64,000 nucleotides of DNA, taken from positions 1 to 64,000 of IMG/VR virus record IMGVR_UViG_3300017963_000033; one strand, written 5' to 3'. Under the pieces are notes generated by a model, which was not told the DNA's origin, made no database searches, and saw only the letters and a list, made by a program, of their open reading frames with translations. Position numbers and translations under genes: made by a program. Of the stretch, positions 1 to 64,000 are shown piece by piece (position 1 is the first letter of the stretch; every line of letters starts with the position of its first letter). This DNA is from a virus.

Positions 1-99
1 AATTGCCATATACGCAAGGATAGAACGGAAAACGGAAAACGGGACAAAGTGGGGAAAACCGGGACAAACGGTCCCAAACACAAGAAAGGATGGTATAAA

Positions 100-408
100 A
101 TGGACGCAAGGATTGACGATCTGGTCGCAAGGATGCCCGAGGGCTGTGGCTTTAATCGCGAGGGACACGACATCCTGAAAAACGGCAAGGTGAGAGTCTA
201 TGGCTCCTATCATGTTATGAGCGAGTGGGGATACTATGTTGGGTATGCTGATTTTTCGGTCACGTTCGACCCAACGCTGCCCGACGATGAAATTGGCCGA
301 ACGTTCCGCCTTATGTTTCACGGCCAGACATCCCACTACCTCGCAAGGTATTATGACTTGAGAGAATATATCGAGGATACCGTCTACTATGGCTTGACGG
401 AAAGTTGA
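100..408 (+). CDS. Hypothetical small acidic protein
   Basis: 102 residues, no family recognised. The ATG at 100 follows AGAAAGGA at 83-90, the ribosome-binding signal used by most genes on this strand; the in-frame ATG at 49 has none, so 100 is the chosen start. The product is acidic and rich in Tyr and Asp in its C-terminal half, without a signal peptide or membrane span. It opens a run of short same-strand genes that look like the accessory arm of a phage. Confidence 0.7.
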   Translation: MDARIDDLVARMPEGCGFNREGHDILKNGKVRVYGSYHVMSEWGYYVGYADFSVTFDPTLPDDEIGRTFRLMFHGQTSHYLARYYDLREYIEDTVYYGLTES

Positions 409-556
409 CAAAACGGAATAGGCAAGGCAAAACCGGCTTTTGCCTTGCTGCCCGTTAACCCTACTGCGAGATCAAAACGGGTGAAGTGCAAACTATCGCA
501 GTATGTTTGCAAACGGGCAGCAGTGCAAAAGCCAAAAAATCAGAAAGGGGATAATC

Positions 557-748
557 ATGCTTTACATCTTGGCGGTTTTCGTGGCAATATGGGCAATTTT
601 TGGGTTTGCGGATTATGCCCACAGACATCCTATCCTGGCCCGCGTTTTCGTGGCGGTCGGCCTGACGGTGACTCTGGTCTCGGTGGCTTATATCTATGGC
701 TTGCAATTCCATGCTGCAACCGGGCCATTGTCAATCTGGAACTGGTAG
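557..748 (+). CDS. Small two-span membrane protein
   Basis: 63 residues. The start at 557 is fixed by AGAAAGGGG about 6 bases upstream. Two hydrophobic segments (about residues 2-17 and 27-45) flank a short polar turn (DYAHRHP), so it is probably an inner-membrane hairpin protein with a C-terminal tail ending in Trp residues. The family is not recognised. Small membrane proteins of this kind are common in phage accessory regions; superinfection exclusion would be a guess. Confidence 0.65.
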   Translation: MLYILAVFVAIWAIFGFADYAHRHPILARVFVAVGLTVTLVSVAYIYGLQFHAATGPLSIWNW

Positions 749-816
749 ACAAAAGCGAGGGCGAAAACACAAAGCGCCGCACTCACAGAACACAGAACAG
801 AAAGGGGATTTTTACC

Positions 817-1032
817 ATGTTCGATAGTTGGATGAAATGCAAAAAGTTGCGAACAGACTCGCCCGCCTATGTAGAATATAGGGCAATGACAGAGGCGGAA
901 GAGCGAAAAGCACGGCAAAGCGCCGTCAAGCGGACCATTGCCATTAGCCGCCGTTTTTCGGATGATGCAATCACGTGGTCGCACACCAACGCGGTGGCCG
1001 ATGCAAACGGATTGCCCACGGGCAGGAACTAA
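817..1032 (+). CDS. Hypothetical small basic protein
   Basis: 71 residues starting at 817 behind AGAAAGGGG; the longer open frame beginning at 445 has no ribosome-binding site and overlaps the previous gene. It is Lys/Arg/Glu rich with a predicted helical centre (TEAEERKARQSAVKR), no Cys motif and no membrane span. The function is unknown. Confidence 0.6.
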   Translation: MFDSWMKCKKLRTDSPAYVEYRAMTEAEERKARQSAVKRTIAISRRFSDDAITWSHTNAVADANGLPTGRN

Positions 1033-1034
1033 CC

Positions 1035-1118
1035 ATGAAAACCCGACGAGTACAGAACGTGGCGGCGGCGGTTTTGCGGACGATTATCAGGCTAGAATGG
1101 GCGCTAGTCGCCCGATAG
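1035..1118 (+). CDS. Possible micropeptide (27 residues)
   Basis: The ATG lies 2 bases after the stop of the preceding gene, with AGGA 7 bases upstream. The product would be a 27-residue Arg-rich peptide with a hydrophobic central stretch (AAAVLRTII), possibly an amphipathic helix. Spacing and coupling favour translation, but there is no homology argument and it may be a chance frame. Confidence 0.3.
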   Translation: MKTRRVQNVAAAVLRTIIRLEWALVAR

Positions 1119-1154
1119 ACTTTGCCCAAACGGGCAGGAAAGGAACGGAGTACA

Positions 1155-1469
1155 ATGGCAATCGAGATTATCACGAACGGGCATTCTAGGGATCTGCTGC
1201 ACTACTGGGAATTGACAGACAAGGAAAGGGAATGGTTCGACTTTGACGGCGCGGAGGATGCGGAGTATTTCTACTACCGAGGCGAGTGCTATTGCATGGC
1301 TGATTTTGTCTGGGTAGATCACCCGTTTTGGTCGGTCGGGCGGCCAAAAGAATTCGACGGATGGGACGGGTATCACTCTGAGGGGTTCTGCGGTGGCCTG
1401 TTGGTCAAGTATCCCCGCGACGATTGGGGGGAAGACACAGAACGGGTTATTGTAGGAGTGTACTACTAA
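1155..1469 (+). CDS. Hypothetical acidic, Tyr/Trp-rich protein
   Basis: 104 residues. The start at 1155 follows AGGAAAGGAA; an in-frame ATG at 1122 lacks a site. The protein is rich in Trp, Tyr, Asp and Glu (DAEYFYYRGECYCMADFVWVD) and looks soluble and globular. No family is recognised. A pair of hairpins follows its stop codon. Confidence 0.65.
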   Translation: MAIEIITNGHSRDLLHYWELTDKEREWFDFDGAEDAEYFYYRGECYCMADFVWVDHPFWSVGRPKEFDGWDGYHSEGFCGGLLVKYPRDDWGEDTERVIVGVYY

Positions 1470-1477
1470 GCAAAACC

Positions 1478-1531
1478 GGGGACCTTGTGTCCCCACAGAT
1501 ACCACAAAATCACTCGATTTTGTGGTATCTG
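1478..1531 (+). terminator. Tandem intergenic hairpins, one with a 16-bp perfect stem
   Basis: A 6-bp hairpin (arms 1478-1483 and 1489-1494) is followed at once by a perfect 16-bp stem (1496-1511 with 1516-1531) and a 4-base loop. There is no T-run, so it is not a classical intrinsic terminator. Comparable short-plus-long hairpin pairs recur after other genes in this arm and may protect or process mRNA ends. Confidence 0.55.
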
Positions 1532-1585
1532 TGGTGGCAAAAGACAAAGCGCCCACGGGCGCTAACACAGAAAGGATGACATACC

Positions 1586-1924
1586 ATGAAAACGAAAACC
1601 GGACGCATCCGCAAAACGGGGATGAAAGTGGAGATTTCACCGCTGCGCTGGGGAGGATACACAGCCAGGCCGGTCGGTCAAGTTTGGGTCAAAAAGTTTG
1701 GCGAGTATATGGCCGATTGGCTGAACAGCGATCCCAGCGTCCCAACGCTGGAGCTGGAGGAGTGCGCCAGTGTACTCTGGCAGCACGACGGGGAATTGCC
1801 CGAAACCGTGACCGAAAACCGGGCGGCCATGCGAGAGCTGGGGCGGGGATGGCCCGTCGTGGTCCTTGTAGATCCCTGGGAGTTTGGTCACTGGCTGGGC
1901 TGGGATGCGCACACGGTAGCATAA
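1586..1924 (+). CDS. Hypothetical protein
   Basis: 112 residues; AGAAAGGATG lies 8-16 bases before the ATG. The N-terminus is basic (KTKTGRIRKTG), the rest acidic and Trp-rich with a hydrophobic strand (PVVVLVDPW). No motif is recognised. The stop is followed by an 8-bp stem (arms 1944-1951 and 1969-1976) before the next ribosome-binding site. Confidence 0.65.
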   Translation: MKTKTGRIRKTGMKVEISPLRWGGYTARPVGQVWVKKFGEYMADWLNSDPSVPTLELEECASVLWQHDGELPETVTENRAAMRELGRGWPVVVLVDPWEFGHWLGWDAHTVA

Positions 1925-2000
1925 GAACGGAAAACACAAAACGGGCCGGCGACTTGGCGAAAGGCGGGCGCCGGCCATAGAAAAGGCAAAGGGGGTGGAC

Positions 2001-2240
2001 GTGATAACAGATAGGGTACTAGCAGTATATGATCGCAAGTCGCCGCGTCACAACTGGCAGATCGTTGGTACGTGCCGGCTGGAAAGCACAGAAAGGGCAG
2101 AGTACCTTGCACAAGTCTGGCGCGAACGGGCCGAAAAAACCGAGGGATGGGAAGAGTACCAACAGCACATTGGACCACTGACCTATCATAACGGGCAGGT
2201 GCCAAGCACCTTTCCAAGGAATCACAAGTGGGAGGGGTAA
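2001..2240 (+). CDS. Hypothetical protein, GTG start
   Basis: 79 residues if translation begins at the GTG at 2001, which sits 5-6 bases after AAAGGGGG; a GTG at 1995 lies inside that signal and is less likely. The product is soluble and charged, with a predicted helix around the STERAEYLAQVWRER stretch. No family is recognised. The next gene starts 2 bases after its stop, suggesting coupled translation. Confidence 0.6.
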   Translation: MITDRVLAVYDRKSPRHNWQIVGTCRLESTERAEYLAQVWRERAEKTEGWEEYQQHIGPLTYHNGQVPSTFPRNHKWEG

Positions 2241-2241
2241 A

Positions 2242-2472
2242 ATGGACATCGAACAGAATGACATCCCCAAATGGCTTATCCGTGAACTGATGCGGGGATT
2301 CAAGAACACAGCCATAGATGGGGATGGCTGGTTCCCCATTCATAACGAAAGGGCCAACGATAGGCTTTGTGGCATTTTTGGACTTGCGACCACCTACGCT
2401 GAGTACAAGATCGGGAATTCATTCCGGGTGCGCTTTGATTGGGCAATCCAACGGTGGCGCGTTTCAGCATAG
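2242..2472 (+). CDS. Hypothetical protein
   Basis: 76 residues, starting almost on the upstream stop with GGGAGGGG as binding signal. It is aromatic-rich and acidic at the N-terminus, with no Cys motif or membrane span. The function is unknown. Confidence 0.6.
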   Translation: MDIEQNDIPKWLIRELMRGFKNTAIDGDGWFPIHNERANDRLCGIFGLATTYAEYKIGNSFRVRFDWAIQRWRVSA

Positions 2473-2667
2473 CGCGGGCGGCCAATTGACAAAGCGCCCG
2501 GCTGGGCATTCGAAATCCACCGGGCGGCCTTTGCCTGGCCAGTACCGACGAATAGGCCGGGAACGCTGGGCAAAGGTGGGACAAGCCATAACAGAACGGC
2601 GGCCACAGGGGCCGGCGGGCGCTTTGTCAAAGGCGGGACAGAAAAAACAAACGAAAGGGGAAAGGCG
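2473..2667. other. Gene-free stretch with a distant inverted repeat
   Basis: No start codon with a binding site and no protein-like frame is seen. A 15-base arm at 2488-2502 is matched by an imperfect complementary arm at 2611-2628 (three extra bases), so the whole stretch could fold back as one long RNA hairpin. The nature of the element is unknown. Confidence 0.4.
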
Positions 2668-2889
2668 ATGGCCACAAGATTGCAAAGATCACAACTATGT
2701 AAAGGGTTTTTGAGGTTGCATGGCAAAGGCCAGGAACTGGACGCAATGGAGGCCGCCCGGCTGATGAATGATACCTGGGGCATCAAAGAGGATTGGCATG
2801 AATTCGCCTATGCCCTGGATGACCTATGCCGGGCGGGTGAAGCCACGAGGACAAAGATCGGCGGGTTCGAACGGTACATTGTAACCTGA
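2668..2889 (+). CDS. Hypothetical small winged-helix-like protein
   Basis: 73 residues, start behind AAAGGGGAAAGG. The order helix, short loop, helix, hydrophobic strand pair (GQELDAMEAARL ... EFAYALDDLCRAGEA ... RYIVT) resembles a small winged-helix fold, but this is only an impression of secondary structure. No family can be named. Confidence 0.6.
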   Translation: MATRLQRSQLCKGFLRLHGKGQELDAMEAARLMNDTWGIKEDWHEFAYALDDLCRAGEATRTKIGGFERYIVT

Positions 2890-2898
2890 AAACGGAAA

Positions 2899-2964
2899 GG
2901 GGCAAGCCTTCACTTGCCCCCTACTCTGTGGGCGGGTGCGTTGGTACGCGGCCACAGAGTAGGG
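2899..2964 (+). terminator. Pair of intergenic hairpins
   Basis: An 8-bp stem (2899-2906 with 2913-2920) is followed by a perfect 13-bp stem (2919-2931 with 2952-2964) enclosing 20 bases. Only an A-run follows, not T, so termination is uncertain. The arrangement matches that at 1478-1531. Confidence 0.5.
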
Positions 2965-3013
2965 AAAAATCAAAGGGGCGAAAGGCCCAAAACACAAAAA
3001 AGGAGAGTGTAAA

Positions 3014-3412
3014 ATGTTGGCTGGAAATGTTACGGTAGGAGAGCTGGACAAAGCATTGGAGAAAACCAACGAACGGTACGAGGGCAACTTGATCTGGAAA
3101 AGGTCTCCCGAACGTGTTGGCCGCCGCTTCCGCTTTACCTTGACGGTCAAAACGTCAAAGGGCAAAGGCGGACGGCGCGGTCACTCTGGCCGGCGCATCG
3201 CTGCGGCGTGTTACCATGCGCATGGGGACTTTTTTGACAACTTGCTGGAGATCCAGCCCGAGGCGTTTGTCCTGGTGGCTGGGGCAAAGGGGCAAAAGCG
3301 CATCGACATCGACGGCGGCAACTGGGAGGATTATAACCTCGGCAGCAACTGGCGGCCATTGTACGCATCCGAAGCCTGCGACTGCTGGGAATGGGATAAT
3401 CCTAGTGCGTAA
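3014..3412 (+). CDS. Hypothetical basic protein
   Basis: 132 residues, start behind AAAGGAGAG. The middle part is strongly basic (TSKGKGGRRGHSGRR), followed by a hydrophobic strand and an acidic Trp-rich end (CDCWEWDN). It could bind nucleic acid, but no family motif is visible. Confidence 0.65.
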   Translation: MLAGNVTVGELDKALEKTNERYEGNLIWKRSPERVGRRFRFTLTVKTSKGKGGRRGHSGRRIAAACYHAHGDFFDNLLEIQPEAFVLVAGAKGQKRIDIDGGNWEDYNLGSNWRPLYASEACDCWEWDNPSA

Positions 3413-3437
3413 AAGGCAAAGCGCCCGGCTTGCTGGG

Positions 3438-3475
3438 CAGGTCGGGCGCTTGCGCACAGGTCGGGCGCTTGCGCA
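3438..3475 (+). repeat. Tandem 19-bp direct repeat
   Basis: Two adjacent identical 19-base copies (3438-3456 and 3457-3475) lie between genes, just upstream of the ribosome-binding site at 3504-3514. Each copy contains GGGCGCTTGCGC. This may be replication slippage or a binding site. Confidence 0.7.
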
Positions 3476-3519
3476 AAGGGGCGGAAAGCTCCACAGAACG
3501 AAAACAGAAAGGGGATAAA

Positions 3520-4077
3520 ATGGAAAAGCAGAGAACGTGCGAGGAACGGGTCCAGGAGAACTTGGAAAGTACCCTGGAGGATCTGAGGGTGTTGTGGGCC
3601 GGCTATATGGGCCAGGACTGCCCAGAGTGCGACGGCGACGGGTACACCGACTGCCCCGACTTTGCCGAAAGCGAAGAGGGGGCAAGGGATTGCAGTCAGT
3701 GCGACAAGTGCGACGGGGACGGGTTCCCCGAGTGCGAAACCTGCGAGGGCTCGGGCACCGCACCAGAAGAACACCCGGATCTGGGGTCCTTCTGGGACTA
3801 TGGCCTGTGCTTTGACTATGTGCCCGATGGGACCTTTTCAGACCAGGATGAGGGGTATTTCAGATACCAACTAAGCACCGGGGGACCGGGGGATGAATTC
3901 CGGTTCTTTGTGGGCTATGACCACAGGCCCTACCGGGTGGAATATTGGTTCCTGGATTGGTTCGACGGCGCAAGCCGCACACTCTACGGCCAGGACCGGG
4001 ACCTGTTGCTGGACATCTTTGCCACGTTCGAGGAGATCGGCTCGGTGGAAAAGGCGTTCGAGGATGCCACTGACTGA
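3520..4077 (+). CDS. Acidic protein with DnaJ-like Cys-rich zinc-finger repeats
   Basis: 185 residues; start at 3520 behind AGAAAGGGG. Residues about 34-80 contain repeats of the type CxxCxGxG (CPECDGDG, CDKCDGDG, CETCEGSG), the signature of the DnaJ/Hsp40 central zinc domain, which binds two zinc ions and contacts substrate protein. There is no J domain and no client-binding C-terminal domain. The remainder is acidic and aromatic. It is probably a small zinc-binding adaptor; calling it a chaperone would be inference. Confidence 0.65.
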   Translation: MEKQRTCEERVQENLESTLEDLRVLWAGYMGQDCPECDGDGYTDCPDFAESEEGARDCSQCDKCDGDGFPECETCEGSGTAPEEHPDLGSFWDYGLCFDYVPDGTFSDQDEGYFRYQLSTGGPGDEFRFFVGYDHRPYRVEYWFLDWFDGASRTLYGQDRDLLLDIFATFEEIGSVEKAFEDATD

Positions 4078-4315
4078 CCCAAAGGGGCGACTTTGACAAG
4101 GGCGGCGATGGAAACCGCAAAGGGGGAGGGGCAGCCCTCCCCCACAAAGAAAGGGGGACATCATGTAACCGCAAAGGTCAACCGGCAAGCCGATAACTGA
4201 ATAGCGCAGGGGTGCCCTCCCCTGCCAGGTGGCGACGTGCAGGGTACGCCGGCACCTGGCAGTGAAGGGCAAAAAGAACGCAAAGGGGGCGAAAGGCCCC
4301 AGAAAGGGGAAAGTT
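4078..4315. other. Intergenic region with three hairpins and a start-stop codon pair
   Basis: Stems lie at 4122-4130/4135-4143 (9 bp), 4206-4212/4219-4225 (7 bp) and 4224-4231/4253-4260 (8 bp); the last two share bases and are alternatives. Between the first and second, AAAGAAAGGGGG is followed by ATG at 4163 and TAA at 4166. No real coding frame occurs in these 238 bases. Confidence 0.5.
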
Positions 4316-4621
4316 ATGATTCGCAGGTTCACTATCAAAGGGCACGGACAGGGGTATTTCTCAGTATGCGAGGATACACTATACAGTCCCGAGACGGCGA
4401 GAAACCTGGCCTATGACCTCCGGGCTGATGGTTTCTATTCAGAAGCTGGATGGTATGCCGCCCGCGCAAGGGAGGGGACTCAGTTTATCCGGGAAACTAG
4501 CGTTGGGACACGCTTCTGGGAGTATGAACTGCCCAGAAAGGTGCTGCGCAAAGTCACCAGAGAACAGCGCCACGCATTGGACAAAGGCCAGACGATCACC
4601 GTCTACGCCTGCATATACTGA
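4316..4621 (+). CDS. Hypothetical protein
   Basis: 101 residues beginning at 4316 behind AGAAAGGGG; the longer frame from 4229 lies over hairpins and lacks a binding site. The product is basic, with a helix rich in Ala and Arg (GWYAARAREG) and a C-terminal strand. The function is unknown. Confidence 0.65.
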   Translation: MIRRFTIKGHGQGYFSVCEDTLYSPETARNLAYDLRADGFYSEAGWYAARAREGTQFIRETSVGTRFWEYELPRKVLRKVTREQRHALDKGQTITVYACIY

Positions 4622-4632
4622 AAGGGGAGAAC

Positions 4633-5157
4633 ATGAACAGCTTGGAAACTGGACAGATCAAGAAACTGGCGAAGGGATACACGGACAAACAAATGGGCGG
4701 CATCGGCTACAATTCAACCCCCATCGAGGGGGTAGGGTGGTGGTCAAATGGGTCGGCCATCCTTTTCGAGGAGTACAAACAGCACAGCGGAAAGGTGCAG
4801 ATGCCCGAGCCCAAGGAGGCAACGGGCCGGCAACAGGAGCAGTGCGAAGCCTGGGCCAGTGGGCAGGGAACGCAAGCCTTCCCGGTCGAGGTCGCCAAGT
4901 TTGAGAACAGCGACTTGCGCTTGCTGCGCTTTGTGACCAAAGAGGGCCAGAGTGCATGGCTGGACGGGCGCTATGTGTCGGCACTCCTGAAACCCAAGCG
5001 GGCCGGCAAAGGGGACTTGACCTTTGAGCTGGTCGAGATGTCCCCCAGCGCGGCATTGCTGAGGGTGAAAAACGGGCGGCTCATCGGCATGGTAGCACAG
5101 ATCACCCCCAAGGATCTGGGCGAGATGGAATGGAATTTCAAGGCCCGGCAGGACTAG
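4633..5157 (+). CDS. Hypothetical protein
   Basis: 174 residues, 11 bases after the previous stop, start behind AAAGGGGAG. It is mixed alpha/beta with strands near residues 97-105 and 137-155, with no Cys motif or membrane span and no recognised family. A 9-bp GC stem around 5177-5203 follows the gene. Confidence 0.65.
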   Translation: MNSLETGQIKKLAKGYTDKQMGGIGYNSTPIEGVGWWSNGSAILFEEYKQHSGKVQMPEPKEATGRQQEQCEAWASGQGTQAFPVEVAKFENSDLRLLRFVTKEGQSAWLDGRYVSALLKPKRAGKGDLTFELVEMSPSAALLRVKNGRLIGMVAQITPKDLGEMEWNFKARQD

Positions 5158-5217
5158 CCGAGGCACAAGCAAAGGGCCGGGCGGCGGCAAAGTCGCCCGG
5201 CCAGAAAGGGGAAAAGG

Positions 5218-5451
5218 ATGAGCTACTTGGACAATGAGATCGGGCGCTGCACATGCTGCGGGGACCCTGTGCCCAGAGAAACCCTGGACAAAGGGATCTG
5301 CGCTTATTGCCGGGATGAACACGCGGGACGGGCCAACTATTCGGCATCCTGGCCGCGAATTCGGCAAAGTCGGGCACCCTATGCCGGCAACCTGTGCCAC
5401 GTCGAGAGCAATACGCCGCTGGGCGCGATGCTGGAAAAGGTTGGGCAATAG
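5218..5451 (+). CDS. Small zinc-ribbon protein
   Basis: 77 residues; AGAAAGGGGAAAAGG precedes the ATG. Two CxxC pairs (RCTCCGDP and GICAYCRD) 16-20 residues apart form a treble-clef or zinc-ribbon knuckle, and the rest is low-complexity and basic. It is one of about ten small zinc-ribbon proteins in the window. Probable nucleic-acid or protein binding; the target is unknown. Confidence 0.65.
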   Translation: MSYLDNEIGRCTCCGDPVPRETLDKGICAYCRDEHAGRANYSASWPRIRQSRAPYAGNLCHVESNTPLGAMLEKVGQ

Positions 5452-5474
5452 CCCACGAACAGAAAGGGGAAAAG

Positions 5475-5759
5475 ATGTTAGCACAAGAGCATTACCGGGA
5501 AATGTTGGACAAGATCAACGGGATGGATGTCAAGGAACTGTGGCAGTTTGTCAGGGAAGATCCCGAAACCGCCGAACATTACAAAGATGAGATCAAGGAT
5601 CGGCTGGGCATGTTGTGCTGGGAGATTGGGCGCATCTGGGATGAGGTCGAGGGAACGGACTACAACAAGCGGACCCCCTCCAGCCCGGTCATGGGCACCC
5701 CCAACCGGCGCAGCATGACCTACAAACTCCGCAAGGTGGCGGGGTTCAGCTATCCGTAA
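5475..5759 (+). CDS. Hypothetical helical protein
   Basis: 94 residues from the ATG at 5475 behind AGAAAGGGG; longer in-frame starts overlap the preceding gene. The first 60 residues are charged and strongly helical, followed by a Pro/Arg-rich tail. The family is not recognised. Confidence 0.65.
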   Translation: MLAQEHYREMLDKINGMDVKELWQFVREDPETAEHYKDEIKDRLGMLCWEIGRIWDEVEGTDYNKRTPSSPVMGTPNRRSMTYKLRKVAGFSYP

Positions 5760-5776
5760 CAGAAAGGAGACAAATC

Positions 5777-5881
5777 ATGTACGAAGTGACCCAGGATGCA
5801 AAGGTGTTGGCTGAGTCCGCAGAGGGCAAGACGGCGCGAGATGAGATGGTATACTATCGGGATGTTTACCTAAACATCTAA
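5777..5881 (+). CDS. Small protein (34 residues)
   Basis: A strong AGAAAGGAGAC lies 6 bases before the ATG. The 34-residue acidic product is helical (AKVLAESAEGKTARDEM) and ends in a Tyr-rich tail. A perfect promoter starts 4 bases after its stop, so this is the last gene of the first transcription block. Confidence 0.5.
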   Translation: MYEVTQDAKVLAESAEGKTARDEMVYYRDVYLNI

Positions 5882-5885
5882 GGGA

Positions 5886-5914
5886 TTGACACCCCTGCCA
5901 ACGTGTGCTATAAT
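5886..5914 (+). promoter_or_regulatory. Perfect sigma70-type promoter within an inverted repeat
   Basis: TTGACA at 5886-5891 and TATAAT at 5909-5914 with a 17-base spacer. An inverted repeat of 11 bases with one mismatch (5890-5900 and 5919-5929) brackets the -10 box and could be an operator. It would drive the gene at 5980 and those downstream. Confidence 0.85.
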
Positions 5915-5979
5915 ACGCTGGTAGGGGTGCGGTGGTGATAAGAGCCGTTATACCAAGTAAAATCAGAAAGGGGACAACG

Positions 5980-6405
5980 ATGACAAGCGCCAAGGAAAAC
6001 TGGGACGAAAAAATCAGCAACATCAGGCGGAGAGATGGCGGCTTTACAGGAGAGCCACCTGAACAGAATGTCGCTGATTCTATGAACCTTGAAGAAATCG
6101 CCGCCACAGTCCAAGACAACCCAACCCGTGTCTTTGATCTGGCAGGGGCATATTTGGAATATAGACGGGATGCAGAGGGATGCCCCTTTTGTGGTACATG
6201 GTATGCCCCTGGCGAATCCATTCCACCTGGATGCAGGGTTTGCAAGGGAACTTGTGAAGGGGCCAAGATCGCAACCGATGCGGTTGTAGCTGTAATGGAA
6301 AACCATGAGGCTCTGGAAGATAAGCAACTAGAATACTATATCAGGATTCTTGCACCTGGCTATTACCGGAGTGAATTTAGGAATCTCCTCCGCAATCGAC
6401 AATAG
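5980..6405 (+). CDS. Zinc-ribbon protein
   Basis: 141 residues from 5980 (AGAAAGGGG upstream); the frame from 5932 overlaps the promoter transcript start. An acidic helical N-terminus is followed by a zinc ribbon (CPFCGTWY ... GCRVCKGTC, residues about 66-89) and a helical tail. It is the first gene downstream of the promoter at 5886, hence probably early expressed. No enzyme motif is seen. Confidence 0.65.
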   Translation: MTSAKENWDEKISNIRRRDGGFTGEPPEQNVADSMNLEEIAATVQDNPTRVFDLAGAYLEYRRDAEGCPFCGTWYAPGESIPPGCRVCKGTCEGAKIATDAVVAVMENHEALEDKQLEYYIRILAPGYYRSEFRNLLRNRQ

Positions 6406-6481
6406 CTAAAGCCCCAACGGGCCACAGCGAGGCCACAGGCGGGTGAGAGGCCGCCGCAAACGGACCTAAAGGAGGTTCACG

Positions 6482-7237
6482 ATGAAAACGGTAAATGATG
6501 GATTCCCTGGAAATCTGGACAGCACCTATTTCACGGCCACCGACTGCGAACCCTTTGTCGAGGCCAAAAGGGTGCATTACTACGATGGCAATGGCAGCCG
6601 GCGCTCCTGGGGCGCTCCCCAGGTGACCACGACCATCGTGGTGGATGAGTGCGATTTTCTGGCCCTGCACTTTGGGTTCAGCCACAAGCACCGGGGCGGT
6701 CAGGCGTGGCGCTACTATGTTATGGATAAGGGGACCCCGACGCGCAAACTCTGGCGCTCCCTCACCGACGATGAGCGGCAATTGGTCCTCGACAACGAGG
6801 ACAAGGCTCCTCGCTGGGCAAAGTCGCCTGGCAAACTGCGGGCCGATTACCGCAAGCCTACCCACACCGCGTTCACCGGCTACAAGATCCTGCGGGACAA
6901 AGGGGATGGCACATTCTCCAGCCTTTACGATGGCACGGAATGGGAAATCGGGAAGCGCAACGGGGAAGCGGTAGATCCCAGGTCTGGCAGCGATGGCTGG
7001 GGAAACCACCACCACGGCGGCGGGTTCTATGTCCACAAAGAGGTTGATTCGCTGATGAAGCTCTGGGAGCAGAGAGACCTGGTGCCTGAACGGTGCTACG
7101 AACCGGGCCAATATGCCCTGGTGGAATGCGAGTGCTCTGGACGGCAGGCACACTTTTCCAGCGGAAAGGTGGCGGTGACCTACTGCAAGCCGGTCAAGGT
7201 GCAGTCACACATCTCGCTGGAAGGAGAATTGGCATGA
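6482..7237 (+). CDS. Hypothetical protein, 251 residues
   Basis: Start behind a perfect AAAGGAGGT. Mixed alpha/beta, with His-rich segments (GWGNHHHGGGFYVH around residues 173-186) that could bind metal, and a Cys-containing C-terminus (VECECSGRQAHF). No known family is recognised. The next gene overlaps its stop (ATGA at 7234). Confidence 0.65.
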   Translation: MKTVNDGFPGNLDSTYFTATDCEPFVEAKRVHYYDGNGSRRSWGAPQVTTTIVVDECDFLALHFGFSHKHRGGQAWRYYVMDKGTPTRKLWRSLTDDERQLVLDNEDKAPRWAKSPGKLRADYRKPTHTAFTGYKILRDKGDGTFSSLYDGTEWEIGKRNGEAVDPRSGSDGWGNHHHGGGFYVHKEVDSLMKLWEQRDLVPERCYEPGQYALVECECSGRQAHFSSGKVAVTYCKPVKVQSHISLEGELA

Positions 7238-7506
7238 AATGGCGACCCGCATGGTCTGAGGCCAGACGCGCCGGCCAGACGGCACGAAACCACGAACTGG
7301 CATCACGTCACCCTGGGGACCAGGGCAGCACCCTGATGGACCCCATCGAGGAGCAGGAAAAGCCATTCTGCTTCTTTTGTCAGGAGAACCGCACAACTAA
7401 GCTCAAGGTCGGCAAACTGGGCAGCAATGGATGCCTGGGCTATGGGGTGTACTGCGAAAAGTGCGGACCAGACCCAGCATCAAAGAGGGGGGAAAACCAT
7501 GGGTAA
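7234..7506 (+). CDS. Zinc-ribbon protein
   Basis: 90 residues starting at 7234 with AAGGAG upstream, overlapping the previous stop by 4 bases. The N-terminal 45 residues are basic and Ala/Arg-rich; residues about 47-78 carry CFFC and CEKC pairs typical of a zinc knuckle. The next gene starts inside its 3' end. The role is unknown. Confidence 0.6.
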   Translation: MKWRPAWSEARRAGQTARNHELASRHPGDQGSTLMDPIEEQEKPFCFFCQENRTTKLKVGKLGSNGCLGYGVYCEKCGPDPASKRGENHG

Positions 7507-7681
7507 ACTCTTCAAGATTCCCACCGGAGGCCGGCGGCGAGGCCGGCGCACCAATCCGATGCCCAAGATGGACTTTGAGAAATTGACGGGCATCAAGAAA
7601 GGGGACGTGATGGGGCTCAAAACGCCCTCAGCGGGCTCGGTCAAGTCCACACTCAGCTTCAAGGACTTGATCGGGTGGTAG
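7499..7681 (+). CDS. Small basic protein
   Basis: 60 residues; the start at 7499 overlaps the previous gene's end, and GAGGGGGG lies upstream. The N-terminus is Arg/Gly-rich (TGGRRRGRRTNP), the C-terminus amphipathic. Possibly nucleic-acid binding. Confidence 0.55.
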   Translation: MGKLFKIPTGGRRRGRRTNPMPKMDFEKLTGIKKGDVMGLKTPSAGSVKSTLSFKDLIGW

Positions 7682-7685
7682 CAAC

Positions 7686-7711
7686 GCCCCGCCGTCGAGG
7701 GGCGGCGGGGC
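7686..7711 (+). terminator. GC-rich hairpin before the tRNA-like gene
   Basis: A 9-bp perfect GC stem (7686-7694 with 7703-7711) lies 5 bases before the tRNA-like gene. There is no T-run. It may separate or mark processing of the tRNA from the upstream mRNA. Confidence 0.5.
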
Positions 7712-7716
7712 AACCT

Positions 7717-7789
7717 GGGCCGGCATGTACCAAGGGGGCGATTGGCACTTGCAATGCCGATGTGGCGGGTTCGATTCCCGCCCGGTCCA
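7717..7789 (+). tRNA. tRNA-Ala(UGC)-like gene with an irregular D arm
   Basis: The acceptor stem GGGCCGG pairs with CCGGTCC (one G-U). The anticodon stem 7743-7747/7755-7759 closes the loop CTTGCAA, giving anticodon TGC. The variable loop has 5 bases, the T arm is perfect (GCGGG TTCGATT CCCGC) and the discriminator is A at 7789. CCA is not encoded. The 16 bases where the D arm belongs do not form a normal D stem, so function is uncertain. Confidence 0.6.
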
Positions 7790-7810
7790 CTGGATGGATG
7801 TAAAATCAGA

Positions 7811-7849
7811 ATCAGAAAGGAGATTGACAGATGAAATTCACGAGGTATG
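7811..7849 (+). repeat. Duplicated leader and start region, copy 1
   Basis: 39 bases spanning the ribosome-binding site and the first six codons of the gene at 7831 recur at 8110-8148 with two mismatches. The two genes share MKFTRY and then diverge. Confidence 0.75.
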
Positions 7850-8070
7850 TATTCCCCGTCAAGCAGGCAGCGGTCATGGAATCCATGCAGGACGAAAAGG
7901 TCACCGTGACCTTGACCTGGGCTGAGATCAACCTGCTGGAGGCGGCCATCAGGGTGGCCAAGGCCAGTGGTGACCTGGCAGCATACTATAGAGAACTGCG
8001 CAGCATCGAAACGGCGCTTTCCGTCGCCACGGCTGACCTGTTCGTGAAAGCAGCGGACAAGGCTGCATAA
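7831..8070 (+). CDS. Hypothetical protein, leader paralogue 1
   Basis: 79 residues; AGAAAGGAGA 8 bases upstream. It begins MKFTRY like the next gene. The body is helical and Ala-rich (LLEAAIRVAKASGDLAAYY), with no membrane span or Cys motif. The gene and its downstream hairpin form a module repeated at 8110-8402. Confidence 0.65.
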   Translation: MKFTRYVFPVKQAAVMESMQDEKVTVTLTWAEINLLEAAIRVAKASGDLAAYYRELRSIETALSVATADLFVKAADKAA

Positions 8071-8071
8071 C

Positions 8072-8106
8072 ACCAAGGGGGCATCCCGCCTGGGGTGCCC
8101 CGCAAG
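8072..8106 (+). repeat. 35-bp direct repeat containing a hairpin, copy 1
   Basis: Identical to 8368-8402 over 35 bases. Within it 8078-8087 pairs with 8092-8101 (10 bp, one G-U) around a GCCT loop. It follows a stop codon in both places, so it is probably an mRNA 3' element or weak terminator copied with the gene. Confidence 0.75.
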
Positions 8107-8129
8107 TAAATCAGAAAGGAGACTGACAG

Positions 8130-8366
8130 ATGAAATTCACGAGATATGCAAACCTGACCGAGGAACAGAAAGACAGGATTGTGGACTCCTATCGCTATGC
8201 CAAGTTTATGGGCTCAGATGCTGGACACGCAACCTCTTGCGCAGCAGTCAACGGCCTGGGACTGACCGACAAGCAGTGGAACGGCAAAATTGGTTCGGAT
8301 GCCTTTGCGGCAACCATGGCTGTCCTGGTGATGAGGGGGGAAATCACACTGAGCCACAGCGCCTGA
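8130..8366 (+). CDS. Hypothetical protein, leader paralogue 2
   Basis: 78 residues, start within the second copy of the duplicated leader. The first six residues match the gene at 7831; the rest is unrelated by eye, with predicted helices and a short strand (TMAVLVMRGEITL). No family is recognised. Confidence 0.65.
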   Translation: MKFTRYANLTEEQKDRIVDSYRYAKFMGSDAGHATSCAAVNGLGLTDKQWNGKIGSDAFAATMAVLVMRGEITLSHSA

Positions 8367-8367
8367 A

Positions 8368-8402
8368 ACCAAGGGGGCATCCCGCCTGGGGTGCCCCGCA
8401 AG
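8368..8402 (+). repeat. 35-bp direct repeat containing a hairpin, copy 2
   Basis: Second perfect copy of the element at 8072-8106; stem 8374-8383 with 8388-8397. It directly follows the stop of the gene at 8130. Confidence 0.75.
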
Positions 8403-8404
8403 AC

Positions 8405-8449
8405 AATCACTTTGCATAACTATTGTTAGCACAAGAAAACAGAAAGGAG
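8405..8449 (+). repeat. Repeated 5' leader, copy 1
   Basis: The block AATCACTTTGCATAACTATT, a short variable spacer and then AGCACAAGAAAACAGAAAGGA recurs at 8642-8684. Each copy ends in the ribosome-binding site of the next gene, so the leader rather than the coding sequence is conserved. Possibly a shared regulatory target. Confidence 0.7.
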
Positions 8450-8457
8450 ATCGGGAG

Positions 8458-8631
8458 ATGAAAAGAGTACCAATGACATACAAAAGGAATATGATTTTTC
8501 GCTATTCCACGCTTGCCCCGTATCGTTGGGAATGGGGTTACTGGGACCCCTGTGGAACATTTCGGTGTGTTCGCTCTTTTCACCCAGACTTGACACTAGA
8601 CGAGTGCAAGGCAAAACTGAGGGACAAATAG
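8458..8631 (+). CDS. Small protein (57 residues)
   Basis: ATG at 8458 with AGAAAGGAGA 7-16 bases upstream and a stop at 8629-8631. The product is basic, with aromatic and Cys residues in the middle (RWEWGYWDPCGTFRC) and a helical C-terminus (LDECKAKLRDK). No family is recognised, but the strong start signal and repeated leader support it. Confidence 0.55.
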   Translation: MKRVPMTYKRNMIFRYSTLAPYRWEWGYWDPCGTFRCVRSFHPDLTLDECKAKLRDK

Positions 8632-8641
8632 GGAGCACGAT

Positions 8642-8684
8642 AATCACTTTGCATAACTATTTCAGCACAAGAAAACAGAAAGGA
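8642..8684 (+). repeat. Repeated 5' leader, copy 2
   Basis: Second copy of the leader at 8405-8449, here directly upstream of the excisionase-like gene, which could thereby share regulation with the gene at 8458. Confidence 0.7.
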
Positions 8685-8694
8685 CATAGATAAC

Positions 8695-9060
8695 ATGCCA
8701 AAGGACTTGGAAAAGCAGAAGGATGGGCTGCTGAATCTCATCGCGTTTGCCGTCGAAACCGATGGGTTCCAGCCGCAAACGGAAGAGCAGGAACGGAAGA
8801 TGCTGGACCTGGTGGAAAGGGTCAGGGCAGACGGTACAAATGCGCAAGACCTGCGCAGCCTGGTCCTCCTCGTGCAGGAGACCATCTCGCTGCCGTTCCT
8901 GACCGCCACCCAGGCTGCCGCATGGCTGGGCCTGGCCTACAGGACCATCCAGGATGCGATGTACCAGAAGCGGCTGCCCAGCGTCAAGATGGGCCACGAC
9001 CGCATCATCATGATGCAGGACATCCTGAAGTATCACGAAAACCGGCGCTACAGTCTGTAG
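8695..9060 (+). CDS. xis: Excisionase-like MerR/HTH_17 DNA-binding protein
   Basis: 121 residues. The C-terminal half (about 69-115) reads as an excisionase-family helix-turn-helix: LTATQAAAWLGLAYRTIQDAM, a recognition segment with a short wing (KRLPSVKMG), then a helix. Proteins of this type bend DNA at att sites and set integrase directionality. The N-terminal 65 residues are a charged helical extension. It lies 26 bases upstream of the integrase gene on the same strand, which supports the role. An ordinary transcription regulator remains possible. Confidence 0.7.
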   Translation: MPKDLEKQKDGLLNLIAFAVETDGFQPQTEEQERKMLDLVERVRADGTNAQDLRSLVLLVQETISLPFLTATQAAAWLGLAYRTIQDAMYQKRLPSVKMGHDRIIMMQDILKYHENRRYSL

Positions 9061-9085
9061 GCGCTGGACAGAAAGGAGACAAACC

Positions 9086-10060
9086 ATGCGCCTGCAAGAG
9101 GCGGTAGACAAATACCTCGATGACCTCGGCCTGGAGGTCAAGGCCGGCAACAAGTCCCCCGCAACCGTGCGCACCTACCGCACTGGCCTGCGCCGGTACG
9201 TGCAGGCGCTGGGGGACCCAGACCTGGATGACCTCGACGGCAATGAGGTCATCGAGTACATGCGCGGGCTGGCGCAAGAGGATCTAAAGCCGCGCACCAT
9301 CGAACTATACCTCACGGCAGTTTCTCAGTTCTATCAGTGGATGGCGCTGGAGGAGGTCATCATCCTCCCCGCAAACCAGCAGGAACGGGTGGGGGCAAAA
9401 ATGCGCAAGTGGAGAAAGGGGCGCAAAGAAAAGCGCCTGCCGCGCACACCCAACGAAGATGCCGTGCAAGCCGTGCAGGACGTGGCGCAGACCCCCGCAA
9501 AGGGGACACACACGACCGCACGGGCTGCGCAACGTGCGCGAATCTCGCGCATGAGGGACGCAGCACTGTTCGCATTCCTGCGCAGCACGGGCGCAAGGGT
9601 TTCCGAGGTTGCGAATGCCTTGCGCGACGACCTGGACCTGGAGCGCAAACGGGCGCAGGTCTACGGCAAGGGCCGCAAAGAGCGCGTTGTGTTTTTGGAT
9701 GATGCCGCAACCTGCGCCATCCGGGCGTACCTCGAAGCGCGGGACGCGGCGAACCTGCGCCGGCCCACCAAGGGGGAGGAGGCACTGTTCTCCCGACACG
9801 ACAAAAGGTCGGGCTGGGCGGTGCGGGGCATGAGCCCCAATAGCATCCGCAACGCGCTGCACAGTCTGTGCCAGGAGGCTGGCGTGGAAGGGTTCACGCC
9901 GCACCAGTTGCGGCACCGTGTAGGGGCCAGGGCCATAGGCCCTCTAGGAATCCGGGGAGTGCAAGAACTGCTGGGGCATGAAAGCCCGACGACCACGGCG
10001 CTGTATACGCATGTGGAACCGGACGCGCTGGCCGAGGCGTTTGAGGAGTTGGACCTGTAA
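9086..10060 (+). CDS. int: Tyrosine recombinase / phage integrase
   Basis: 324 residues, AGAAAGGAGAC upstream. The N-terminal SAM-like core-binding domain (about 1-95) precedes the catalytic domain (about 150-315). Active-site residues are visible: Arg171 (TGARVSE), Lys195 (YGKGRKER), His273 and Arg276 (HQLRH), His298 (LLGHES) and the nucleophile Tyr307 (ALYTHV). The set is complete, so the enzyme should be active in site-specific integration and excision. It resembles XerC/D-type integrases. A basic linker near 105-120 separates the domains. A terminator-like hairpin follows the stop. Confidence 0.95.
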   Translation: MRLQEAVDKYLDDLGLEVKAGNKSPATVRTYRTGLRRYVQALGDPDLDDLDGNEVIEYMRGLAQEDLKPRTIELYLTAVSQFYQWMALEEVIILPANQQERVGAKMRKWRKGRKEKRLPRTPNEDAVQAVQDVAQTPAKGTHTTARAAQRARISRMRDAALFAFLRSTGARVSEVANALRDDLDLERKRAQVYGKGRKERVVFLDDAATCAIRAYLEARDAANLRRPTKGEEALFSRHDKRSGWAVRGMSPNSIRNALHSLCQEAGVEGFTPHQLRHRVGARAIGPLGIRGVQELLGHESPTTTALYTHVEPDALAEAFEELDL

Positions 10061-10070
10061 CATTCCAAAG

Positions 10071-10097
10071 GGGGAAAGGGGGGATGCCTCTTTCCCC
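10071..10097 (+). terminator. Hairpin after the integrase gene
   Basis: GGGGAAAG (10071-10078) pairs with CTTTCCCC (10090-10097) around an 11-base loop, 11 bases after the integrase stop. It is followed by AAAA, not T, so it is at best a weak terminator. Confidence 0.45.
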
Positions 10098-10127
10098 AAA
10101 ACACATCTCAGAAAGGAGACTGAGGAA

Positions 10128-10973
10128 ATGGACGAATTGAAAGCATTGGTCGAGGAGGGAAAAGCATACTATGTGCAGCTCTCGCAACAGCGAGACCAGG
10201 AAGCGCAGGAAAAGCATGAACAGAGTATCAAGGACGCAAAGGAGGCATGGGACAACCTGACAGGCTATGTACGCAGCATCGTGCCCGAGGTTCTACATCC
10301 TTACATCAACAAATGGGATGTCCATAGTCCAGAAGCCAGACCAACAAGAGACATGAGGGCTGAAATCGTGGTGCCAAGCTGGCGTCCTATCTGGGTGAAT
10401 GTCGGACAAACAGCGCGTGAGTACGCCGAGGGAGGACCTTGGCATCTCATGACCATCTGCGTCCCATGGGCGGGTGAAGAATGCTGCATCCCAGAGTATG
10501 ACCGAGAATACTTTTTCCATGGCCCAGACGACTTTGGCTTTGCGGAAGGGGATGGGCCTTTCTATCTGGACACTCGCAACAAACAGACCTTCTCACAAGA
10601 TGAATGGCATAAAGTCTGCGCGTGGGCACAACATCATGGAACACTCCAGGCCAAGCGAGAAGAGGAGATAAAGGAGAAAAACACGGCGGCCTGGGCAGCC
10701 TATCGGGAACGACAGGCAGAGAAAGAACGCATCCAGGCCGAAACGGCTGCCGCAAAGGCAGATCCTGGCGGCCCTTCTCCTGTCCTTCCCTGGCATAGGA
10801 TGAAGGTGGCCCATGACACCCTGTTCACCGTGCAGGCCCTGGAAAAGGGAGAGGCCGCATCGGCGGCAGCACTGGTGGCCATAGCCCACATGCTCTACGC
10901 CTATCTGGAATGGGTGCATAATGACATCTGCAAGGAACCTAGGAACTTTGGGGATGGCCCACCGTTCTTGTGA
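10128..10973 (+). CDS. Hypothetical coiled-coil-containing protein
   Basis: 281 residues from 10128 (AGAAAGGAGAC upstream); longer in-frame starts run into the integrase gene. The N-terminus is a charged helix (about 1-45), the middle (80-165) a Trp/Cys-containing globular part, and residues about 175-215 a long Glu/Arg/Ala coiled coil (EEEIKEKNTAAWAAYRERQ). No catalytic motif is recognised. It is the last gene before a 440-base gene-free region. Confidence 0.65.
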   Translation: MDELKALVEEGKAYYVQLSQQRDQEAQEKHEQSIKDAKEAWDNLTGYVRSIVPEVLHPYINKWDVHSPEARPTRDMRAEIVVPSWRPIWVNVGQTAREYAEGGPWHLMTICVPWAGEECCIPEYDREYFFHGPDDFGFAEGDGPFYLDTRNKQTFSQDEWHKVCAWAQHHGTLQAKREEEIKEKNTAAWAAYRERQAEKERIQAETAAAKADPGGPSPVLPWHRMKVAHDTLFTVQALEKGEAASAAALVAIAHMLYAYLEWVHNDICKEPRNFGDGPPFL

Positions 10974-11413
10974 CCAATTCCGCGTCCGCCAATTGCTCAC
11001 GCCAATCTGGCGAATAGCACACGCTGGCGCGGGTTGGAATACATCTCCACCAAGGAGGAGCCGGGCGACAAAGGGGACTGGCCCACCCCACCTAAAAGGC
11101 TACCTGCTCTGACCTGCGGCAGGCGGCCAATCAAAACCAAAGGGGGGAACCCAACTGGAGACAGTGTACTGCGGTGCGAGTTTGGAATACCCCAAGGCTG
11201 GATGTGATTCCCAGCAGGTCACAAACCGCTGGGTGCGGGCATAGAGGTCGGCCCCGTAGTATCAAACCAGGTCGTGGTTGCGGGGTGTCAGTGCCATCAC
11301 CCGCGCCCAGCGGGGCGTTTGTAATGACAAACATTCGTTTTGAACTTAATGCGGATTAAGTTCAAAAGTCAAGGGGTCGCGCACCTACGCGCGAGAAAGG
11401 AATAACAATAGTC
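10974..11413. other. 440-base gene-free region, possible attachment-site region
   Basis: No credible frame on either strand. It holds a short stem with a T-rich end (11304-11308 with 11313-11317, then TTTGT) and a perfect palindromic hairpin at 11338-11367. Its position near int and xis makes it a candidate for attP, but no core sequence can be recognised without the bacterial junction. Confidence 0.4.
11338..11367. repeat. Perfect 13-bp inverted repeat
   Basis: TTTTGAACTTAAT and ATTAAGTTCAAAA flank GCGG. It is AT-rich, unlike the GC-rich mRNA hairpins elsewhere, which suggests a protein-binding operator or recombination site. It lies 46 bases upstream of the gene at 11414. Confidence 0.7.
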
Positions 11414-11650
11414 GTGAGATACTATCATGAGGGACAGGATGTACTTGCGAATTGCGGGACGCTTAAAAAACCACAATGGATACCAGGCAAGGTGGTGAAT
11501 GTTTTTGACAGAAATTCAGCCGCCGTCGTTCGGCCTTATGAAGTCGAGTTAGAACGCGAAGTCGACGGTCGACCGAGATGGTTTTTTGGTTGCCACTACA
11601 TAATAGCTGATACGAAGCGAAACAGGAAGCGGAAAGGGATTGCCCCCTGA
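11414..11650 (+). CDS. Hypothetical protein, GTG start
   Basis: 78 residues; GTG at 11414 with GAAAGGA about 15 bases upstream, longer than usual. The fold looks beta-rich, like a small SH3-type barrel (KWIPGKVVNV-like strand, then YEVELEREVDGR), with a basic tail (KRNRKRKG). Possibly a nucleic-acid-binding barrel. A perfect terminator hairpin follows at once. Confidence 0.55.
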   Translation: MRYYHEGQDVLANCGTLKKPQWIPGKVVNVFDRNSAAVVRPYEVELEREVDGRPRWFFGCHYIIADTKRNRKRKGIAP

Positions 11651-11680
11651 AAAGGTCTCGGCACACCAGCCGAGACCTTT
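11651..11680 (+). terminator. Terminator hairpin
   Basis: A perfect 12-bp stem (11651-11662 with 11669-11680) with a 6-base loop, A-rich on the 5' side and ending in TTT, directly after the stop of the preceding gene. It closes the left plus-strand transcription block and could also act on the minus strand. Confidence 0.75.
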
Positions 11681-11699
11681 GTGCGTTCAAGGAAAACAA

Positions 11700-11727
11700 G
11701 GCCCGCTGGCGGGCAAACCAGCGGGCC
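11700..11727. terminator. Second hairpin between converging transcripts
   Basis: A perfect 10-bp GC stem (11700-11709 with 11718-11727), 20 bases after the first hairpin. With it, this forms a boundary between the plus-strand left block and the minus-strand lysis block, which ends at 11825. Confidence 0.6.
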
Positions 11728-11824
11728 TCTGGCAAAGAGGAGGTAAGGTGAGAACGATTATGTCAGCCTGTGCCCCCCTGGCCAGGGACACAGGCTCTCG
11801 CAGGGAAACGGGCAAGATGAAAAC

Positions 11825-12091
11825 TCAAAGAGACTCACGCATCACAACCCCATCGGGCCACATCCACGCCGGCACCAAGGTATCCTCGTGCGACCCAGGC
11901 TTGACCGGCTGGCCGCACCCATAGCACAAGTACAGCATATTGGCCTTGAGGCGCACCATCGTCTGCCAGAGCGTCTTGGGAATCCCCCCGCTGGGCACCC
12001 ATCCCGTGGGAAAAGGCCCTACCTTGACCACCTGCTGGTGAATGGCATCACCCGCCCGCCCACACCACACGCACCGATAGGTATCAAGCAA
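11825..12091 (-). CDS. Zinc-ribbon protein, last gene of the lysis cassette
   Basis: 88 residues from a TTG codon at 12091, overlapping the stop of the upstream gene, with GGGGGG just before it. Two CxxC pairs (CVWCG near residue 7 and CYGCG near 56) 46 residues apart suggest one zinc site. The centre is hydrophobic but not membrane spanning. Co-transcription with the holin-like genes suggests late expression; the role is unknown. Confidence 0.6.
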   Translation of the reverse strand: MLDTYRCVWCGRAGDAIHQQVVKVGPFPTGWVPSGGIPKTLWQTMVRLKANMLYLCYGCGQPVKPGSHEDTLVPAWMWPDGVVMRESL

Positions 12092-12683
12092 CCAATCCCC
12101 CCATCAGTGTCTGGATGTCCAAAACCTTTTGCCGCGCCTCCTCCAGGGAGAGCAACGCATCCCCGCAGAGATCCAGGACCTCTTTCACAGGGCACTCATC
12201 GGGCGGCGGCTCGGGCGGTTCCTCAGACCTGACCACAATGCCTATGTCTGGATGCTGGTGATTGGTGGCGGCCACCATACCCAGTCCCTGAATCAGGGGG
12301 GTCTTGTGTCCGAATATCCAGACCTGGTGGGGACCCAGTTGCCCCTTGTCGGGCCAGTAGTAGGCCCCATCCCCCATCCCAAAGCCGACCTCCCCCATGG
12401 CGTTGGTGACTCCCCGGATGCACCACTTGCCCATCACAACATCAAAAACCGCATCATGCGCCTGTTTCACATCGGGCCACCACCAGGCCACCGGGATGTC
12501 CTCCATGGGCTTGCCGTTCAGATCCTTCACCTTGACGAGCAAGGTAGAACTGGGCAGCATCTCCTGGAGGTAGGCAACCGCCCAGGCATCCGTAGTGTTT
12601 TCCAGGATGGGCAGGTCGCCAAAGATGGCAACGAATGCCTCTTGGCTGATTGTGTTTCCATTCCGGTCATAGTAGATCATCAT
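12084..12683 (-). CDS. Hypothetical protein of the lysis cassette, possible beta-sandwich
   Basis: 199 residues, start behind GGGGGAGGGG. Residues about 45-140 have the rhythm of an immunoglobulin-like or carboxypeptidase-regulatory fold (LLVKVKDLNGKPMEDIPVAWWWPD, then VTNAMGEVGFGMGDGAYY), as in exposed carbohydrate-binding domains. A Pro/Glu linker (SEEPPEPPPDE) and a helical tail follow. Endolysins occupy such positions, but no lytic catalytic motif is visible, so none is claimed. Confidence 0.55.
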   Translation of the reverse strand: MMIYYDRNGNTISQEAFVAIFGDLPILENTTDAWAVAYLQEMLPSSTLLVKVKDLNGKPMEDIPVAWWWPDVKQAHDAVFDVVMGKWCIRGVTNAMGEVGFGMGDGAYYWPDKGQLGPHQVWIFGHKTPLIQGLGMVAATNHQHPDIGIVVRSEEPPEPPPDECPVKEVLDLCGDALLSLEEARQKVLDIQTLMGGLVA

Positions 12684-13147
12684 TCCCCTCCCCCTGCAAG
12701 CCCAGACTTGTCCCTTGATTGCAGCGCAGCCTGTACCGCCTCCAGCACAGCCTGTACCGCCTGCAACAGGGCCGCATCTCGGGCCGAAACTGCATCATCG
12801 TGCTTGGCCATCTGGGTGGCCGTGGCCTCTGCCACGGTTGCGACCCCTGCCGCAACGTCGCGGAGGGCCTGCCCTACCTGTTCCTGGGCTTCGTTCCCCT
12901 GGACGACCAGCTCATCAAAGCGGGCAATCAAAAAACGCCTTTCCTCATCCCCCCGGAGAACCATGTCGGTCATGTATTGCTCGTGCCGCTGCCGCTCGGC
13001 AGCAGTGGCCTCCCGTTCCTTTTGGTTTGCGTTGCGCTCTCCCCGCAAACTGAACAGGAGGATGACAAGAACGCTGATGAGAACAACCGCAATTAGGGGT
13101 TGTTCCCAAAACTGGGGAACCGACAGGAACTCCAGGAGTTCACTCAT
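12680..13147 (-). CDS. Membrane-anchored coiled-coil protein, holin or spanin-like
   Basis: 155 residues. One membrane span (about residues 17-34, LIAVVLISVLVILLF) is followed by a charged then Ala-rich coiled coil to the C-terminus. It overlaps both neighbours by 4 bases. One N-terminal span with a long coiled coil fits an inner-membrane spanin subunit or an accessory holin; there is no outer-membrane partner or lipobox here. Confidence 0.6.
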   Translation of the reverse strand: MSELLEFLSVPQFWEQPLIAVVLISVLVILLFSLRGERNANQKEREATAAERQRHEQYMTDMVLRGDEERRFLIARFDELVVQGNEAQEQVGQALRDVAAGVATVAEATATQMAKHDDAVSARDAALLQAVQAVLEAVQAALQSRDKSGLAGGGE

Positions 13148-13440
13148 CGGCTATCTATGTCCTTTGGGGGCCTGATGAACAGAAAGTAGGCAAAAGGGGG
13201 TAGCGCCCCAAGGATGAACGCCTCTAGGGTCATCACCGCCCCGCGCCAAGACGGGTCAGGGTTTCCGGTGACCATCGTCCAGGCCAGCAATGCCAGGAAG
13301 ATGGCACTGCCCGTAGCCCAGCCGAGCATGATGGTCCCAAACAACCTGGCCACCCAGGCTTCAATGGCAAACAACCTGCCGGCCAGGGCCAGGGAAAAGA
13401 CAAGCCCTGACGAATACAAAACCAGGCGTAGGTATTCCAT
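13144..13440 (-). CDS. Three-span membrane protein, putative holin
   Basis: 98 residues with hydrophobic segments at about 5-25, 33-58 and 70-90 and a short charged C-terminus (RPPKDIDSR). Size and topology suit a class I holin, and it sits between two other membrane proteins of the same cassette. No specific holin family can be assigned by eye. Confidence 0.6.
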   Translation of the reverse strand: MEYLRLVLYSSGLVFSLALAGRLFAIEAWVARLFGTIMLGWATGSAIFLALLAWTMVTGNPDPSWRGAVMTLEAFILGALPPFAYFLFIRPPKDIDSR

Positions 13441-13446
13441 GAGAAC

Positions 13447-13809
13447 CTATTTGAAGGCGGGTCCCTTGGTCAACGAATCTGGGATAGGCAGCCCCAGCCT
13501 CTTGAGGTTGTCAGCCAGATCGGCCAACAACATGGTTTCGAGTGCCACCCAGGTCGCCGTCGAAAGGCCACCAACCTCCAGGGTATCTCCGACGAAAGCC
13601 AGAACACCGAACACGGCTGTCAGGGGGAGCACCTTTTTCCACAGGAATTCCGCCACCTTGCCCAGCAGGAATTCGCTGGTGCGGACGCTGGCAGCGATGG
13701 CTACCGCAACGTTGAGGAGGATGTGGAGCAGGAGGACCTTGACCTCCCAAAAGCCCCACAGCCACAGGATGAATACTTGTGCCTGAGTCAACAGAGATTC
13801 AAAATCCAT
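13447..13809 (-). CDS. Putative phage holin (first gene of lysis cassette)
   Basis: 120 residues from the ATG at 13809, which follows GAAAGGAG; an in-frame ATG at 13842 has no site. A hydrophobic N-terminal half (about 10-45) precedes a basic loop and a second hydrophobic region near 60-100, resembling the LL-H/phi-105-type holin families with an amphipathic C-terminus. It is the promoter-proximal gene, 61 bases downstream of a perfect minus-strand promoter. Confidence 0.65.
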   Translation of the reverse strand: MDFESLLTQAQVFILWLWGFWEVKVLLLHILLNVAVAIAASVRTSEFLLGKVAEFLWKKVLPLTAVFGVLAFVGDTLEVGGLSTATWVALETMLLADLADNLKRLGLPIPDSLTKGPAFK

Positions 13810-13869
13810 GGGACACTCCTTTCTCAAGGTACAACACACCAATGGCGCAACCGGCTGTGCGCCTCATTC

Positions 13870-13898
13870 ATTATACCCCAAATAATGACCCCTGTCAA
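13870..13898 (-). promoter_or_regulatory. Perfect sigma70-type promoter for the lysis cassette
   Basis: Read on the minus strand: TTGACA at 13898-13893, a 17-base spacer and TATAAT at 13875-13870. It points at the holin-like genes and is divergent from the promoter at 13962, 63 bases away, so one regulator could control both. Confidence 0.88.
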
Positions 13899-13961
13899 CA
13901 GATTATACCAAGGGTTAGGAAAGTTTAACCTGGAGACTTAATCCAAGGTCAAAATTGGGTC

Positions 13962-13990
13962 TTGACAAGGGGGTGGTTCTATGCTATAAT
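13962..13990 (+). promoter_or_regulatory. Perfect sigma70-type promoter with shared upstream box
   Basis: TTGACA (13962-13967), 17 bases, TATAAT (13985-13990). The preceding bases AAAATTGGGTC are shared with the promoters at 20042 and 27352. A near-palindrome CTAGTATATATTAG lies just downstream, over the likely start of transcription, and could be an operator for the ribbon-helix-helix protein encoded next. Confidence 0.88.
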
Positions 13991-14045
13991 GGATTCCACT
14001 AGTATATATTAGCTACCAGACATCAATATTCAGAAAGGAGGTTAC

Positions 14046-14318
14046 ATGCCACAGCTAAAACGGTTTGACGTGAAGGTGTCAGTGAACTTCACGGAGGAGC
14101 AGGTCAGAGACCTGGATGATATGGCTGCACAACTGGATCTGAACCGCAGTGATGTCATCCGCCGCCTCGTAGTAATGGGGATGCCCCTGTTTGTGAACTG
14201 GCTCCATCAGGGACTTGTGCCCAATGGGGGTGCTGAACGCCATACCCATGGTGTAAGCGATGCCCTTGTAGAAGAACTCCCTGGCGGCTACCAACCGGAG
14301 TATGACTATGACCAGTAA
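14046..14318 (+). CDS. Ribbon-helix-helix (Arc/MetJ-type) regulator
   Basis: 90 residues, AGAAAGGAGG upstream. Residues about 7-45 match a ribbon-helix-helix: a beta strand of alternating residues (RFDVKVSVNF), helix A (EEQVRDLDDMAAQL) and helix B (NRSDVIRRLVVMG). Such proteins dimerise through the strand and bind short palindromes. The acidic tail could interact with other proteins. As the first gene after a strong promoter with a palindrome at its start, autoregulation is likely but not shown. Confidence 0.8.
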   Translation: MPQLKRFDVKVSVNFTEEQVRDLDDMAAQLDLNRSDVIRRLVVMGMPLFVNWLHQGLVPNGGAERHTHGVSDALVEELPGGYQPEYDYDQ

Positions 14319-14661
14319 CTGGCTCGACGGCATCGACTTCCCGGCAAAGATGGTCCTGTTCCGGTTTGAGCCCTCGCTGAACAGTCCAAGGGTCTGCACG
14401 GACCAGATTCTGTTGCACAACGAGGCAGATTATCAGGTACGCCTCCAAACATACAAAGACCTGGAGCTGCGCGGGGGCGACCAGTACGTCCACTTTTATC
14501 ACGACCTTGTGCCCGTGCAAGACATCAACGAGGCAATGGCGGCCCTCAGCCGGTTCCTGTCCACAGACCAGGGACCCCACTGGACCGGCGAACCCACCAG
14601 GGTTTCCTGGAAAGCAATCGAGGGGATGCTGGCACAGATTCAAGAAAAGGAGGCAGTATGA
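14302..14661 (+). CDS. Hypothetical protein
   Basis: 119 residues, overlapping the regulator gene by 17 bases; GGAG lies before the second in-frame ATG at 14308, which is an equally good start. Mixed alpha/beta and acidic, no motif recognised. The next gene overlaps its stop by 4 bases, so the two are translationally coupled. Confidence 0.65.
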   Translation: MTMTSNWLDGIDFPAKMVLFRFEPSLNSPRVCTDQILLHNEADYQVRLQTYKDLELRGGDQYVHFYHDLVPVQDINEAMAALSRFLSTDQGPHWTGEPTRVSWKAIEGMLAQIQEKEAV

Positions 14662-14882
14662 ACAGTCACAAGATCCTTTTCCCACCTTTCGTCTATCGCA
14701 TCCAGAGGAAGATCGAACGGTACTTCGAGCCCTTCCCCCTGGGCCTCGCCTGCTGCCTTTTTGCCCTGGCTGTCATCTGCGCCGTGTTCAGCCAATGGTT
14801 CTGGTTTGCCATCACCCTGGCCATGGGCCTCAGCACAGTATGGATGTCCTGGCAGATGGCAAGGGATGCGCGTGGACAATGA
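14658..14882 (+). CDS. Small two-span membrane protein
   Basis: 74 residues; AAAAGGAGG upstream. A basic amphipathic N-terminus (VYRIQRKIERYFEPF) precedes two adjacent hydrophobic spans (about 28-45 and 47-64), giving a membrane hairpin. The family is unknown. Confidence 0.65.
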   Translation: MNSHKILFPPFVYRIQRKIERYFEPFPLGLACCLFALAVICAVFSQWFWFAITLAMGLSTVWMSWQMARDARGQ

Positions 14883-15066
14883 CTGGAACACCTGGGCGCT
14901 ACACTATGAGGACAAGACCGTCGTCCTCACCAGCCTCATGTCCCTCGATGAGTTGTGGGAATGGTATGGGGGGCACGGCCTGCTGGACATCGTTCCCTAC
15001 AATCCCACTGAACCTGACCGGGATGATGCCCATCTGGTAAGGGGAGACCATGACGCCGACCTATGA
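14866..15066 (+). CDS. Hypothetical acidic protein
   Basis: 66 residues from ATG at 14866 (AAGGG just upstream), overlapping the preceding gene by 17 bases and the next by 17. Acidic and Trp-rich (DELWEWYGGHG). A GTG at 14872 is an alternative start. The function is unknown. Confidence 0.55.
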   Translation: MRVDNDWNTWALHYEDKTVVLTSLMSLDELWEWYGGHGLLDIVPYNPTEPDRDDAHLVRGDHDADL

Positions 15067-16609
15067 CCGGGACTATATCTACATCCGGGATAGGCCCATC
15101 CTGCACACCACTGCCAGACGGGATTGGGTGTGCGGCACCTGTGAAAGCCCCCTCAAGGGGATCTGGCAAGACAGTCTTATGATCACCGTTTGTGCCAGGG
15201 ATGCCAGTCATCCAGTGGATGGATTCATCCACCAATCGGCCCTAGAGCGCAGGGTCCATCGAGAACTTATGTTCGGTCATGCACTGGCCGAAAAGGAAAG
15301 GAGAACTATGAGTAGACTGAAAGACCGTGACAGGGAGGATGCACCAGGAGTGCCCCTGCGGCTGAGGCTGGGGCGCGTTGGAAAGATCAGGCAGGGCGTC
15401 ATGGCCAAGAACAAGGATGGAAGAGACTACCCGCTGGCCACACCCTATTTCATCATCGAACCGGCAACTACTATCAAAGAGGACAAATATCGAATCCTGT
15501 CGGAGGTCAGGGCTGCGATTGATGCCCTTGTCCCTGGGCAGGATCTGGAAAAGCCCACTGTGTTGCCCATCATCTTCCTCATCAACGATGATGCGATGAT
15601 TGCCCCCGAGTCCTACAAACTCAGGCGCGGCAAAAAGGGGACTGTCTGGTGTGCCGGCAACGGCGAGACCATCCTGTGGAAGCTGGATGACCAATTCCGA
15701 GTTGAGGTCAGCCAGGGGGTCCACGTCAAAACGGGCGAGATCCTGCGTTGCCCAGGAGGGGACAGGGACCATGAGCGCCACCCCTGGTGTGAGGAGTGCA
15801 ACGGCGAGTTTGAACTGAACTTTGCCATCCAGGGCTATGACCGCAGCGGCGTGTGGCTGCTGCGCACCAAGAGCATGAACTTCCGGGACCAGTTTTGGCC
15901 TCAACTGGCCATCGCCCGAGGGTTTGTCCAGCGAGGCGTGGTGCCCACTCTGGCCGATGTGCCGTTCTTGCTGCGCCGGCAGAAAGAATCTATTACGGCT
16001 CCAGTAGGGGCGAACAAAGGTTTGTCCACTGTCGAGATGCCCATCACGTCCATCGAAATCGAACCCGGATTCCTCAAGTGGGCCAGGGGACGGCAGCAAC
16101 GGATGGTTCAGGCGTTGCAGGCCGGGGAAGTGCTGGCCCTCTCGTCAGGGGAAGAGGGATGGCCAGAGGATGAGGAGGACGGATATATCGACGGGGAAGT
16201 GGACGTGCTGCCCGAGACAATGGAGGAGGCAAATAAACCAGCCGACGAACCCGCCCCGCCCCAGCCCAAACCAGAACCCAAAAAGCCTGCGCCCCGTGCA
16301 AGTAAGCTGGCCCCATCCCCGCGAGAGGCAGCGCCCAGGCGTGGTGCGCAAGCCAAGGAGAAACAGGACCAGCCGGTGGATGAGAAGGCTCCCCCGCCGC
16401 CGACGAACCCGGAAACGCTGAAAACCTCCATCAACTGGGTGACCAGCGGAAAGTACGACACGGTGGGGGATGTCTTGAAGGCGCTGAGGCGCATCTTCTC
16501 GAACAACAAGTACACCTGGCCGGTCAACGAACCAGAAGCATACCCTGAACTTCTGACCTTGTTGGTCCAGGACCACCAGGCCAGCGAGGACGCCAAGAAG
16601 GACAAGTGA
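15050..16609 (+). CDS. Zinc-binding protein of a possible recombination-directionality-like family, two in-frame starts
   Basis: 519 residues from 15050 (AAGGGGAG upstream) or 433 from an in-frame ATG at 15308 with its own AAAGGAGA. Residues 1-86 form a separate Cys-containing module (VCGTCE ... VCARD). The main part (about 95-345) is alpha/beta with a zinc cluster (ILRCPGGDRDHERHPWCEECNG) and resembles phage proteins annotated as hydrolase/metal-binding or serine-integrase directionality-factor-like; that link is tentative, since the integrase here is a tyrosine enzyme. A Pro/Glu/Lys-rich linker (375-450) leads to a C-terminal helical domain. Confidence 0.6.
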   Translation: MTPTYDRDYIYIRDRPILHTTARRDWVCGTCESPLKGIWQDSLMITVCARDASHPVDGFIHQSALERRVHRELMFGHALAEKERRTMSRLKDRDREDAPGVPLRLRLGRVGKIRQGVMAKNKDGRDYPLATPYFIIEPATTIKEDKYRILSEVRAAIDALVPGQDLEKPTVLPIIFLINDDAMIAPESYKLRRGKKGTVWCAGNGETILWKLDDQFRVEVSQGVHVKTGEILRCPGGDRDHERHPWCEECNGEFELNFAIQGYDRSGVWLLRTKSMNFRDQFWPQLAIARGFVQRGVVPTLADVPFLLRRQKESITAPVGANKGLSTVEMPITSIEIEPGFLKWARGRQQRMVQALQAGEVLALSSGEEGWPEDEEDGYIDGEVDVLPETMEEANKPADEPAPPQPKPEPKKPAPRASKLAPSPREAAPRRGAQAKEKQDQPVDEKAPPPPTNPETLKTSINWVTSGKYDTVGDVLKALRRIFSNNKYTWPVNEPEAYPELLTLLVQDHQASEDAKKDK

Positions 16610-16615
16610 ACCAGG

Positions 16616-16649
16616 TTGCCCCGCTGGTTCCTCTACGCCAGCGGGGCAA
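16616..16649 (+). terminator. Perfect 12-bp intergenic hairpin
   Basis: TTGCCCCGCTGG (16616-16627) and its complement (16638-16649) enclose 10 bases, between the stop at 16609 and the ribosome-binding site at 16651. There is no T-run, so partial termination or mRNA protection is possible. Confidence 0.6.
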
Positions 16650-16666
16650 TAGAAAGGAGACAAACA

Positions 16667-17554
16667 GTGAGAGAACATTTTCAGGATTTCAATTTCCAGA
16701 GCGCCACCCTGGAAGTGATTGAGCAAGTGGCCGGCATCATGGGACAATACCGCCGCATGGGGTTTGTGCTAACCGTGCGACAGGTATACTATCAACTTGT
16801 TGCGAGGGGCCTCATTGAGAACTCGCTTTCCTCCTACAAGCGCATCGTCAACATTGTGGGCAATGCCCGACTGGCCGGCATGTTGGATTGGGGCCTCATC
16901 GAGGATAGAGAACGCCCGGTACACTATCCAGGTCATTGGGATGGTGCCAGCGACATTGCACAATCCGCCTATCACAGCTTCCGGGTGAATCGTTGGAAAT
17001 ACCAACCCTGGCATGTGGAAGTGATGTGCGAGAAAAAGGCCCTTGAAGGCGTCCTGCGCCCCGTCTGCGCAAGGCTGGATGTCAGATTTCAGGCTAACCG
17101 GGGCTACAGCAGCCTCACGGCAATGTACGAGACTGGGAAGCGCCTGGAGAGAATGGTTGCTGGTGGAAAAGATGTTGCCATCCTATACTTTGGCGATCAT
17201 GATCCAAGCGGCATGGATATGGACCGTGACATCGCAGAGAGGCTGTCGATGTTTTCCCGGTGCCGTGTTGAGGTCGAGCGGCTTGCCCTCCTCATGGACC
17301 AAATCGAGGAGATGGACATTCCAGAGAACCCTGCCAAGCTGACAGATAGCCGTGCCGATGGATACATCGCCCAATATGGCATGTCCTCTTGGGAGCTGGA
17401 CGCCATGGAGCCGCAGACTATGGCAGACCTCGTGGAGGGTGCCATCTTGAGTTTTCGGGACGAAAGCATTCATGCCGAAGCGATGGACTTTGAAGAAGAA
17501 GAGAAAGAAAAGCTGTCCGCATTCATCCAGGACAATGAGGACAGCACCTACTGA
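16667..17554 (+). CDS. Orphan Spo11/topoisomerase VI-A-like protein (Mini-A-type candidate)
   Basis: 295 residues from a GTG at 16667 behind AGAAAGGAGAC. Near residues 35-43 is TVRQVYYQ, matching the catalytic-tyrosine motif (R-x-V/I-Y-Y) of the winged-helix CAP domain of topoisomerase VI A and Spo11 (Tyr41/Tyr42). A Toprim-like domain follows: Glu122 in a VMCEKKAL strand-loop and Asp177/Asp179 in LYFGDHDPSGMDMD, which would bind Mg2+. No B (GHKL ATPase) subunit is encoded in the window. Families lacking the B subunit (Mini-A) are known on mobile elements. DNA cleavage through a 5'-tyrosyl link is the predicted chemistry; the biological role is unknown. Confidence 0.65.
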   Translation: MREHFQDFNFQSATLEVIEQVAGIMGQYRRMGFVLTVRQVYYQLVARGLIENSLSSYKRIVNIVGNARLAGMLDWGLIEDRERPVHYPGHWDGASDIAQSAYHSFRVNRWKYQPWHVEVMCEKKALEGVLRPVCARLDVRFQANRGYSSLTAMYETGKRLERMVAGGKDVAILYFGDHDPSGMDMDRDIAERLSMFSRCRVEVERLALLMDQIEEMDIPENPAKLTDSRADGYIAQYGMSSWELDAMEPQTMADLVEGAILSFRDESIHAEAMDFEEEEKEKLSAFIQDNEDSTY

Positions 17555-17566
17555 AAGGAGACAAAC

Positions 17567-17983
17567 ATGCCAAATATCAGGACCAGGCGCAGATACGGCA
17601 AGCACGAACAACGCCCGCCCCATCTGGACTACTGGATGCCAACAACCTCCTACCAGAGCTGCCCGACCTGCGGGGATGTACTGACCTGGCTTTGCCCAGA
17701 GTGCAAGGACAACTATACCTACCAGGAGTATCTTGACGTTTGGGAGGAGCACTTTGGGGATGAAACCACGGGAGAAATAACCTCTTGGCACAGTGGAGTT
17801 TCAAGACAAAACATCGTCCACAGGCTGTCAAGGAGGCAATTTCAGCAATCACTTGCCATCGTAGGCCGCAATGGGCGATGGATTGATAAGGAACTAAAGA
17901 AACCTTTCGAGGAACAGGATGGCCAGTGGGTGGACAAGTTGTTTGCCGAATCATTTCCGCACGAATTGCGGCTATTCATGTAG
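17567..17983 (+). CDS. Zinc-ribbon protein downstream of the Spo11-like gene
   Basis: 138 residues, AAAGGAGAC upstream, 12 bases after the previous stop. The N-terminus is basic; residues about 32-46 form a zinc ribbon (CPTCGDVLTWLCPEC) and the C-terminal half is helical. Its position suggests a partner of the Spo11-like protein or simply another small zinc protein of this arm. Confidence 0.65.
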   Translation: MPNIRTRRRYGKHEQRPPHLDYWMPTTSYQSCPTCGDVLTWLCPECKDNYTYQEYLDVWEEHFGDETTGEITSWHSGVSRQNIVHRLSRRQFQQSLAIVGRNGRWIDKELKKPFEEQDGQWVDKLFAESFPHELRLFM

Positions 17984-18001
17984 GAGCAGAGAGGAGAACG
18001 C

Positions 18002-18343
18002 ATGACAGAGGCAGAAGAAATGACGGAGTTACAGTCACTAGATGATGCAGTCCCATTCCTGGGACACTACATTGTCTGGCGTCAACACGATTCTCTTTGG
18101 GAACCAACCCATTGGAATACATACCGTGGCTACCTAGAGCGCGTAAAACAACCATATCGTGGGCTCGGGATGGGGTATCCCATCGTGAGGGAAATCATAA
18201 ACAATGTGCATTCTATGAGCGCCATCGCAGAGGGAAAGATCACTAAAGGCAACAGGATGCAGGTGCGTTTGGCATCCCAAAATGAAATCGCAAGCATGGA
18301 ACTGTCCTATGGGAGGAAGCCGCTGGGGGAGGAAGCCGCATGA
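18002..18343 (+). CDS. Hypothetical protein
   Basis: 113 residues, AGAGAGGAGA upstream. An acidic N-terminus, Trp-rich middle and basic C-terminal half; no known motif. The next gene starts within its stop (ATGA). Confidence 0.6.
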   Translation: MTEAEEMTELQSLDDAVPFLGHYIVWRQHDSLWEPTHWNTYRGYLERVKQPYRGLGMGYPIVREIINNVHSMSAIAEGKITKGNRMQVRLASQNEIASMELSYGRKPLGEEAA

Positions 18344-18735
18344 ACACAGACCGCCAACTGATCATAACCCTCGTCGCCCCTGAGCATTATCACATCCAGT
18401 GGGGAACCAAGGTGCGAACAGGGTTCACCTGGGACGAGATGCTGGGCGAGGTCGCCCATCTCACGTGCCCCCGCGATGGGGGGGGATGGCAAGAAAAGCT
18501 ATTCTGCTCCATGCGCCCCGAAGAGGTCTGCAAATGTGGGCGTAGGAAGAACCGCAGCGACGACCTGTGTGTGGACTGCCGGCTGATCGAACCAGCACCC
18601 GAGCAGAAACTGGGCACCTGCACCATCTGCCACCAACCCATCTACCAGACGATCATGGCAAACCTGTGGGCGCACAAGGATGCCAGCCTGAACCTGGACC
18701 ATGTGGCCGAGCCGGTAGAGGAGGATGGGGAATGA
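18340..18735 (+). CDS. Protein with two zinc knuckles
   Basis: 131 residues. Residues about 64-80 (CKCGRRKNRSDDLCVDC) and 93-96 (CTIC) with downstream His residues suggest one or two zinc sites. The N-terminal 50 residues include a strand-rich part. Overlaps both neighbours by 4 bases, so it is part of a coupled run from 18002 to 19195. Confidence 0.6.
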   Translation: MNTDRQLIITLVAPEHYHIQWGTKVRTGFTWDEMLGEVAHLTCPRDGGGWQEKLFCSMRPEEVCKCGRRKNRSDDLCVDCRLIEPAPEQKLGTCTICHQPIYQTIMANLWAHKDASLNLDHVAEPVEEDGE

Positions 18736-18983
18736 GAGATTTCTTTTGGGAAGTTCTCCTCATCTTCCTCGTCGTCATAGGGACTGGGGTTGTCGTCGGC
18801 CTCATTGTGATTGATGACACACAATACGCCTTCGACATCGAGTGCTGCCAGGTAGAAACAGATACCTGCTACCACGAAACAGGCATCTACGGCTATGGCT
18901 TCCCCGACTGCCCAGACGGCTTTGAGTTCAAGCATGGGGAGTTGTGGACGGTCGATGAGTTCCTGGCTGGAGGGGGTGAATGA
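18732..18983 (+). CDS. Membrane-anchored Cys-rich protein
   Basis: 83 residues; GGATGGGGA upstream. One N-terminal span (about 6-27) is followed by a domain with four Cys residues (ECCQVETDTCYHET ... FPDCPDG) that is probably outside the cytoplasm, where disulfides could form. Possibly a surface or superinfection-exclusion protein, but that is inference. Confidence 0.6.
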   Translation: MRDFFWEVLLIFLVVIGTGVVVGLIVIDDTQYAFDIECCQVETDTCYHETGIYGYGFPDCPDGFEFKHGELWTVDEFLAGGGE

Positions 18984-19195
18984 TGGGCGCAAGAGAGTCC
19001 GAAATCCTGACCTTCATCAAGGGGTACATCGAGGAGCACGGCTTTGCCCCCACCATCCGGGAAATCTGTGATGCCACATGCTGCCGCTCTACCAGCACGG
19101 TGGCCTACAACCTGGATTCCCTGGAGCGGAGGGGGTTGATCACCAGGGAGCAGGGGAAGGCGAGGACGATTCGATTGGTAGGAAAGGAGGAGTGA
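18980..19195 (+). CDS. LexA-type winged-helix DNA-binding protein without protease domain
   Basis: 71 residues corresponding to the N-terminal domain of LexA: helix 1 (ESEILTFIKGYIEEHG), APTIREICDAT as helix 2, STSTVAYNLDSLERRG as recognition helix and a two-strand wing (LITREQGKARTIRL). LexA proper has a C-terminal Ser-Lys peptidase and linker; both are missing, so it cannot self-cleave. It may be an SOS-box competitor or repressor regulated in another way. Confidence 0.8.
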   Translation: MMGARESEILTFIKGYIEEHGFAPTIREICDATCCRSTSTVAYNLDSLERRGLITREQGKARTIRLVGKEE

Positions 19196-19521
19196 TGGCA
19201 TCACCAGAGAAGCACGAAACCCATTGCCCAAATCCGCAATGCGCAGACATCGTAGCCAGCCATGGGGAACCGTATCACCGAGTTTATCCCTCGCATGATA
19301 AGGATTATGTGGCTCGGTGTGAACAATGCGGGGGGAGACTGACCCATGATGGCAAGTGGGTCTACATCTGTGTGACCTGCAACAAGGAGGTTGATGAACT
19401 GTTTGGCCTATTCGTCCCCCACAACTGCAAGGAGTGCCAGCAGAACTTGCTGGATGAGCAGCGGCGTTCGGGGAACATCTGTGGGATGTGCCGACAACCA
19501 CGGGCACTGTGCTGTTGCTGA
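19195..19521 (+). CDS. Multi-Cys zinc-finger protein
   Basis: 108 residues, AAAGGAGGAG upstream, overlapping the LexA-like stop by 1 base. At least four CxxC-type pairs (CEQCGG, CVTCNKE, CKECQQN, CGMCRQP) plus a terminal CCC suggest two treble-clef zinc sites. Probable nucleic-acid or protein adaptor. Confidence 0.65.
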   Translation: MASPEKHETHCPNPQCADIVASHGEPYHRVYPSHDKDYVARCEQCGGRLTHDGKWVYICVTCNKEVDELFGLFVPHNCKECQQNLLDEQRRSGNICGMCRQPRALCCC

Positions 19522-19536
19522 AATTGGCTTGACAAA

Positions 19537-20064
19537 ATGATCTGGACTATCTCGCACAGAGCCGACTCCGCAGCATTGCCAATCGCGGACAGGCATTACA
19601 ATCGCCAAAAGCCGGGAACGCCGCAATTTGTCCCGCCTGGGCGCTGCCTGGTCTTGCTGACAGACGACAGAACGGCGCTTTGGGTCACATCCTGGCCTTT
19701 TGCAAAATATGTTAAACACGCATGGCCAGGCGCTTGGATCAATTCGCTTTTTCGCAATGAGGGACAATATAAAGCCAGCGAACTAATCCGCAGCGCCGTC
19801 GCTGTTACTATAAGTTTTTGGCCCAATGTGCCAGAGTTGGGAATGATCACCTTCATTGATCCCCGACACGTCAAGCCAATCAAAAGGCGAGGCCACGACA
19901 CGTGGGGCTATACTTACCTCAAGGCAGGATTTGAGCCAGCCACCCCAGCGACAACTGCTGGCGGATTACTCGCTTTCCAGATGACGCCCGACCGAATGCC
20001 TAAACCAGCCCTGGCAATAGGTCAACAAATAAAATTGGGTCTTGACAGGTGCTGGAAACTGTGA
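19537..20064 (+). CDS. Phage protein of possible GNAT/Mom-like fold
   Basis: 175 residues. Motifs typical of a recurrent phage family are seen: an ADRHYNRQ start region, PPGRCLVLLTDD, ALWVTSWPF, a SLFRNEG segment and the end GYTYLKAGFEPA, which resembles the last strand-helix of GNAT acyltransferases (KAGF). Phage Mu Mom, a DNA-modifying GNAT, has a comparable size, but the relation is only suggested. The start is unusual: no ribosome-binding site precedes the ATG, and its 3' end overlaps the next promoter. Confidence 0.5.
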   Translation: MIWTISHRADSAALPIADRHYNRQKPGTPQFVPPGRCLVLLTDDRTALWVTSWPFAKYVKHAWPGAWINSLFRNEGQYKASELIRSAVAVTISFWPNVPELGMITFIDPRHVKPIKRRGHDTWGYTYLKAGFEPATPATTAGGLLAFQMTPDRMPKPALAIGQQIKLGLDRCWKL

Positions 20065-20070
20065 TATACT
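20042..20070 (+). promoter_or_regulatory. Sigma70-type promoter for the structured RNA
   Basis: TTGACA (20042-20047), 17 bases, TATACT (20065-20070). About 40 bases including AAATTGGGTC upstream and the spacer are nearly the same as at the 27352 promoter. Transcription should start near 20077, in front of the long structured RNA. Confidence 0.85.
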
Positions 20071-20076
20071 TGATAT

Positions 20077-20250
20077 TGGATTCGTTGGGAGTGACGCCCC
20101 AACTTTTAACATAAGGCGACTGGCATAGAAGGCCCTTGTGGTTTCTCACATGGGCGGTTACGGAATCTACGTGCCGTAGGTGGCAGCGTCAACGTAGAAT
20201 TGTCCAGTCGCCGCCGTACCGTCCAGGTGAGAAGCACCAAGGGCTTTTTT
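20077..20250 (+). ncRNA. Structured non-coding RNA with pseudoknot and terminal T-run
   Basis: About 174 nt from the predicted start to TTTTTT at 20245-20250. Helix A: GGCGACTGG (20115-20123) with its perfect complement at 20204-20212. Helix B: 20132-20157 with 20219-20244 (about 21 of 26 paired) continued by TACGG 20159-20163 with CCGTA 20214-20218. Inside B are TCTACG/CGTAGA (20166-20171 with 20193-20198) and TGCC/GGCA (20172-20175 with 20182-20185). A and B cross (5'A, 5'B, 3'A, 3'B), giving a pseudoknot. A further hairpin GTTGGG/CCCAAC lies near the 5' end. It ends 22 bases before the next gene, so it could be a free small RNA or a terminating leader. No known RNA family is recognised. 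Confidence 0.75.
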
Positions 20251-20272
20251 ATTGACCTGAGAGGAGAAACAG

Positions 20273-20614
20273 ATGCCTAACATCGCGCTCTACCAAACAC
20301 AGGACATGATAAACGACTACCACGCCTCGCTGGCCGAGTTCAAAACCTGCCAGCGGCTGCTCACCCTCCTAGAGGCCGACGTGCGCTCCGAACAGGGACG
20401 CAACCCGGTCAGGGGGAGCATGGCCCGACAGGAGATGGCCAAGACTCGCAGACACATCCGCCACCTGCAAGAAAGGCTGTCTGGCAACGAACAAATCCTG
20501 CGGGCCATCCGCCGAGAGCTGGAGCGCCGGCAGGCTCCACAACTGGACGACCTGCCCGAGATCCCGCAGGTGGTCGAGATCCGATGGGGGTTCCGTGAGG
20601 GAAGAGATGGCTAA
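20273..20614 (+). CDS. Coiled-coil protein
   Basis: 113 residues, GAGAGGAGA upstream. Residues about 8-92 are nearly all helical and charged (MAKTRRHIRHLQERLSGNEQ), indicating a coiled coil. It directly follows the structured RNA and may be regulated by read-through of its terminator. The function is unknown. Confidence 0.65.
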   Translation: MPNIALYQTQDMINDYHASLAEFKTCQRLLTLLEADVRSEQGRNPVRGSMARQEMAKTRRHIRHLQERLSGNEQILRAIRRELERRQAPQLDDLPEIPQVVEIRWGFREGRDG

Positions 20615-21089
20615 TAAACCCCTACTCTACCGTGTCGAACTTCCTGATGTCGAAGTAGAGGTCTTGGATACAGGTTTTGTCATCATCCCTGCCAGCAGGT
20701 TCAGAAGCCCATGGGAACAGCACAGCGTCTATACTGAGATTGCAAGGGAACTGGCCTACTTCCATGCTGAGGAGGGACCCTACACAATCAACATTGGCCT
20801 CATGGAATGCCAGGTCACCGTCCTCAACTACCTGGACCAGGAGGGCCATGGCATTGTTGTCTGGGAATACTACATCCCCCAGAATGACACCGCCCCCGAG
20901 CCCCAATACACCCTCATCGACCAGGAGGGCCGGCAGCCAGCCGCAGTCAACTATGACCCCATCTGCATCGCTCCCCCCAACAGCACCGTGTCTTTCCGCC
21001 GTGCCTCTGAGGACCCGAGGGACACGTGCCCTGTGGAGCATATCATGGTTTTGGGGATTGTGCTGATGCGGCCTGGGGAGGAAGCATGA
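20607..21089 (+). CDS. Hypothetical protein
   Basis: 160 residues from ATG 20607 with GAGGGAAGAG upstream; a GTG at 20595 is less likely. It overlaps the preceding gene by 8 bases. Mixed alpha/beta and acidic, with a stretch resembling a small beta-rich domain; no motif recognised. Confidence 0.65.
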   Translation: MANKPLLYRVELPDVEVEVLDTGFVIIPASRFRSPWEQHSVYTEIARELAYFHAEEGPYTINIGLMECQVTVLNYLDQEGHGIVVWEYYIPQNDTAPEPQYTLIDQEGRQPAAVNYDPICIAPPNSTVSFRRASEDPRDTCPVEHIMVLGIVLMRPGEEA

Positions 21090-21427
21090 TCTTCCTGCCG
21101 ATGGAGGAGATGACGCGAAAGGCTATTCTGTTGGAAATGTATCGCCAGGGTACAATGCTGGTAATAGATACAGAACACTTTCATGCTTCCTCTGAGGAAT
21201 ATGAGCGGCACCATACCAAGCTACAACACCTACTGATAGGCACCTTTGAGCGCAAACAAAAGGCTATCGAGGAACACTGGAAACGGTGGGAAGATACTGG
21301 GCTGTCTGGATTCAGGCTTGAAGATGATGCCCTGATCTATGAGGATACTTGGTGGGTGCGACTGGCTGAGGATCTGAGATTACTTTTGGATGATATGGAA
21401 CTGACACAGAAAGGAGACCAACTATGA
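21086..21427 (+). CDS. Hypothetical helical protein
   Basis: 113 residues from 21086, overlapping the previous stop by 4 bases, GGGGAGGAAG upstream. Strongly helical and charged, with Trp-rich end segments. The final codons contain the AGAAAGGAGACC that serves the mini-ORF at 21424. The function is unknown. Confidence 0.6.
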   Translation: MIFLPMEEMTRKAILLEMYRQGTMLVIDTEHFHASSEEYERHHTKLQHLLIGTFERKQKAIEEHWKRWEDTGLSGFRLEDDALIYEDTWWVRLAEDLRLLLDDMELTQKGDQL

Positions 21428-21447
21428 AACAGGGAGGCTTTCTGTGA
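21424..21447 (+). CDS. Seven-residue leader peptide
   Basis: ATG at 21424, strong AGAAAGGAGACC upstream, reading MKQGGFL and ending in a TGA at 21445-21447 that overlaps the GTG start of the next gene. The second binding site GGGAGG lies inside it, so its translation could open or mask the start of the replication initiator. Confidence 0.45.
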   Translation: MKQGGFL

Positions 21448-22271
21448 GTACACAATCTGAGGAATTCGCTTTCCGCAACCCGGTCAAGCAAGTCGGCTTT
21501 GCCCAGCTTGAACACGTCATCGCTTTAGATCACGAACTGAGTGATGGGGCCTATCGCACCCTGGCCCTCTACATGAAGTATGCCCAGCAAAAGGACACAT
21601 GCTTTCCGGGTATCGAGCGCATAGCAAAGGACAGGGGGAAGAACGTAAGCACCATCTCCCGACACAATGCAGAACTTGAAGCCCTGGGTTACATCACCCG
21701 CCAGCGCAGGACAGGCACAACCACATTGACCTACATCGAGGACGTATATGAGATCCCCCGCCTCAAGGCTGTTGCCACCGATGAATTGTCACATCGCAAT
21801 AATGATAGGTGTAAAGTTGCAATAACGCAATCTGTAACGTTGCAAAAATGCGATGTAGAAGAAGAACAAGGGGAAGGAGAACAAGGGGAAGAATATACTA
21901 TGGTGCCTACGGCACCGGATTCTCCATCTCCTGCTATTGAATCCCCTAGAACTTTTCAGGACTGGGAACAGTTTTTGCTGGAGGCTCCCAACAAACCGGC
22001 TGCACTCCGCATCATGGCCGTGTCCCTTTATGGTGCCGGCAAGGTGCCAGAAGATAACTATGGCATGATTGGACGGGCCTTGAAAAAACATGATCTGCAC
22101 TACATGGCCGGCCTGTTATGGCAGTGGAGTGCTCGGCCTCCCAATGGGGACCCATTCAAGTATGTCATAGGAATTATGAATGCCAAAAACGGAAACAGAC
22201 GACACACCGTCCCAGTAGACCGCAAACGAGAGGAGGAAGAATTTGACTACGCAAACAGCCAGCAGTGGTGA
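21444..22271 (+). CDS. Replication initiator-like helix-turn-helix protein
   Basis: 275 residues from a GTG at 21444 (GGGAGG 7 bases upstream). Residues about 28-85 form a winged helix of the HTH_36/phage replication-protein type (DGAYRTLALYMKYAQ, then ERIAKDRGKNVSTISRHNAELEALG, then a wing RRTGTTTLTY). A Glu-rich linker (about 138-155) and a helical C-terminal domain (about 170-265), reminiscent of DnaD-like primosome domains, follow. It sits directly upstream of a DnaC-like loader, the usual phage initiator-loader pair. Confidence 0.7.
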   Translation: MSTQSEEFAFRNPVKQVGFAQLEHVIALDHELSDGAYRTLALYMKYAQQKDTCFPGIERIAKDRGKNVSTISRHNAELEALGYITRQRRTGTTTLTYIEDVYEIPRLKAVATDELSHRNNDRCKVAITQSVTLQKCDVEEEQGEGEQGEEYTMVPTAPDSPSPAIESPRTFQDWEQFLLEAPNKPAALRIMAVSLYGAGKVPEDNYGMIGRALKKHDLHYMAGLLWQWSARPPNGDPFKYVIGIMNAKNGNRRHTVPVDRKREEEEFDYANSQQW

Positions 22272-23184
22272 CAGTCATAGCACAACAACAAAACGCCGCG
22301 TATTGAATGAGAGGAGTTTTGTAACGCTCCAACGCGCCTGGATGGATGTCCGGTGCCCAGCCTGTCGGGATACAGGGCACGTTGCCCTGTACCCAATCCA
22401 GGACAAAATGGGCCTCCTGGCCTGGTCCCTCGCCCGCATCCCTTCCGACAAGATTCCCTGGTGCAACCACTGTGAGGCGGGACCCCGAGAACGGGCCAAA
22501 TATGAGGATGCGGTTGGAGGCTATAGGCAATCCGATCTCCTGCGCAACTTTGAGCAGGCCCAGGTGCCAGAGCGGTTTCATGGCCTCGGCCTGGACACCA
22601 TCCAGATGATGCACCGAAAGGGCAAAGAGATGGCCCTGGCCGCTGCCGCCATGTTCCTGGATCTCGGTTATGCCATACCAGAGATGGTGTGTGAGTACGA
22701 CAAATCCATACAGGCACATGGTAAAAACCGCAGGGATGGCCTTGCCTTCATCGGCAAGCCAGGCGTGGGCAAGACGGGCATCCTCTCGGTAGTTTTCCAG
22801 GAGATGGTACAGCAAGGGACCCAGGGCCTGTGGGTAGAACTCTATGACTTTTTTGCCTCCATCCAGGGGCAATATGGAAAAGATGGCGGCCTGGCCCACG
22901 AACGCATGGAGGCAGCCCAAAAGGTAGAACTCCTGTTCCTGGATGATTGCGGAGACCCTGACCGGAGGGATACCAACCGGGATTTGCTGCCAGAGACAGA
23001 TGACAAGCGCCGAATTCTATGGCAGGTGCTGGACCATCGGCATGGCAAACATCTGCCAACCCTCATCACCAGCAACCTGGACCGCTCAGGGCTGGAAACA
23101 CAATGGGGCACCCGTCTGGCTGCCCGCCTGTGGGAACTCTGCTGGGTGGTGCCCGTGGGCGGCGTTGATTTGAGGGGCATCTGA
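22243..23184 (+). CDS. DnaC/IstB-like AAA+ helicase loader
   Basis: 313 residues from a TTG at 22243 behind GAGGAGGAAG, overlapping the initiator gene by 29 bases. An N-terminal zinc ribbon (CPAC near 38-41, CNHC near 74-77) precedes an ATPase core with Walker A GKPGVGKT (171-178), Walker B LLFLDD (230-235) and a sensor-1-type LITSN segment. Such loaders place the replicative helicase at the origin. Loss of the helicase gene from the module implies use of the host helicase or one outside the window. Confidence 0.85.
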   Translation: MTTQTASSGDSHSTTTKRRVLNERSFVTLQRAWMDVRCPACRDTGHVALYPIQDKMGLLAWSLARIPSDKIPWCNHCEAGPRERAKYEDAVGGYRQSDLLRNFEQAQVPERFHGLGLDTIQMMHRKGKEMALAAAAMFLDLGYAIPEMVCEYDKSIQAHGKNRRDGLAFIGKPGVGKTGILSVVFQEMVQQGTQGLWVELYDFFASIQGQYGKDGGLAHERMEAAQKVELLFLDDCGDPDRRDTNRDLLPETDDKRRILWQVLDHRHGKHLPTLITSNLDRSGLETQWGTRLAARLWELCWVVPVGGVDLRGI

Positions 23185-23450
23185 TGAACCACGTCCACCG
23201 TGTCTTTCCCTATCGCCATGAACTCGGAGGCCAGGGCGTTCTCTGCACCACCGAGCAAGCCTTTGCTGAGTTTGTCCAGCAGGTCATGCTTACCCTCAAG
23301 GTGAGAGCCCATCACCATCCTGGCACTTTGATGGGCAAAGCCTATAGGGTCAAGATTCCCGGCACTGGAAACTATATCCTGGTCTGCACGTTTGAGACCA
23401 ATGAGCAGCACTACAGCGCGGATAGGGTGTCGCTGTTTTGCATGAATTGA
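23184..23450 (+). CDS. Hypothetical protein
   Basis: 88 residues, ATG overlapping the previous stop (ATGA). His-rich in the centre (RAHHHPG) with strands toward the end (YRVKIPGTGNYILVCTF). No family is recognised. It is coupled to the replication genes. Confidence 0.6.
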   Translation: MNHVHRVFPYRHELGGQGVLCTTEQAFAEFVQQVMLTLKVRAHHHPGTLMGKAYRVKIPGTGNYILVCTFETNEQHYSADRVSLFCMN

Positions 23451-23474
23451 TGAAAAGGATGAAGGTGACGACCA

Positions 23475-23720
23475 ATGGAGGTCTTGCCCAGTTATGACGC
23501 TGGCCAGAAAGGAGACCTCTTGCAAGCGCAGGAATTGCTGGCAGAGATGTCGAGAATGGCAACCCAGGTGAGTGCCCTCCTCGGGCGCAACCTGACCGTC
23601 AAGGGAGTCAACGGGACAAGCCAGGTAGAGATGGATGCTATCTACCAGGCCCATTGCCTGGTGCCCACCGGGGCCATCATGCGAACTAGCCAGTGGGTCA
23701 GGGAGGCGATTCGCCAATGA
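23475..23720 (+). CDS. Hypothetical helical protein
   Basis: 81 residues; GGATGAAGGTGA upstream. Amphipathic helices (LLQAQELLAEMSRMATQVSALL); the end overlaps the RuvC start by 4 bases, so it is coupled to the resolvase. The function is unknown. Confidence 0.55.
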   Translation: MEVLPSYDAGQKGDLLQAQELLAEMSRMATQVSALLGRNLTVKGVNGTSQVEMDAIYQAHCLVPTGAIMRTSQWVREAIRQ

Positions 23721-24214
23721 TCCTCCTTGCCCTGGACCCCAGCCTCTCGGCCATCGGCTGGTGCGTGATGGACACTGACTTGCGGGACCACGAGTGCATC
23801 ACCGCCGCAGGGGTATTCAAGCCCAGCGGAGACTCCCTAGACCTGAAACTGACCTCGGCATCCAAGTGGTTGGACAGTCTTGCAGAGCAGTATCGCCCAG
23901 AAACGATAGCCCTGGAGGTCCCCGTGGTGGCCAAGAATATCCGAACCACCATCAAGCTGGCTCAATTGTCTGGAGCCCTACGCTTGACGGCGTTTCAGTG
24001 GACAGAGAGGACCATTGAGGTCTACCCCGGTGGCCGGCTGGCAGGGCTGGGGTTGCCTATCAAGACAAAAAGGGACGATGCCAAGCGCCTGGTCACAGGT
24101 CATGTCAACAGCATCTATGGCCTGGACCTTGACCCGAAAAGAGAGCACGACATCGCAGACGCGGTTGCCGTGGCCCATGCGGCGTGGTCGATGCTGCGGC
24201 AGGAATGGTTCTGA
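23717..24214 (+). CDS. ruvC: RuvC-like Holliday junction resolvase
   Basis: 165 residues from 23717. RNase-H-fold nuclease: Asp7 in ILLALDPSLSAIGW, Glu67 in TIALEVP, and Asp145/Asp148 in HDIADAVAVAH, matching the four acidic metal ligands of RuvC. The length agrees with bacterial RuvC (about 170). It resolves recombination or replication intermediates before packaging. No RuvA/B is present, as is normal for phage enzymes. Confidence 0.85.
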   Translation: MILLALDPSLSAIGWCVMDTDLRDHECITAAGVFKPSGDSLDLKLTSASKWLDSLAEQYRPETIALEVPVVAKNIRTTIKLAQLSGALRLTAFQWTERTIEVYPGGRLAGLGLPIKTKRDDAKRLVTGHVNSIYGLDLDPKREHDIADAVAVAHAAWSMLRQEWF

Positions 24215-24255
24215 TAATGGTGATATTCGGGAACAACGCAGGAGGTTAAGGTGAC

Positions 24256-24726
24256 GTGAGGGCACTGACACTATGGCAACCGTGGGCGACACTAGTCGCC
24301 ATTGGTGCAAAGAGAATTGAAACACGATCATGGACTACAAGCTACCGAGGGCCGTTGGCGATCCATGCCGCCATGAGCACGAGGGGGCATGAGGCATATT
24401 GGCGCGAACCTTTCTTTGCTGAACTAAGGGTTTACCATTACAATAGGCCACACGAATTACCCCACGGTAGGATCATAGCAGTTTGCGAACTGACCGACAT
24501 CCTTCCGACTGAGGATGTCCGAGGAATCATTGAGAACCGAGAATTGGCATTCGGTGACTATGGGGACGGACGTTATGCCTGGAGATTAGAAAATATCCAT
24601 AGGTTGCCGATTGAAATGCCAGCGCGGGGATACCAAGGTCTGTGGCAGTGGGATTATTCTGGCGAGACAGCCGCAATTCAGAGGATGATTTATACATCCA
24701 TGGACAACCAGAAAGGAGACACATAA
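24256..24726 (+). CDS. ASCH-domain protein
   Basis: 156 residues from a GTG at 24256 with AGGAGGTTAAGG upstream. The N-terminus RALTLWQPWATLVAIGAKRIETRSW is the hallmark of phage ASCH proteins: a small beta barrel that binds RNA or modified nucleotides, related to PUA/YTH folds. Strands near GRIIAVCELTDI and a Trp-rich end (YQGLWQWD) complete the barrel. Some family members are nucleoside amidohydrolases or nucleases; which applies here is unknown. Confidence 0.8.
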   Translation: MRALTLWQPWATLVAIGAKRIETRSWTTSYRGPLAIHAAMSTRGHEAYWREPFFAELRVYHYNRPHELPHGRIIAVCELTDILPTEDVRGIIENRELAFGDYGDGRYAWRLENIHRLPIEMPARGYQGLWQWDYSGETAAIQRMIYTSMDNQKGDT

Positions 24727-25475
24727 TGCCGACAACGCTTTACAATGGAGACATCGAACTGGACTTTGACGCGAGGAAACACACCTACACCCTAAACGGG
24801 ATCAAGGTGCCCAGTGTCACAAAAATCACAGGAGTCCTTGACAAGCCCGCCCTCCAACATTGGGCGGTGAACACGACCCTGGACCATCTCAGGGACACCC
24901 TCCAGGCAGACACCCCATACACGGCTGAACAGATCCAGGGCATCCTCGATGATGCCAAGGGAGCCAGGTGGCGGCAGTCCAGGGAGGCGCTGAACATCGG
25001 CGGGGATGCCCACGATTGGATTGAACGCTACGTCAAGGCCAAACTCCTGAACATCTCAGGGGCCGAGATGCCCACCTATCCCCCTACCCTGGCAGCCGTC
25101 AAATCCTTTCTGGCATGGGAACAGGAGCACGAGGTCCACTGGGTTGCCTCCGAGCGCAAGGTCTATTCCAGGCTGCACAACTATTGCGGCACCCTCGATG
25201 CCCTGGCCGTGCTGAATGGGGTCCTGACCGTAATTGACTTCAAGACATCGTCTGGGATCTATCCAGAGATGTACTTGCAGGTCGTCGCCTACGCCCAGGC
25301 GGTAGGCGAGGAGGACGGCATCACCATCGGGGACGTGGCTATCGTGCGCATCCCCAAGGATGGGGAGATGGTAGAGGTTGCCATGTCGGCTGACAGCGGT
25401 CAGACGATGATGCAACTGTTCACTACGTTCCTGCACTGCCTGGGGATCTACCAGTGGAAGGAGGCAACCAAATGA
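24726..25475 (+). CDS. PD-(D/E)XK exonuclease (Cas4/RecB-like family)
   Basis: 249 residues from 24726, AGAAAGGAGAC upstream and overlapping the ASCH stop by 1 base. The catalytic core: Glu143 (SERKVYS), Asp158 in CGTLDAL, Asp171 and Lys173 in VIDFKTS, and Gln185 in MYLQVVAYAQ. An N-terminal His (GGDAHDWIE, His96) fits the Mg-binding fold of phage recombination exonucleases. It would generate 3' single strands for recombination. No single-strand annealing partner is evident next to it. Confidence 0.8.
   Translation: MPTTLYNGDIELDFDARKHTYTLNGIKVPSVTKITGVLDKPALQHWAVNTTLDHLRDTLQADTPYTAEQIQGILDDAKGARWRQSREALNIGGDAHDWIERYVKAKLLNISGAEMPTYPPTLAAVKSFLAWEQEHEVHWVASERKVYSRLHNYCGTLDALAVLNGVLTVIDFKTSSGIYPEMYLQVVAYAQAVGEEDGITIGDVAIVRIPKDGEMVEVAMSADSGQTMMQLFTTFLHCLGIYQWKEATK
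25431..25469 (+). repeat. 39-bp direct repeat bracketing two small genes, copy 1
   Basis: The 3' end of the exonuclease gene (25431-25469) recurs at 25950-25988 with four differences, all C to T. The second copy is non-coding and supplies the ribosome-binding site of the transglycosylase-like gene. The bracketed segment holds the genes at 25472 and 25644. Confidence 0.8.
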
Positions 25476-25639
25476 CTGTATCAAAGGTACTCATTATTTT
25501 ATGTTCCTTTTTCCTAGCCTATACAGTCAAAATATTACTTTTTCCTAACGATTCTGAAAGATATAAACAGGCTGTTGGCTTGCTATCTATATCTACAATC
25601 TTGGCACTGGTTGCCTATTTTGTCCAAGTGGCGGTATGA
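25472..25639 (+). CDS. Small two-span membrane protein
   Basis: 55 residues from 25472, overlapping the exonuclease stop by 4 bases. Two hydrophobic spans (about 5-24 and 36-54). The AT content is clearly higher than in the flanking genes, suggesting separate origin. Confidence 0.55.
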   Translation: MTVSKVLIILCSFFLAYTVKILLFPNDSERYKQAVGLLSISTILALVAYFVQVAV

Positions 25640-25643
25640 TCAA

Positions 25644-25940
25644 ATGTCCACACTACTCGACATCGGCAGCACATTCGACTGGATCACGCCGCTCATAGCA
25701 ATGATTCGGGATGTGGTAGACGGGCCGTCTCACACCTTCATTATCCCCTATGATTGTGGATGGAGCGGAAGAGAGATTGTTCGATTACTCAAGAGACGGG
25801 GTGTTAGCAGTTGGGGACACATGATTGTCAATCAGCAGTTTATGATCACAGTGCGACAACAGCAAGCACAATGGGCTTATCATATCCTGACACGGGCAGG
25901 GATTTCCGTAGAGTATAGAGTCACTGACAATACGGGATAG
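25644..25940 (+). CDS. Hypothetical protein
   Basis: 98 residues from ATG 25644, 5 bases after the preceding stop, no strong binding site. Mixed alpha/beta (FIIPYDCGWSGREIVRLLKRRG). The family is not recognised. It lies in the repeat-bracketed segment. Confidence 0.55.
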   Translation: MSTLLDIGSTFDWITPLIAMIRDVVDGPSHTFIIPYDCGWSGREIVRLLKRRGVSSWGHMIVNQQFMITVRQQQAQWAYHILTRAGISVEYRVTDNTG

Positions 25941-25949
25941 ATTGATCCC

Positions 25950-25988
25950 CTGCATTGTCTGGGGATCTACTAGTGGAAGGAGGCAACT
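25950..25988 (+). repeat. 39-bp direct repeat, copy 2
   Basis: Second copy of 25431-25469. GGAAGGAGGC inside it precedes the ATG at 25997, so the duplicated piece serves as translation leader. Confidence 0.8.
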
Positions 25989-25996
25989 AGTAGACT

Positions 25997-26620
25997 ATGA
26001 TTTTATTGACCCACCTATCGTCGCCAACTTATAGAATCCTAGCCACCATGCTACCAAATCATTTTGGTAGCCTCATTCAGCCCAGATCGTATACTCACAA
26101 AGCGGCGATTGTCGAGGGCTGCTGGCGGGCAGCGGACAATGACGCATATAATAAATTCAACGCCGAGAGATTCCAAACTATGTTGAAGGTTCACCGGCCC
26201 TATTTGTCCCGATGCCTCTTTGTAGTTGCCCCAGATTCAGTAGGGGATCACGAGGCAACGCTGGCATTCTGGCACAATTGGAAGCGGACAATAAGCTACG
26301 CAGGATACCCTGCCGCCTTCGTGGCACAGGATGGATGCACAATCAAAGACGTTCCCTGGTCCGAGGCAGATGCTCTTTTTATCGGAGGACATGATCAATT
26401 CAAAGACAGTGATGCCATGCCCATTATCCGAGAGGCCAAGCGGCGGGGGCTGTGGGTGCATGTTGGCCGGGTAAACGATAGCCCGCGCCGTCTGCGTTAC
26501 TGCCTAGAATTGTCCGTCGATTCAATCGACGGGACGGCATACGCGCAGAAACCAGACAAGATGCTGCGCTGGTATTTGAATCAGCGGGCGACATACGCAA
26601 GCCAAGGGAGGTTATTGTGA
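25997..26620 (+). CDS. tRNA-guanine-transglycosylase-like protein (DpdA-type candidate)
   Basis: 207 residues, GGAAGGAGG upstream. TIM-barrel-like order of strands with motifs of TGT/DpdA relatives: FVVAPD (Asp80), AFVAQDG (111-113), DALFIGG (125-131), LWVHVGRVN and ELSVDSIDGT (Asp175, Asp178). Such enzymes exchange guanine for a 7-deazaguanine base; phage members act on DNA. Shorter than bacterial TGT (about 375) and without its zinc site. Adjacent to a VUT transporter, which supports 7-deazaguanine chemistry. Confidence 0.6.
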   Translation: MILLTHLSSPTYRILATMLPNHFGSLIQPRSYTHKAAIVEGCWRAADNDAYNKFNAERFQTMLKVHRPYLSRCLFVVAPDSVGDHEATLAFWHNWKRTISYAGYPAAFVAQDGCTIKDVPWSEADALFIGGHDQFKDSDAMPIIREAKRRGLWVHVGRVNDSPRRLRYCLELSVDSIDGTAYAQKPDKMLRWYLNQRATYASQGRLL

Positions 26621-27126
26621 TCTATATAATTTTGTACCTCGTCGCCATCGTCTTTGCCAACCTGGCCGTTGCTTGGTTCGGGCCTGGCGTGTCGGTGGTC
26701 AATGCATTCCTATTCATCGGCCTGGACCTGACTGCCCGCGACAAACTGCATGATGCCTGGCACAAGCGCGGCCTCGTGTGGAAGATGACTGCACTGATCG
26801 CCACCGGCTCGCTGCTGTCCTGGGCGCTGAACCGCAACGCCGGGCCGGTTGCGTTGGCCTCGTTTGTCGCGTTCGCTGGGGCTGGCCTGGTGGATGCCAT
26901 TGTCTACCACTTGCTGGGCGACCGGGCAAAGCTGCTCAAGATCAATGGCAGCAACGTGGCAAGCGCGGCGGTGGATAGCGTGATCTTCCCCGCGCTGGCG
27001 TTCGGATTCCCGCTGATGGTTGGCGTGATGCTGGGCCAGTTTGTCGCCAAGGTCGGCGGTGGCTTCCTCTGGTCGCTAGTGCTGAACTGGCGACCACAGC
27101 GCAAAGTCAAGGGGGAGGCGCAATAA
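26617..27126 (+). CDS. VUT-family (YhhQ-like) queuosine precursor transporter
   Basis: 169 residues from a GTG at 26617 overlapping the transglycosylase-like stop, with GGGAGG upstream. About five or six hydrophobic spans; the segments VVNAFLFIGLDLTARDKLHDAW and AGLVDAIVYHLLGD match the conserved core of VUT proteins, which import preQ0/preQ1. A phage copy would raise the supply of deazaguanine precursor for the neighbouring enzyme. Confidence 0.75.
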   Translation: MIYIILYLVAIVFANLAVAWFGPGVSVVNAFLFIGLDLTARDKLHDAWHKRGLVWKMTALIATGSLLSWALNRNAGPVALASFVAFAGAGLVDAIVYHLLGDRAKLLKINGSNVASAAVDSVIFPALAFGFPLMVGVMLGQFVAKVGGGFLWSLVLNWRPQRKVKGEAQ

Positions 27127-27203
27127 ACTGCCCAGCCTACTATCTCCACCAGCCACTTCTGAGGAAAGAAAAAAGGTCAAGTACAAGTTTGGGCGGCTGT
27201 GTT

Positions 27204-27276
27204 CATCACTTACAGGACTTGAACCTGTAACCAAACGTTCCTGATACGTTCGCGCTGCCAATTGCGCTAAAGTGTG
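27204..27276 (-). tRNA. tRNA-like gene, anticodon CAG, imperfect acceptor
   Basis: On the minus strand: D arm GCGC-AATTGGCA-GCGC, anticodon stem AACGT/ACGTT with loop ATCAGGA (U33, anticodon CAG), 5-base variable loop, T arm ACAGG-TTCAAGT-CCTGT, all perfect. The acceptor stem pairs only 5 of 7 bases (the outer two mismatch) and CCA is not encoded. CAG would read Leu CUG codons, but bacterial tRNA-Leu has a long variable arm, absent here. It is opposite in orientation to the surrounding genes. Its function is doubtful. Confidence 0.55.
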
Positions 27277-27351
27277 TAAGCCACCACCAGGTTAGGGTAC
27301 TCGACCCGCAAGAAGTATACCCCACTTTCCCAAAGATGTCAAATTGGGGTC

Positions 27352-27380
27352 TTGACAGGCGCTGGAATCTGTGATATACT
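27352..27380 (+). promoter_or_regulatory. Sigma70-type promoter, near-copy of the 20042 promoter
   Basis: TTGACA (27352-27357), 17 bases, TATACT (27375-27380). AAATTGGGGTC upstream and the spacer GGCGCTGGAATCTGTGA closely match the 20042 promoter. It drives the ribbon-helix-helix gene at 27413. Confidence 0.85.
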
Positions 27381-27412
27381 GTCTGTGTAATGACATTGTG
27401 CGGAGGGAATAC

Positions 27413-27619
27413 ATGGGAGAGCAAGACACAATAGGAAAACAGGATGTGACGCTGACAATCAGGCTCGGGTTGCCGTTGCGGAAACAGGCATCAGCCAAGG
27501 CCATAAGGGATGGCTTTAGCCTGTCAGGGGTTGTGCGAACACTCCTACGCAGATACGTGGCGGGGGACATCCAGATCGAGACAACGGTCACGATGTCTGA
27601 GGAGAAGGATGATGGATAG
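27413..27619 (+). CDS. Ribbon-helix-helix (CopG-like) protein
   Basis: 68 residues from ATG 27413, CGGAGGG upstream. A strand (QDVTLTIRLGL) followed by two helices (LRKQASAKAIRDG; SLSGVVRTLLRRYVAG) fits the fold. It is the first gene after a promoter of the shared type, so it may be autoregulatory and may also control the RNA at 20077, whose promoter is nearly identical. Confidence 0.7.
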   Translation: MGEQDTIGKQDVTLTIRLGLPLRKQASAKAIRDGFSLSGVVRTLLRRYVAGDIQIETTVTMSEEKDDG

Positions 27620-28319
27620 GCTCATCAACGCCGCCAGGAAATTCGATGCCGTGGACGCCATCGCCAAGTCAATCCCCTGGCTGTCGCCCATTCCCTCGGC
27701 CTACTTTGTCGCCCGCTCAGGAATGGCCCACCTGAGCCTGCCCCTGCCAGTGGCCATCGTCGTCGCTGCCATCATCGAAACTCTTGGACTCGCCACCGTC
27801 AACAGCGCCTTGGTTCTCTACGACTGGAACGTCCAAAAGCGCAAGAACGACCCGAAAGCACCGACCTGGATTGCCCTGGCCCTGGCAGGGGTTTATATCA
27901 TCGCCACCCTGTTGTTGGTGGTGTTCTTGGAAGTGTTTCCGTTCCTGGCCACATACGCGCCTGGCCTCTTTCCGTTCCTGGCCATCGTCGGCGCGGTCAA
28001 CCTGGCAGTCCTATCTCAGCACAAGCACCGTGTCGCCTCGGTGGATGAAGCCAAGGCTGAGGCCAAGGCCGGGAGGGAGCGCAGGAAGCGGGAAAAGGAG
28101 AGGGAGGAAGCTGAGGCGGCATTGCCACCGACACAGGTAGCGCAAGTCTCTGACTGGCGGCTGCTGGTGAATGATGGAGCCCTCGATCACATGAACGGCG
28201 ACCGCCTGGACGCCACCACGGTTGCCGAGATTCTGGCCCAGAACGGTTATGCACAGCCCTCCATGCGGGCCATGCAGGGATGGGCCAAGAATTGGAACGA
28301 TGAAAAGGAGACCAGCTGA
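27609..28319 (+). CDS. Four-span membrane protein with charged C-terminus
   Basis: 236 residues (ATG 27609 or 27612; GGAGAAGG upstream), overlapping the previous stop. Four hydrophobic spans between residues about 20 and 135, then a Lys/Glu/Ala-rich stretch (about 140-175) and a short helical domain (AEILAQNGYAQPSMRAMQGWAK) like a DNA-binding helix pair. It resembles DUF2637-type transmembrane proteins of actinobacterial elements only in layout; the role is unknown. Confidence 0.65.
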   Translation: MMDRLINAARKFDAVDAIAKSIPWLSPIPSAYFVARSGMAHLSLPLPVAIVVAAIIETLGLATVNSALVLYDWNVQKRKNDPKAPTWIALALAGVYIIATLLLVVFLEVFPFLATYAPGLFPFLAIVGAVNLAVLSQHKHRVASVDEAKAEAKAGRERRKREKEREEAEAALPPTQVAQVSDWRLLVNDGALDHMNGDRLDATTVAEILAQNGYAQPSMRAMQGWAKNWNDEKETS

Positions 28320-28362
28320 GAGGAGACACTACTGCGGAATTCAGGGATGGGAGACGAGGACA

Positions 28363-28542
28363 ATGGATGAAGATGGAACCGGGGAACTGACGTTTGACGA
28401 GGTTGACATGCAGGACATGATTGACGATTGGTCGCGGATCTATGCCGAGGGTGTACGCGTTGACGGCTGGTATTATGACTGCCGGTCGGCCACCGTGATT
28501 ATCCGGCTGATTATCGAAGAGGGAGAGGACACCGACGCATGA
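28363..28542 (+). CDS. Small acidic protein
   Basis: 59 residues from ATG 28363 with GAGACGAGGA upstream. Strongly acidic with a strand-rich end (ATVIIRLIIEEGE). The next gene overlaps its stop by 4 bases. The function is unknown. Confidence 0.55.
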   Translation: MDEDGTGELTFDEVDMQDMIDDWSRIYAEGVRVDGWYYDCRSATVIIRLIIEEGEDTDA

Positions 28543-28850
28543 CACTAAGCTGGGGCCTGATGTGGTATGACGGAGATCCCAAGAAACCATTCATGGACAA
28601 GGTGGGCCAGGCTGCCCGGCGCTATCGGGAGAAATATGGGCACTGGCCCAACACCTGCTACGTCCATCCCAACATGGTAGAAACAGACCCGGTGCTGACC
28701 CCGGTTGATGGGAGGGGGTCGGGCACAACCATTCGGGTCACCACAGCGCCCAACATCCTGCTCCATCATTTCTGGCTGGGGGAGGCACAGGATGCCAGTG
28801 GGCAACCGGCTGCCCAACTGTCACTCCATGGGTTGCGCCATGAAGTTTGA
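28539..28850 (+). CDS. Hypothetical protein
   Basis: 103 residues, GAGGGAGAGG upstream, coupled to the gene before it. A helical segment with aromatic and basic residues (AARRYREKYGHWPNTCYVHPN) resembles an alpha/beta domain. Not recognised. Confidence 0.6.
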   Translation: MTLSWGLMWYDGDPKKPFMDKVGQAARRYREKYGHWPNTCYVHPNMVETDPVLTPVDGRGSGTTIRVTTAPNILLHHFWLGEAQDASGQPAAQLSLHGLRHEV

Positions 28851-28974
28851 GATTGATCGCAAGCGCCGGCTAAAATGGACCGTCCAGGATCTACTCTGGA
28901 CCAATACACCTTGGTTCCTGCTCTTGGTGGTAGGAACCATCGTGGCGGTAGTCATTTCAGGAAAGGCAGAATGA
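28840..28974 (+). CDS. Single-span small membrane protein
   Basis: 44 residues; start at 28840 overlaps the previous gene. A basic N-terminus (KFEIDRKRRLKW) and one membrane span (PWFLLLVVGTIVAVVI). The next gene overlaps its stop by 4 bases. Confidence 0.5.
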   Translation: MKFEIDRKRRLKWTVQDLLWTNTPWFLLLVVGTIVAVVISGKAE

Positions 28975-29645
28975 GCAAGAGGGTCCAGTCCACAAGCCAG
29001 AAAGATACAGACCGGCTCATCGTGGAGCATGTCCAGGGACCAAAGATCCGGGGGGTGGATCTCGAGATGGGGGACAAGACCGACAGGACGGTGGGAATTG
29101 TCCTGGCCATTGTCTTTGCCCTGGCTGCCATCTTTGCTTGCGGGGCCTTGTCTGGCACGTCCACAAGCAGCCCAAGCAGAAGTAGCAAGCCCTGGGAGGG
29201 ATGGGCCTATGTGCTCCCTGTCGTGGGCATCCTCCTCGCCATCCTGGCGCTGATGGTCCTTGTCTATCTCGGGGCCAGGATGTATCTGTCCCTGGCGCGT
29301 CTTTATGCGGAAGTCAACGCCCAGGACATTCAAGCCCGCGTGGTGCCGGCAGATGCCAACGGGAGCAAGGGGATGTTTGTCACCGGGGATAAGCGCGGAG
29401 CCGTAAACCTAGACGCACTGCCAGGGGCCACAGTCACCGGCCTTCACAAGGCAGATAAGGTTGTGGTGCCCGAGCCGGCAACCGAAGCCGAACAGCAGGC
29501 AGCCAACCAGGACAAGATGATCCGTCTTGCTACTGCTGCGCGGGCCATCCCCCCGCTTGGAGCGCCGAAACCGCCCCCTCAGATTCGGGAAGTGTCACCC
29601 GACTCGGAGGAGGTCGGATGGCTGGTGGATGGGAGAGAAGAGTGA
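28971..29645 (+). CDS. Two-span membrane protein
   Basis: 224 residues from 28971 (AGGAAAGG upstream). Spans at about 42-60 and 80-103 flank a Ser-rich loop (GTSTSSPSRSSK). The C-terminal half (about 105-224) is soluble, with a Pro-rich end (PPLGAPKPPPQI). No family is recognised. The start of the next gene lies on its stop (GTGA). Confidence 0.65.
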   Translation: MSKRVQSTSQKDTDRLIVEHVQGPKIRGVDLEMGDKTDRTVGIVLAIVFALAAIFACGALSGTSTSSPSRSSKPWEGWAYVLPVVGILLAILALMVLVYLGARMYLSLARLYAEVNAQDIQARVVPADANGSKGMFVTGDKRGAVNLDALPGATVTGLHKADKVVVPEPATEAEQQAANQDKMIRLATAARAIPPLGAPKPPPQIREVSPDSEEVGWLVDGREE

Positions 29646-30271
29646 GACCATACATTGACTTTGTGTCAGGTGAAAACACAGACAAGATCCCTGACTGGTT
29701 CACTGCCCAGCGTGAGGAGATTGATTGCCCATTCTGTGGACGAAAAGGATATGCCTGGAAACAGGAATATGCTCCTGCTACCTGGAACCAATGTCATCAC
29801 TCTATCATTGCAGATGAGAATGGAATGATGGATGCAGATCATTGCAAGATGGGTTATCTTGTATGGCCTTTGTTCTCAGGAGAAGAGGAACCTCACATTG
29901 AGGACTGGGGACTTGGACAACGATTCATTAAGAATATTCCCAGCCGAGACAGGTTGCCAGAGCACTTGTGGCAGTACCTGAACGGCGAGGGGAAGCGTAA
30001 AGGACTTGCCACGTGCTTGATCTGTGACGATTCATGGTTCTGGAAACTGCCGCATCACATCAAACCACTGAAAGGATATGCGGGACCGTTTCCCTATTGT
30101 GAGGAATGCAACCAGCAATTCGGTCGATTCAGGCACATTCAGGCCATGCTAAGATTGTGGCGGGAATGGCTTGCCTGTTGTTATCGGGAAAGCCTGCGCA
30201 GCGTCGAGTATCGGCGTGTAACACGCACAACGCTGAATGCAGTCCTGGGCATTATGGCGCATGGAGGATAG
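29642..30271 (+). CDS. Cys/His-rich protein, possible HNH-type nuclease fold
   Basis: 209 residues from a GTG at 29642 that overlaps the previous stop; an ATG at 29618 in frame is also possible. Three Cys pairs (CPFCG, CLICD, CEECN) and the cluster LPHHIKPLKGYAG before YCEECNQQF resemble a treble-clef with HHI as in HNH nucleases, though the canonical Asn is not clear. It could equally be a zinc ribbon. The following FtsK-like gene starts on its stop. Confidence 0.6.
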   Translation: MRPYIDFVSGENTDKIPDWFTAQREEIDCPFCGRKGYAWKQEYAPATWNQCHHSIIADENGMMDADHCKMGYLVWPLFSGEEEPHIEDWGLGQRFIKNIPSRDRLPEHLWQYLNGEGKRKGLATCLICDDSWFWKLPHHIKPLKGYAGPFPYCEECNQQFGRFRHIQAMLRLWREWLACCYRESLRSVEYRRVTRTTLNAVLGIMAHGG

Positions 30272-31633
30272 GTGAATCCACGGCAGGTTGAACAGCGGGT
30301 GACTGATGCCCTCACACAACTGAAACTGTGCCATCGAGAACGTGGCGTCGTCCGGGGCCAGGTGTCCTTTACGGACATCTGGCACTGTGAGGATGTCCAT
30401 GGGCGAGGCCCCGTGGTGGGCCTCGTGGTTGATGTTGCCAACCTGCCGCTGGGGGTAGACGCGGGAACCCTGACCAGTATCAAGACCCTGCACCACCTGG
30501 AAACGGTTCTGGAATGCACCATCAAGTGCCAGAACACCAAAGGTATTACCTATGCCGTGTTCCTAGATGAGCCACCCGATTCCAACATCCCAGACGCAGT
30601 GCCCTTCACCATGGAGGACCGCCCCGAGGGAGACTACATGATTCCCCTGGGCGTCGGTCCTACCGGGCCGGTGTGGAAGAGCCTGACCGAACTTGACTCC
30701 ATCCTGGTGGCCGGCACCCGCCGCATGGGCAAGTCCACCTGGGTCAACTCGGTCCTCGCCGCGCTGCTCAAGCACCACACCCCCGAGCAACTAAAGCTGG
30801 CCATCATCGACCCCAAGCGGGTGGATTTTGGGGCCTGGGCCGCAGCTCCGCACTTGTTGTGGGAGATTGCCAGAGAGGCCCATGAGGCGGCCTTGTTATT
30901 GGAACAGATGTTCAAAGAGATGAACATGCGTTCGGCGGCCATCATCGCTGCCAAGTGCGCAAACATTGACGACTACAACAAGATTGCGGAGCAGCCCATG
31001 CCCCGCATCCTAATCGTCTGCGACGAGGCTGCATACCTCCAGGAAGTGGGGGAGGATGCCATCCAGATGCTGTCCCAGATCCTCAGCCTGGGCGGGGCCT
31101 TTGGCATCCATGTGATTGTTTCGACCCAGCGCCCGGATGCCCAAAGCATTTCCAGCCTGCTCAAGGCCAATCTGCCGGTACGCATCAGCTTTTGGTTCCA
31201 GGCCCCTATCAACTATCGCATTGCCCTGGAGCCACCGCAGGGGGCGCGGGTGCCGCGCATCCCCTATCACAAGGGACGATTCGTCCTATCCATCGACCAT
31301 GCCTACCAGGTGCTCCAGGGCTATCGCCTGGACAACGAGGCCCTTTGGGCGCTGGCCGAGGAGGTCCAGGCCGGGCGGTCGCTGCCCATTCCGATGCGCC
31401 ACCTGGAGATGATGCGCTGGGCGCGAGATGAAAACGAGGGTTATCTGTCCATTGCTGCTGTGGACAATTTCCTGGGAGAACGGCGGGAAGGAGAACCCTC
31501 CCGCAAGAAACTGTGCAAGGACTATGAGCGGGCGGGATGGCTGGAGAAGGACCCCCAGAAGAACAACGCTCGGCGGCTGACCATCCGGGCGGTTGGAATT
31601 CTTGAGAGGTTCGAGGATCTATGGCAACAATGA
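30272..31633 (+). CDS. FtsK/SpoIIIE-like DNA translocase ATPase
   Basis: 453 residues from a GTG immediately after the previous stop. Walker A AGTRRMGKST (147-156), the FtsK-specific LAIIDPKRVDF (176-186), Walker B RILIVCDEAAY (245-255) and sensor STQRPDA (284-290) are all present. A C-terminal winged-helix-like part (about 400-450: GEPSRKKLCKDYERAGWL) fits a gamma-type domain. There are no N-terminal membrane spans, unlike cell-division FtsK. In phages and integrative elements such ATPases move DNA; here it may act on replicated or integrated DNA. Confidence 0.85.
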   Translation: MNPRQVEQRVTDALTQLKLCHRERGVVRGQVSFTDIWHCEDVHGRGPVVGLVVDVANLPLGVDAGTLTSIKTLHHLETVLECTIKCQNTKGITYAVFLDEPPDSNIPDAVPFTMEDRPEGDYMIPLGVGPTGPVWKSLTELDSILVAGTRRMGKSTWVNSVLAALLKHHTPEQLKLAIIDPKRVDFGAWAAAPHLLWEIAREAHEAALLLEQMFKEMNMRSAAIIAAKCANIDDYNKIAEQPMPRILIVCDEAAYLQEVGEDAIQMLSQILSLGGAFGIHVIVSTQRPDAQSISSLLKANLPVRISFWFQAPINYRIALEPPQGARVPRIPYHKGRFVLSIDHAYQVLQGYRLDNEALWALAEEVQAGRSLPIPMRHLEMMRWARDENEGYLSIAAVDNFLGERREGEPSRKKLCKDYERAGWLEKDPQKNNARRLTIRAVGILERFEDLWQQ

Positions 31634-31827
31634 TAGAAAAAGTGATGTCCTTCATAGGTGCCATAGCAATCGGTGTGGCAATCATGCTGAATGTCACGGC
31701 ATTGATAGCCTCTATCAAAGGGAATATGGAGACCATCAATATCATCGGTGCTGCACTTTTTGCTTTGGCGGTCGGCCTGTCTTTTCTGTATATCGCAAAG
31801 GAAACACTGGATAGAATTCTGTCTTGA
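31621..31827 (+). CDS. Small two-span membrane protein
   Basis: 68 residues, overlapping the translocase stop by 13 bases. Two hydrophobic spans (about 10-30 and 42-60). Such a protein next to a soluble FtsK-like ATPase could be its membrane anchor, but this is inference. Confidence 0.6.
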   Translation: MATMIEKVMSFIGAIAIGVAIMLNVTALIASIKGNMETINIIGAALFALAVGLSFLYIAKETLDRILS

Positions 31828-31838
31828 AAGGAGACATA

Positions 31839-32759
31839 ATGGCTGAACTGTGGATGGAAACAGACGTTGAGAAAGCGAGAACCTATGCTGCCCCACCGAA
31901 GGTGCGAATGTATGCTGCACAAGAGTTTGCAATTGCCTCACCAGTCGAGGCAACATCCTTGATGCACAAACTGGAACAATCGCCAAGCAAGCCCCTGCTG
32001 GCATCAGCATTCACAGCAGGGGAAATCAGCATCATCCTCCAGCAAGGAAGATTTGTTCTTGCCGAAAAGTTGGGGGTTCGCGGGCTGACGCTGGATGATC
32101 TGGCATTGTTGTATGTCGTGGACAGTTTCGCCCTACTTCTCTGGCAGGTAGGCCGCACAGAACCCTTGCAACAAAGCATCAACGCTGGTTCAATGCCATC
32201 TGTGTCGCAGTCCATTTCCACTGCTCGCCAAGCGGCTGCCGCCGCTGCAATTGCTGCTGCCAGCCAAAGACAGATTGATTTTATGCCCATGCAGATGCCA
32301 CGGGCACATAGGGTTCGTGCTCCGCGCTTGCGCCGGCAACGAGCACAAATTCCCCACAGTGATCCAGTCTTGGTGCTAGACCTACGACCTGGCAGACTCG
32401 ATCTTGATGCTTACTACAAGGCCCAACGGAAATGGTGGGGAGCCTTCACCAATGGTGGAAACAAGGGTACTAGAATGGGTCTTAGGGATGCCAATAGGAA
32501 ACTGGAAAGATTGGTAGAGACAACCAATAGTACCCCAGGCATCAGGCCACGGGCACGATTACTCCTGAATCAGGAATTTGCCAGGGTACGCGCCGATCTG
32601 GCAAGTATGCCGCAAATAGGAAGTTTCCAACGCCAACAAATAGATGATTTCACCATCGACAGGGTTTTCAGGGCTATATTCTATCTCATCTTTTTCGGTG
32701 CCATATTGGCAGCAACTTGCGCAATGCTGTATGGCATCTTTCACTTGATCATGATGTGA
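31839..32759 (+). CDS. C-terminally membrane-anchored protein
   Basis: 306 residues from 31839, AAAGGAGAC upstream. The N-terminal 120 residues look like a small globular, winged-helix-type domain; an Ala-rich linker (about 130-147) and Arg-rich segment (RAPRLRRQRAQ) follow, then helices and one membrane span at the end (about 282-302). The family is unknown. Confidence 0.6.
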   Translation: MAELWMETDVEKARTYAAPPKVRMYAAQEFAIASPVEATSLMHKLEQSPSKPLLASAFTAGEISIILQQGRFVLAEKLGVRGLTLDDLALLYVVDSFALLLWQVGRTEPLQQSINAGSMPSVSQSISTARQAAAAAAIAAASQRQIDFMPMQMPRAHRVRAPRLRRQRAQIPHSDPVLVLDLRPGRLDLDAYYKAQRKWWGAFTNGGNKGTRMGLRDANRKLERLVETTNSTPGIRPRARLLLNQEFARVRADLASMPQIGSFQRQQIDDFTIDRVFRAIFYLIFFGAILAATCAMLYGIFHLIMM

Positions 32760-32790
32760 GGACAGGCACTGGGCCTGACCAGAAAGGAGA
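32760..32790 (+). repeat. 31-bp duplicated leader, copy 1
   Basis: Runs from the stop of the previous gene through the AGAAAGGAGA site of the next; repeated without change at 33363-33393. Confidence 0.8.
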
Positions 32791-32796
32791 CTCTGA

Positions 32797-33351
32797 ATGA
32801 GTGAGCGTTTAGGAGGATGCGCGGAGGCGTTGCGCGTCGTGGCCTTGATTGTGTTGGTAGTTGGCCTTGTCGTCCTCATCGGGCTGGGCATCATCGTTTA
32901 TGGAGATGCCCATGAGAAGCGGAGTGCCGCCATCGACACTCAGGCCAGGGAGAAAACAGCCCAGACGGAGATTGCCTGGAACGGGATAACCGAACGCACC
33001 GCCACCGAAGAGGAAGGCAAGACTAAGCGCACTGCCATCGAAGAGGAAGGCAAGACTGAGCGCCAGTTGAACCAGTTGAACCATGAGAAATTTCTACTGA
33101 TCTGGGCAGAACAATCCTGGGAACAACGGCTTGTCATGTTGGCTGAAATCACCAGAGGTATGACCTCAGAGGAGCGCCAAGCACTCCTGCACATGATGAA
33201 CGCCTATGAGGCTGGAAACACTGCTGAGGATCGCAATTGGACCCAAATCTTCGCCTGGGCATGGGCAATCTTCGGTGCCATCCTGGTGTTTTGGTTCCTG
33301 GGACGCCCATTGCTCAAGCGGGTCTTTATCTCTATGCCATGGGGATGGTAG
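32797..33351 (+). CDS. Two-span membrane protein with internal repeat
   Basis: 184 residues. A span at about 12-35, a charged coiled region containing the repeated unit ATEEEGKTKR/AIEEEGKTER (about 65-90), and a second span near 148-170. It could be a membrane-bound coiled coil. It is the last plus-strand gene of the early arm. Confidence 0.65.
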   Translation: MSERLGGCAEALRVVALIVLVVGLVVLIGLGIIVYGDAHEKRSAAIDTQAREKTAQTEIAWNGITERTATEEEGKTKRTAIEEEGKTERQLNQLNHEKFLLIWAEQSWEQRLVMLAEITRGMTSEERQALLHMMNAYEAGNTAEDRNWTQIFAWAWAIFGAILVFWFLGRPLLKRVFISMPWGW

Positions 33352-33362
33352 TGAGCAGTGGT

Positions 33363-33393
33363 GGACAGGCACTGGGCCTGACCAGAAAGGAGA
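33363..33393 (+). repeat. 31-bp duplicated leader, copy 2, with no gene behind it
   Basis: Identical to 32760-32790 including the ribosome-binding site, but only a TTG followed by a TAA four codons on is found. Probably a remnant of a duplicated or deleted gene. Confidence 0.75.
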
Positions 33394-33453
33394 TTGCAAA
33401 TCCTTTAATCAAACTGATTGCCTAGCTGACAAACAAACAAAGTGGTGAAGAGA

Positions 33454-33490
33454 GACCGGGGCTACCATCATGGTAGCCCCGGTCTTTTTT
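33454..33490. terminator. Strong bidirectional-type terminator between converging arms
   Basis: A near-continuous inverted repeat (33454-33468 with 33470-33484, up to 14-15 bp) followed by TTTTTT at 33485-33490. It stops the plus-strand early transcript and faces the end of the minus-strand virion module (33495). Confidence 0.92.
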
Positions 33491-33494
33491 GCGT

Positions 33495-34115
33495 TTAGGG
33501 GAGAATGGTCCTGCTCACCATGTACCTCGGGCGCACGTCCCGATAGATGTAGGAACGCCCCCGGTTCACAGCGTCAATCTCCTGAATCTGTCCCTGACTG
33601 CCTGTTGTGCCATTGTTGCGCAGGATGATGAGCACCAGCGGCAACTCGGACAGATAAGGCCCCCAGGTGTCCATGACCTCGGGCCAGACCTCATCCTCAG
33701 CCTCTGCCGCCGTCGCATACTCGTTGGTATCGTAATAGAATGCAAGCCCCACATCGCTGTATGCCCAGGCCACCCCATCTATGACCAGGCAGATTCCGCG
33801 ATAGTAATAGGCATTGGTATACGATGGTGCCCCATCATCGAGGCCACCTGGCCCAAACTCTGCATCTCCAGGGTCTACAATCTTGGCACGTCCAAAGCCT
33901 GGACCATCCGGGCTTTCATACATAATGCCGCCACGGGCATGGACCAGCGTGGATGGTGGACAGCTCGGATACACGGCAAACCAGTAGTGCATGTTATCAT
34001 ATCTGGCCCTGGCCCTCTGCCGTGCCTGTTCCAATAGGATCTCCTTAAAGTTGTTCAGGATGTCCATATTGGAGGAAATATGCCTTGGCCTAGTATCCTT
34101 GCGATAGAATGTCAT
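33495..34115 (-). CDS. Tail-module protein, function unknown
   Basis: 206 residues, last gene of the virion transcript. A basic N-terminal helix (QARQRARARYDNM) and a Tyr/Gly-rich beta-type body suggest a tip-associated or fibre-related structural protein. It overlaps the upstream gene by 4 bases. Not recognised. Confidence 0.6.
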   Translation of the reverse strand: MTFYRKDTRPRHISSNMDILNNFKEILLEQARQRARARYDNMHYWFAVYPSCPPSTLVHARGGIMYESPDGPGFGRAKIVDPGDAEFGPGGLDDGAPSYTNAYYYRGICLVIDGVAWAYSDVGLAFYYDTNEYATAAEAEDEVWPEVMDTWGPYLSELPLVLIILRNNGTTGSQGQIQEIDAVNRGRSYIYRDVRPRYMVSRTILP

Positions 34116-35260
34116 ACTGTCTCACTTCTGGTCCACAATTCTGCCTTGCCTTCGATGACTTCCTCATTCTGCCCGTCGATGGCCCCGGCGACCTCGGTGA
34201 TCCTCATGTCATATTCATTGCCCCACAACACCAGGGTCACCAGATCCCCCAAGGCCCAATCTCTCCCATACAAACACCACTCTGTCTGGACCGGCTTGAA
34301 TGTGACAGTGGTGATGGCCCCCAGGTCCACCAGGTACTGCTCCAGGATGTCAGGAACACTGTCGATGCTTGCTGTGTCTGAGACATCCACATAATCCTCA
34401 CGGCGACGGTAGGGACTCTCTGCGATGGCATCACTGTTTTCGGCCTCGACAATGTCCTGCTCTCCTCCCCCTCCCTCCCAGCCGCCATAGAGATAGGTCA
34501 CTTCCTGAGTCCGACTTACCCCGACGAATGGTTCCAGCACGTTCTCAAATTCAAGGCTAAAGATGGTGGGATTGGCGGCATATCCTTTCCTGCGGTCGGT
34601 GCCATAGTAGGGACAGTAGGTGCGGAACTCAAAGCCATCACTGACGCGCACCACCCGAAAGTCGGTTTGCCATGTTTCCCCGGCCAGTGTCTTTACAGCC
34701 GTTAGGAGCCTATCATAGCGCCCCTCGTAGCAGCCATACGTTCCCTCGCCTCGGTTGCCCTCCACAGAAAAGTTGCTGAACTGCCTTTCCAGCGCAGCCC
34801 CGCCCCCCATGGACTCTGAAACCATGGCCTTCATCACATCATCGGCAGGTCCAAACATCCACCAGATGCCATAGTCCCGCCACTGCTGCGAGGCGCTGGG
34901 CACAGGAGTCAGGACGGGTTGGTCTATCAACCACTCAGGACTCATGCCGGTGCTGGCCCAGTAATGCTCGTCAAACTGCCCCGTCATCAATTCTTCTGGA
35001 TTGTGGTGAAACCCATAGAATTCCTCATAGTAGCCTGAACCATAGTCCCGCTCTACGAGGATGCCATAATCCACCCGAAAGAGGTCTTTGGTATCTGTCT
35101 CGGCTACGAATTCGGCCCGGTAGACGGTGGCATCGTTCAGCTTGTGATGCCAGGCGATGGATAGGAAGTCGGATTCGTGAACCCCACTGGCATGGAGGAG
35201 GGCCAGCTTGGAGCCGGTCCAATCGCACAGCCACACCTGGTACTGGGCAAACTCAGGCAT
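34112..35260 (-). CDS. Siphovirus Gp37-like tail protein
   Basis: 382 residues. The order resembles siphovirus ReqiPepy6 Gp37-like tail proteins: an N-terminal strand region (LALLHASGVHESDFLSIAWHH), a middle part, then a C-terminal half with tail-hub-like strands (LGDLVTLVLWGNEYDMRITEV). These proteins form part of the distal tail/baseplate. It overlaps both neighbours by 4-8 bases in the virion operon. Confidence 0.6.
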   Translation of the reverse strand: MPEFAQYQVWLCDWTGSKLALLHASGVHESDFLSIAWHHKLNDATVYRAEFVAETDTKDLFRVDYGILVERDYGSGYYEEFYGFHHNPEELMTGQFDEHYWASTGMSPEWLIDQPVLTPVPSASQQWRDYGIWWMFGPADDVMKAMVSESMGGGAALERQFSNFSVEGNRGEGTYGCYEGRYDRLLTAVKTLAGETWQTDFRVVRVSDGFEFRTYCPYYGTDRRKGYAANPTIFSLEFENVLEPFVGVSRTQEVTYLYGGWEGGGGEQDIVEAENSDAIAESPYRRREDYVDVSDTASIDSVPDILEQYLVDLGAITTVTFKPVQTEWCLYGRDWALGDLVTLVLWGNEYDMRITEVAGAIDGQNEEVIEGKAELWTRSETV

Positions 35261-36275
35261 CGGCAGTCCAGCTCATCTCAATCCCGAGCAGTCGCATGGC
35301 GCTGTTGTAACTGTCGGCTGCGCCGTCTCGGTCCAGTTTGATGATGATGATGTCGCCGGCATTGATGGCGAACGCGGCGATGAGCTGATCCCGGTAGACA
35401 GTGGTATTGACCCTGGCCTGCTGGTCTGGGGTGATGGTGCCATTGGTGTTGGCCAGGGTCCCCCCATAGGGACCGGCATAGGTGTTATAGTCCCACTGGC
35501 ACAATTCCGCTCCACCCCCAGCTCCATTCACATCTGGCACCGACCAGACATAAATGTCTACCTGGGCGCTCACCAGCCCTGTGGGAGCCATAAAGTAAAC
35601 CCATCCCGTGTTGGTTGCGGCATCCACAAACTCCCAATAATCATAGGATGCACCCGCCGTCCAGGTGCAGGGATTCGTGCTATCGGGCTCAATTTCCCCA
35701 GAACCCTTGATCTCGTAGCGTGTCCGGTCTGGAACTTTGACCGGCGTCACCGCACCCAGGGCATAGTGCTCCGTGTCCACGGCATTGGCTGGCCATTCCG
35801 TGGTCCATTGGCAATATTCCCTGGTGTCGGTCAGGGTGATGGCCCCGGCTGCATTCACTAGCACGGTGGCCAGGGGCACTTCGTAGATGGCCCCGGCTCC
35901 CTGGGTCAGCGCCGGCACGGCAGGGACAGCAGCCTCCGTCCCAACTACCCTTCCGATTCGGGCTGTCTGAATAGACCAATCCCGCCGCACGACAATGCGG
36001 TCATAGCGCGATGTGCCGGCGCTTGGCGTGGGGATGTTGACTGTCACCCCGGCGTCGTTCTCGTAGAACATGCCATAGATGATAGCCGCCCCTGTGTCCA
36101 CGCTGACCGGACTGGAGGCCCCAGTGATGGCCAACTCATTCAGCCAACCACGGAGTACCCCCCGGTTTCCGGTGCCATTCAAGAGCGCCCGGAAAAAGGT
36201 ATCCATCATGTGGCTTTGTGTATAGGGGCCACCATCCCCTGCAACCCCATCCCAGAACATGCTCGTTTGCGCCAT
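35253..36275 (-). CDS. Tail fibre/tip paralogue A
   Basis: 340 residues. The N-terminal 130 residues (FWDG..., FRALLNGTGNRGVLRGWLNEL, VDTGAAIIYGMFYEND, RYDRIVVRRDW) are shared with the next two genes; the C-terminal halves diverge and are beta-rich, as expected for receptor-facing parts. Sialidase-like or glycan-binding function is not shown. Confidence 0.7.
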   Translation of the reverse strand: MAQTSMFWDGVAGDGGPYTQSHMMDTFFRALLNGTGNRGVLRGWLNELAITGASSPVSVDTGAAIIYGMFYENDAGVTVNIPTPSAGTSRYDRIVVRRDWSIQTARIGRVVGTEAAVPAVPALTQGAGAIYEVPLATVLVNAAGAITLTDTREYCQWTTEWPANAVDTEHYALGAVTPVKVPDRTRYEIKGSGEIEPDSTNPCTWTAGASYDYWEFVDAATNTGWVYFMAPTGLVSAQVDIYVWSVPDVNGAGGGAELCQWDYNTYAGPYGGTLANTNGTITPDQQARVNTTVYRDQLIAAFAINAGDIIIIKLDRDGAADSYNSAMRLLGIEMSWTADA

Positions 36276-36276
36276 G

Positions 36277-37269
36277 TCAGCTATCCGCCGTGTATTCGAG
36301 TTCGATCAGGTGGACAAAGGAATTGTATCCGAGTGTGTCCCCACCGGCTGCTCCGTCACGGTAAACTTCCATGTGGACAATGTCTCCCGCTGATAGAGTC
36401 AGTGTGGTCAAGGCATCCCGATACATATAATCATGCAGCCGATTATCATTGGCAATAGCCAGGGTTCCTGCCTGATTGGCCAATACAGCACTGGGCTGCG
36501 CATCCCAAGAACTCCATCCCCACAAGACATCGCCGGCAACAACAACATCCGACCCTGGGCTATTCCAGACATAAAGTGTCATCGTGGCGCTGCTGATGTC
36601 GGATGGCACACGAAAGGTAACCCATATTGTGTTCAGCGCGGCAGCAGAAAAGCTCCATGCAGGGAAATAGGGCACTCTCGTTGTCTGGGGATAGTTGGTT
36701 GGCGGATTGGTTGCATCTGGCTCCATGGCCCCATAGGGAAAGTAGACAGACCGCGCCTGGTTCTCCAGCTTTGCCGTCGTCACCGCATCGTTCTGAATGT
36801 GGTCTGTCTCAACCACATTGTCCTGCAAAATAGTGCTGAACTCACAGAAATCACGACCATCGGTGATCAGTGTGATGATTCCTGCCAAGGTAGTGACCTG
36901 GGCCAGGGGGATGTCGTAGGTCACCCCTGGGTTCTGCACCAGGGCCGCCACCTGGGTCAGCCTAGCCTGTGGCGTAGCCCAGTCTCTGCGCACGACCACC
37001 CACACCGTTGAGTTGTTGGGTAACGCCACGGTGGCGGCTGCATCATTCTGGTAGAACAGGCCATAGAGGATACCCCCTCCAGTATCCACACTGGCATTGA
37101 GGGCACCCCCGTCAGTGACCTCCAATTCATTCAGCCAGCCCTTGAGGACTCCTTGATTTCCGGTGCCGTTCAGGAGTGCCCGAAAGAAGCGGTCCATCAA
37201 TTCATCATCGGTGATGCTGACCGCATCTCCTGTGGCGCTCCCATCCCAGAACCTACTGCGCTCTGTCAT
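36277..37269 (-). CDS. Tail fibre/tip paralogue B
   Basis: 330 residues. Same N-terminal module as the flanking genes (FRALLNGTGNQGVLKGWLNEL; VDTGGGILYGLFYQND; VVVRRDW) with its own C-terminal half. The start overlaps the stop of the upstream paralogue by one base (TAATG). Confidence 0.7.
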   Translation of the reverse strand: MTERSRFWDGSATGDAVSITDDELMDRFFRALLNGTGNQGVLKGWLNELEVTDGGALNASVDTGGGILYGLFYQNDAAATVALPNNSTVWVVVRRDWATPQARLTQVAALVQNPGVTYDIPLAQVTTLAGIITLITDGRDFCEFSTILQDNVVETDHIQNDAVTTAKLENQARSVYFPYGAMEPDATNPPTNYPQTTRVPYFPAWSFSAAALNTIWVTFRVPSDISSATMTLYVWNSPGSDVVVAGDVLWGWSSWDAQPSAVLANQAGTLAIANDNRLHDYMYRDALTTLTLSAGDIVHMEVYRDGAAGGDTLGYNSFVHLIELEYTADS

Positions 37270-38366
37270 TACAGATACCCTGTGTAGACCAATTCAATGC
37301 CTAGAACCAGAGAGGTTGCAGGGCTAGAATCTGCCTCGATGACATACAGGACAACCTCCTCACCAGTAAGATTGGTGACGCTCATCAACTGATCCCTGCC
37401 CACGGTGCCATTCACTGCCGTTGTACTGCAAGCCACTGTTTCATAGTCTCCAGAATAGGTAACTGGACCCCCATCCACATAATGTTGCCAAGCACTGTTG
37501 ACCTGACCCAGATTGCTGCCATCGTACATCCACCATAGGTATACGTCGATGTCTCCCGAGGCCCAGTCATCAGGCACCTTGAAGGACCAATGGCCCATCG
37601 GGTCAAAGTTTACAGTTGCCGTCCAGCCCTCCTCAGAAACTGCGGCGGACTGCCAGACAAAGGCTGTGGTTCCCCCAATTAGCCTCGCTGCGGCAGAATA
37701 GGAAAACTGAGTGCTGGTTGGAGCAGTAGGCGATGGCTGCATATTCCCACCGCCCAGGAATTTCCGCTTGGTTCTTGTCGCTCGGGCGTTATCGTCTACA
37801 GACTCATTGGTCAAGTGCGCCGTGGCAAACGCATCATCCTGTGGATAGACGGTGAACGTCACAAACTCCCGCGCATCGGTGACGGTGATCACCCCGCCCG
37901 TGGTCACCTGCAAGGTCGCCAGGGGAATGTCCCAGATCCCCGTCCCATCTGGGGCCGCACTCTGGGTCATGGCTGGCACACCACTGCCCTCTATCCCGGC
38001 AATTCGTGTGATCCTCGCCGTCTGTGCTGCCCAATCCCGCCGCACGACAATCCGGTCATAGCGCGTGTCGCTGGAAGGGCTGGGCACCGCCACATTCAGG
38101 CTGGCATCATTCTCATAGTACAGGCCATAGACGATGGCCGCCCCTGTGTCCACTGCCACTGGGGTAGCTACGCCAGTCACCGCCAATTCGTTCAACCAGT
38201 TGGCCAGGACACCCCGGTTGCCATCCCCATTCCACAGCGCCCGACCCATGATGTCCACCCAGGGGGACTCATAGTCCTCGTGGGCCATGTGGTAGCCCCC
38301 ATTGGGCGTCCAGGTATCGGCATCTCCCAGGCTTGCGCCGTTCCAAAAGAACGATTTCTGGGTCAT
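37269..38366 (-). CDS. Tail fibre/tip paralogue C
   Basis: 365 residues from the ATG at 38366, with GGAGG about 11 bases upstream; the longer frame overlaps the distal tail gene. The shared module is recognisable (GRALWNGDGNRGVLANWLNEL; VDTGAAIVYGLYYEND; RYDRIVVRRDW) with a distinct C-terminal half. It is the first of three tandem paralogues. Confidence 0.7.
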   Translation of the reverse strand: MTQKSFFWNGASLGDADTWTPNGGYHMAHEDYESPWVDIMGRALWNGDGNRGVLANWLNELAVTGVATPVAVDTGAAIVYGLYYENDASLNVAVPSPSSDTRYDRIVVRRDWAAQTARITRIAGIEGSGVPAMTQSAAPDGTGIWDIPLATLQVTTGGVITVTDAREFVTFTVYPQDDAFATAHLTNESVDDNARATRTKRKFLGGGNMQPSPTAPTSTQFSYSAAARLIGGTTAFVWQSAAVSEEGWTATVNFDPMGHWSFKVPDDWASGDIDVYLWWMYDGSNLGQVNSAWQHYVDGGPVTYSGDYETVACSTTAVNGTVGRDQLMSVTNLTGEEVVLYVIEADSSPATSLVLGIELVYTGYL

Positions 38367-39292
38367 GTGCCCAAAACCTCCACATACCAACAGACCTGCA
38401 CGGTGGTCGTCAGGTTGACCGCGCTGCCGGCGCTCCACCAGGTCAGGGCGTTGGCCCCCGGCTCTAAGGTGAACGTGCCAAAGTCACCGCCCACATAGGT
38501 AATCAGATTCGTGCCCGCACCATTCTGGACAGTCTTGTCCGGGATGTTCAAAGTCACCGTCTCGCCGGCAGAGATGGTGTAGCCATCCCATTGCAGTACC
38601 GCCCCATTGGCGGCGTTTGTCAGTGTCCAGTCCTCGGTCGGCCCGGTGATGGCAATGACCGGCTTTGTCTCCCAGGACCCATCATTGTTCGCTGTCAGGG
38701 TCGCTGTGCTAACCGTAGTGCCCAGCAAAAATGGCCCGGTGAATGCCAATTCTAGTTCTGCGTTCTGGGTCAAGGTGCTGGTCGAGACACAGGTCCTGCC
38801 ACTCGCATCCCGCGTTTCCCCCACATCCAATGGGCTGTTGACCCACTTGGGAATAGGATCGTAGGCAGTCAAGACCACAGTTCCAGTCTGTACCAACGGC
38901 GTGGGTTGTTCCTGGCTGGACAGGTCATATCCTCCCGTCACCCACACGTTCTGGTACTCAAACTTGAGTCCGTCCGGGGTGATGAGCCGCAGGATATGCG
39001 CTCCATTCTGCGGACTCAACATCTCGATGTTGGCCCGGCGCTTGGCATACATATCCCCGCGTCCACATCCCCGCAGGTAGAGAACCAGGTTGATCACCCT
39101 GGGCCGAACGGCATAGCCCCAGTGGCTCTCACCAACCTGGAATGGTGCCCGCGTGGTCCAATGCTGGATAGGCGGCATTCCCAGTCCCGAGACCTGCTGC
39201 CCCAACCGTCCAGGGAACGACAGGGGATAAACAACCCCATTGGCGTCCTCCAGTTCCAGTTCTGGTGCAGGTCGGTATCCTCGCAGCCTCAT
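38363..39292 (-). CDS. Distal tail protein (Dit-like)
   Basis: 309 residues. Position directly after the tape measure gene and the beta-rich N-terminal domain (about 1-140, ending TGTVVLTAYDPIPKW) fit siphovirus Dit proteins, which form the hexameric ring at the end of the tail. The C-terminal half (160-305) is a second beta domain with Gly/Thr-rich repeats, possibly a carbohydrate-binding insertion. Confidence 0.7.
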   Translation of the reverse strand: MRLRGYRPAPELELEDANGVVYPLSFPGRLGQQVSGLGMPPIQHWTTRAPFQVGESHWGYAVRPRVINLVLYLRGCGRGDMYAKRRANIEMLSPQNGAHILRLITPDGLKFEYQNVWVTGGYDLSSQEQPTPLVQTGTVVLTAYDPIPKWVNSPLDVGETRDASGRTCVSTSTLTQNAELELAFTGPFLLGTTVSTATLTANNDGSWETKPVIAITGPTEDWTLTNAANGAVLQWDGYTISAGETVTLNIPDKTVQNGAGTNLITYVGGDFGTFTLEPGANALTWWSAGSAVNLTTTVQVCWYVEVLGT

Positions 39293-42200
39293 CGTCGTAG
39301 ATTCCTCAACGTCATCTCATAACCGGCCAGGTCGTCCAGCAGGCTGGCCTCACTCTGATAGCGGGGATAGTTGGCCGTGACCGACAGATTGGTCTGGTTC
39401 GTCGTTTGCTGGCTCCCGGCAAATATGCCTGGCGGCAGGCTGACATGCTCTGCCGGCATGACGCTGCGCATCCCAGAGGCAGTCACGTCGAACGCAGCCT
39501 GGATGTTGGCCTGGATGTCGCTCAGGTCAAAGCCCTTCTCGTACCCGGCAATCTGATCCTTGCCGAACTGCTCAAACCACTTGGATGGGGAATTGCCGCC
39601 ATATTGGGCATTGAGCCAATCAAAGTAGGCTTTCCAGGTCTCGTACATCCCCCCCGGTCCAAACAGGTGCCGCTCCAGGTCCTCACGTTGGCCCTGATAC
39701 GCATCCGCAAACGCAGTGCTTTGTTTGGACAGTTCATCTATGATGACCAGTTTCTGTTTGTCCATCTCTGCCAGGATTTTGGCCCGTTCCTCAGACTTTG
39801 CATCCTGGATCTGTAGCAATTGCTTGGCATAGTGGGCTCTTAATTCTGTTTCACGGTCGGAATAGTTCTGGCGCTCATCCTGCAACTGCTCCTGGAGGCG
39901 CTGCCGTTCCTCTTCGGCGGCGGCCTCCAATCTGGCCTTTTCCTCAGCAAGCTGGCGGTCCAGGTCATCAAGACGTTCCTGGTATCGCCGCGCAATCTCC
40001 TCCCGCTCTCGCTGGTTCTTGATGCGCAGTGCCTCTTGTTGCCGTTGGTATTCCCGCTCAATCTCGGCCAGTTCCCGCTGGTGCTGGATCTCCAGGTCCT
40101 GCAATCGCTGGTTGTACTGGCGCTCCTTCTCGGCCTTTTCCCGCTCAAATCGTTCCTGCTCCTGGGCAAGCTGTTCCTGGTATGCCGCCTCGCGGGCTGC
40201 CTGCTCCTCTTCCAACGAGCCTTCCAGGTTTTCCAGGCGCTTCGCCTGTTCCCTGGCAATGTCGTCGGTAATATCCTCCTGAGCCCAGGCATAGTCCTCA
40301 TCTATGTTGGCCAGTTCTTCGAGGAGGGCCGCATAGAGTTCGCGGAAGGGTCCCCCTACCTCGTGAGGCTCAACCTCAATTTCCCCGAGAAAGATGGACC
40401 GCAGGAACTCTGCGTACTCATCGGCGTAGTTGCTATTCTCCAGGCGCTCAAGCGCCTCGCGCAGGAATTTGAGGCGCGTGTCACTCCGCTTTTCCTCAAA
40501 GTCCTCTTCGAGGTCATCCAATTTCTGTTGCTTGATGTTTTCAATCTCAAGCAGTTTGTTGGCGTGTTCCTGGGCCAGGTCCTCCAGGTCAGAATAATAG
40601 TCAGCTTGGAGGTCATCCATCCTGCGCTGGTGGTCGCGCTCAATGTCCTCCAGGTCCTGGACCAAGTCCCTGGCCAGGTCCTCACGCTTTTGTGCATATT
40701 CCCGCTCGGCATCCTCGATGTTTTGGAGGCGGTCGATGGCCAATTCTTTCAGGGCGTTGTTCAGGTCGCGCTCGGCATCTTCCAGGTCCTGCTGGAATTG
40801 GATGCCCAGCTCGGCCCGGTCGCTCCAGTAGTCAGCTACGGCATCGAGGATGTCCCGTTGTAATTCGACATCAATGTCGGCCAGGTCCTGGAGAATGTCG
40901 GATACTGAGTCGGCATGGTCCTCTTCCAGGCCGATGAGGGCATCGTGCAACTGTTCCCGCGCCCGTTCCCTGGCCTCATTCGCCCGCTGGTCGGCGGCAA
41001 TCAGTTGATCGGCTCCCTTTTCGGCAACCTTTCTGATGCGGTCCTCAAATTCATCCTGGGCCTCTACAAAATCAATAAAGGACCGCTGCCACAAATCAAG
41101 GGAGTGCGCTCCTTCTTGGGCGGCGGTGACAACCGCTCCCGCTGCCCTGGATACCGCATCAAATTTGTCAACGGCATCTCCAGCCTCAGACGCCATCCTG
41201 GCCATGGATTCACCAACTCCATCGGCCCCACTCTGAACTTCTCGCTGGACCTGGGCGACGGTTTTCATAGCCTCGGCAAAGGCATACGCCTGGGTTTCAG
41301 AATATCCCAGGCTGATGGCCAGGTTATACATCGCCTCTTCATCGGCAAGGATGGCAAGTTCGGCAGCATTCATGGACTGAGCTGCATTGCGCAACCCATC
41401 TGCCACAAAGTCCAGCTTTGTCCTAAATTCCCCGGTTGCCGTAGATACCAGAGAGAAAGAGTTGTAGGTATTGATGAGACGGAACGTCAGTTCCTGAATT
41501 TCATCCTGTGCATTCTGTAACTCCAGTGCTTGCAATCCCTCACCGGCCTCCTGAGAGGCTTTGGCAATCTCATACAGGCTTTCACTGAGTTCATAGGATG
41601 CCAGTTCGGCAACCTCAATATTGGCTCGATAATCCTCATAGCTGTCCGAGGCTTCCAGGATGGCCGCTGCCTCTGCCTGCCGTGCATTGTCCACCGCATC
41701 CATAGCAGCAACAAGCCCCACGAGGCCGACAATCAACCCACCGGCTCCCAACAAAGCCAGCGAGGAAACGCCCATGGCCCCAGACAACGCGATGAATCCA
41801 GCCCGCAACTTGGCAAGTTGCGGCAATAGGACAATTGCCGTCCCGGTCAAACCCGCGAGGGCCGAGGCCGATCCCCCTGTGGCCAGGATGAATACTTGCA
41901 TGGGGTCTGACAGCTCTGTGGCGCTCTGGATGAGGTCCCGCACCAGGGGGAGGGCTGCATCCAGTGCCGGCGTCAGGTGTTCTCCAAACTCCTCAGCCAG
42001 GTCTGCCACGTCGGTCTGAATGGAGCGGATTTGTTTGGCAGCGGTGCCCATGGCAGCCTCATAGGCCCCGGCAATCGTCGGGGCCTGGGCCAGGACTTCG
42101 TTGAAGGCCGCCTGCTGCCGCTGGGCCACCGTCATGTCTTTGACGGCAACCCCGTTGGCCTGTGCCCAATTTTCGTAGGCAACATTGAGGTTGATCATCA

Positions 42201-42786
42201 ACCCGTAGGTGCGCAGCACCCTCGGGTTCAGGGTTGTGATGCCCCGGACTAGACCCTCAACCGCCACAGAAGAGTCCTGCATGGCGAAAGTGGCTGCATC
42301 CTGGGCCAGCCTTGCCAACTCTGTGGACCGCTGCCAGTCTAGGTTGTAGCGGATGAGCTGGGCAACGGTTTCATTGGCCACAAGACCGGATAGGTGCAGT
42401 TCTCGCACTCCCTGGACCTGTTCTTGTACCGCCTGCGAGGTCAGGGACGATGCCCTGTCCAGGTCTCCATTGGCCTCTGCCAGCCGCTGGGCATTGATGC
42501 GGGTGATTTCCAGGATGGCTCCCAATTCCTCGATGCGAGACGCGGAGAGACCGATGGCCCCAAGCATACCCAGGCCCGCCGTGCCGGCAGCCGCCAAAGA
42601 AACGCCAAGTGCCCTGAAATCCGCCTGTGCCTTCTGGGCTGATTGCCCTGCCTGGGCAGACTGCTGGGAGGTTTGGTTTAGGGAGTTGGAAAACTGGTCA
42701 AGGGCATCGTTGGCCTTGCCAAGTTTCAGGATGAACTCGTCATATCCTTGAACGACGAGTTGTACGCCACCCTGCGGTACAGGCAT
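39289..42786 (-). CDS. Tail tape measure protein
   Basis: 1165 residues, the longest gene in the module, in the standard place between the chaperones and Dit. An N-terminal Gln/Ser/Ala-rich helix (about 20-60), a TP901-type core with hydrophobic stretches near 290-370, and a very long charged coiled coil (about 590-1060) with runs of EREYQRQQEALR-type heptads. The coiled-coil length sets tail length; at 0.15 nm per residue this implies a tail of about 170-180 nm (inference). Confidence 0.92.
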   Translation of the reverse strand: MPVPQGGVQLVVQGYDEFILKLGKANDALDQFSNSLNQTSQQSAQAGQSAQKAQADFRALGVSLAAAGTAGLGMLGAIGLSASRIEELGAILEITRINAQRLAEANGDLDRASSLTSQAVQEQVQGVRELHLSGLVANETVAQLIRYNLDWQRSTELARLAQDAATFAMQDSSVAVEGLVRGITTLNPRVLRTYGLMINLNVAYENWAQANGVAVKDMTVAQRQQAAFNEVLAQAPTIAGAYEAAMGTAAKQIRSIQTDVADLAEEFGEHLTPALDAALPLVRDLIQSATELSDPMQVFILATGGSASALAGLTGTAIVLLPQLAKLRAGFIALSGAMGVSSLALLGAGGLIVGLVGLVAAMDAVDNARQAEAAAILEASDSYEDYRANIEVAELASYELSESLYEIAKASQEAGEGLQALELQNAQDEIQELTFRLINTYNSFSLVSTATGEFRTKLDFVADGLRNAAQSMNAAELAILADEEAMYNLAISLGYSETQAYAFAEAMKTVAQVQREVQSGADGVGESMARMASEAGDAVDKFDAVSRAAGAVVTAAQEGAHSLDLWQRSFIDFVEAQDEFEDRIRKVAEKGADQLIAADQRANEARERAREQLHDALIGLEEDHADSVSDILQDLADIDVELQRDILDAVADYWSDRAELGIQFQQDLEDAERDLNNALKELAIDRLQNIEDAEREYAQKREDLARDLVQDLEDIERDHQRRMDDLQADYYSDLEDLAQEHANKLLEIENIKQQKLDDLEEDFEEKRSDTRLKFLREALERLENSNYADEYAEFLRSIFLGEIEVEPHEVGGPFRELYAALLEELANIDEDYAWAQEDITDDIAREQAKRLENLEGSLEEEQAAREAAYQEQLAQEQERFEREKAEKERQYNQRLQDLEIQHQRELAEIEREYQRQQEALRIKNQREREEIARRYQERLDDLDRQLAEEKARLEAAAEEERQRLQEQLQDERQNYSDRETELRAHYAKQLLQIQDAKSEERAKILAEMDKQKLVIIDELSKQSTAFADAYQGQREDLERHLFGPGGMYETWKAYFDWLNAQYGGNSPSKWFEQFGKDQIAGYEKGFDLSDIQANIQAAFDVTASGMRSVMPAEHVSLPPGIFAGSQQTTNQTNLSVTANYPRYQSEASLLDDLAGYEMTLRNLRR

Positions 42787-42789
42787 TTC

Positions 42790-43062
42790 CTATCGCCCCC
42801 GTTTCACTGCCTGGGACAATGCGTCCTGGCGGTGCATGTCCAGTTCTCGATGGCGGGAGTACCAGGCCATCACCTTGGCCTTAAACCGGGATGGATATTC
42901 CCCAGACTCCCATTTCCACATATCAAGTCCCGCTGCCGTCGCCGCTTCCCACTCCATCATCGGCTGGCTCAGTTCCAGCCCCGTCCTCGCCGCGTGTTTC
43001 AGCGGATACTCTGCTACGTCCTCGCCGTGTCTGTGAACCCAGAAACGTGTCGCGGGCTTGCG
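42790..43062 (-). CDS. Tail assembly chaperone, GT extension frame
   Basis: The open frame between the tape measure start and position 43062 (stop at 43063-43065) encodes a charged helical extension (TGLELSQPMMEWEAATAAGL, then KAKVMAWYSRHRELDMHRQ). No start has a ribosome-binding site, so it is probably reached by a programmed +1 (or -2) frameshift from the G gene, somewhere between 43062 and 42926. It lies 3 bases before the tape measure start. Confidence 0.6.
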   Translation of the reverse strand, partial: RKPATRFWVHRHGEDVAEYPLKHAARTGLELSQPMMEWEAATAAGLDMWKWESGEYPSRFKAKVMAWYSRHRELDMHRQDALSQAVKRGR

Positions 43063-43573
43063 CTACCTCCAGGGGGCGCACTCCATAGAGCGGGGCAATG
43101 GTGTGCATGTCGGCCCCCGCTACTGCGACGTACCGCTTATACAGGTACTCCAGGTCAAAGTCATCCTCAAAGTCAAACCCGTCCAGGTTCAGGCGACCTT
43201 TCTTGGCCAGGAATTTCAGGCGTCTCAACCAGGTGGTATCCTCTGGTAGTCCATCTACCAGGTCCACACCGAACAGACACAGGGCATCCAGCACCGCATC
43301 CCCACGCTGGACATTTATTCGCTCCACGGCGGCAAGGTAGACCGGGTCGTTCGGGTTTTCCTCTTCCCGCTCTTTGGCCTCAATCCAAACCCTGGGAACA
43401 TCTGGATACGGAATGCTGGCCTTGACATCCTCAACCAGGGATGAGGACACGGCTTTGAGCTGCACCCGGACCCCGCTGGTCAGGGTGACGATAACATCCA
43501 CGTCACCCTGACCTGCGATTTCTTTGGCGCGGTCTTTTACCAGCGCCTTTGGGTTCTTACTGTTTCCATTCAT
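42923..43573 (-). CDS. Tail assembly chaperone G
   Basis: 216 residues, AAAGGAGAC upstream. Acidic, helical C-terminal half (residues 120-170: FLAKKGRLNLDGFDFEDDFDLEYLY) as in siphovirus tail assembly chaperones encoded just before the tape measure gene. The last 40 residues become Gly/Glu/Asp-rich (GEDGAGTEPADDGVG), typical of the part replaced after a frameshift. Confidence 0.7.
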   Translation of the reverse strand: MNGNSKNPKALVKDRAKEIAGQGDVDVIVTLTSGVRVQLKAVSSSLVEDVKASIPYPDVPRVWIEAKEREEENPNDPVYLAAVERINVQRGDAVLDALCLFGVDLVDGLPEDTTWLRRLKFLAKKGRLNLDGFDFEDDFDLEYLYKRYVAVAGADMHTIAPLYGVRPLEVAQARDTFLGSQTRRGRSRVSAETRGEDGAGTEPADDGVGSGDGSGT

Positions 43574-43609
43574 CGTGATTGTCTCCTTTCTTAGGTGACC
43601 AGGCGATGC

Positions 43610-45109
43610 CTAGTCAGTCCCCACGACGATGATGCCATCGGTGGCATTGTCGGCCAGGCCGACGCCCACGACATGGTTGGCATCGTAGATACACGCAGCC
43701 AGCGCATTGATGCGGTCGTTGGCGGGAATGGTCGAGGTCCCTTCCGGGATGATCTGCCACGAATACCCGCCATCGTAGGTCCGCAGGATGCGGCCTGCCG
43801 GTGTGGTGGTTGCGTGGGCCAGGTAGCCCACGTTTCTGTTGGAGAAGGCGATGTCGTAGACGACGCCAGCCCCGCTGCCAGGGAAGCCCTTGAGAGTCCA
43901 GGTCGTGCCTTTGTCTACGGTGTAGTACAGGCGACCATTCGAGGTTCCGATGAGCCAGGTCAGTTCGTCCTTCACCCAGACACAGTTGAAGTGGATGCCA
44001 ACCCCCAGGCCAGGGCCAGGGAGAGACGACCAACTCAGGCCATCCTCGGTGTAGACCAACGCGCCGTTGTTGCCGACCGCCACACCGAATTCATCGGACA
44101 TCATGTGGACGGCGTTGAGGTTATCGGACACGGCAACCCCGGCATCCAGGACGGTGACACCAGCGGTGATGTCGTCGGTGCGGTAGATGTAGCCGCTGGC
44201 ACCGACGATGTAGAGATAGCGCCCGCCTACTGCCCGCCAGCAGTCGTTTGGTGCCCCCACAAAGCCCGTGGCGATCTCGGTCCAGTCCTCGTCATAGCCG
44301 ACTGTGTCAATCTCGCTCTTGAGCGCATAGTGGGCGCTGCCCGAGGCGTTGGAGACGACGACGACATAGGCACCGACACATCCCACAGCCGATGGGTCCT
44401 CTGCCGCGCCCAGGGTGTCGATGTCGTCTGCATACCAGTTGGACCCATCCGCAGTGTGGATGATGTCTGCCGGCGTCCCAGGGGACCCGCCTGCCGCACT
44501 GGAGATAGCATAGATGTGCTGGCAGCCGGTGCTATCCTCCTCGCACTCCCCACAGGCTACCTGGTCGCAGATGACCACGTCCAACACTTCATTCGTGACG
44601 ATGCTGCCCGCGACCTCAGCCACCGAGAGCTGTAGGATCTCGTAGAGGGTCGCCGCGCTGATGGCACCCGTTTCTTGAACCGGGTTGCGCTCGTCCGAGG
44701 ACAAGGCCCCCAGGTCGTCCGTGGACCAGTCGGAGATGTACGCCCCCTCCATCACAAGTGCTTTGGTGAAGGTGTTGAACAAAGTCGGGTCCGTGCATTC
44801 TCCAAAGTGTACGTGAACATCGACACCGCACCCGATTTCTGCCAGTCGCAGCAGTTCAGACGCCGTGTCGGCCAGATAGCGACTGACCAGGTCCATGGTG
44901 GCCCGTTCCTCCGCACCCCTGACGGTGTCTACCTCGGTAAACTTGTCATACTGGATGTCGGACGGACATTCGATGGTGGTCAAATCGCCATAGCTTTTGG
45001 ATACTGCTCCCGCTCTCATGCAGCCTTGATAGTTGGGGGCGTGGTCCGGTCGCCCACCACCATCAACAAGAAAGACGCGGGAGAATCCAGTTTTGGCATA
45101 ACTAGCCAT
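43610..45109 (-). CDS. Major tail tube protein with C-terminal beta-propeller
   Basis: 499 residues, GGGAGGC upstream. The N-terminal 170 residues are beta-rich with a helix and resemble siphovirus major tail proteins; the place between connector and chaperone genes agrees. Residues about 200-490 carry repeats with Asp-box-like turns (IYRTDDITAG, LVYTEDGLSWSSL, LYYTVDKGTTWT, ILRTYDGGYSWQII) of the BNR/Ycf48-like propeller type. A fused propeller would decorate the tail surface many times. Confidence 0.7.
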   Translation of the reverse strand: MASYAKTGFSRVFLVDGGGRPDHAPNYQGCMRAGAVSKSYGDLTTIECPSDIQYDKFTEVDTVRGAEERATMDLVSRYLADTASELLRLAEIGCGVDVHVHFGECTDPTLFNTFTKALVMEGAYISDWSTDDLGALSSDERNPVQETGAISAATLYEILQLSVAEVAGSIVTNEVLDVVICDQVACGECEEDSTGCQHIYAISSAAGGSPGTPADIIHTADGSNWYADDIDTLGAAEDPSAVGCVGAYVVVVSNASGSAHYALKSEIDTVGYDEDWTEIATGFVGAPNDCWRAVGGRYLYIVGASGYIYRTDDITAGVTVLDAGVAVSDNLNAVHMMSDEFGVAVGNNGALVYTEDGLSWSSLPGPGLGVGIHFNCVWVKDELTWLIGTSNGRLYYTVDKGTTWTLKGFPGSGAGVVYDIAFSNRNVGYLAHATTTPAGRILRTYDGGYSWQIIPEGTSTIPANDRINALAACIYDANHVVGVGLADNATDGIIVVGTD

Positions 45110-45383
45110 GTTCTGCCTCCCTATACAAGTGGATCACTTTCTTCCGCATTGCTCCAAGGATCGCTCCCTCGAGTCCTTGCCTTTGCTGCACATCCAGCCA
45201 GGAGTACAGCCCCGCGTCCACCAGCAGGTTGTGTAAGTCCCGTTTGATTGCCTCCCAGTCCATGCCCTCCAGAACGGGCGGGTCCTGGAGGATGCCCTGG
45301 GGGGCAGCCTCATCGGGATCTTCTTCACGCACCAGTGAACGGTGTTTGTAGCCGTTGTTGTCTGTCCATGTAACTGCTCTCAT
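45102..45383 (-). CDS. Neck/tail completion protein candidate
   Basis: 93 residues from ATG 45383 (GGGAG upstream), overlapping the stop of the gene before it. Acidic and helical (GMDWEAIKRDLHNLLVDAG). Size and position between connector and tail tube genes fit a head-tail joining or tail-terminator protein, but there is no specific motif. Confidence 0.55.
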   Translation of the reverse strand: MRAVTWTDNNGYKHRSLVREEDPDEAAPQGILQDPPVLEGMDWEAIKRDLHNLLVDAGLYSWLDVQQRQGLEGAILGAMRKKVIHLYREAEHG

Positions 45384-46681
45384 ACGGCAAAGGCTCCCTT
45401 TTGCTTTCCACGCACAAGGTTCTTGAGATACCTCCATGCTTCCATTTCCCCTATGCGCGTCCCGAATGGGTTGGAAAGATCGTCCCACAACACTGAGTAA
45501 CTGACATCGCCGGCATCGGCAGCCACGTCCGTTTGCAACCATCGAACCAATGCACCCGCCGACCCACAGGAGCAGACCGGCCTGCGCAGCCTGGACGTGG
45601 CCAGCCAGGCGATGATCTTGGCCCATTGATCAGAGAGACCATCACACCGCCTGCCGGCGAGATTCAATTCACTCAGGTTTCCACAATAGTAATACAACTT
45701 GACCTCATCTGGGTCCCTGCACACCGACCAGCTTGCGGCTGCCCATTGCGATTCACTGTCATCGTAGGTTGCCGGCGCGGGAACCACAATTCCCTTTTCG
45801 GCGTCTCGGATGTGGGCACACCCATTCTGCTCAGTCAAGGTACACGCCGCACAGCCGGCAGTTCCACAGAAGGTACAGCACCCGCCACTGATGGCTCCTG
45901 GTTGCGGTTCCCAGTACAACACGGCGCTGACCGCCGTTGGATCATTGTACTCCCGATAGACATCTGCCTCAGTCACATAGACCCCTCCATCGTCCAAGTT
46001 GACTGATGGCACTCCATCTGCCTGGGTGGGGAAGGCTTCCCAGTTTGCCGGTTCGATAAACTGCCATTTCCAGAAGGTGGCCGTCATCACGCCGCCAGCG
46101 ATGACCTTGGTGCGGGCCGGTCGGATTTCCCATTCCGGTTCGCCATTGTGCCCGGCGAAATAGACCTTGACCTCGCACTCATCGGTCAGGGTCGTGGCAA
46201 TGGTCACGGTAGCTGTTTCGTTGAACCCGTCGCCATCCTCATCACTGTAGACCAGGGTTCCCCCTGCGACAGTTACTTGACCGATGAGGGTTGTGGCCCG
46301 TTGTCCCGGTTCGATGATCTTGCCATAGGCAGTGCGGATGCTTTTGTGTTGGCCTCGCACATTCAAAGCGCCGATGCTATAGTATTCCGGGCGATGGAAC
46401 CGTGGAAACATCTTGACATCTTGGGCAATCCAGCGGGGTGCCGGCCACCAGCCAAGATAGTCAGCGATGGACTGCTCGGCTATGGCAATCTCTCGGGCGA
46501 TGTCCTCCCGGCTGCTGGCATCGGCGTGTTGCCAGGGATGCTGGTAGGTGATGTCATTACACGAGTTGTCGAACGGAAACACAATCGCGCTCAGGCCCTG
46601 GTTGAAGTGGGGTGGGGTCAGGCCAATGATGGCCGCATAGCGGTCTAAAGCCAATAGGGTTGGAGTGCTTGCCCTTGCCAT
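45380..46681 (-). CDS. Virion protein, Cys-rich, head-tail connector candidate
   Basis: 433 residues from ATG 46681 (GGGGGGAA upstream). The N-terminal 100 residues are helical and acidic, the middle beta-rich and residues about 285-325 Cys-rich (GCCTFCGTAGCAACTLTEQNGC), suggesting zinc or disulfides. Another CSCGSAG occurs near 390. It lies at the start of the connector/tail segment after the glycosylation block; the exact role is not assigned. Confidence 0.55.
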   Translation of the reverse strand: MARASTPTLLALDRYAAIIGLTPPHFNQGLSAIVFPFDNSCNDITYQHPWQHADASSREDIAREIAIAEQSIADYLGWWPAPRWIAQDVKMFPRFHRPEYYSIGALNVRGQHKSIRTAYGKIIEPGQRATTLIGQVTVAGGTLVYSDEDGDGFNETATVTIATTLTDECEVKVYFAGHNGEPEWEIRPARTKVIAGGVMTATFWKWQFIEPANWEAFPTQADGVPSVNLDDGGVYVTEADVYREYNDPTAVSAVLYWEPQPGAISGGCCTFCGTAGCAACTLTEQNGCAHIRDAEKGIVVPAPATYDDSESQWAAASWSVCRDPDEVKLYYYCGNLSELNLAGRRCDGLSDQWAKIIAWLATSRLRRPVCSCGSAGALVRWLQTDVAADAGDVSYSVLWDDLSNPFGTRIGEMEAWRYLKNLVRGKQKGAFAV

Positions 46682-46694
46682 CTTAGTTCCCCCC

Positions 46695-47054
46695 TTATCC
46701 CCCCTGCGTATGTTCGTGCCACACGATGCGTCCCCCATAGGAGAGTAACATCGCCGCTCCGCTCAGAGCCAGCGGCAGCAACACAGGCCACCATAGCAAC
46801 CCAAACAGCGCACAGAACGCGCCGGCCCACAGGGAGATGCACCAGAAGCAGGATAACTGCTTTCCCCAGAATCCCCGGTATTGTTCCTCTTTGTAGACCC
46901 CAGACCGATAGCGCAGTCGTTCAAATACATCCTTGGGACCCGCCTCCATGTAGAACATGACCGCCACGCGCCAAGTGGCCAGGACCATCACCGCTGCCTG
47001 GACAGGCCCCACGGTCAGATATTCTCTGAGAATGTCCCACCACTCAAGCCCCAT
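46695..47054 (-). CDS. DUF1360-family membrane protein
   Basis: 119 residues. Family hallmarks: a first span, the polar core WRVAVMFYMEAGPKDVFERLR, a Cys pair before the next span (LSCFWCISLWAG) and a third span near the C-terminus. Known from phages and Bacilli; function unknown. It overlaps the glycosyltransferase gene by 11 bases. Confidence 0.7.
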   Translation of the reverse strand: MGLEWWDILREYLTVGPVQAAVMVLATWRVAVMFYMEAGPKDVFERLRYRSGVYKEEQYRGFWGKQLSCFWCISLWAGAFCALFGLLWWPVLLPLALSGAAMLLSYGGRIVWHEHTQGG

Positions 47055-50000
47055 CTGGCACTCCCTGCGCCATGCGCATGGCGGCGGTGTAGATCATATT
47101 CGCCCGTACCTCTCCGACGCCCCGGATGCCGGTCAACCCCTCCTGGCCCATGGCAATGACCTGCTCCAGACTGACAATGCCTTGCTCGGCAAATCCCTTG
47201 GCGATGGTGGCAGTCACCCCCGCCAGCTTCTGGGGATCAAATTTGCCGCCATTGATGGGCGCTTCATCAGTATGCGTCCCAGCCAGGATGGCGTCAATGT
47301 CCACCATCTTCGGGGGCGGTGGTGGTTCGTGTGATTCTGTTTCATTCGGCACTGCCGGCGCAACCTCAACCGCCAAGGGTTCTGGGGCTGGCAGCGGTTC
47401 CCGCTCCTGGGCCACCGGCCTGCGCTCCACGATGGGGTCAAACAGATGTTGCGCGAGGCGAATGTCCTCCCGATGAACCAGGAACTTTTCACCGCCTCCC
47501 CGGAATCCGTAATGGATCTTCCATCCCTCGCGGGTGGCTATCATGTGCAGCCCCTCGATGCGGTTCGCAAACGCAGCCGCACCGACAAGCGTATGCTGTC
47601 CCCGGTTCGGATGCCGGTACAAGCACAAAATAAAGTCCTCATCTGCCGCCAGGTTGAGAACCGGGGCATTGGATGGTATTGCCCTACTTGGAGACGCTGC
47701 CCCAACGGGCGCTGTTTTCCTTCCACCACATCCTCCACACATCTGTATCTCTATCCTTTCATGCTTCTCCCGCAAGTATGCGAATAGGTTTTCGTGTTGC
47801 TCAGTGCCTATGTCACGGCGCTGCCCAAGATAGAAATGGTAGACCACCAGCGGTTCTGGCACCCTGCGAAAGCACTTGCCTGCCTTTGCCAGCCGCCACC
47901 AATAATCCACATCCTCCCAGGAGACCATGTGGGTGTCAAATCCCCCTACCTCATCGTGCCACGCCTTTGGAACCAGAGAAGTAATGAGGTTCCAGGTAAA
48001 GACCGAGCGCGGGTCTCCTTCCGGTTGCCGCTGTGCCCTGGCTACATCATACTCCGGGGCCTCATAGCGGATGGCGGTCAAGCCATCATCTTGTCGCCAC
48101 AGGATATTGCGTTGCAGCTTCTCAGACAGGCCCCCTGGGTCCTCGATGAATGCCTTGCCCACATAATCGCTGTAGACAATGGATTCCTGTACGTCCCATT
48201 CGCTCAACATCCGTTCGATGGCGTGGGGATACAGCCAATCATCGGCGTCCAAAAACAATAGGAATGGTGCCCTGGCAAACATGGCTCCAAAGTTACGGGC
48301 CGCCCCGGCTCCCTCTTGCCGTCCTATGCCCCGCCATTTCACAAACGGATAGGCGTCCATCAGGCGCTGGGGCGCAGGCTGTTCGCTGTCCCAGACGACG
48401 ATGGTTTCCCATCTTCGGAAGGTCTGGGCCTCAATAGAGTCCAGGGCATCCTCCAGGGGCTCCACATGCCTGGGACCCGCCACGGGGATGATGACGCTGA
48501 CAACGGGCTCATCATACTGCCGCACCGGATGGCTCAGGCGCTGTGGGGTGGCATAGGAGGCGAATGGATGCTTGCCATCTTGGACCCATGGATGCCAGGC
48601 CAGCCAGTCCGGTTCCTGGTAGTCCTGGGCACCTGAGACACGCCCGGACATCCAGGAATAGATGAACAGGGGTTCTGCGGTGACCTTTTTGCCCTTCCAA
48701 CCGTAGGCCCCTGCCCTCAGCCAGAATTCGGCATCCTCGGCCCCGGCCCCGATGGGACAGTACCGCTTTTTGTAGCCTCCCAGGGCCTGCCACATCTCAC
48801 GCCTGAACACGCAACAAGTAGGCACCTGATTCTGTTTCTTGAGTTGATTGTCAAAGTTCCAGTCTGCCGGCCAGGGGCTGACCCCCGTGGACCCATCTTG
48901 TTTCACCCAGCGCAATCCGGTGTAGGCAACGCCCAGGCTGTTGTCCAGTTCCATTGCCCGGACACATCGTTCTATCAGTTCAGGTTCCATGGCATCGTCG
49001 GCATCGAGACAGCAGATGTAGGTGGCCTCGGTGTGTTCGATGCCGGTGTTTCTGGCAACCGCCACACCCTGGTTGTTCTGATGGACGTAACGCACCCGCC
49101 GATCTCGCTGGCCCCATTCCGCAACCGCTGTGGCGGTGGCTCCCTCATCCGGGGAGCCATCGTCCACGACGATGATGTCCACAATCTGGTCATAGGTCTG
49201 TTCGATGGCGCTCTCGATGGCCCGACCGACCTTGGCGGCATACAGATAGCTTGGAATGATGATGGCTACGGTGGGTTCAGGTCGCGTAAGGGCTTGCTCA
49301 AAGACCTGGGCCACCTTCTGGCAAGCCATCTCCCAGGTATAGGGCTTTACCATGTGTCTGGCGTTTGCCCCCAGGGTGTCCCGGTGTTTCAGGCAGTAGG
49401 CCAGCCCATCAATCAGGTCCCCAATGTCCCCCGGCCTGGCCAGGTAGCCGTTGGTGCCGTGCTCAACCAGGTCCAGGTTGCCACCATGGGCATACCCCAG
49501 CACCGGGACCCCCGCAGCCATGGCCTCTAGGACCCCGATGCCAAAGGTTTCCTTGGTAGTGCTGAGGTAGACGTTGGCTCCCTGGACCAGTTGCCGCATC
49601 TGCTCATGGGGCACGACGCCAATCTCTGAGATATTGGTCCGACGCCTGCGCGGTGCAAAAGTTGTGACAAAGTGATTGTGAACGAAGGCGGTGGCCAGGT
49701 CGCTGAGAGGGCTGGGGTCGCACACGTCTCCCTGTCGATTCTTGTTCCACAGGATGTACCCCCCGTTTGGCCTGTCATGTTGCCATTCATCCCACTCGAT
49801 GCCATGGCCCACGACCACCGGGATGCGCCTCATGTCGCGGATGACCGACTCGGCCACCCAGGCGCTGGGGACGGTGATTACCCTGGCCTGGCGCATGGTT
49901 TCGATGACACTGGCGTTGGCTTTGTACTCCCAGCCTGCGGCGGCATAATCCGCCGACCAGTAGAGGCCATGGGTCATGGCCACGTCCACGTGTTCTGTGT

Positions 50001-50160
50001 TCGTGCCAGCATGGCTGACCTTGAGGTCATAGGACTCGCCTTCGCTCACGAATTCCACACCAAATGTGGGGCAGTGGCGATGGTATGCCTCTACGACACG
50101 TTTGATGCCCGATTCCTCAGAGCGAAAGTGTTGAAGCTCTGGGAGCATCCAGACTTTCAT
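47044..50160 (-). CDS. Multidomain glycosyltransferase: GT4 + GT2 + GT2 + helix-hairpin-helix
   Basis: 1038 residues. Residues about 1-290 are a GT4-type domain (E-x7-E motif at ETFGIGVLE, 204-212; preceded by GHGIEWDEW). Residues 297-530 are a GT2 domain (VAIIIPSY, VVDDGSPDEG, DxD in CLDADDAMEPEL). Residues 555-800 are a second GT2 domain (VSVIIPVAG, FLDADDWLYP). After a Cys-rich link (CGGCGG) and Pro/Glu linker the end (about 985-1035) is helix-hairpin-helix-like (GIVSLEQVIAMGQEGLTGIRGVG). It could build a glycan on virion or host acceptors. Three catalytic units in one phage protein is unusual. Confidence 0.8.
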   Translation of the reverse strand: MKVWMLPELQHFRSEESGIKRVVEAYHRHCPTFGVEFVSEGESYDLKVSHAGTNTEHVDVAMTHGLYWSADYAAAGWEYKANASVIETMRQARVITVPSAWVAESVIRDMRRIPVVVGHGIEWDEWQHDRPNGGYILWNKNRQGDVCDPSPLSDLATAFVHNHFVTTFAPRRRRTNISEIGVVPHEQMRQLVQGANVYLSTTKETFGIGVLEAMAAGVPVLGYAHGGNLDLVEHGTNGYLARPGDIGDLIDGLAYCLKHRDTLGANARHMVKPYTWEMACQKVAQVFEQALTRPEPTVAIIIPSYLYAAKVGRAIESAIEQTYDQIVDIIVVDDGSPDEGATATAVAEWGQRDRRVRYVHQNNQGVAVARNTGIEHTEATYICCLDADDAMEPELIERCVRAMELDNSLGVAYTGLRWVKQDGSTGVSPWPADWNFDNQLKKQNQVPTCCVFRREMWQALGGYKKRYCPIGAGAEDAEFWLRAGAYGWKGKKVTAEPLFIYSWMSGRVSGAQDYQEPDWLAWHPWVQDGKHPFASYATPQRLSHPVRQYDEPVVSVIIPVAGPRHVEPLEDALDSIEAQTFRRWETIVVWDSEQPAPQRLMDAYPFVKWRGIGRQEGAGAARNFGAMFARAPFLLFLDADDWLYPHAIERMLSEWDVQESIVYSDYVGKAFIEDPGGLSEKLQRNILWRQDDGLTAIRYEAPEYDVARAQRQPEGDPRSVFTWNLITSLVPKAWHDEVGGFDTHMVSWEDVDYWWRLAKAGKCFRRVPEPLVVYHFYLGQRRDIGTEQHENLFAYLREKHERIEIQMCGGCGGRKTAPVGAASPSRAIPSNAPVLNLAADEDFILCLYRHPNRGQHTLVGAAAFANRIEGLHMIATREGWKIHYGFRGGGEKFLVHREDIRLAQHLFDPIVERRPVAQEREPLPAPEPLAVEVAPAVPNETESHEPPPPPKMVDIDAILAGTHTDEAPINGGKFDPQKLAGVTATIAKGFAEQGIVSLEQVIAMGQEGLTGIRGVGEVRANMIYTAAMRMAQGVPDGA

Positions 50161-50420
50161 AACTTGAGTCCTCTCACAGCCATCTGGGGCACCAGAATCT
50201 GCGGCCTCTTGGGATGTTGTCGCTCAAACATCTGCGAAGCCAACCCGATGAATGTCTGTGCAGACGACAGGCAGATGAGCGCCCTGTCCTGTTCTGGCAC
50301 GTGCTCATTCATCAGCACAATGATCTCCCCCGTCTCGGGATGGAATCCCACCTGGGCAAAGATGGGCACTTGTATCCCGGCTGGGACCTCCTCCACTCCC
50401 CCCTGTTCTTCCTCACTCAT
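50157..50420 (-). CDS. Small hypothetical protein
   Basis: 87 residues, GAAAGGAGAC upstream, overlapping both neighbours by 4-8 bases. Acidic N-terminus, then a mixed domain (GEIIVLMNEHVPEQDRALICLS). Not recognised. Confidence 0.6.
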   Translation of the reverse strand: MSEEEQGGVEEVPAGIQVPIFAQVGFHPETGEIIVLMNEHVPEQDRALICLSSAQTFIGLASQMFERQHPKRPQILVPQMAVRGLKL

Positions 50421-50952
50421 CGGTGTCTCCTTTCTGTAGAGAACCTTCGCACAGCCAGATGCTGCGCTCCATGTTGCGATACTCCACGACGGTTGCGCCT
50501 ATCTTGCGCACCCTGTCCCAGTAGTGTTTGAGATGCCACAGCATCTCTGCGTCATCCCTGACCTTTCCAGGTCCATCGCCACGATATTGGCACTCAATCA
50601 ACGCCCTGCGGCTGTGGGCATGGATGGCTTTCAAAGTTCTGTGCATACTGGGCATATAGGGCAGCACCGAGAAACAGAGGATGAGGTCATACCTCAGCCG
50701 CTTGTCCAACCATTCCAGCAGGTCCTCCTCATGGATGCTGATGCCATTGCCCTCACACCGCGCCCGCGTTGTTTTCACAATCTCCGGGTCGTGGTCCACG
50801 CCGTCCACGATGACCGCGCCCGCTTCCCGCATCTTGAGCAGCAAATCCCCATGGCCACACCCCAGGTCGGCCACCAACAGGTCCCGAAAGTCTATAGCCT
50901 GGCTGATGATCTGCCATTGCTCAGGACCCCTGCGGTTCACAAACCCTGACAC
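50413..50952 (-). CDS. Class I SAM-dependent methyltransferase
   Basis: 179 residues. Motif I VADLGCGHGD (about 28-37), an acidic end of strand 2 (VDGVDHDPE) and motif IV LILCFSVLPYMPSM. Its short length suggests a small-molecule or sugar acceptor. It lies within the glycosylation block and may methylate a sugar made there. Confidence 0.7.
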   Translation of the reverse strand: MSGFVNRRGPEQWQIISQAIDFRDLLVADLGCGHGDLLLKMREAGAVIVDGVDHDPEIVKTTRARCEGNGISIHEEDLLEWLDKRLRYDLILCFSVLPYMPSMHRTLKAIHAHSRRALIECQYRGDGPGKVRDDAEMLWHLKHYWDRVRKIGATVVEYRNMERSIWLCEGSLQKGDTDE

Positions 50953-51368
50953 AGTTCCTCCATCGTCCGGTGCAGCCAGTAGGCGTCTCCCTCCCGCCGC
51001 TTGTCTGGCCTCGGGTCATCCCACATCCTGGATTCTCCAAAGTCAATCAGGTAGGGTTTGTTGCCCCTGACGATTACTGCGTACTTGGTCAGGTCGCCAT
51101 GTCGGATGCCAGCCCTCTGCAAGGCAGCCAGGACCAGGTATTCATGGGCCATGAATGCTTCCCGGTTTGTGACCGGCTGGCCTTCTCCCAGGTCCTGCAT
51201 CCTGATCAACTCGATGTCCACTTGCTCGGCGTAGGGCACATATCCCGAGTCTTTTAGCGACAGAAGCGCATAAATCTCATTGTCGGTCATGTACTTGGGC
51301 TGCCGCTTCCAGATCCAGCCATCCTCGCGCCAGACGCGGCTGATGCCGTTATCGGTAATCAAGCTCAT
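50937..51368 (-). CDS. Kinase-like (RIO/APH-type) protein
   Basis: 143 residues from ATG 51368. Catalytic loop IRHGDLTKYAVIV (HGDL at 90-93) and metal-binding DFGES (109-113) are typical of protein kinase-like folds such as aminoglycoside phosphotransferases and lipopolysaccharide kinases. The usual Asn after HGDL is not clear (Lys-Tyr), and the glycine-rich loop is not obvious, so it may be reduced. A sugar kinase in the surrounding pathway is a plausible substrate match. Confidence 0.55.
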   Translation of the reverse strand: MSLITDNGISRVWREDGWIWKRQPKYMTDNEIYALLSLKDSGYVPYAEQVDIELIRMQDLGEGQPVTNREAFMAHEYLVLAALQRAGIRHGDLTKYAVIVRGNKPYLIDFGESRMWDDPRPDKRREGDAYWLHRTMEELCQGL

Positions 51369-52071
51369 CGAGTAGTTCTCCGAAATACTGTTCGGCCAGG
51401 GCCTTTTCCTCCGGGCCAAACTCGTTGCGCCAGTCCCCCACGATGCCTTTTCTCAGAAAGCGCAACTGAAAGTCCCTGCCATAGTTCAGGGAATGCCCGT
51501 TCGTCTTTGTCCACTCCCTGCGGTTGTGGAAGGACTGCCGCGCCACGACCGCCTCAACATCCTTCACCGGCTGGAGATGCAGCGTGTGCAGGATGCGCCA
51601 TAGCTCAAGTGTGGTATCCTTATGCAACCACTCGTAGCGGGTCACACACTCAGGTAGCCCCGAGGACATCCATGCCCGCACCCAGGGAACCAGTCCCCCT
51701 CCATGTGGCATGGGCCACTTGCCCTGGCCCAGACAATGGATGTACTCTAACAAGGGCCTGTCCCAATGATGCGCCCCTGAGACACAGATGTCCCGAGGGT
51801 CCCGCAGTACCAAAACTATCTTCTCGGAGGTAAGGTGCTCATAGGCCAGTTCCGTATGTTTGGGCGACAGTACATTTCCCCCTGGGACAGGGACAGGGTG
51901 CCCCTGTCCAATATAATGTTCCCCCTGCCGGCCCTGGCCTTCTGTGGCGATTGCCTTGGGTGTCGAGGGAGGGTGGATGGCTCCCACTGGCGAATCCAGC
52001 ACATCCCCCAACAGGCGGGACAGCCACGTGGTCCCGCTCTTCGGATACCCTACGACCAGGATCTTGGTCAC
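51349..52071 (-). CDS. PAPS-dependent sulfotransferase
   Basis: 240 residues. The 5'-phosphosulfate loop YPKSGTTWL (Lys11), the 3'-phosphate motif RDPRDICVS (90-98) and the closing RKGIVGDWRNEF (207-218) are all intact, as in the cytosolic sulfotransferase family. It probably sulfates a carbohydrate. Neighbours are sugar enzymes, so a sulfated glycan on the virion or host surface is possible. Confidence 0.85.
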   Translation of the reverse strand: MTKILVVGYPKSGTTWLSRLLGDVLDSPVGAIHPPSTPKAIATEGQGRQGEHYIGQGHPVPVPGGNVLSPKHTELAYEHLTSEKIVLVLRDPRDICVSGAHHWDRPLLEYIHCLGQGKWPMPHGGGLVPWVRAWMSSGLPECVTRYEWLHKDTTLELWRILHTLHLQPVKDVEAVVARQSFHNRREWTKTNGHSLNYGRDFQLRFLRKGIVGDWRNEFGPEEKALAEQYFGELLDELDYR

Positions 52072-52886
52072 CGCTCAACCCCTACCAGATACCGATGCCC
52101 CAGGCGGTGCCCAGGGACCTCGTAGTCGAACCATTCATATCCCGGCTTGCTTTCCGCAAACTGCTCAAAGTAGGAACGGTTCTCTAGGCCCTGAAAGTGG
52201 GTCTGGTATAGAATGACATAGCCCCTGGTCCGCACATTGCCCAGGACAAAGTCCCGTAGCTCAAAAGGAACCTCCGACAGGGAGCAGGCGGCGATGAAGA
52301 GATCGTAGGTGATGGAGCAGACTACCTGCTCAAACCACTCGGGTTTCCAGTAGATGAACACCCGTGGCACTCCTGTCTGAGAACAGTAATAGTGTTGGAG
52401 CCATGACAGCTCAGGCAGATCATAAATGACGTGGACTCCCTCAAAGCCAAGCTGGTAGCAGAGTCTGGCCATCGAGCCGTATCCGCCCCCGAATTCGAGG
52501 ATGGCCCTGGCATCATCTTCCACCCGTTTCCCGGCCTTGTCCTCCCACTGTTTGAGAATGTACGCCTGGTGGACCATCTGTCCGCTGGCATCCTCCCATG
52601 CTTTCATCCTCGTAGGAGCCCCAAAGGTCGTCTCCCGGATGCCCCTCTGCCAGCGCCACCAGCCATCCTTTTTCAGTTCGTCCAGTTCCATGTTGGCCTG
52701 GGGCGAGTCCCCCACAAACAGGGCTTCGTGAACGATGGGCCAGGTGAGGAACAGGCTGGGGTCATCGTTCAGGATCTTTTCCCGAATTTCAGCCTGCCGG
52801 CGAATCCAGGTAAATCTGGGATAGTCGCCCGGTGGATTCATGGGTGGCAGGTCCCTGATGGCCTGCCGCAGTTCCTTTTTATCCAT
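52068..52886 (-). CDS. Putative sugar O-methyltransferase
   Basis: 272 residues from ATG 52886 (AGAGAGG upstream); a longer frame overlaps the aminotransferase-like gene. Rossmann core with motif I ILEFGGGYGSMARL, a strand GVHVIYDLPEL as motif II and IAACSLSEVPFEL. It resembles the sugar O-methyltransferase type that acts on nucleotide-bound or finished glycans. It overlaps the sulfotransferase gene by 4 bases. Confidence 0.65.
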   Translation of the reverse strand: MDKKELRQAIRDLPPMNPPGDYPRFTWIRRQAEIREKILNDDPSLFLTWPIVHEALFVGDSPQANMELDELKKDGWWRWQRGIRETTFGAPTRMKAWEDASGQMVHQAYILKQWEDKAGKRVEDDARAILEFGGGYGSMARLCYQLGFEGVHVIYDLPELSWLQHYYCSQTGVPRVFIYWKPEWFEQVVCSITYDLFIAACSLSEVPFELRDFVLGNVRTRGYVILYQTHFQGLENRSYFEQFAESKPGYEWFDYEVPGHRLGHRYLVGVER

Positions 52887-54090
52887 GGGGACCTCTCTTG
52901 GTGACACAGTAGCTGGCGATGCAATTTGCGATGCGCTCCATCTCGGGCCTGCCCAGGCCCTGGTGGCAGCCCACATAGAAACCATATTTGTTCAGCCATG
53001 CGGCCACCGGATAATCACTGGGGTCCCACATCCCCTCGTAGGCCGGTTGGTCTGTCAGGCGCAACATCTCCCGAGTCTCAACGCCATGAGCCTCCAGGTA
53101 GTTGCACAGGCCCCACTTGTCCTCCCCGAGGCCATGGGCGACGATGGGATACATCATGTAAGCGTGGCTGGTGTCCAACCTGGTGAGCGGCCTCTGGATG
53201 TAGCCCTGGCGCTCGACCTCCTCCAATAGTTCGGAAAGATACTTGGCGTTCTCCCGCCGCTGGGCTATCATCTGCGGCCAGTCAGGCAATTGCCCCAGGG
53301 CCAACGCCGCCTCCAGCTCTGTCACCCGGAAGGAATGCCCGATGGACTGGAAATTGAATCTGCGCTCCACGACCTCCCTCAGCCGGTCGCTGGAAAGCCC
53401 ATCGTCGTCGTCAATGCTCAGGTAGATGCCATCCCGCCCATGGTTGACCAGGGAGCGCATCTTGACCGCTAAGTCCGGGTCGTTGGTCGTCGCCACACCA
53501 CCAACCCCAGCAGTCAGCAAGTGGGCCACATAAAGGCTGAAACACCCAATATCTCCCCAGGAGCCTACGCGCTTGCGTCCATGGTCCACAAACATGGTCT
53601 CACAGGAATCCTCGATGATCTTGAGCCCTTGATTTCTGGCGATCATGTGGACTGCTGTCATGTTACATGGCATCCCAAACAGGTGGACTGGGATGATGGC
53701 CCTCGTCTTTTCGGTGATGGCCCGTTGGATCTTGCTGGGGTTGATGCCATAGTAGTCCGGTTCCACGTCCACCAGGACAGGTGTCATCCGGTTGTGCAGC
53801 ACGATGTTGACCGTGGCGACGAAGGTGCAGGCCGGGACAAGGACCTCGTCCCCATCCTGCCAGCCATGTAGTTCCTTGAGCGCCTGGAGCGCAACCTGGA
53901 GGCTGCTGGTGCCACTGTTGGACAGGACGGCATGGGCGCAGTCGTGGATGTTGGCGAATTGGGTCTCAAAGATTCTGGACATCGGGCCGTAGCTGATGCG
54001 CCCGGTGGCCAGCACGGTGTCCACCAGTTCCCGCATCCTGCTCGTGACCTCGAAGGTGCCCACCCCTATCTTGTCCATCATACCTCCCAC
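52879..54090 (-). CDS. DegT/DnrJ/EryC1-family enzyme with His at the Lys position (ColD/RfbH-type)
   Basis: 403 residues from GTG 54090; an ATG at 54078 with GGGAGGT upstream is an alternative. PLP fold: SNSGTSSLQVAL, a substrate loop PACTFVATVN, EDSCE (Asp161) for the PLP nitrogen. At the Schiff-base position the usual FxxxK is CFSLYVAHLLTAGVGG, with His190 instead of Lys. This is the signature of dehydratases such as ColD or RfbH/E1, which remove the 3-hydroxyl of 4-keto-6-deoxysugars, rather than aminotransferases. The next gene upstream encodes a sugar epimerase/dehydratase. Confidence 0.75.
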   Translation of the reverse strand: MGGMMDKIGVGTFEVTSRMRELVDTVLATGRISYGPMSRIFETQFANIHDCAHAVLSNSGTSSLQVALQALKELHGWQDGDEVLVPACTFVATVNIVLHNRMTPVLVDVEPDYYGINPSKIQRAITEKTRAIIPVHLFGMPCNMTAVHMIARNQGLKIIEDSCETMFVDHGRKRVGSWGDIGCFSLYVAHLLTAGVGGVATTNDPDLAVKMRSLVNHGRDGIYLSIDDDDGLSSDRLREVVERRFNFQSIGHSFRVTELEAALALGQLPDWPQMIAQRRENAKYLSELLEEVERQGYIQRPLTRLDTSHAYMMYPIVAHGLGEDKWGLCNYLEAHGVETREMLRLTDQPAYEGMWDPSDYPVAAWLNKYGFYVGCHQGLGRPEMERIANCIASYCVTKRGPHG

Positions 54091-54818
54091 GGGGCCAGCA
54101 GGCCATCCTTGCGCATCTTTTCCACATCTCCCGGCTCAATTTCAGCCGTCAGTAGTTTTCCCGAGTCCCCCCCGCGCATGGCCAGACATACGCGAAGCGG
54201 CCATTGTCTAGTGCCCAGGACGATGACCTCCTGGTAATGCGACAGCCGCACGGTTCCCTGTAACTCGACTTCGTGGGGCGATTCCCCAGGAATCAGGACC
54301 TGGCGCAGGTGCTGCTTACGCCAGAACCCCGGCATCAAACTCAGGTGGTAGGGTGAACCCGGCATCGACTTGACCAGGTCCAAGCGGCCCACGTGCCCGT
54401 AGGCTTGCATCCCCATGGCATAGAGCCGGTCCCCACAAACATCCATCTTGGCGACGTACTCAAATTGGAGCATGTAGCGGTAGAGGATGTCCAGGGCCTC
54501 GCTGTCCACCGGCCTGATGGGCCACATATCCTCCAGGAGCAGCAGAAAGACCTCCTCCTGCCGCTCATCCAGAAACTTGATGAGGGCATCAGACCACTTG
54601 TCGAATGGATACATTTCCTGGGGTCCGATGCTGTGGAAGGTCCAGGATTCTGGCAGGTCAAAGGTGGGCTGGCTGAATCCTCCCACCACGACCTTGGGCA
54701 TGGGTTTCCAGTATCGCTCCATCAGCCACGCGAGGGGCCTGAGCGCCGGCAGGTACTTGTCGCATGTCGTGACAAAGATGGTGTACTCAGCCACGACCAC
54801 CCCCAAACCGCGCCTCAT
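54078..54818 (-). CDS. Putative glycosyltransferase-like protein of the sugar block
   Basis: 246 residues from ATG 54818, which lies inside the upstream gene; GTG codons at 54800-54794 behind GGGGGTGG are alternative starts. An alpha/beta pattern (YTIFVTTCDKYLP, VVVGGF, FLLLLEDMW) suggests a GT-A-like fold with an acidic motif (LLLEDMW). No family is firmly recognised; the context supports sugar transfer. Confidence 0.55.
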   Translation of the reverse strand: MRRGLGVVVAEYTIFVTTCDKYLPALRPLAWLMERYWKPMPKVVVGGFSQPTFDLPESWTFHSIGPQEMYPFDKWSDALIKFLDERQEEVFLLLLEDMWPIRPVDSEALDILYRYMLQFEYVAKMDVCGDRLYAMGMQAYGHVGRLDLVKSMPGSPYHLSLMPGFWRKQHLRQVLIPGESPHEVELQGTVRLSHYQEVIVLGTRQWPLRVCLAMRGGDSGKLLTAEIEPGDVEKMRKDGLLAPWEV

Positions 54819-55818
54819 AGTCTGCGAACATATCCCGCAGGGTGGTTTCCATCGGCGTATCTGGTATCCATCCTAGTAGGTCCCTGAGCCGTGTGGTGTC
54901 GGGGGCGCGTCTGGCGTGTCCATCCGGTTTGCTGGTGTCGAATTGATAGGCGATGTCTTTGCCCGAGAGGGTCACAATCGACTGGACAAGGTCGGAGATC
55001 CTGATCTCCTGCCTGTGCCCGATGTTGATTGGCCCAGCGTCCCACGCCGCTTGGCAATAGGCCAGGCGCACGAGAGCCCTGGCGATGTCTCTGACATCAA
55101 CCAATGTGCGTGTTTGATTGCCGCTGCCCCAGACTTTCAGCGGATTCTCTCCCTCCATGACGCGCCTGATCAAGGCCGGCGCAACGTGGGACGCATTGGG
55201 TTCGTAGTGATCTCTTGGTCCAAAGACGTTAAAAAGGCGCACGATGACGCACGGGACATTGTGCTCTCTGTAAAGGTGCCGCACCATCTGCTCCCCTACC
55301 CACTTGGCGATTCCATAGCCATGGTTTGTGGGCTCTGGATTGCAGATGTCGCCCGCGCTTTCTGGTGTCGGGACCGGCGCGTCCCCCGGATAGACACAGG
55401 CAGTGCTGATATAGACAAACAGACGTGGTTTGCAGATTCGCACCGAGTCGATCATCGACTGGTTGATGGCCAGGTTCGCCCGCAGCATCTCGTATTGGTT
55501 GCGCCGGTTGTACTCGATGCCGGCAACCTTGGCTGCCAGGTGCCAGACCACGTCCGTTGGCTTACAAGGATAGCCAGTATGTTCAAGGTTCCGGGGCTGC
55601 AATCGTACCTGCCCCGTTTTCATGGACCCATACAGGTTGTCCATCTTTCCTCGGGAAAAGTCATCAACCACGGTTACGCTGTGGTGGATGTCCACCAGGG
55701 CATCTACCAGATGGGACCCGATGAATCCAGCTCCCCCAGTGACGATGTGATTGCCGCCACTTGGAGGCACATCCCCTTCCCACTGCGGCAACGGTGTCGC
55801 AGTCGTTCTGTCTCCCAT
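54787..55818 (-). CDS. NAD-dependent epimerase/dehydratase (extended SDR)
   Basis: 343 residues from ATG 55818 with AAAGGAGAC upstream. NAD-binding HIVTGGAGFIGSHL (GGAGFIG at 28-34), catalytic STACVYPG Ser and YGIAK (Tyr/Lys). The pattern, with LFNVFGPRDHYEP, is that of GDP-mannose or GDP-fucose type enzymes, but epimerase versus dehydratase cannot be told by eye. It could supply the 4-keto-6-deoxysugar for the ColD-type gene downstream. Confidence 0.8.
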   Translation of the reverse strand: MGDRTTATPLPQWEGDVPPSGGNHIVTGGAGFIGSHLVDALVDIHHSVTVVDDFSRGKMDNLYGSMKTGQVRLQPRNLEHTGYPCKPTDVVWHLAAKVAGIEYNRRNQYEMLRANLAINQSMIDSVRICKPRLFVYISTACVYPGDAPVPTPESAGDICNPEPTNHGYGIAKWVGEQMVRHLYREHNVPCVIVRLFNVFGPRDHYEPNASHVAPALIRRVMEGENPLKVWGSGNQTRTLVDVRDIARALVRLAYCQAAWDAGPINIGHRQEIRISDLVQSIVTLSGKDIAYQFDTSKPDGHARRAPDTTRLRDLLGWIPDTPMETTLRDMFADYEARFGGGRG

Positions 55819-55837
55819 TTCTGTCTCCTTTCTCAAA

Positions 55838-55899
55838 CGGGGGTGGTGCAGAAAGGAGACTCAAAATCACCACCCCCGCGACTTGCCCCGAAGGGCAAG
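55838..55899 (-). promoter_or_regulatory. Two hairpins in the leader of the sugar block
   Basis: Arms 55838-55848 and 55868-55878 form an 11-bp perfect stem with a 19-base loop; a second 7-bp stem (55882-55888 with 55893-55899) closes a UUCG-type tetraloop on the minus strand. They lie between the capsid gene and the sugar-block genes, so they may reduce read-through from the highly expressed capsid message. The intergenic stretch 55819-56002 has no other feature. Confidence 0.55.
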
Positions 55900-56002
55900 C
55901 ATGATTCCCAACCGCCCGGACAATCTCCTTTCTTGGCGGCATTCACCTTTTGAAGGGGAGGATCAGTTGCCTGACCCTCCCATCATCACGGTTCAACTAC
56001 AA

Positions 56003-57436
56003 CTACCGCTGGCCACCAGGGAACCAGACCGCGTAGCGCGTCCCAGCCGTCCGGTAGCTCACGCCACCATCAACATGGTACGGGCTGGAGAAGTCAGGTT
56101 CGCGCAGGTGCTGGAGCGGCGTGTAGCGCACATTCTGGAGCGCACCAGCAAGCTGGGGCGTCCTCAACACCACACGCTGTTCCGTCTTGAGCGATAGGCT
56201 GTAGCACCATCGCTGTTCCAGGTACGACCAGGAATATGCGCCGGCATCGGTGTGGAACCAGGACTGCCGGTTCCGCAACTGCGCCTCATCGGCAGCCGCC
56301 TGCCGATAATCCACATACTCCCGATACGTCACCGGGAACCCGCCGTTGACCGTGATCGGCACGGCGTAGATGGTGCTGGCAAACTCGCCGGCTGCCAGGT
56401 TGGCGTTGTTGGCGTTGTTGTGCTCAAAGATGCCGGTGTCCTCGATGACATCGTACCAGATGCCGTTGATGGGGATCTGGTTGCGGGTGCGCATGTCGTC
56501 GCGCATCTGGACGTTGACATTGTCGTTGATGACGGCAGCGTTGTAGCCCACTTGGGCCGTTTTGCAGCGATTGGTCAGGTAGGAGCAAGGCCAGCAGGCC
56601 GACAGCTCGAACCACAACTGGGGACGCATGGCGAGGACCCAGCGCACCGGCTGCAAGCCAGTGTCGGTGGCCAGCGATTCCAGGTAGTACATCATCGCGC
56701 TCAGGTACTCGACAATCTCCAGCGTGGTGCCGCACACGTCGTTGTAGGCAAAGTTCTTGATGTCCGAGTCCAGCGAGGCGCAGGCACCGCCACTGGCAGC
56801 ATCCACCTGCCCGGTGGCAATCTGCACCGTCAGTCCGGGGAAGGTCCCGGCAGCCACAGTGCCCTGCCATAGGTCGGTGTGCAGGGCCATCTCCATGTAC
56901 GCGCCTGTTTTCAGCATCTCCATCTTGGTGATGACATTCAGCGCGTCCTCGGTTGTGATGTTGCCTGGGGTGAGGTTGGTGCCTCCGAGAACAGCATCCC
57001 CGACGAATCGCAGGTCTCGGAAGTCGCCCCGGTTGATCCGCAACATCACCTTGTCCATCTCGATCTCCTGGGTATCGAACCTCTTGAGACCGAAATAGGC
57101 GGTCAGTTGGCACCCTTTTTCGTAGCCTGTTGGGGCCGCCGCACAGGCGTTGGTCGGCTGGGTGCCGCTCGGGGCCGTAAAGCCGGTCAGCGTCCAATAC
57201 CTGGGGTCCTCGTCCACGGACGGGAACAGCGGCAGGACGCTGGAAATCGACTTGGGCCTGACATAGGTGCTGAACACATCGGGTTCCGCACCGAGTTGGG
57301 CAAAGACACCGCCGAGGCCATGCAGCTTCTGGGCCGTCATCACCCCGCCTGCGGTGTGTTTTTGCAGGTCCATCTCCTTGCGGAATTCCGTAATGCTTTT
57401 CTCCAGAAAGTCCATGAACAGTAGATCGTTACTCAT
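56003..57436 (-). CDS. Major capsid protein (HK97-fold type)
   Basis: 477 residues, GGAGG upstream (inside the protease gene's end). Position after the protease/scaffold gene and a long helical/beta layout agree with an HK97-type capsid protein. Regions: an N-terminal helix (FLEKSITEFRKEMDL), spine-like residues 160-190, A-domain-like C-terminal half (IYAVPITVNGGFPV). Sequence identity to known capsids cannot be judged here. It is longer than HK97 gp5 (385). Confidence 0.75.
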   Translation of the reverse strand: MSNDLLFMDFLEKSITEFRKEMDLQKHTAGGVMTAQKLHGLGGVFAQLGAEPDVFSTYVRPKSISSVLPLFPSVDEDPRYWTLTGFTAPSGTQPTNACAAAPTGYEKGCQLTAYFGLKRFDTQEIEMDKVMLRINRGDFRDLRFVGDAVLGGTNLTPGNITTEDALNVITKMEMLKTGAYMEMALHTDLWQGTVAAGTFPGLTVQIATGQVDAASGGACASLDSDIKNFAYNDVCGTTLEIVEYLSAMMYYLESLATDTGLQPVRWVLAMRPQLWFELSACWPCSYLTNRCKTAQVGYNAAVINDNVNVQMRDDMRTRNQIPINGIWYDVIEDTGIFEHNNANNANLAAGEFASTIYAVPITVNGGFPVTYREYVDYRQAAADEAQLRNRQSWFHTDAGAYSWSYLEQRWCYSLSLKTEQRVVLRTPQLAGALQNVRYTPLQHLREPDFSSPYHVDGGVSYRTAGTRYAVWFPGGQR

Positions 57437-57437
57437 G

Positions 57438-58991
57438 TTAGCCTCCGTGGCCTCTCTGGGCAGCCATCAACTCGTTGATGAACGGGACATGGGTCTGCCC
57501 TCGCTGCCCATCAGTCGCCAAGGTCTCGGTTGGGCCGCTTTTGGCGAGGCTGGTCCTGCCGTCCACGGCGGTTTCATCTGCTCCAATCACAGAGCCAATC
57601 AGGCTGGTGAGGCTGTGGGCCGGCGTCAGCGTCAAGACATCCTTGACCTTTTGCTCGTCCTCCCTCTGGAGGGACTTGAGTTCTTTGGTCATGCCTGCCA
57701 GTTCGGCCTTGAGCGCGGCGACATCATCCACCAGCGGTTTCAGGAATGCTCCAACCGCTTCCGCGACCTCGGATGCGGTCACGTAGACGGGTTCCTCGGC
57801 AACGGGGGCCTCCTTGTCCTCTTCGGGTTCCTGGGTTTCCTGAGCCTCTTCGGTTTCCTGCTCTTGAAGCTCTTCGGCCTCAGTATCCTCTGCCTCTTTG
57901 GACTCGACCTTGCCGGCGAGTTCCTTTTCTGTTTCTTCCAGTTGGCGCTCCAGGTTCGCAACCCCCTCCTCTCCCATCACCTGCTCAAGGAAAGGCCGCT
58001 TGTTCTCTGGCACTGCCATGGTTTCCTCCTTCACTACTCTGAATCCAGTTGCATGTTTGTTTGCAGCCGCCCAAGCTGGTAGGGGGCTGATCTCGCGTGA
58101 CCTGTAGCGCGTGATGATTGTTGGATCTTCTGTATCGCGCTGGACCTGCGAGGCCGGCATCCCATGCGAGGTTCCAAGGTCAACCATTTCTGCCAAGCTC
58201 TTGGCAATGTGCTCCTTGCCCTCGTCAAAGGTTCCACTGGCCAACGCAAAGCCATTGTCGTCATAGGCTACCCAGTCAGCCGCCCCCGACCGAGTGCCAC
58301 CCACATGCCAAAGCCACAGCTCGGGCATGGGCCATTCCCCCGAGTCCACTGCCTTGACGAACTCCTGGTGAGCTGTCGAGGCGATGATCTCTGGGGGATT
58401 GTCCTCATCTCTGAATTTGTTGCTATAGACAGCCAGCCAGCGGTATTGCTCGGTGGCCTTGTCTTTGAAAACCATGAAAGGATGGGGAGACTCTTTGGTG
58501 TCCCACTCCATGTCCTCGGAGGCATAGAGCCGTTTCAGCTTGCGGAGGGCTTCTTGTTTCCCTGGGCCTTCGTACCGATTGCCCCGAAACCCCCCTGCGG
58601 AGGTCAAGGCCGCTTTGGCTGCCGCCATGAGACGATGGTCTGGGGTGCCGTTCTTTTTGACCGGGAGATGCCAGGTGGATGGTTTCTGAGGGTCCTCTAT
58701 GACAAGGTAGTCGCCGGCAGGTCGTTTTTCGCCTCCCTCTGTTTTCATGGGGGTCGCCTTTTCAAGGCCGAGCGCGTCTCTGACCTTTTGCAGAATGGCG
58801 CTGTCGGCAAGCAAGTCAGCCAGCACCCTCTTTTTCTCAGATACATCGGCCTCTTTCTTGTCCTCTTCCCACATCGAGTAGCAGACAGCCGCCGCCTGTT
58901 TTTGGTCTTTGGCGGTGCCGTCCTCCAGCACGAGGGGGATGCAGCGACTGACAAAGTCCTTTTGTGATTCGTTTTCTCCTGGCGTTGGCAT
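57438..58991 (-). CDS. Prohead protease fused to a scaffold-like domain
   Basis: 517 residues from ATG 58991 (GGGAG upstream). The N-terminal half (about 1-310) resembles XkdF/prohead-protease-type proteins, with strands around WLAVYSNKFRDEDNP and HEGFVKAVDSGEW-like segments; residues about 335-460 form an acidic coiled coil (ETEKELAGKVESKEAEDTE, then EEAQETQEPEED), as in scaffolds. Such fusions release the scaffold by self-processing. It is the first gene after the promoter at 59130-59102. Confidence 0.65.
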   Translation of the reverse strand: MPTPGENESQKDFVSRCIPLVLEDGTAKDQKQAAAVCYSMWEEDKKEADVSEKKRVLADLLADSAILQKVRDALGLEKATPMKTEGGEKRPAGDYLVIEDPQKPSTWHLPVKKNGTPDHRLMAAAKAALTSAGGFRGNRYEGPGKQEALRKLKRLYASEDMEWDTKESPHPFMVFKDKATEQYRWLAVYSNKFRDEDNPPEIIASTAHQEFVKAVDSGEWPMPELWLWHVGGTRSGAADWVAYDDNGFALASGTFDEGKEHIAKSLAEMVDLGTSHGMPASQVQRDTEDPTIITRYRSREISPLPAWAAANKHATGFRVVKEETMAVPENKRPFLEQVMGEEGVANLERQLEETEKELAGKVESKEAEDTEAEELQEQETEEAQETQEPEEDKEAPVAEEPVYVTASEVAEAVGAFLKPLVDDVAALKAELAGMTKELKSLQREDEQKVKDVLTLTPAHSLTSLIGSVIGADETAVDGRTSLAKSGPTETLATDGQRGQTHVPFINELMAAQRGHGG

Positions 58992-59101
58992 GGTTCTACT
59001 CCCACAACACAAAAAGCCGCCCCTCGGGCGACCAGAGATTCCCTATCGCCACAAAGAAGCGGCCCACCTTTCGGCCAGCCATGTGCTTTTCTGTCAACTA
59101 C

Positions 59102-59130
59102 ATTATAGCCTATGACTGGCGTTTTGTCAA
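59102..59130 (-). promoter_or_regulatory. Perfect sigma70-type promoter for capsid genes
   Basis: Minus strand: TTGACA (59130-59125), 17 bases, TATAAT (59107-59102). It lies between the stop of the 59-residue gene (59137) and the protease/scaffold gene, and would give strong extra transcription of the protease and major capsid genes. The remaining bases of 59013-59101 are an untranslated leader. Confidence 0.88.
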
Positions 59131-59136
59131 GACAGT

Positions 59137-59316
59137 TTAGCCCTGGTCTTTGCACCCCTCCCGCAGGACGCGCTTGCCGGCCTTGCGCAGGTCGGCGGTT
59201 GTGGTGTCATGCCCCAGTTTCGTTTTCTCTATGAGACAGACCATCTGGAGGAGGAGGCTGCGCAGTTCCTGCCAGAACTGCTCATCCTGGGTGTGGCAGT
59301 CGCCGTTACAAGCCAT
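59137..59316 (-). CDS. Small protein (59 residues)
   Basis: ATG at 59316 overlaps the stop of the spike gene by one base (TGATG). Helical, with Cys residues at the N-terminus and a basic end (ADLRKAGKRVLREGCKD). Translation is probably coupled to the gene upstream; no family is recognised. Confidence 0.5.
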   Translation of the reverse strand: MACNGDCHTQDEQFWQELRSLLLQMVCLIEKTKLGHDTTTADLRKAGKRVLREGCKDQG

Positions 59317-60878
59317 CAGCAGCCACCAACTTGAGAACCGGCGTCTTGACCCGTTCCCGCTTGGTAGAGGGCAACAGTGCCATAACTTACTCCACCAATG
59401 CGGAATGGAAAGTTGGCATTACAAAAGATGTTATTGTTGCTTGCCCAGGTAGGGGCCACAAACCAATCATAGACGCGCCAGGTTAGAGACCACCATGTAT
59501 TCTGTCCCAAGGTGACATTCGCCCCGGCGTGTTGGATCACGAGCCCGTTGCAACCGCTCGTGCTTGGATTGGTGATTTCACAGTTGTTGATTGTTACTGT
59601 CGCTGCCTGAGTAATCTGCCACAGGATTCCAGTCGTGGTGTTGGTCAGGTTGATGATAAGATCGTCAATGTCCACGGTAACGGCAGCCTGGATGGTCATC
59701 ACCCGGTCAAAAGGATGGACACTACCGTCGTTTGTGACCGGGTTTGTCCCCTCAATAGTCACGGTTGAGCCGTTGACAAGGATGGCACGACCGCAGTTTG
59801 TAAATGTGCAATCTCGGATGAGGGAGTTGGGCGTGTTCCCAGCAACGGTGATACCTGTCCATAGATTCTCACAGGTACATCCATCATGGACAACATCCCC
59901 CATACCCCCTATCCCGCAGTGTCCATAAAAGCCACCCTCCCCACCCCGGAGAAGGTCATCAGCCGATGTAGTACAATCTGTATAAGTTGTACCCAGTCCT
60001 TCCCCAACCGCAGAATAGTATACAAACATGGCCCCCACGCCTTCGGTCCAATAGGCATTGTGGGCTACACAGTCAGTCAGGGTGGTTCCATCCTCAGTCA
60101 AAAAATTATGTGCCGAGCCATCGGTGGCCCAGCAATCATTCAGGGCTGAGTTCTTGCCAACCTCCAGGGAGCCATCCTCGTGGAGATTGCGTTGGGTGTG
60201 GACACTGGTGATGGTGCAGGCATAACTCCTTCCCGTGAGACCATACCTGCGTTGTGTGTACTCGTAGGTGGACCCATTGGTCGCCGGGTTGTCGCTGCCT
60301 TCTGTATGGACATAGAGGGTGACCGTTCCCGCACCCTCCGCGCTTAGAACATAACTGTCTGGGGTGGTGTCACAGGTAGCGATATTGGCCACCCGGACCA
60401 TGTTGATGCCATCCTCGTAGACATTCACATAGTCCTTGCCGGCACCAACCCAGTTTGGCGTGATGGAGCATTCATAGACGTTTGTGCGGCCCGCCGTCTT
60501 GGACCACTGCCCTGCCGTGATGACATCCGAGGCATCCAAAAGTGGTCTATTCCCCGTGCCATAGGCAAAGATGGGACAGCCAATGCCGGGGACATCCATC
60601 TGCTCCCGCCAATGAGATCCACGCGCCAGGGCAACAGACTCTCCAGCAACCCAAACAGATTCCAGTTGGGCAATCGTTCGGAACGCCTGGCTGGGAGACT
60701 TGCCACTGTTGGCATCATTGCCATTAACCGAGTCTACAAACCAATTGGCAATCTCTGCCCCGGCCCTTTGGCGATGTCTGACCGGCTTGTGTTCATGTTT
60801 TCGAGGGCCTATTTGTAGAAAAGATGGAGATCCTACGATGGGCACCAATTTGAAAAATCCCCTCCTGGAAATGAACAT
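59316..60878 (-). CDS. Right-handed beta-helix protein (tail-spike/pectate-lyase-like)
   Basis: 520 residues. After the N-terminal part, WFVDSVNGNDANSGKSPSQAFRTI is the start motif of DUF1565/pectate-lyase-like parallel beta-helix domains (about 48-450), with many short strands (e.g. NSLIRDCTFTNCGRAILVNG). Such folds in phages bind or cleave surface polysaccharide. The first residues MFISRRGFFKLVPIVG match a twin-arginine (Tat) signal motif SRRxFFK, which would be unusual for a virion protein. No good ribosome-binding site is seen at the ATG. Confidence 0.7.
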   Translation of the reverse strand: MFISRRGFFKLVPIVGSPSFLQIGPRKHEHKPVRHRQRAGAEIANWFVDSVNGNDANSGKSPSQAFRTIAQLESVWVAGESVALARGSHWREQMDVPGIGCPIFAYGTGNRPLLDASDVITAGQWSKTAGRTNVYECSITPNWVGAGKDYVNVYEDGINMVRVANIATCDTTPDSYVLSAEGAGTVTLYVHTEGSDNPATNGSTYEYTQRRYGLTGRSYACTITSVHTQRNLHEDGSLEVGKNSALNDCWATDGSAHNFLTEDGTTLTDCVAHNAYWTEGVGAMFVYYSAVGEGLGTTYTDCTTSADDLLRGGEGGFYGHCGIGGMGDVVHDGCTCENLWTGITVAGNTPNSLIRDCTFTNCGRAILVNGSTVTIEGTNPVTNDGSVHPFDRVMTIQAAVTVDIDDLIINLTNTTTGILWQITQAATVTINNCEITNPSTSGCNGLVIQHAGANVTLGQNTWWSLTWRVYDWFVAPTWASNNNIFCNANFPFRIGGVSYGTVALYQAGTGQDAGSQVGGC

Positions 60879-60884
60879 ACCAAT

Positions 60885-61595
60885 TTATAAGGCCGCCATC
60901 GCTGTATAGACTGTCAAAAATTGTGCATCAGTTAGAACACAATCATAAATCACGAAAGCGGGAATGATGCAATCTTGGAACCCTGCTGCCGCCCCGCCGT
61001 TATCAACACATCCAATATAGGTTGTCGTCGTTGGCTGCCCGGTATATGCAGGAAGAGGGGTGCCAATGGGTGCCCCATTTCTATATGCTGTATTCCCCGC
61101 TACTCCAAGATTCCCCGCCGCAGTGTTTGGGGCAGCAGCCATGAACCCATTGCCGTTATGGTAGACCGAATTTGCACCAGATAGCGGGATACACCCAAAC
61201 CGCTGAGTGCCAGAGATGTTCTGTAGTAATCCCCAAACCCAACGACCACTGATTGTCGCTCCCGAAAACTGACACAATACAGATTGGGATTGGTCATTCT
61301 GGGGAATGAACCCGGTATCTAGCCATTGAGTAGAACCATTAAACTGCCATCCCCCCGCTACAAGCGTGGGTGCCACTCCGGGCGCGGCATGATTCCCATT
61401 TCCCGACAAGTCAAGGTAACTTGTCGCCAGGTCAGCCGCCCCTTTCGGTTTATAGGCGGCCCAAACGCAAAGCCCCTCCTCGTTTGGGTCCCACCATGGC
61501 GGAATGACTTCACCAGCTACGCCATCCCACACCAGGACAGGACGATGCCGCTGGGATCTACCTAGATACAATGGGGAAGATGAAATCACCGGCAT
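60885..61595 (-). CDS. LamG/concanavalin-like jelly-roll protein
   Basis: 236 residues, GGGGAGA upstream. Residues about 55-230 read as a LamG-type domain (YLDLSGNGNHAA, FNGSTQWLDTGF, the central strand pairs and FVIYDCVLTDAQFLTVYTAM), seen in carbohydrate-binding virion decoration and fibre proteins. No catalytic residues are apparent. Confidence 0.7.
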   Translation of the reverse strand: MPVISSSPLYLGRSQRHRPVLVWDGVAGEVIPPWWDPNEEGLCVWAAYKPKGAADLATSYLDLSGNGNHAAPGVAPTLVAGGWQFNGSTQWLDTGFIPQNDQSQSVLCQFSGATISGRWVWGLLQNISGTQRFGCIPLSGANSVYHNGNGFMAAAPNTAAGNLGVAGNTAYRNGAPIGTPLPAYTGQPTTTTYIGCVDNGGAAAGFQDCIIPAFVIYDCVLTDAQFLTVYTAMAAL

Positions 61596-61611
61596 TTACA
61601 CATCTCCCCAG

Positions 61612-61947
61612 CTATACCTCTTTCCAGAACTGGATATGGGCTATGGCTCCATTCGTGTCGCTGTAGATGGAGATGGACTGAAAGTCGGAAATAGGACCAA
61701 TCGAGCGTCCGCCCCCATCGGGGATGAATCCGGGGCTGTTTGTGCCAGCCGTTGGCGAGTTGATGGCATAGTAGATGTTCCCACCGTTGGCGTCGATTGA
61801 TATGGTATCGGCCTCGCTGGGTGGGGTGATCTGCTGGCTCACTACCCCATTCAGCGGGTAGGCATTGCTGCCATTGGCGATATAGAGCCACGCCGGCAGT
61901 TGGGTTTGGGTCTTGCCCGGAAGTCTTTCTGCTCCTGGCTTTGACAT
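61612..61947 (-). CDS. Small beta-rich structural protein
   Basis: 111 residues, AAGGAGGAA upstream. A beta-sandwich-like stretch (ADTISIDANGGNIYYAI ... SISIYSDTNG) suggests a decoration or fibre-associated protein. The family is not recognised. Confidence 0.6.
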   Translation of the reverse strand: MSKPGAERLPGKTQTQLPAWLYIANGSNAYPLNGVVSQQITPPSEADTISIDANGGNIYYAINSPTAGTNSPGFIPDGGGRSIGPISDFQSISIYSDTNGAIAHIQFWKEV

Positions 61948-61957
61948 GGGTTCCTCC

Positions 61958-62482
61958 TTATGCTAATCCCCTGGTCACCGCATCCTGCACATCCCGTGCA
62001 AGAGGGCCAATCAATTTCTCACCCAGGGCAATGGACCACTCCCTGGGTTCCCGGATGCCTGGGTGATCGACCTGTGAAAAATTCGTGACAGGTCCATACT
62101 TCTTTCGCTGGCTGGAGCCAAAATGACGTTTGCGGGTGGCAGCCTTGTAGCTGTTGCCCCGTCCCTGAAACGGAAATCTCAGGTAGGGCGCGTTGCGAGG
62201 CCCAAACCTTTTCCCCTTGGACCCCTCGTCAATCCGCCGCCACTTCATCACCAATTCTGCCGATCCTCCCGGCCCTATCCACAGATACAGACTCCCGGCC
62301 TGTCGCCAGGCCAGGTGGGTAAAGATGGGTGCCCCCTCGGTCCAGGAGGAGGTTGTTTTCTCAAACTGCTTTTGCCCATATTTCCCCACCTTGTCCAGAA
62401 CACCCCCGACCTCTTTCTGGACCTTGGGCACATTCAGCGCCTGCTTGGGGATGATGGCCTTGGCATAGATGGTGAACGGCAT
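61958..62482 (-). CDS. Structural protein, HK97-gp10-like candidate
   Basis: 174 residues from ATG 62482. The basic, mixed fold with an N-terminal strand-helix (PFTIYAKAIIPKQALNVPKVQKEV) is comparable in size with tail-completion proteins such as HK97 gp10, but the position between head-side genes is unusual. The assignment is weak. Confidence 0.45.
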   Translation of the reverse strand: MPFTIYAKAIIPKQALNVPKVQKEVGGVLDKVGKYGQKQFEKTTSSWTEGAPIFTHLAWRQAGSLYLWIGPGGSAELVMKWRRIDEGSKGKRFGPRNAPYLRFPFQGRGNSYKAATRKRHFGSSQRKKYGPVTNFSQVDHPGIREPREWSIALGEKLIGPLARDVQDAVTRGLA

Positions 62483-62490
62483 GAGCCTGC

Positions 62491-63141
62491 CTACCCTGCA
62501 TACCCGTGGCAGCCCCAGAAAAAGCTGACGGTGCTGCCATTGGTCGCGTTCCATACCTGGACCCATATCTTGGTGCCCACATCCACCCTGGGCATTCGCC
62601 CTTCGGCAGGAAGGCCCGAGCTGAATGGACCCCCGCTGGTGATAAACATTCCCTCTGACCACTGTCCCGCACTGATGGCCGCCGCGCTGGTGCCGGTGCC
62701 ATAGATCAGCCTGATTCTGTAGGGCGTCGAGTGATCGGTATCTGTGACCAGGACGGTGTGCGCGTCAAACTTCACATAGGTACTAATAGTCGGATTGTCG
62801 CCCGTCCCGCAGATGGGAATGGCGGTGCCCCAGGTGTTGTTGCCGCTGGTAGCCACGAATGGCCTATTGACGTTAGCCTCGATGGCATTGGTTTCATCTG
62901 GCGCGGCTACGGCCCCCCACCAGCGTTCCCGACTGTGGAAATGCTTTTCAATCTCGTGGACCCGATAGGCCAAAGAATTGCTGGTGCCGGCCAGGCCATC
63001 GGTGGACGCGCTGTCAATCTTCAAGATTTCAGGACTATCCACCCCCTGTGCAGCGAGGATAGCAGCCACATCAGCCTGGAGCTGCGCAACGGCAGCCTCC
63101 ATGGCCCCAATATCATAGGCCAGTACAATCTGTCCCATCAT
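62491..63141 (-). CDS. Structural protein with N-terminal coiled coil
   Basis: 216 residues, overlapping the upstream stop by 4 bases. An N-terminal helix (AMEAAVAQLQADVAAIL) like a trimerisation segment, then a beta-rich body (SGNNTWGTAIPICGTGDNPT; KIWVQVWNATNGSTVSFFWG). Typical of fibre or head-decoration proteins. Confidence 0.55.
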   Translation of the reverse strand: MMGQIVLAYDIGAMEAAVAQLQADVAAILAAQGVDSPEILKIDSASTDGLAGTSNSLAYRVHEIEKHFHSRERWWGAVAAPDETNAIEANVNRPFVATSGNNTWGTAIPICGTGDNPTISTYVKFDAHTVLVTDTDHSTPYRIRLIYGTGTSAAAISAGQWSEGMFITSGGPFSSGLPAEGRMPRVDVGTKIWVQVWNATNGSTVSFFWGCHGYAG

Positions 63142-64000
63142 ACCCTCACAATCTCAAGACGCCTGCTACACCGGCAACGTCCGTGGGCCGGTGGCCCATC
63201 AGGAAATTCCTGGGACCACACCACTTTTGGTTGCTCATGGAGCGGCCTGCAAATCAACTCGCAGACCATTTCATCATCAGCCGTGACCCAGAACTCTTCC
63301 AGCCGCAGCCCCAGCGTCTCCAGGAAACTGACATTGGTATCGAATGCCTGGGAGAACGCCACCGTGATCAGCGTGATGGCAATCAACGCCGCCCGGTTGG
63401 CGTTAAAGGCCGGGGCCAGCAGTTCCTCAATCTCATCCATGGCCAGCGTCTCGGCGGCCACCCGTGCGCTGACTGTGTCCACCACCTTTTTGGTCGTGCC
63501 CTCCAGCCGGGTCGCCTCCTGCCAGGCAAAGTCGTGCGCCCACTGGCTGGCAACAGCGGCGGTTTCTGCGGGGTCGAAGGGGATGTCGTACTCATTGCCC
63601 AGGCGCTCCATCTCGTCCATAAAGGCCCGGAAGAGGAACTTGGCCAAGACAGCAGCCAGCGCGGCGGTGAGGGCTCCATAGTCAGGCTCTCGGCCTTCCT
63701 CCACTGCCTCCTCGAACTCGGGGGAAAAGTCATCAAAGACACCCTGCACCGCCTTCTGCATCTCGGTTTCCAGCGTAGCGCGGGTTCCCTGTTTCAGGGC
63801 TTTCTCTTCGGCGCTTTCTTCCTCCTCATCTTCCTCCTGTTCAGCCATGTCCTCTGCGGGTTGGGCGGGTTCCTGTGGGGCTGCGGGTTCTGGTTCCTCT
63901 GCCTCTTCGGCTTCCCCGAGCAACCAATCCAATGCGGCCACTGCCTCCCTAGCCTCATCCCTTCCTGCGTCGTCCATTTCCCGGCTGACACTCGCCCGTT
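63138..64000 (-). CDS. MuF-like head morphogenesis protein, 5' end cut by window edge
   Basis: At least 287 codons; the ATG at 63977 lacks a ribosome-binding site and the frame stays open to base 64000, so the gene probably continues. The C-terminal domain (about 170-279) ends with FWVTADDEMVCELICRPLHE and FPDGPPAHGRCRCSRRLEIV, the hallmark of Mu gpF/SPP1 gp7 minor head proteins. The N-terminal part is a Glu/Pro/Ala-rich coil. It is normally next to the portal gene, expected beyond 64000. Confidence 0.75.
   Translation of the reverse strand, partial: RASVSREMDDAGRDEAREAVAALDWLLGEAEEAEEPEPAAPQEPAQPAEDMAEQEEDEEEESAEEKALKQGTRATLETEMQKAVQGVFDDFSPEFEEAVEEGREPDYGALTAALAAVLAKFLFRAFMDEMERLGNEYDIPFDPAETAAVASQWAHDFAWQEATRLEGTTKKVVDTVSARVAAETLAMDEIEELLAPAFNANRAALIAITLITVAFSQAFDTNVSFLETLGLRLEEFWVTADDEMVCELICRPLHEQPKVVWSQEFPDGPPAHGRCRCSRRLEIVRV

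Follow-up and report, generated by a model that had tools for sequence, protein, structure and literature searches.

A terminator-ended leader RNA as a candidate transcription attenuator in front of the replication genes of an uncultured tailed phage

Between two gene blocks of an uncultured tailed phage, a consensus-type promoter, P2, is followed by a leader for which the sequence supports a short, structured RNA of about 170 nt that is essentially non-coding and ends in a terminator. We lean, with moderate confidence, towards a function of the P2 leader as a transcription attenuator or timing brake that acts on the replication genes and would also yield the RNA of about 170 nt. A preliminary description of this region had listed an attenuator controlling the gene at 20273 among several options; in the present analysis it emerges as the best reading, with a free small RNA as a considerably less probable alternative. 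The element itself is real and well formed, and other phages are known to have elements of this kind.

The window, i.e. the whole stretch of DNA analyzed, comprises 64,000 bases from the start of a 79,319-base IMG/VR virus record. The window carries tail, terminase and replication genes of a tailed phage. Among named phages, the nearest terminase is that of Methanosarcina virus MetMV (54%), and among IMG/VR records that of G001 (66%). The latter record has structural genes in common with ours (up to 74%) and is without the region studied here. Related terminases are furthermore present in MAGs of Thermodesulfobacteriota, Candidatus Psychracetigena, Methanoperedens and Dehalococcoidia. The late region on the minus strand (47044-57436) contains genes for a glycosyltransferase, a DegT-type aminotransferase and a nucleotide-sugar epimerase, which suggests phage-carried glycosylation genes. 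A LexA-type protein is encoded at 18980.

On the plus strand, genes are densely packed from 14046 to past 32000. Gaps of more than 60 bp in the gene list are found at 20065-20272, 27127-27413 and 28320-28538, and the last of these, with an ATG reading frame inside, probably codes for protein. The first two, 208 and 287 bp long, contain one promoter each, P2 and P3, respectively. The gene blocks and the promoters are arranged as follows:

13952-13990, plus strand: sister promoter P1 (promoter proper 13962-13990), heading the gene block 14046-20064
14046-20064, plus strand: gene block 1
20032-20047, plus strand: AAATTGGGTCTTGACA, the -35 hexamer of P2 with 10 bases upstream
20042-20070, plus strand: promoter P2, TTGACA-N17-TATACT, with ACAG-N10-CTGT in the spacer
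20273-27126, plus strand: replication-type gene block, tightly packed, beginning behind terminator B
20273-20614, plus strand: first gene downstream of the terminator (113 aa), with the ribosome site AGAGGAG at 20260-20266
27341-27380, plus strand: sister promoter P3 (near-copy of P2 at 27352-27380), at the head of the third block and followed by a short leader

The replication-type block has replication and recombination functions and encodes an HTH_36 protein, an IstB/DnaC-type ATPase, a RuvC resolvase, an exonuclease and a Vut_1 transporter. For its first product, the 113-aa protein, two long helices (H5-40 and H45-85) are predicted with a mean pLDDT of 79 without alignment, in agreement with the coiled-coil gene proposed earlier at this position; a family match is absent in Pfam and PHROGs. 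The Vut_1-type transporter gene and its neighbour occur twice in the record, at 25997-27126 and at L083 5770-6932, and this doubled pair possibly serves a deazaguanine or queuosine-type salvage.

The consensus-type promoter that had been noticed before is indeed present at 20042-20070, and transcription from it would be expected to start near 20077. AAATTGGGTCTTGACA recurs without a single mismatch at 13952-13967, so that P1 and P2 both carry the exact 16-mer, and with one inserted G at 27341-27357, compared to a mean of 0.43 matches in shuffled sequences even when up to 3 mismatches are allowed. P3 and P2 are identical at 36 of 41 bases, and the ACAG-N10-CTGT spacer is found in these two promoters and nowhere else in the record. 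Judged by these repeats, the three gene blocks appear to start at three related promoters, and AAATTGGGTCTTGACA in all three together with the spacer motif in two of them looks like a common operator for early gene blocks. A structured leader with a terminator follows P2 only, whereas the leaders of P1 and P3 are without such an element. The P2 promoter pattern was not found elsewhere in the pattern search for relatives. On the minus strand, a tRNA-Leu (CAG) in the region 27204-27342 has a strong promoter of its own (27342-27314), which lies back to back with P3.

Within the P2 leader, the following elements were located:

20084-20103, plus strand: 5' hairpin GUUGGGAGUGACGCCCCAAC, -7.9 kcal/mol
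20115-20123, plus strand: 5' strand of helix A, GGCGACTGG, perfect 9-bp pairing with 20204-20212
20132-20163, plus strand: 5' strand of helix B, pairing with 20214-20244
20136-20255, plus strand: TTG frame of 39 codons, unsupported
20138-20179, plus strand: GTG frame MVSHMGGYGIYVP of 13 codons, behind the Shine-Dalgarno-like AGAAGG at 20127-20132 and across the 5' strand of B
20165-20181, plus strand: hairpin nested within the apex of B, with a probability of about 0.82 in nested-ensemble folding
20204-20212, plus strand: 3' strand of helix A, CCAGTCGCC, perfect 9-bp pairing with 20115-20123
20214-20244, plus strand: 3' strand of helix B, pairing with 20132-20163
20245-20250, plus strand: T6 tract directly after the stem of B, the end of an intrinsic terminator

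Both helices, the hairpin nested inside B and the terminator-like T-run, which ends B exactly, had been part of the preliminary description, and all of them are found. Helix B consists of 28 pairs, arranged as 7 bp, a 2x2 loop, 9 bp, a 1x1 loop, 8 bp, a 1-nt bulge and 4 bp. The view of the leader as about 174 nt without a coding frame is nearly right, but two small frames exist, neither of them supported. The 13-codon frame is a possible leader frame and may have arisen by chance.

The stability of the leader was compared to that of shuffled sequences. The fold of 20077-20260 has a z of -4.8, and none of 200 shuffles was equally stable. For the duplex of B, -52.1 kcal/mol were calculated, as compared to a mean of -19.5 (sd 3.6) and a minimum of -40.1 among 2000 shuffles. 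B together with T6 is far above chance, and when 1.3 Mb from phages and related loci were scanned for terminator-anchored stems, one other T-anchored stem of similar size with a large loop was found, located inside a terminase gene. Helix A is marginally above chance and thus suggestive, not established: a perfect helix of at least 9 bp crossing B occurs in 0.7% of the shuffles, and the best duplex energy between the two stretches that hold A is equalled in 32%. A ranking of stability over the whole window is uninformative, since G+C-rich coding DNA dominates it and none of the 120-nt segments used contained B completely. Other unusually stable 120-nt folds (z below -5 on one or both strands) are located at 427-546, 1447-1566, 2887-3006 and 43447-43566.

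As in intrinsic terminators, the base of B is a G+C-rich stem (GCCCUUG/CAAGGGC) followed by a T-run. It is not a local hairpin with a short loop, as the strands of this base (20132-20138 and 20238-20244) are 99 nt apart, and B is missed by a standard terminator scan (loop 3-8). Each strand of B can also fold on itself. The 5' strand does so at 20132-20155 with -13.4 kcal/mol (one flanking base on each side), and the 3' strand forms a smaller local hairpin at 20221-20244 (-9.6 kcal/mol), which sits before T6 as a weaker alternative terminator stem.

In classical bacterial transcription attenuators, an earlier leader fold competes with the terminator in the nascent RNA. Folding of the growing P2 transcript was considered in terms of nested equilibrium estimates, which do not include pseudoknots. 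For transcript ends at 20212-20228, the probabilities of helix A and of the hairpin of B's own 5' strand are both about 1, whereas for ends from 20236 onwards B is formed with a probability of about 1 and A with a probability of about 0. By calculation, A and the terminator are thus mutually exclusive and exchange between the ends 20228 and 20236. The corresponding energies are -61.1 kcal/mol with A enforced and -74.4 kcal/mol for B. The predicted replacement of an earlier fold by a terminator hairpin resembles the classical attenuators, although here A and B share no bases and would exclude each other by crossing.

Helix A lies 5' of B on both strands, so that the two helices cross as drawn. 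The preliminary description had taken this as a pseudoknot in which A and B coexist, a view that the calculations do not bear out. The 3' strands of A and B are 1 nt apart (20213), which places the outer end of A at the inner end of B, and the 8-nt linker 20124-20131 must then join the inner end of A to the outer end of B, about 28 bp away. By our own geometric estimate, this linker looks too short for both full helices unless B is partly open. Since B moreover replaces the marginal helix A in the nested ensemble, the simplest reading is that A and B are successive, competing folds, with B predicted to displace A just before the T-tract. As the 3' strand of B forms its own hairpin before T6, termination would perhaps be weak, not absent, in the A state.

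The attenuator reading builds on the promoter and its two sister copies, on B with T6, on the calculated order of folds and on the gene layout, in which P2 sits between the blocks and B downstream of P2. It builds furthermore on a search for other promoters: on the plus strand between 20250 and 27350, no promoter-like site scored more than 9/12, a score also frequent in shuffled sequence. Without another good promoter in this interval, the replication block would need read-through of B. We infer that termination occurs at B and that it is conditional, and likewise infer by what it would be relieved. P2 would be the leader promoter of the second early transcription unit, its RNA starting at about 20077. 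In the nascent RNA, A would close first while the 5' strand of B is held in its own hairpin. As the 3' strand of B emerges, the long hairpin B would form at the expense of A and, together with T6, end transcription and release the RNA of about 170 nt. Transcripts arriving from P1 would be stopped by B as well. The genes at 20273-27126 would be reached only when RNA polymerase passes B, either because refolding is too slow or because B is hindered by a ribosome translating the leader frame, by a protein of the phage or the host, or by an antitermination complex. A ribosome on the 13-codon frame would prevent B from forming, while A and the small hairpin would remain, which would provide a translation-based input. 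Against an attenuator stand the loop of B, which is larger than in a usual terminator, and the short terminator hairpin of its 3' strand, which forms even with A closed, so that A need not fully prevent termination. In addition, the 9/12 sites at 21019, 25611 and 25887 may function as promoters, as the consensus used may not be that of the host.

Two phage systems come closest to the P2 leader in their way of working. In phage P4, termination in the untranslated immunity leader keeps the replication genes off, and the CI RNA together with the complementary sites seqA and seqC decides the outcome (PMC4825925). The P2 leader likewise precedes a replication gene block, as the HTH_36, IstB/DnaC-type ATPase, RuvC and exonuclease genes indicate. 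In P4, however, the processed CI RNA pairs with two separate sites, whereas here the arms of B are the sole complementary pair. A P4-type immunity leader was rejected, as a third copy or a further complement of at least 12 nt is absent in the record. IsrK of Gifsy-1 has its own promoter, an intrinsic terminator with partial read-through into a phage operon, and alternative long-range folds (PMC4825925). It shares with the P2 leader the promoter and the short terminator-ended RNA ahead of a phage operon, with read-through being a prediction in our case. The folds of IsrK control translation of orf45 and use sequence beyond the terminator, whereas the switch proposed here precedes the terminator. 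By analogy, the best reading is that the leader works like the P4 leader or IsrK; homology is not implied, and sequence homology to either was not found.

Among the families of Rfam 15, only a tRNA at 27207-27274 reaches the gathering cut-off in the window. The best local matches of the leader (10.7 and 14.5 bits) are far below the cut-offs, in line with the earlier impression that it matches no recognized family. The leader is a terminator-type element outside any named RNA family. A tRNA-Ala (TGC) detected by ARAGORN at 7717-7790 is also unlisted in the Rfam scan at the gathering score.

Relatives of the leader RNA were not found in the collections searched, i.e. IMG/VR (by exact peptide and DNA patterns), 84,980 GTDB genomes (by patterns of the 113-aa gene), and named phages, plasmids and 799 host-side genomes (by BLAST). 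At the DNA level, phages and plasmids gave no useful match. The 113-aa gene has no relatives in viral contigs, genome contigs or phages, apart from one weak match (E 6e-4, 32%, with an internal stop) in 1 of 30 related records. The neighbouring 164-aa gene and the ATPase led to no relatives either, including in these 30 records and in 400 Chloroflexota genomes, and none of 80 loci with the upstream gene at 19537 contains another tested gene or the RNA. The top of B (20167-20197) matches 28 of 31 bases upstream of uvrB in one of the 400 Chloroflexota genomes, a MAG (L198:1050-1080, E 5e-5). This match is a single intergenic copy, is not a matching RNA and was not seen in the rest of the class. 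CCAGTCGCC and GAGAAGCA also occur downstream of it in the same order, and its right flank aligns better than in any of 2000 shuffles, which is odd. The similarity may be due to chance or to a common short element, and the attenuator reading is not built on it.

A free small RNA, i.e. a stable product of about 170 nt acting in trans on phage or host RNAs with incidental read-through, is possible, though clearly less probable than an attenuator. The consensus promoter, the 5' hairpin, the strong terminator and the lack of a conserved frame would suit it, and the short IsrK of Gifsy-1 is a trans-acting phage precedent (PMC4825925). A complement of at least 12 nt is, however, absent elsewhere on both strands of the 79-kb record, and its location precisely at the boundary of two gene blocks, together with the lack of a further promoter downstream, speaks for a role in cis. 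We consider it somewhat less probable still that B is an ordinary strong terminator closing block 1 beside the ordinary promoter of block 2, with constitutive read-through and no special role for the RNA between them. B with T6 has the basic pattern of such a terminator, and helix A barely exceeds chance. Lying downstream of P2, however, B would block the adjoining promoter, and the leaders of P1 and P3 contain nothing comparable.

It appears quite unlikely that helix A is broken by the growing B and that the resulting pseudoknot strain times a switch from early to replication genes, which would constitute a new leader class, or that the leader yields a stable trans-acting pseudoknotted RNA. 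Very unlikely is also that A and B persist together as a genuine pseudoknot, the form given in the preliminary description, for instance in a ribozyme, a guide-like RNA or a decoy. Both crossing helices are present, and a crude sum (B with the A strands free, -70.2; A duplex, -17.1; a typical pseudoknot penalty) would be slightly better than -74.4 kcal/mol. Against it stand the 8-nt linker, the frequency of helices like A in shuffles by length and by energy, the absence of an Rfam match, and 17 viral contigs recovered with the A-helix pattern, none of which (0/17) has a similar terminator-ended crossing stem. The likeness to HDV-like ribozymes is confined to the order of the two crossing helices. 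As noted before, these ribozymes do not fit: the 1 nt between the 3' strands leaves no room for P4, B is far too long, and an HDV match is absent even at E up to 10. Least probable is a DNA-level site (operator, replication or partition) made of two imperfect 24-bp palindromes at 20132-20155 and 20221-20244, which lie 89 bp apart and are of opposite sense. Folds as stable as those of the arms are reached in only 0.3% and 2.3% of shuffles, respectively, and replication genes adjoin. Neither arm, however, recurs in the 79-kb record, and an RNA terminator is the better match for a T6 placed right at the end of the stem and for a promoter upstream.

Overall, if the P2 leader is an attenuator, a tailed-phage lineage that is uncultured and distant from the enterobacterial models would possess an RNA-based brake that times its replication genes, and this brake would be driven by one of three promoters with a common control sequence. 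The leader would furthermore be a compact case in which two helices without shared bases exclude each other by topology.
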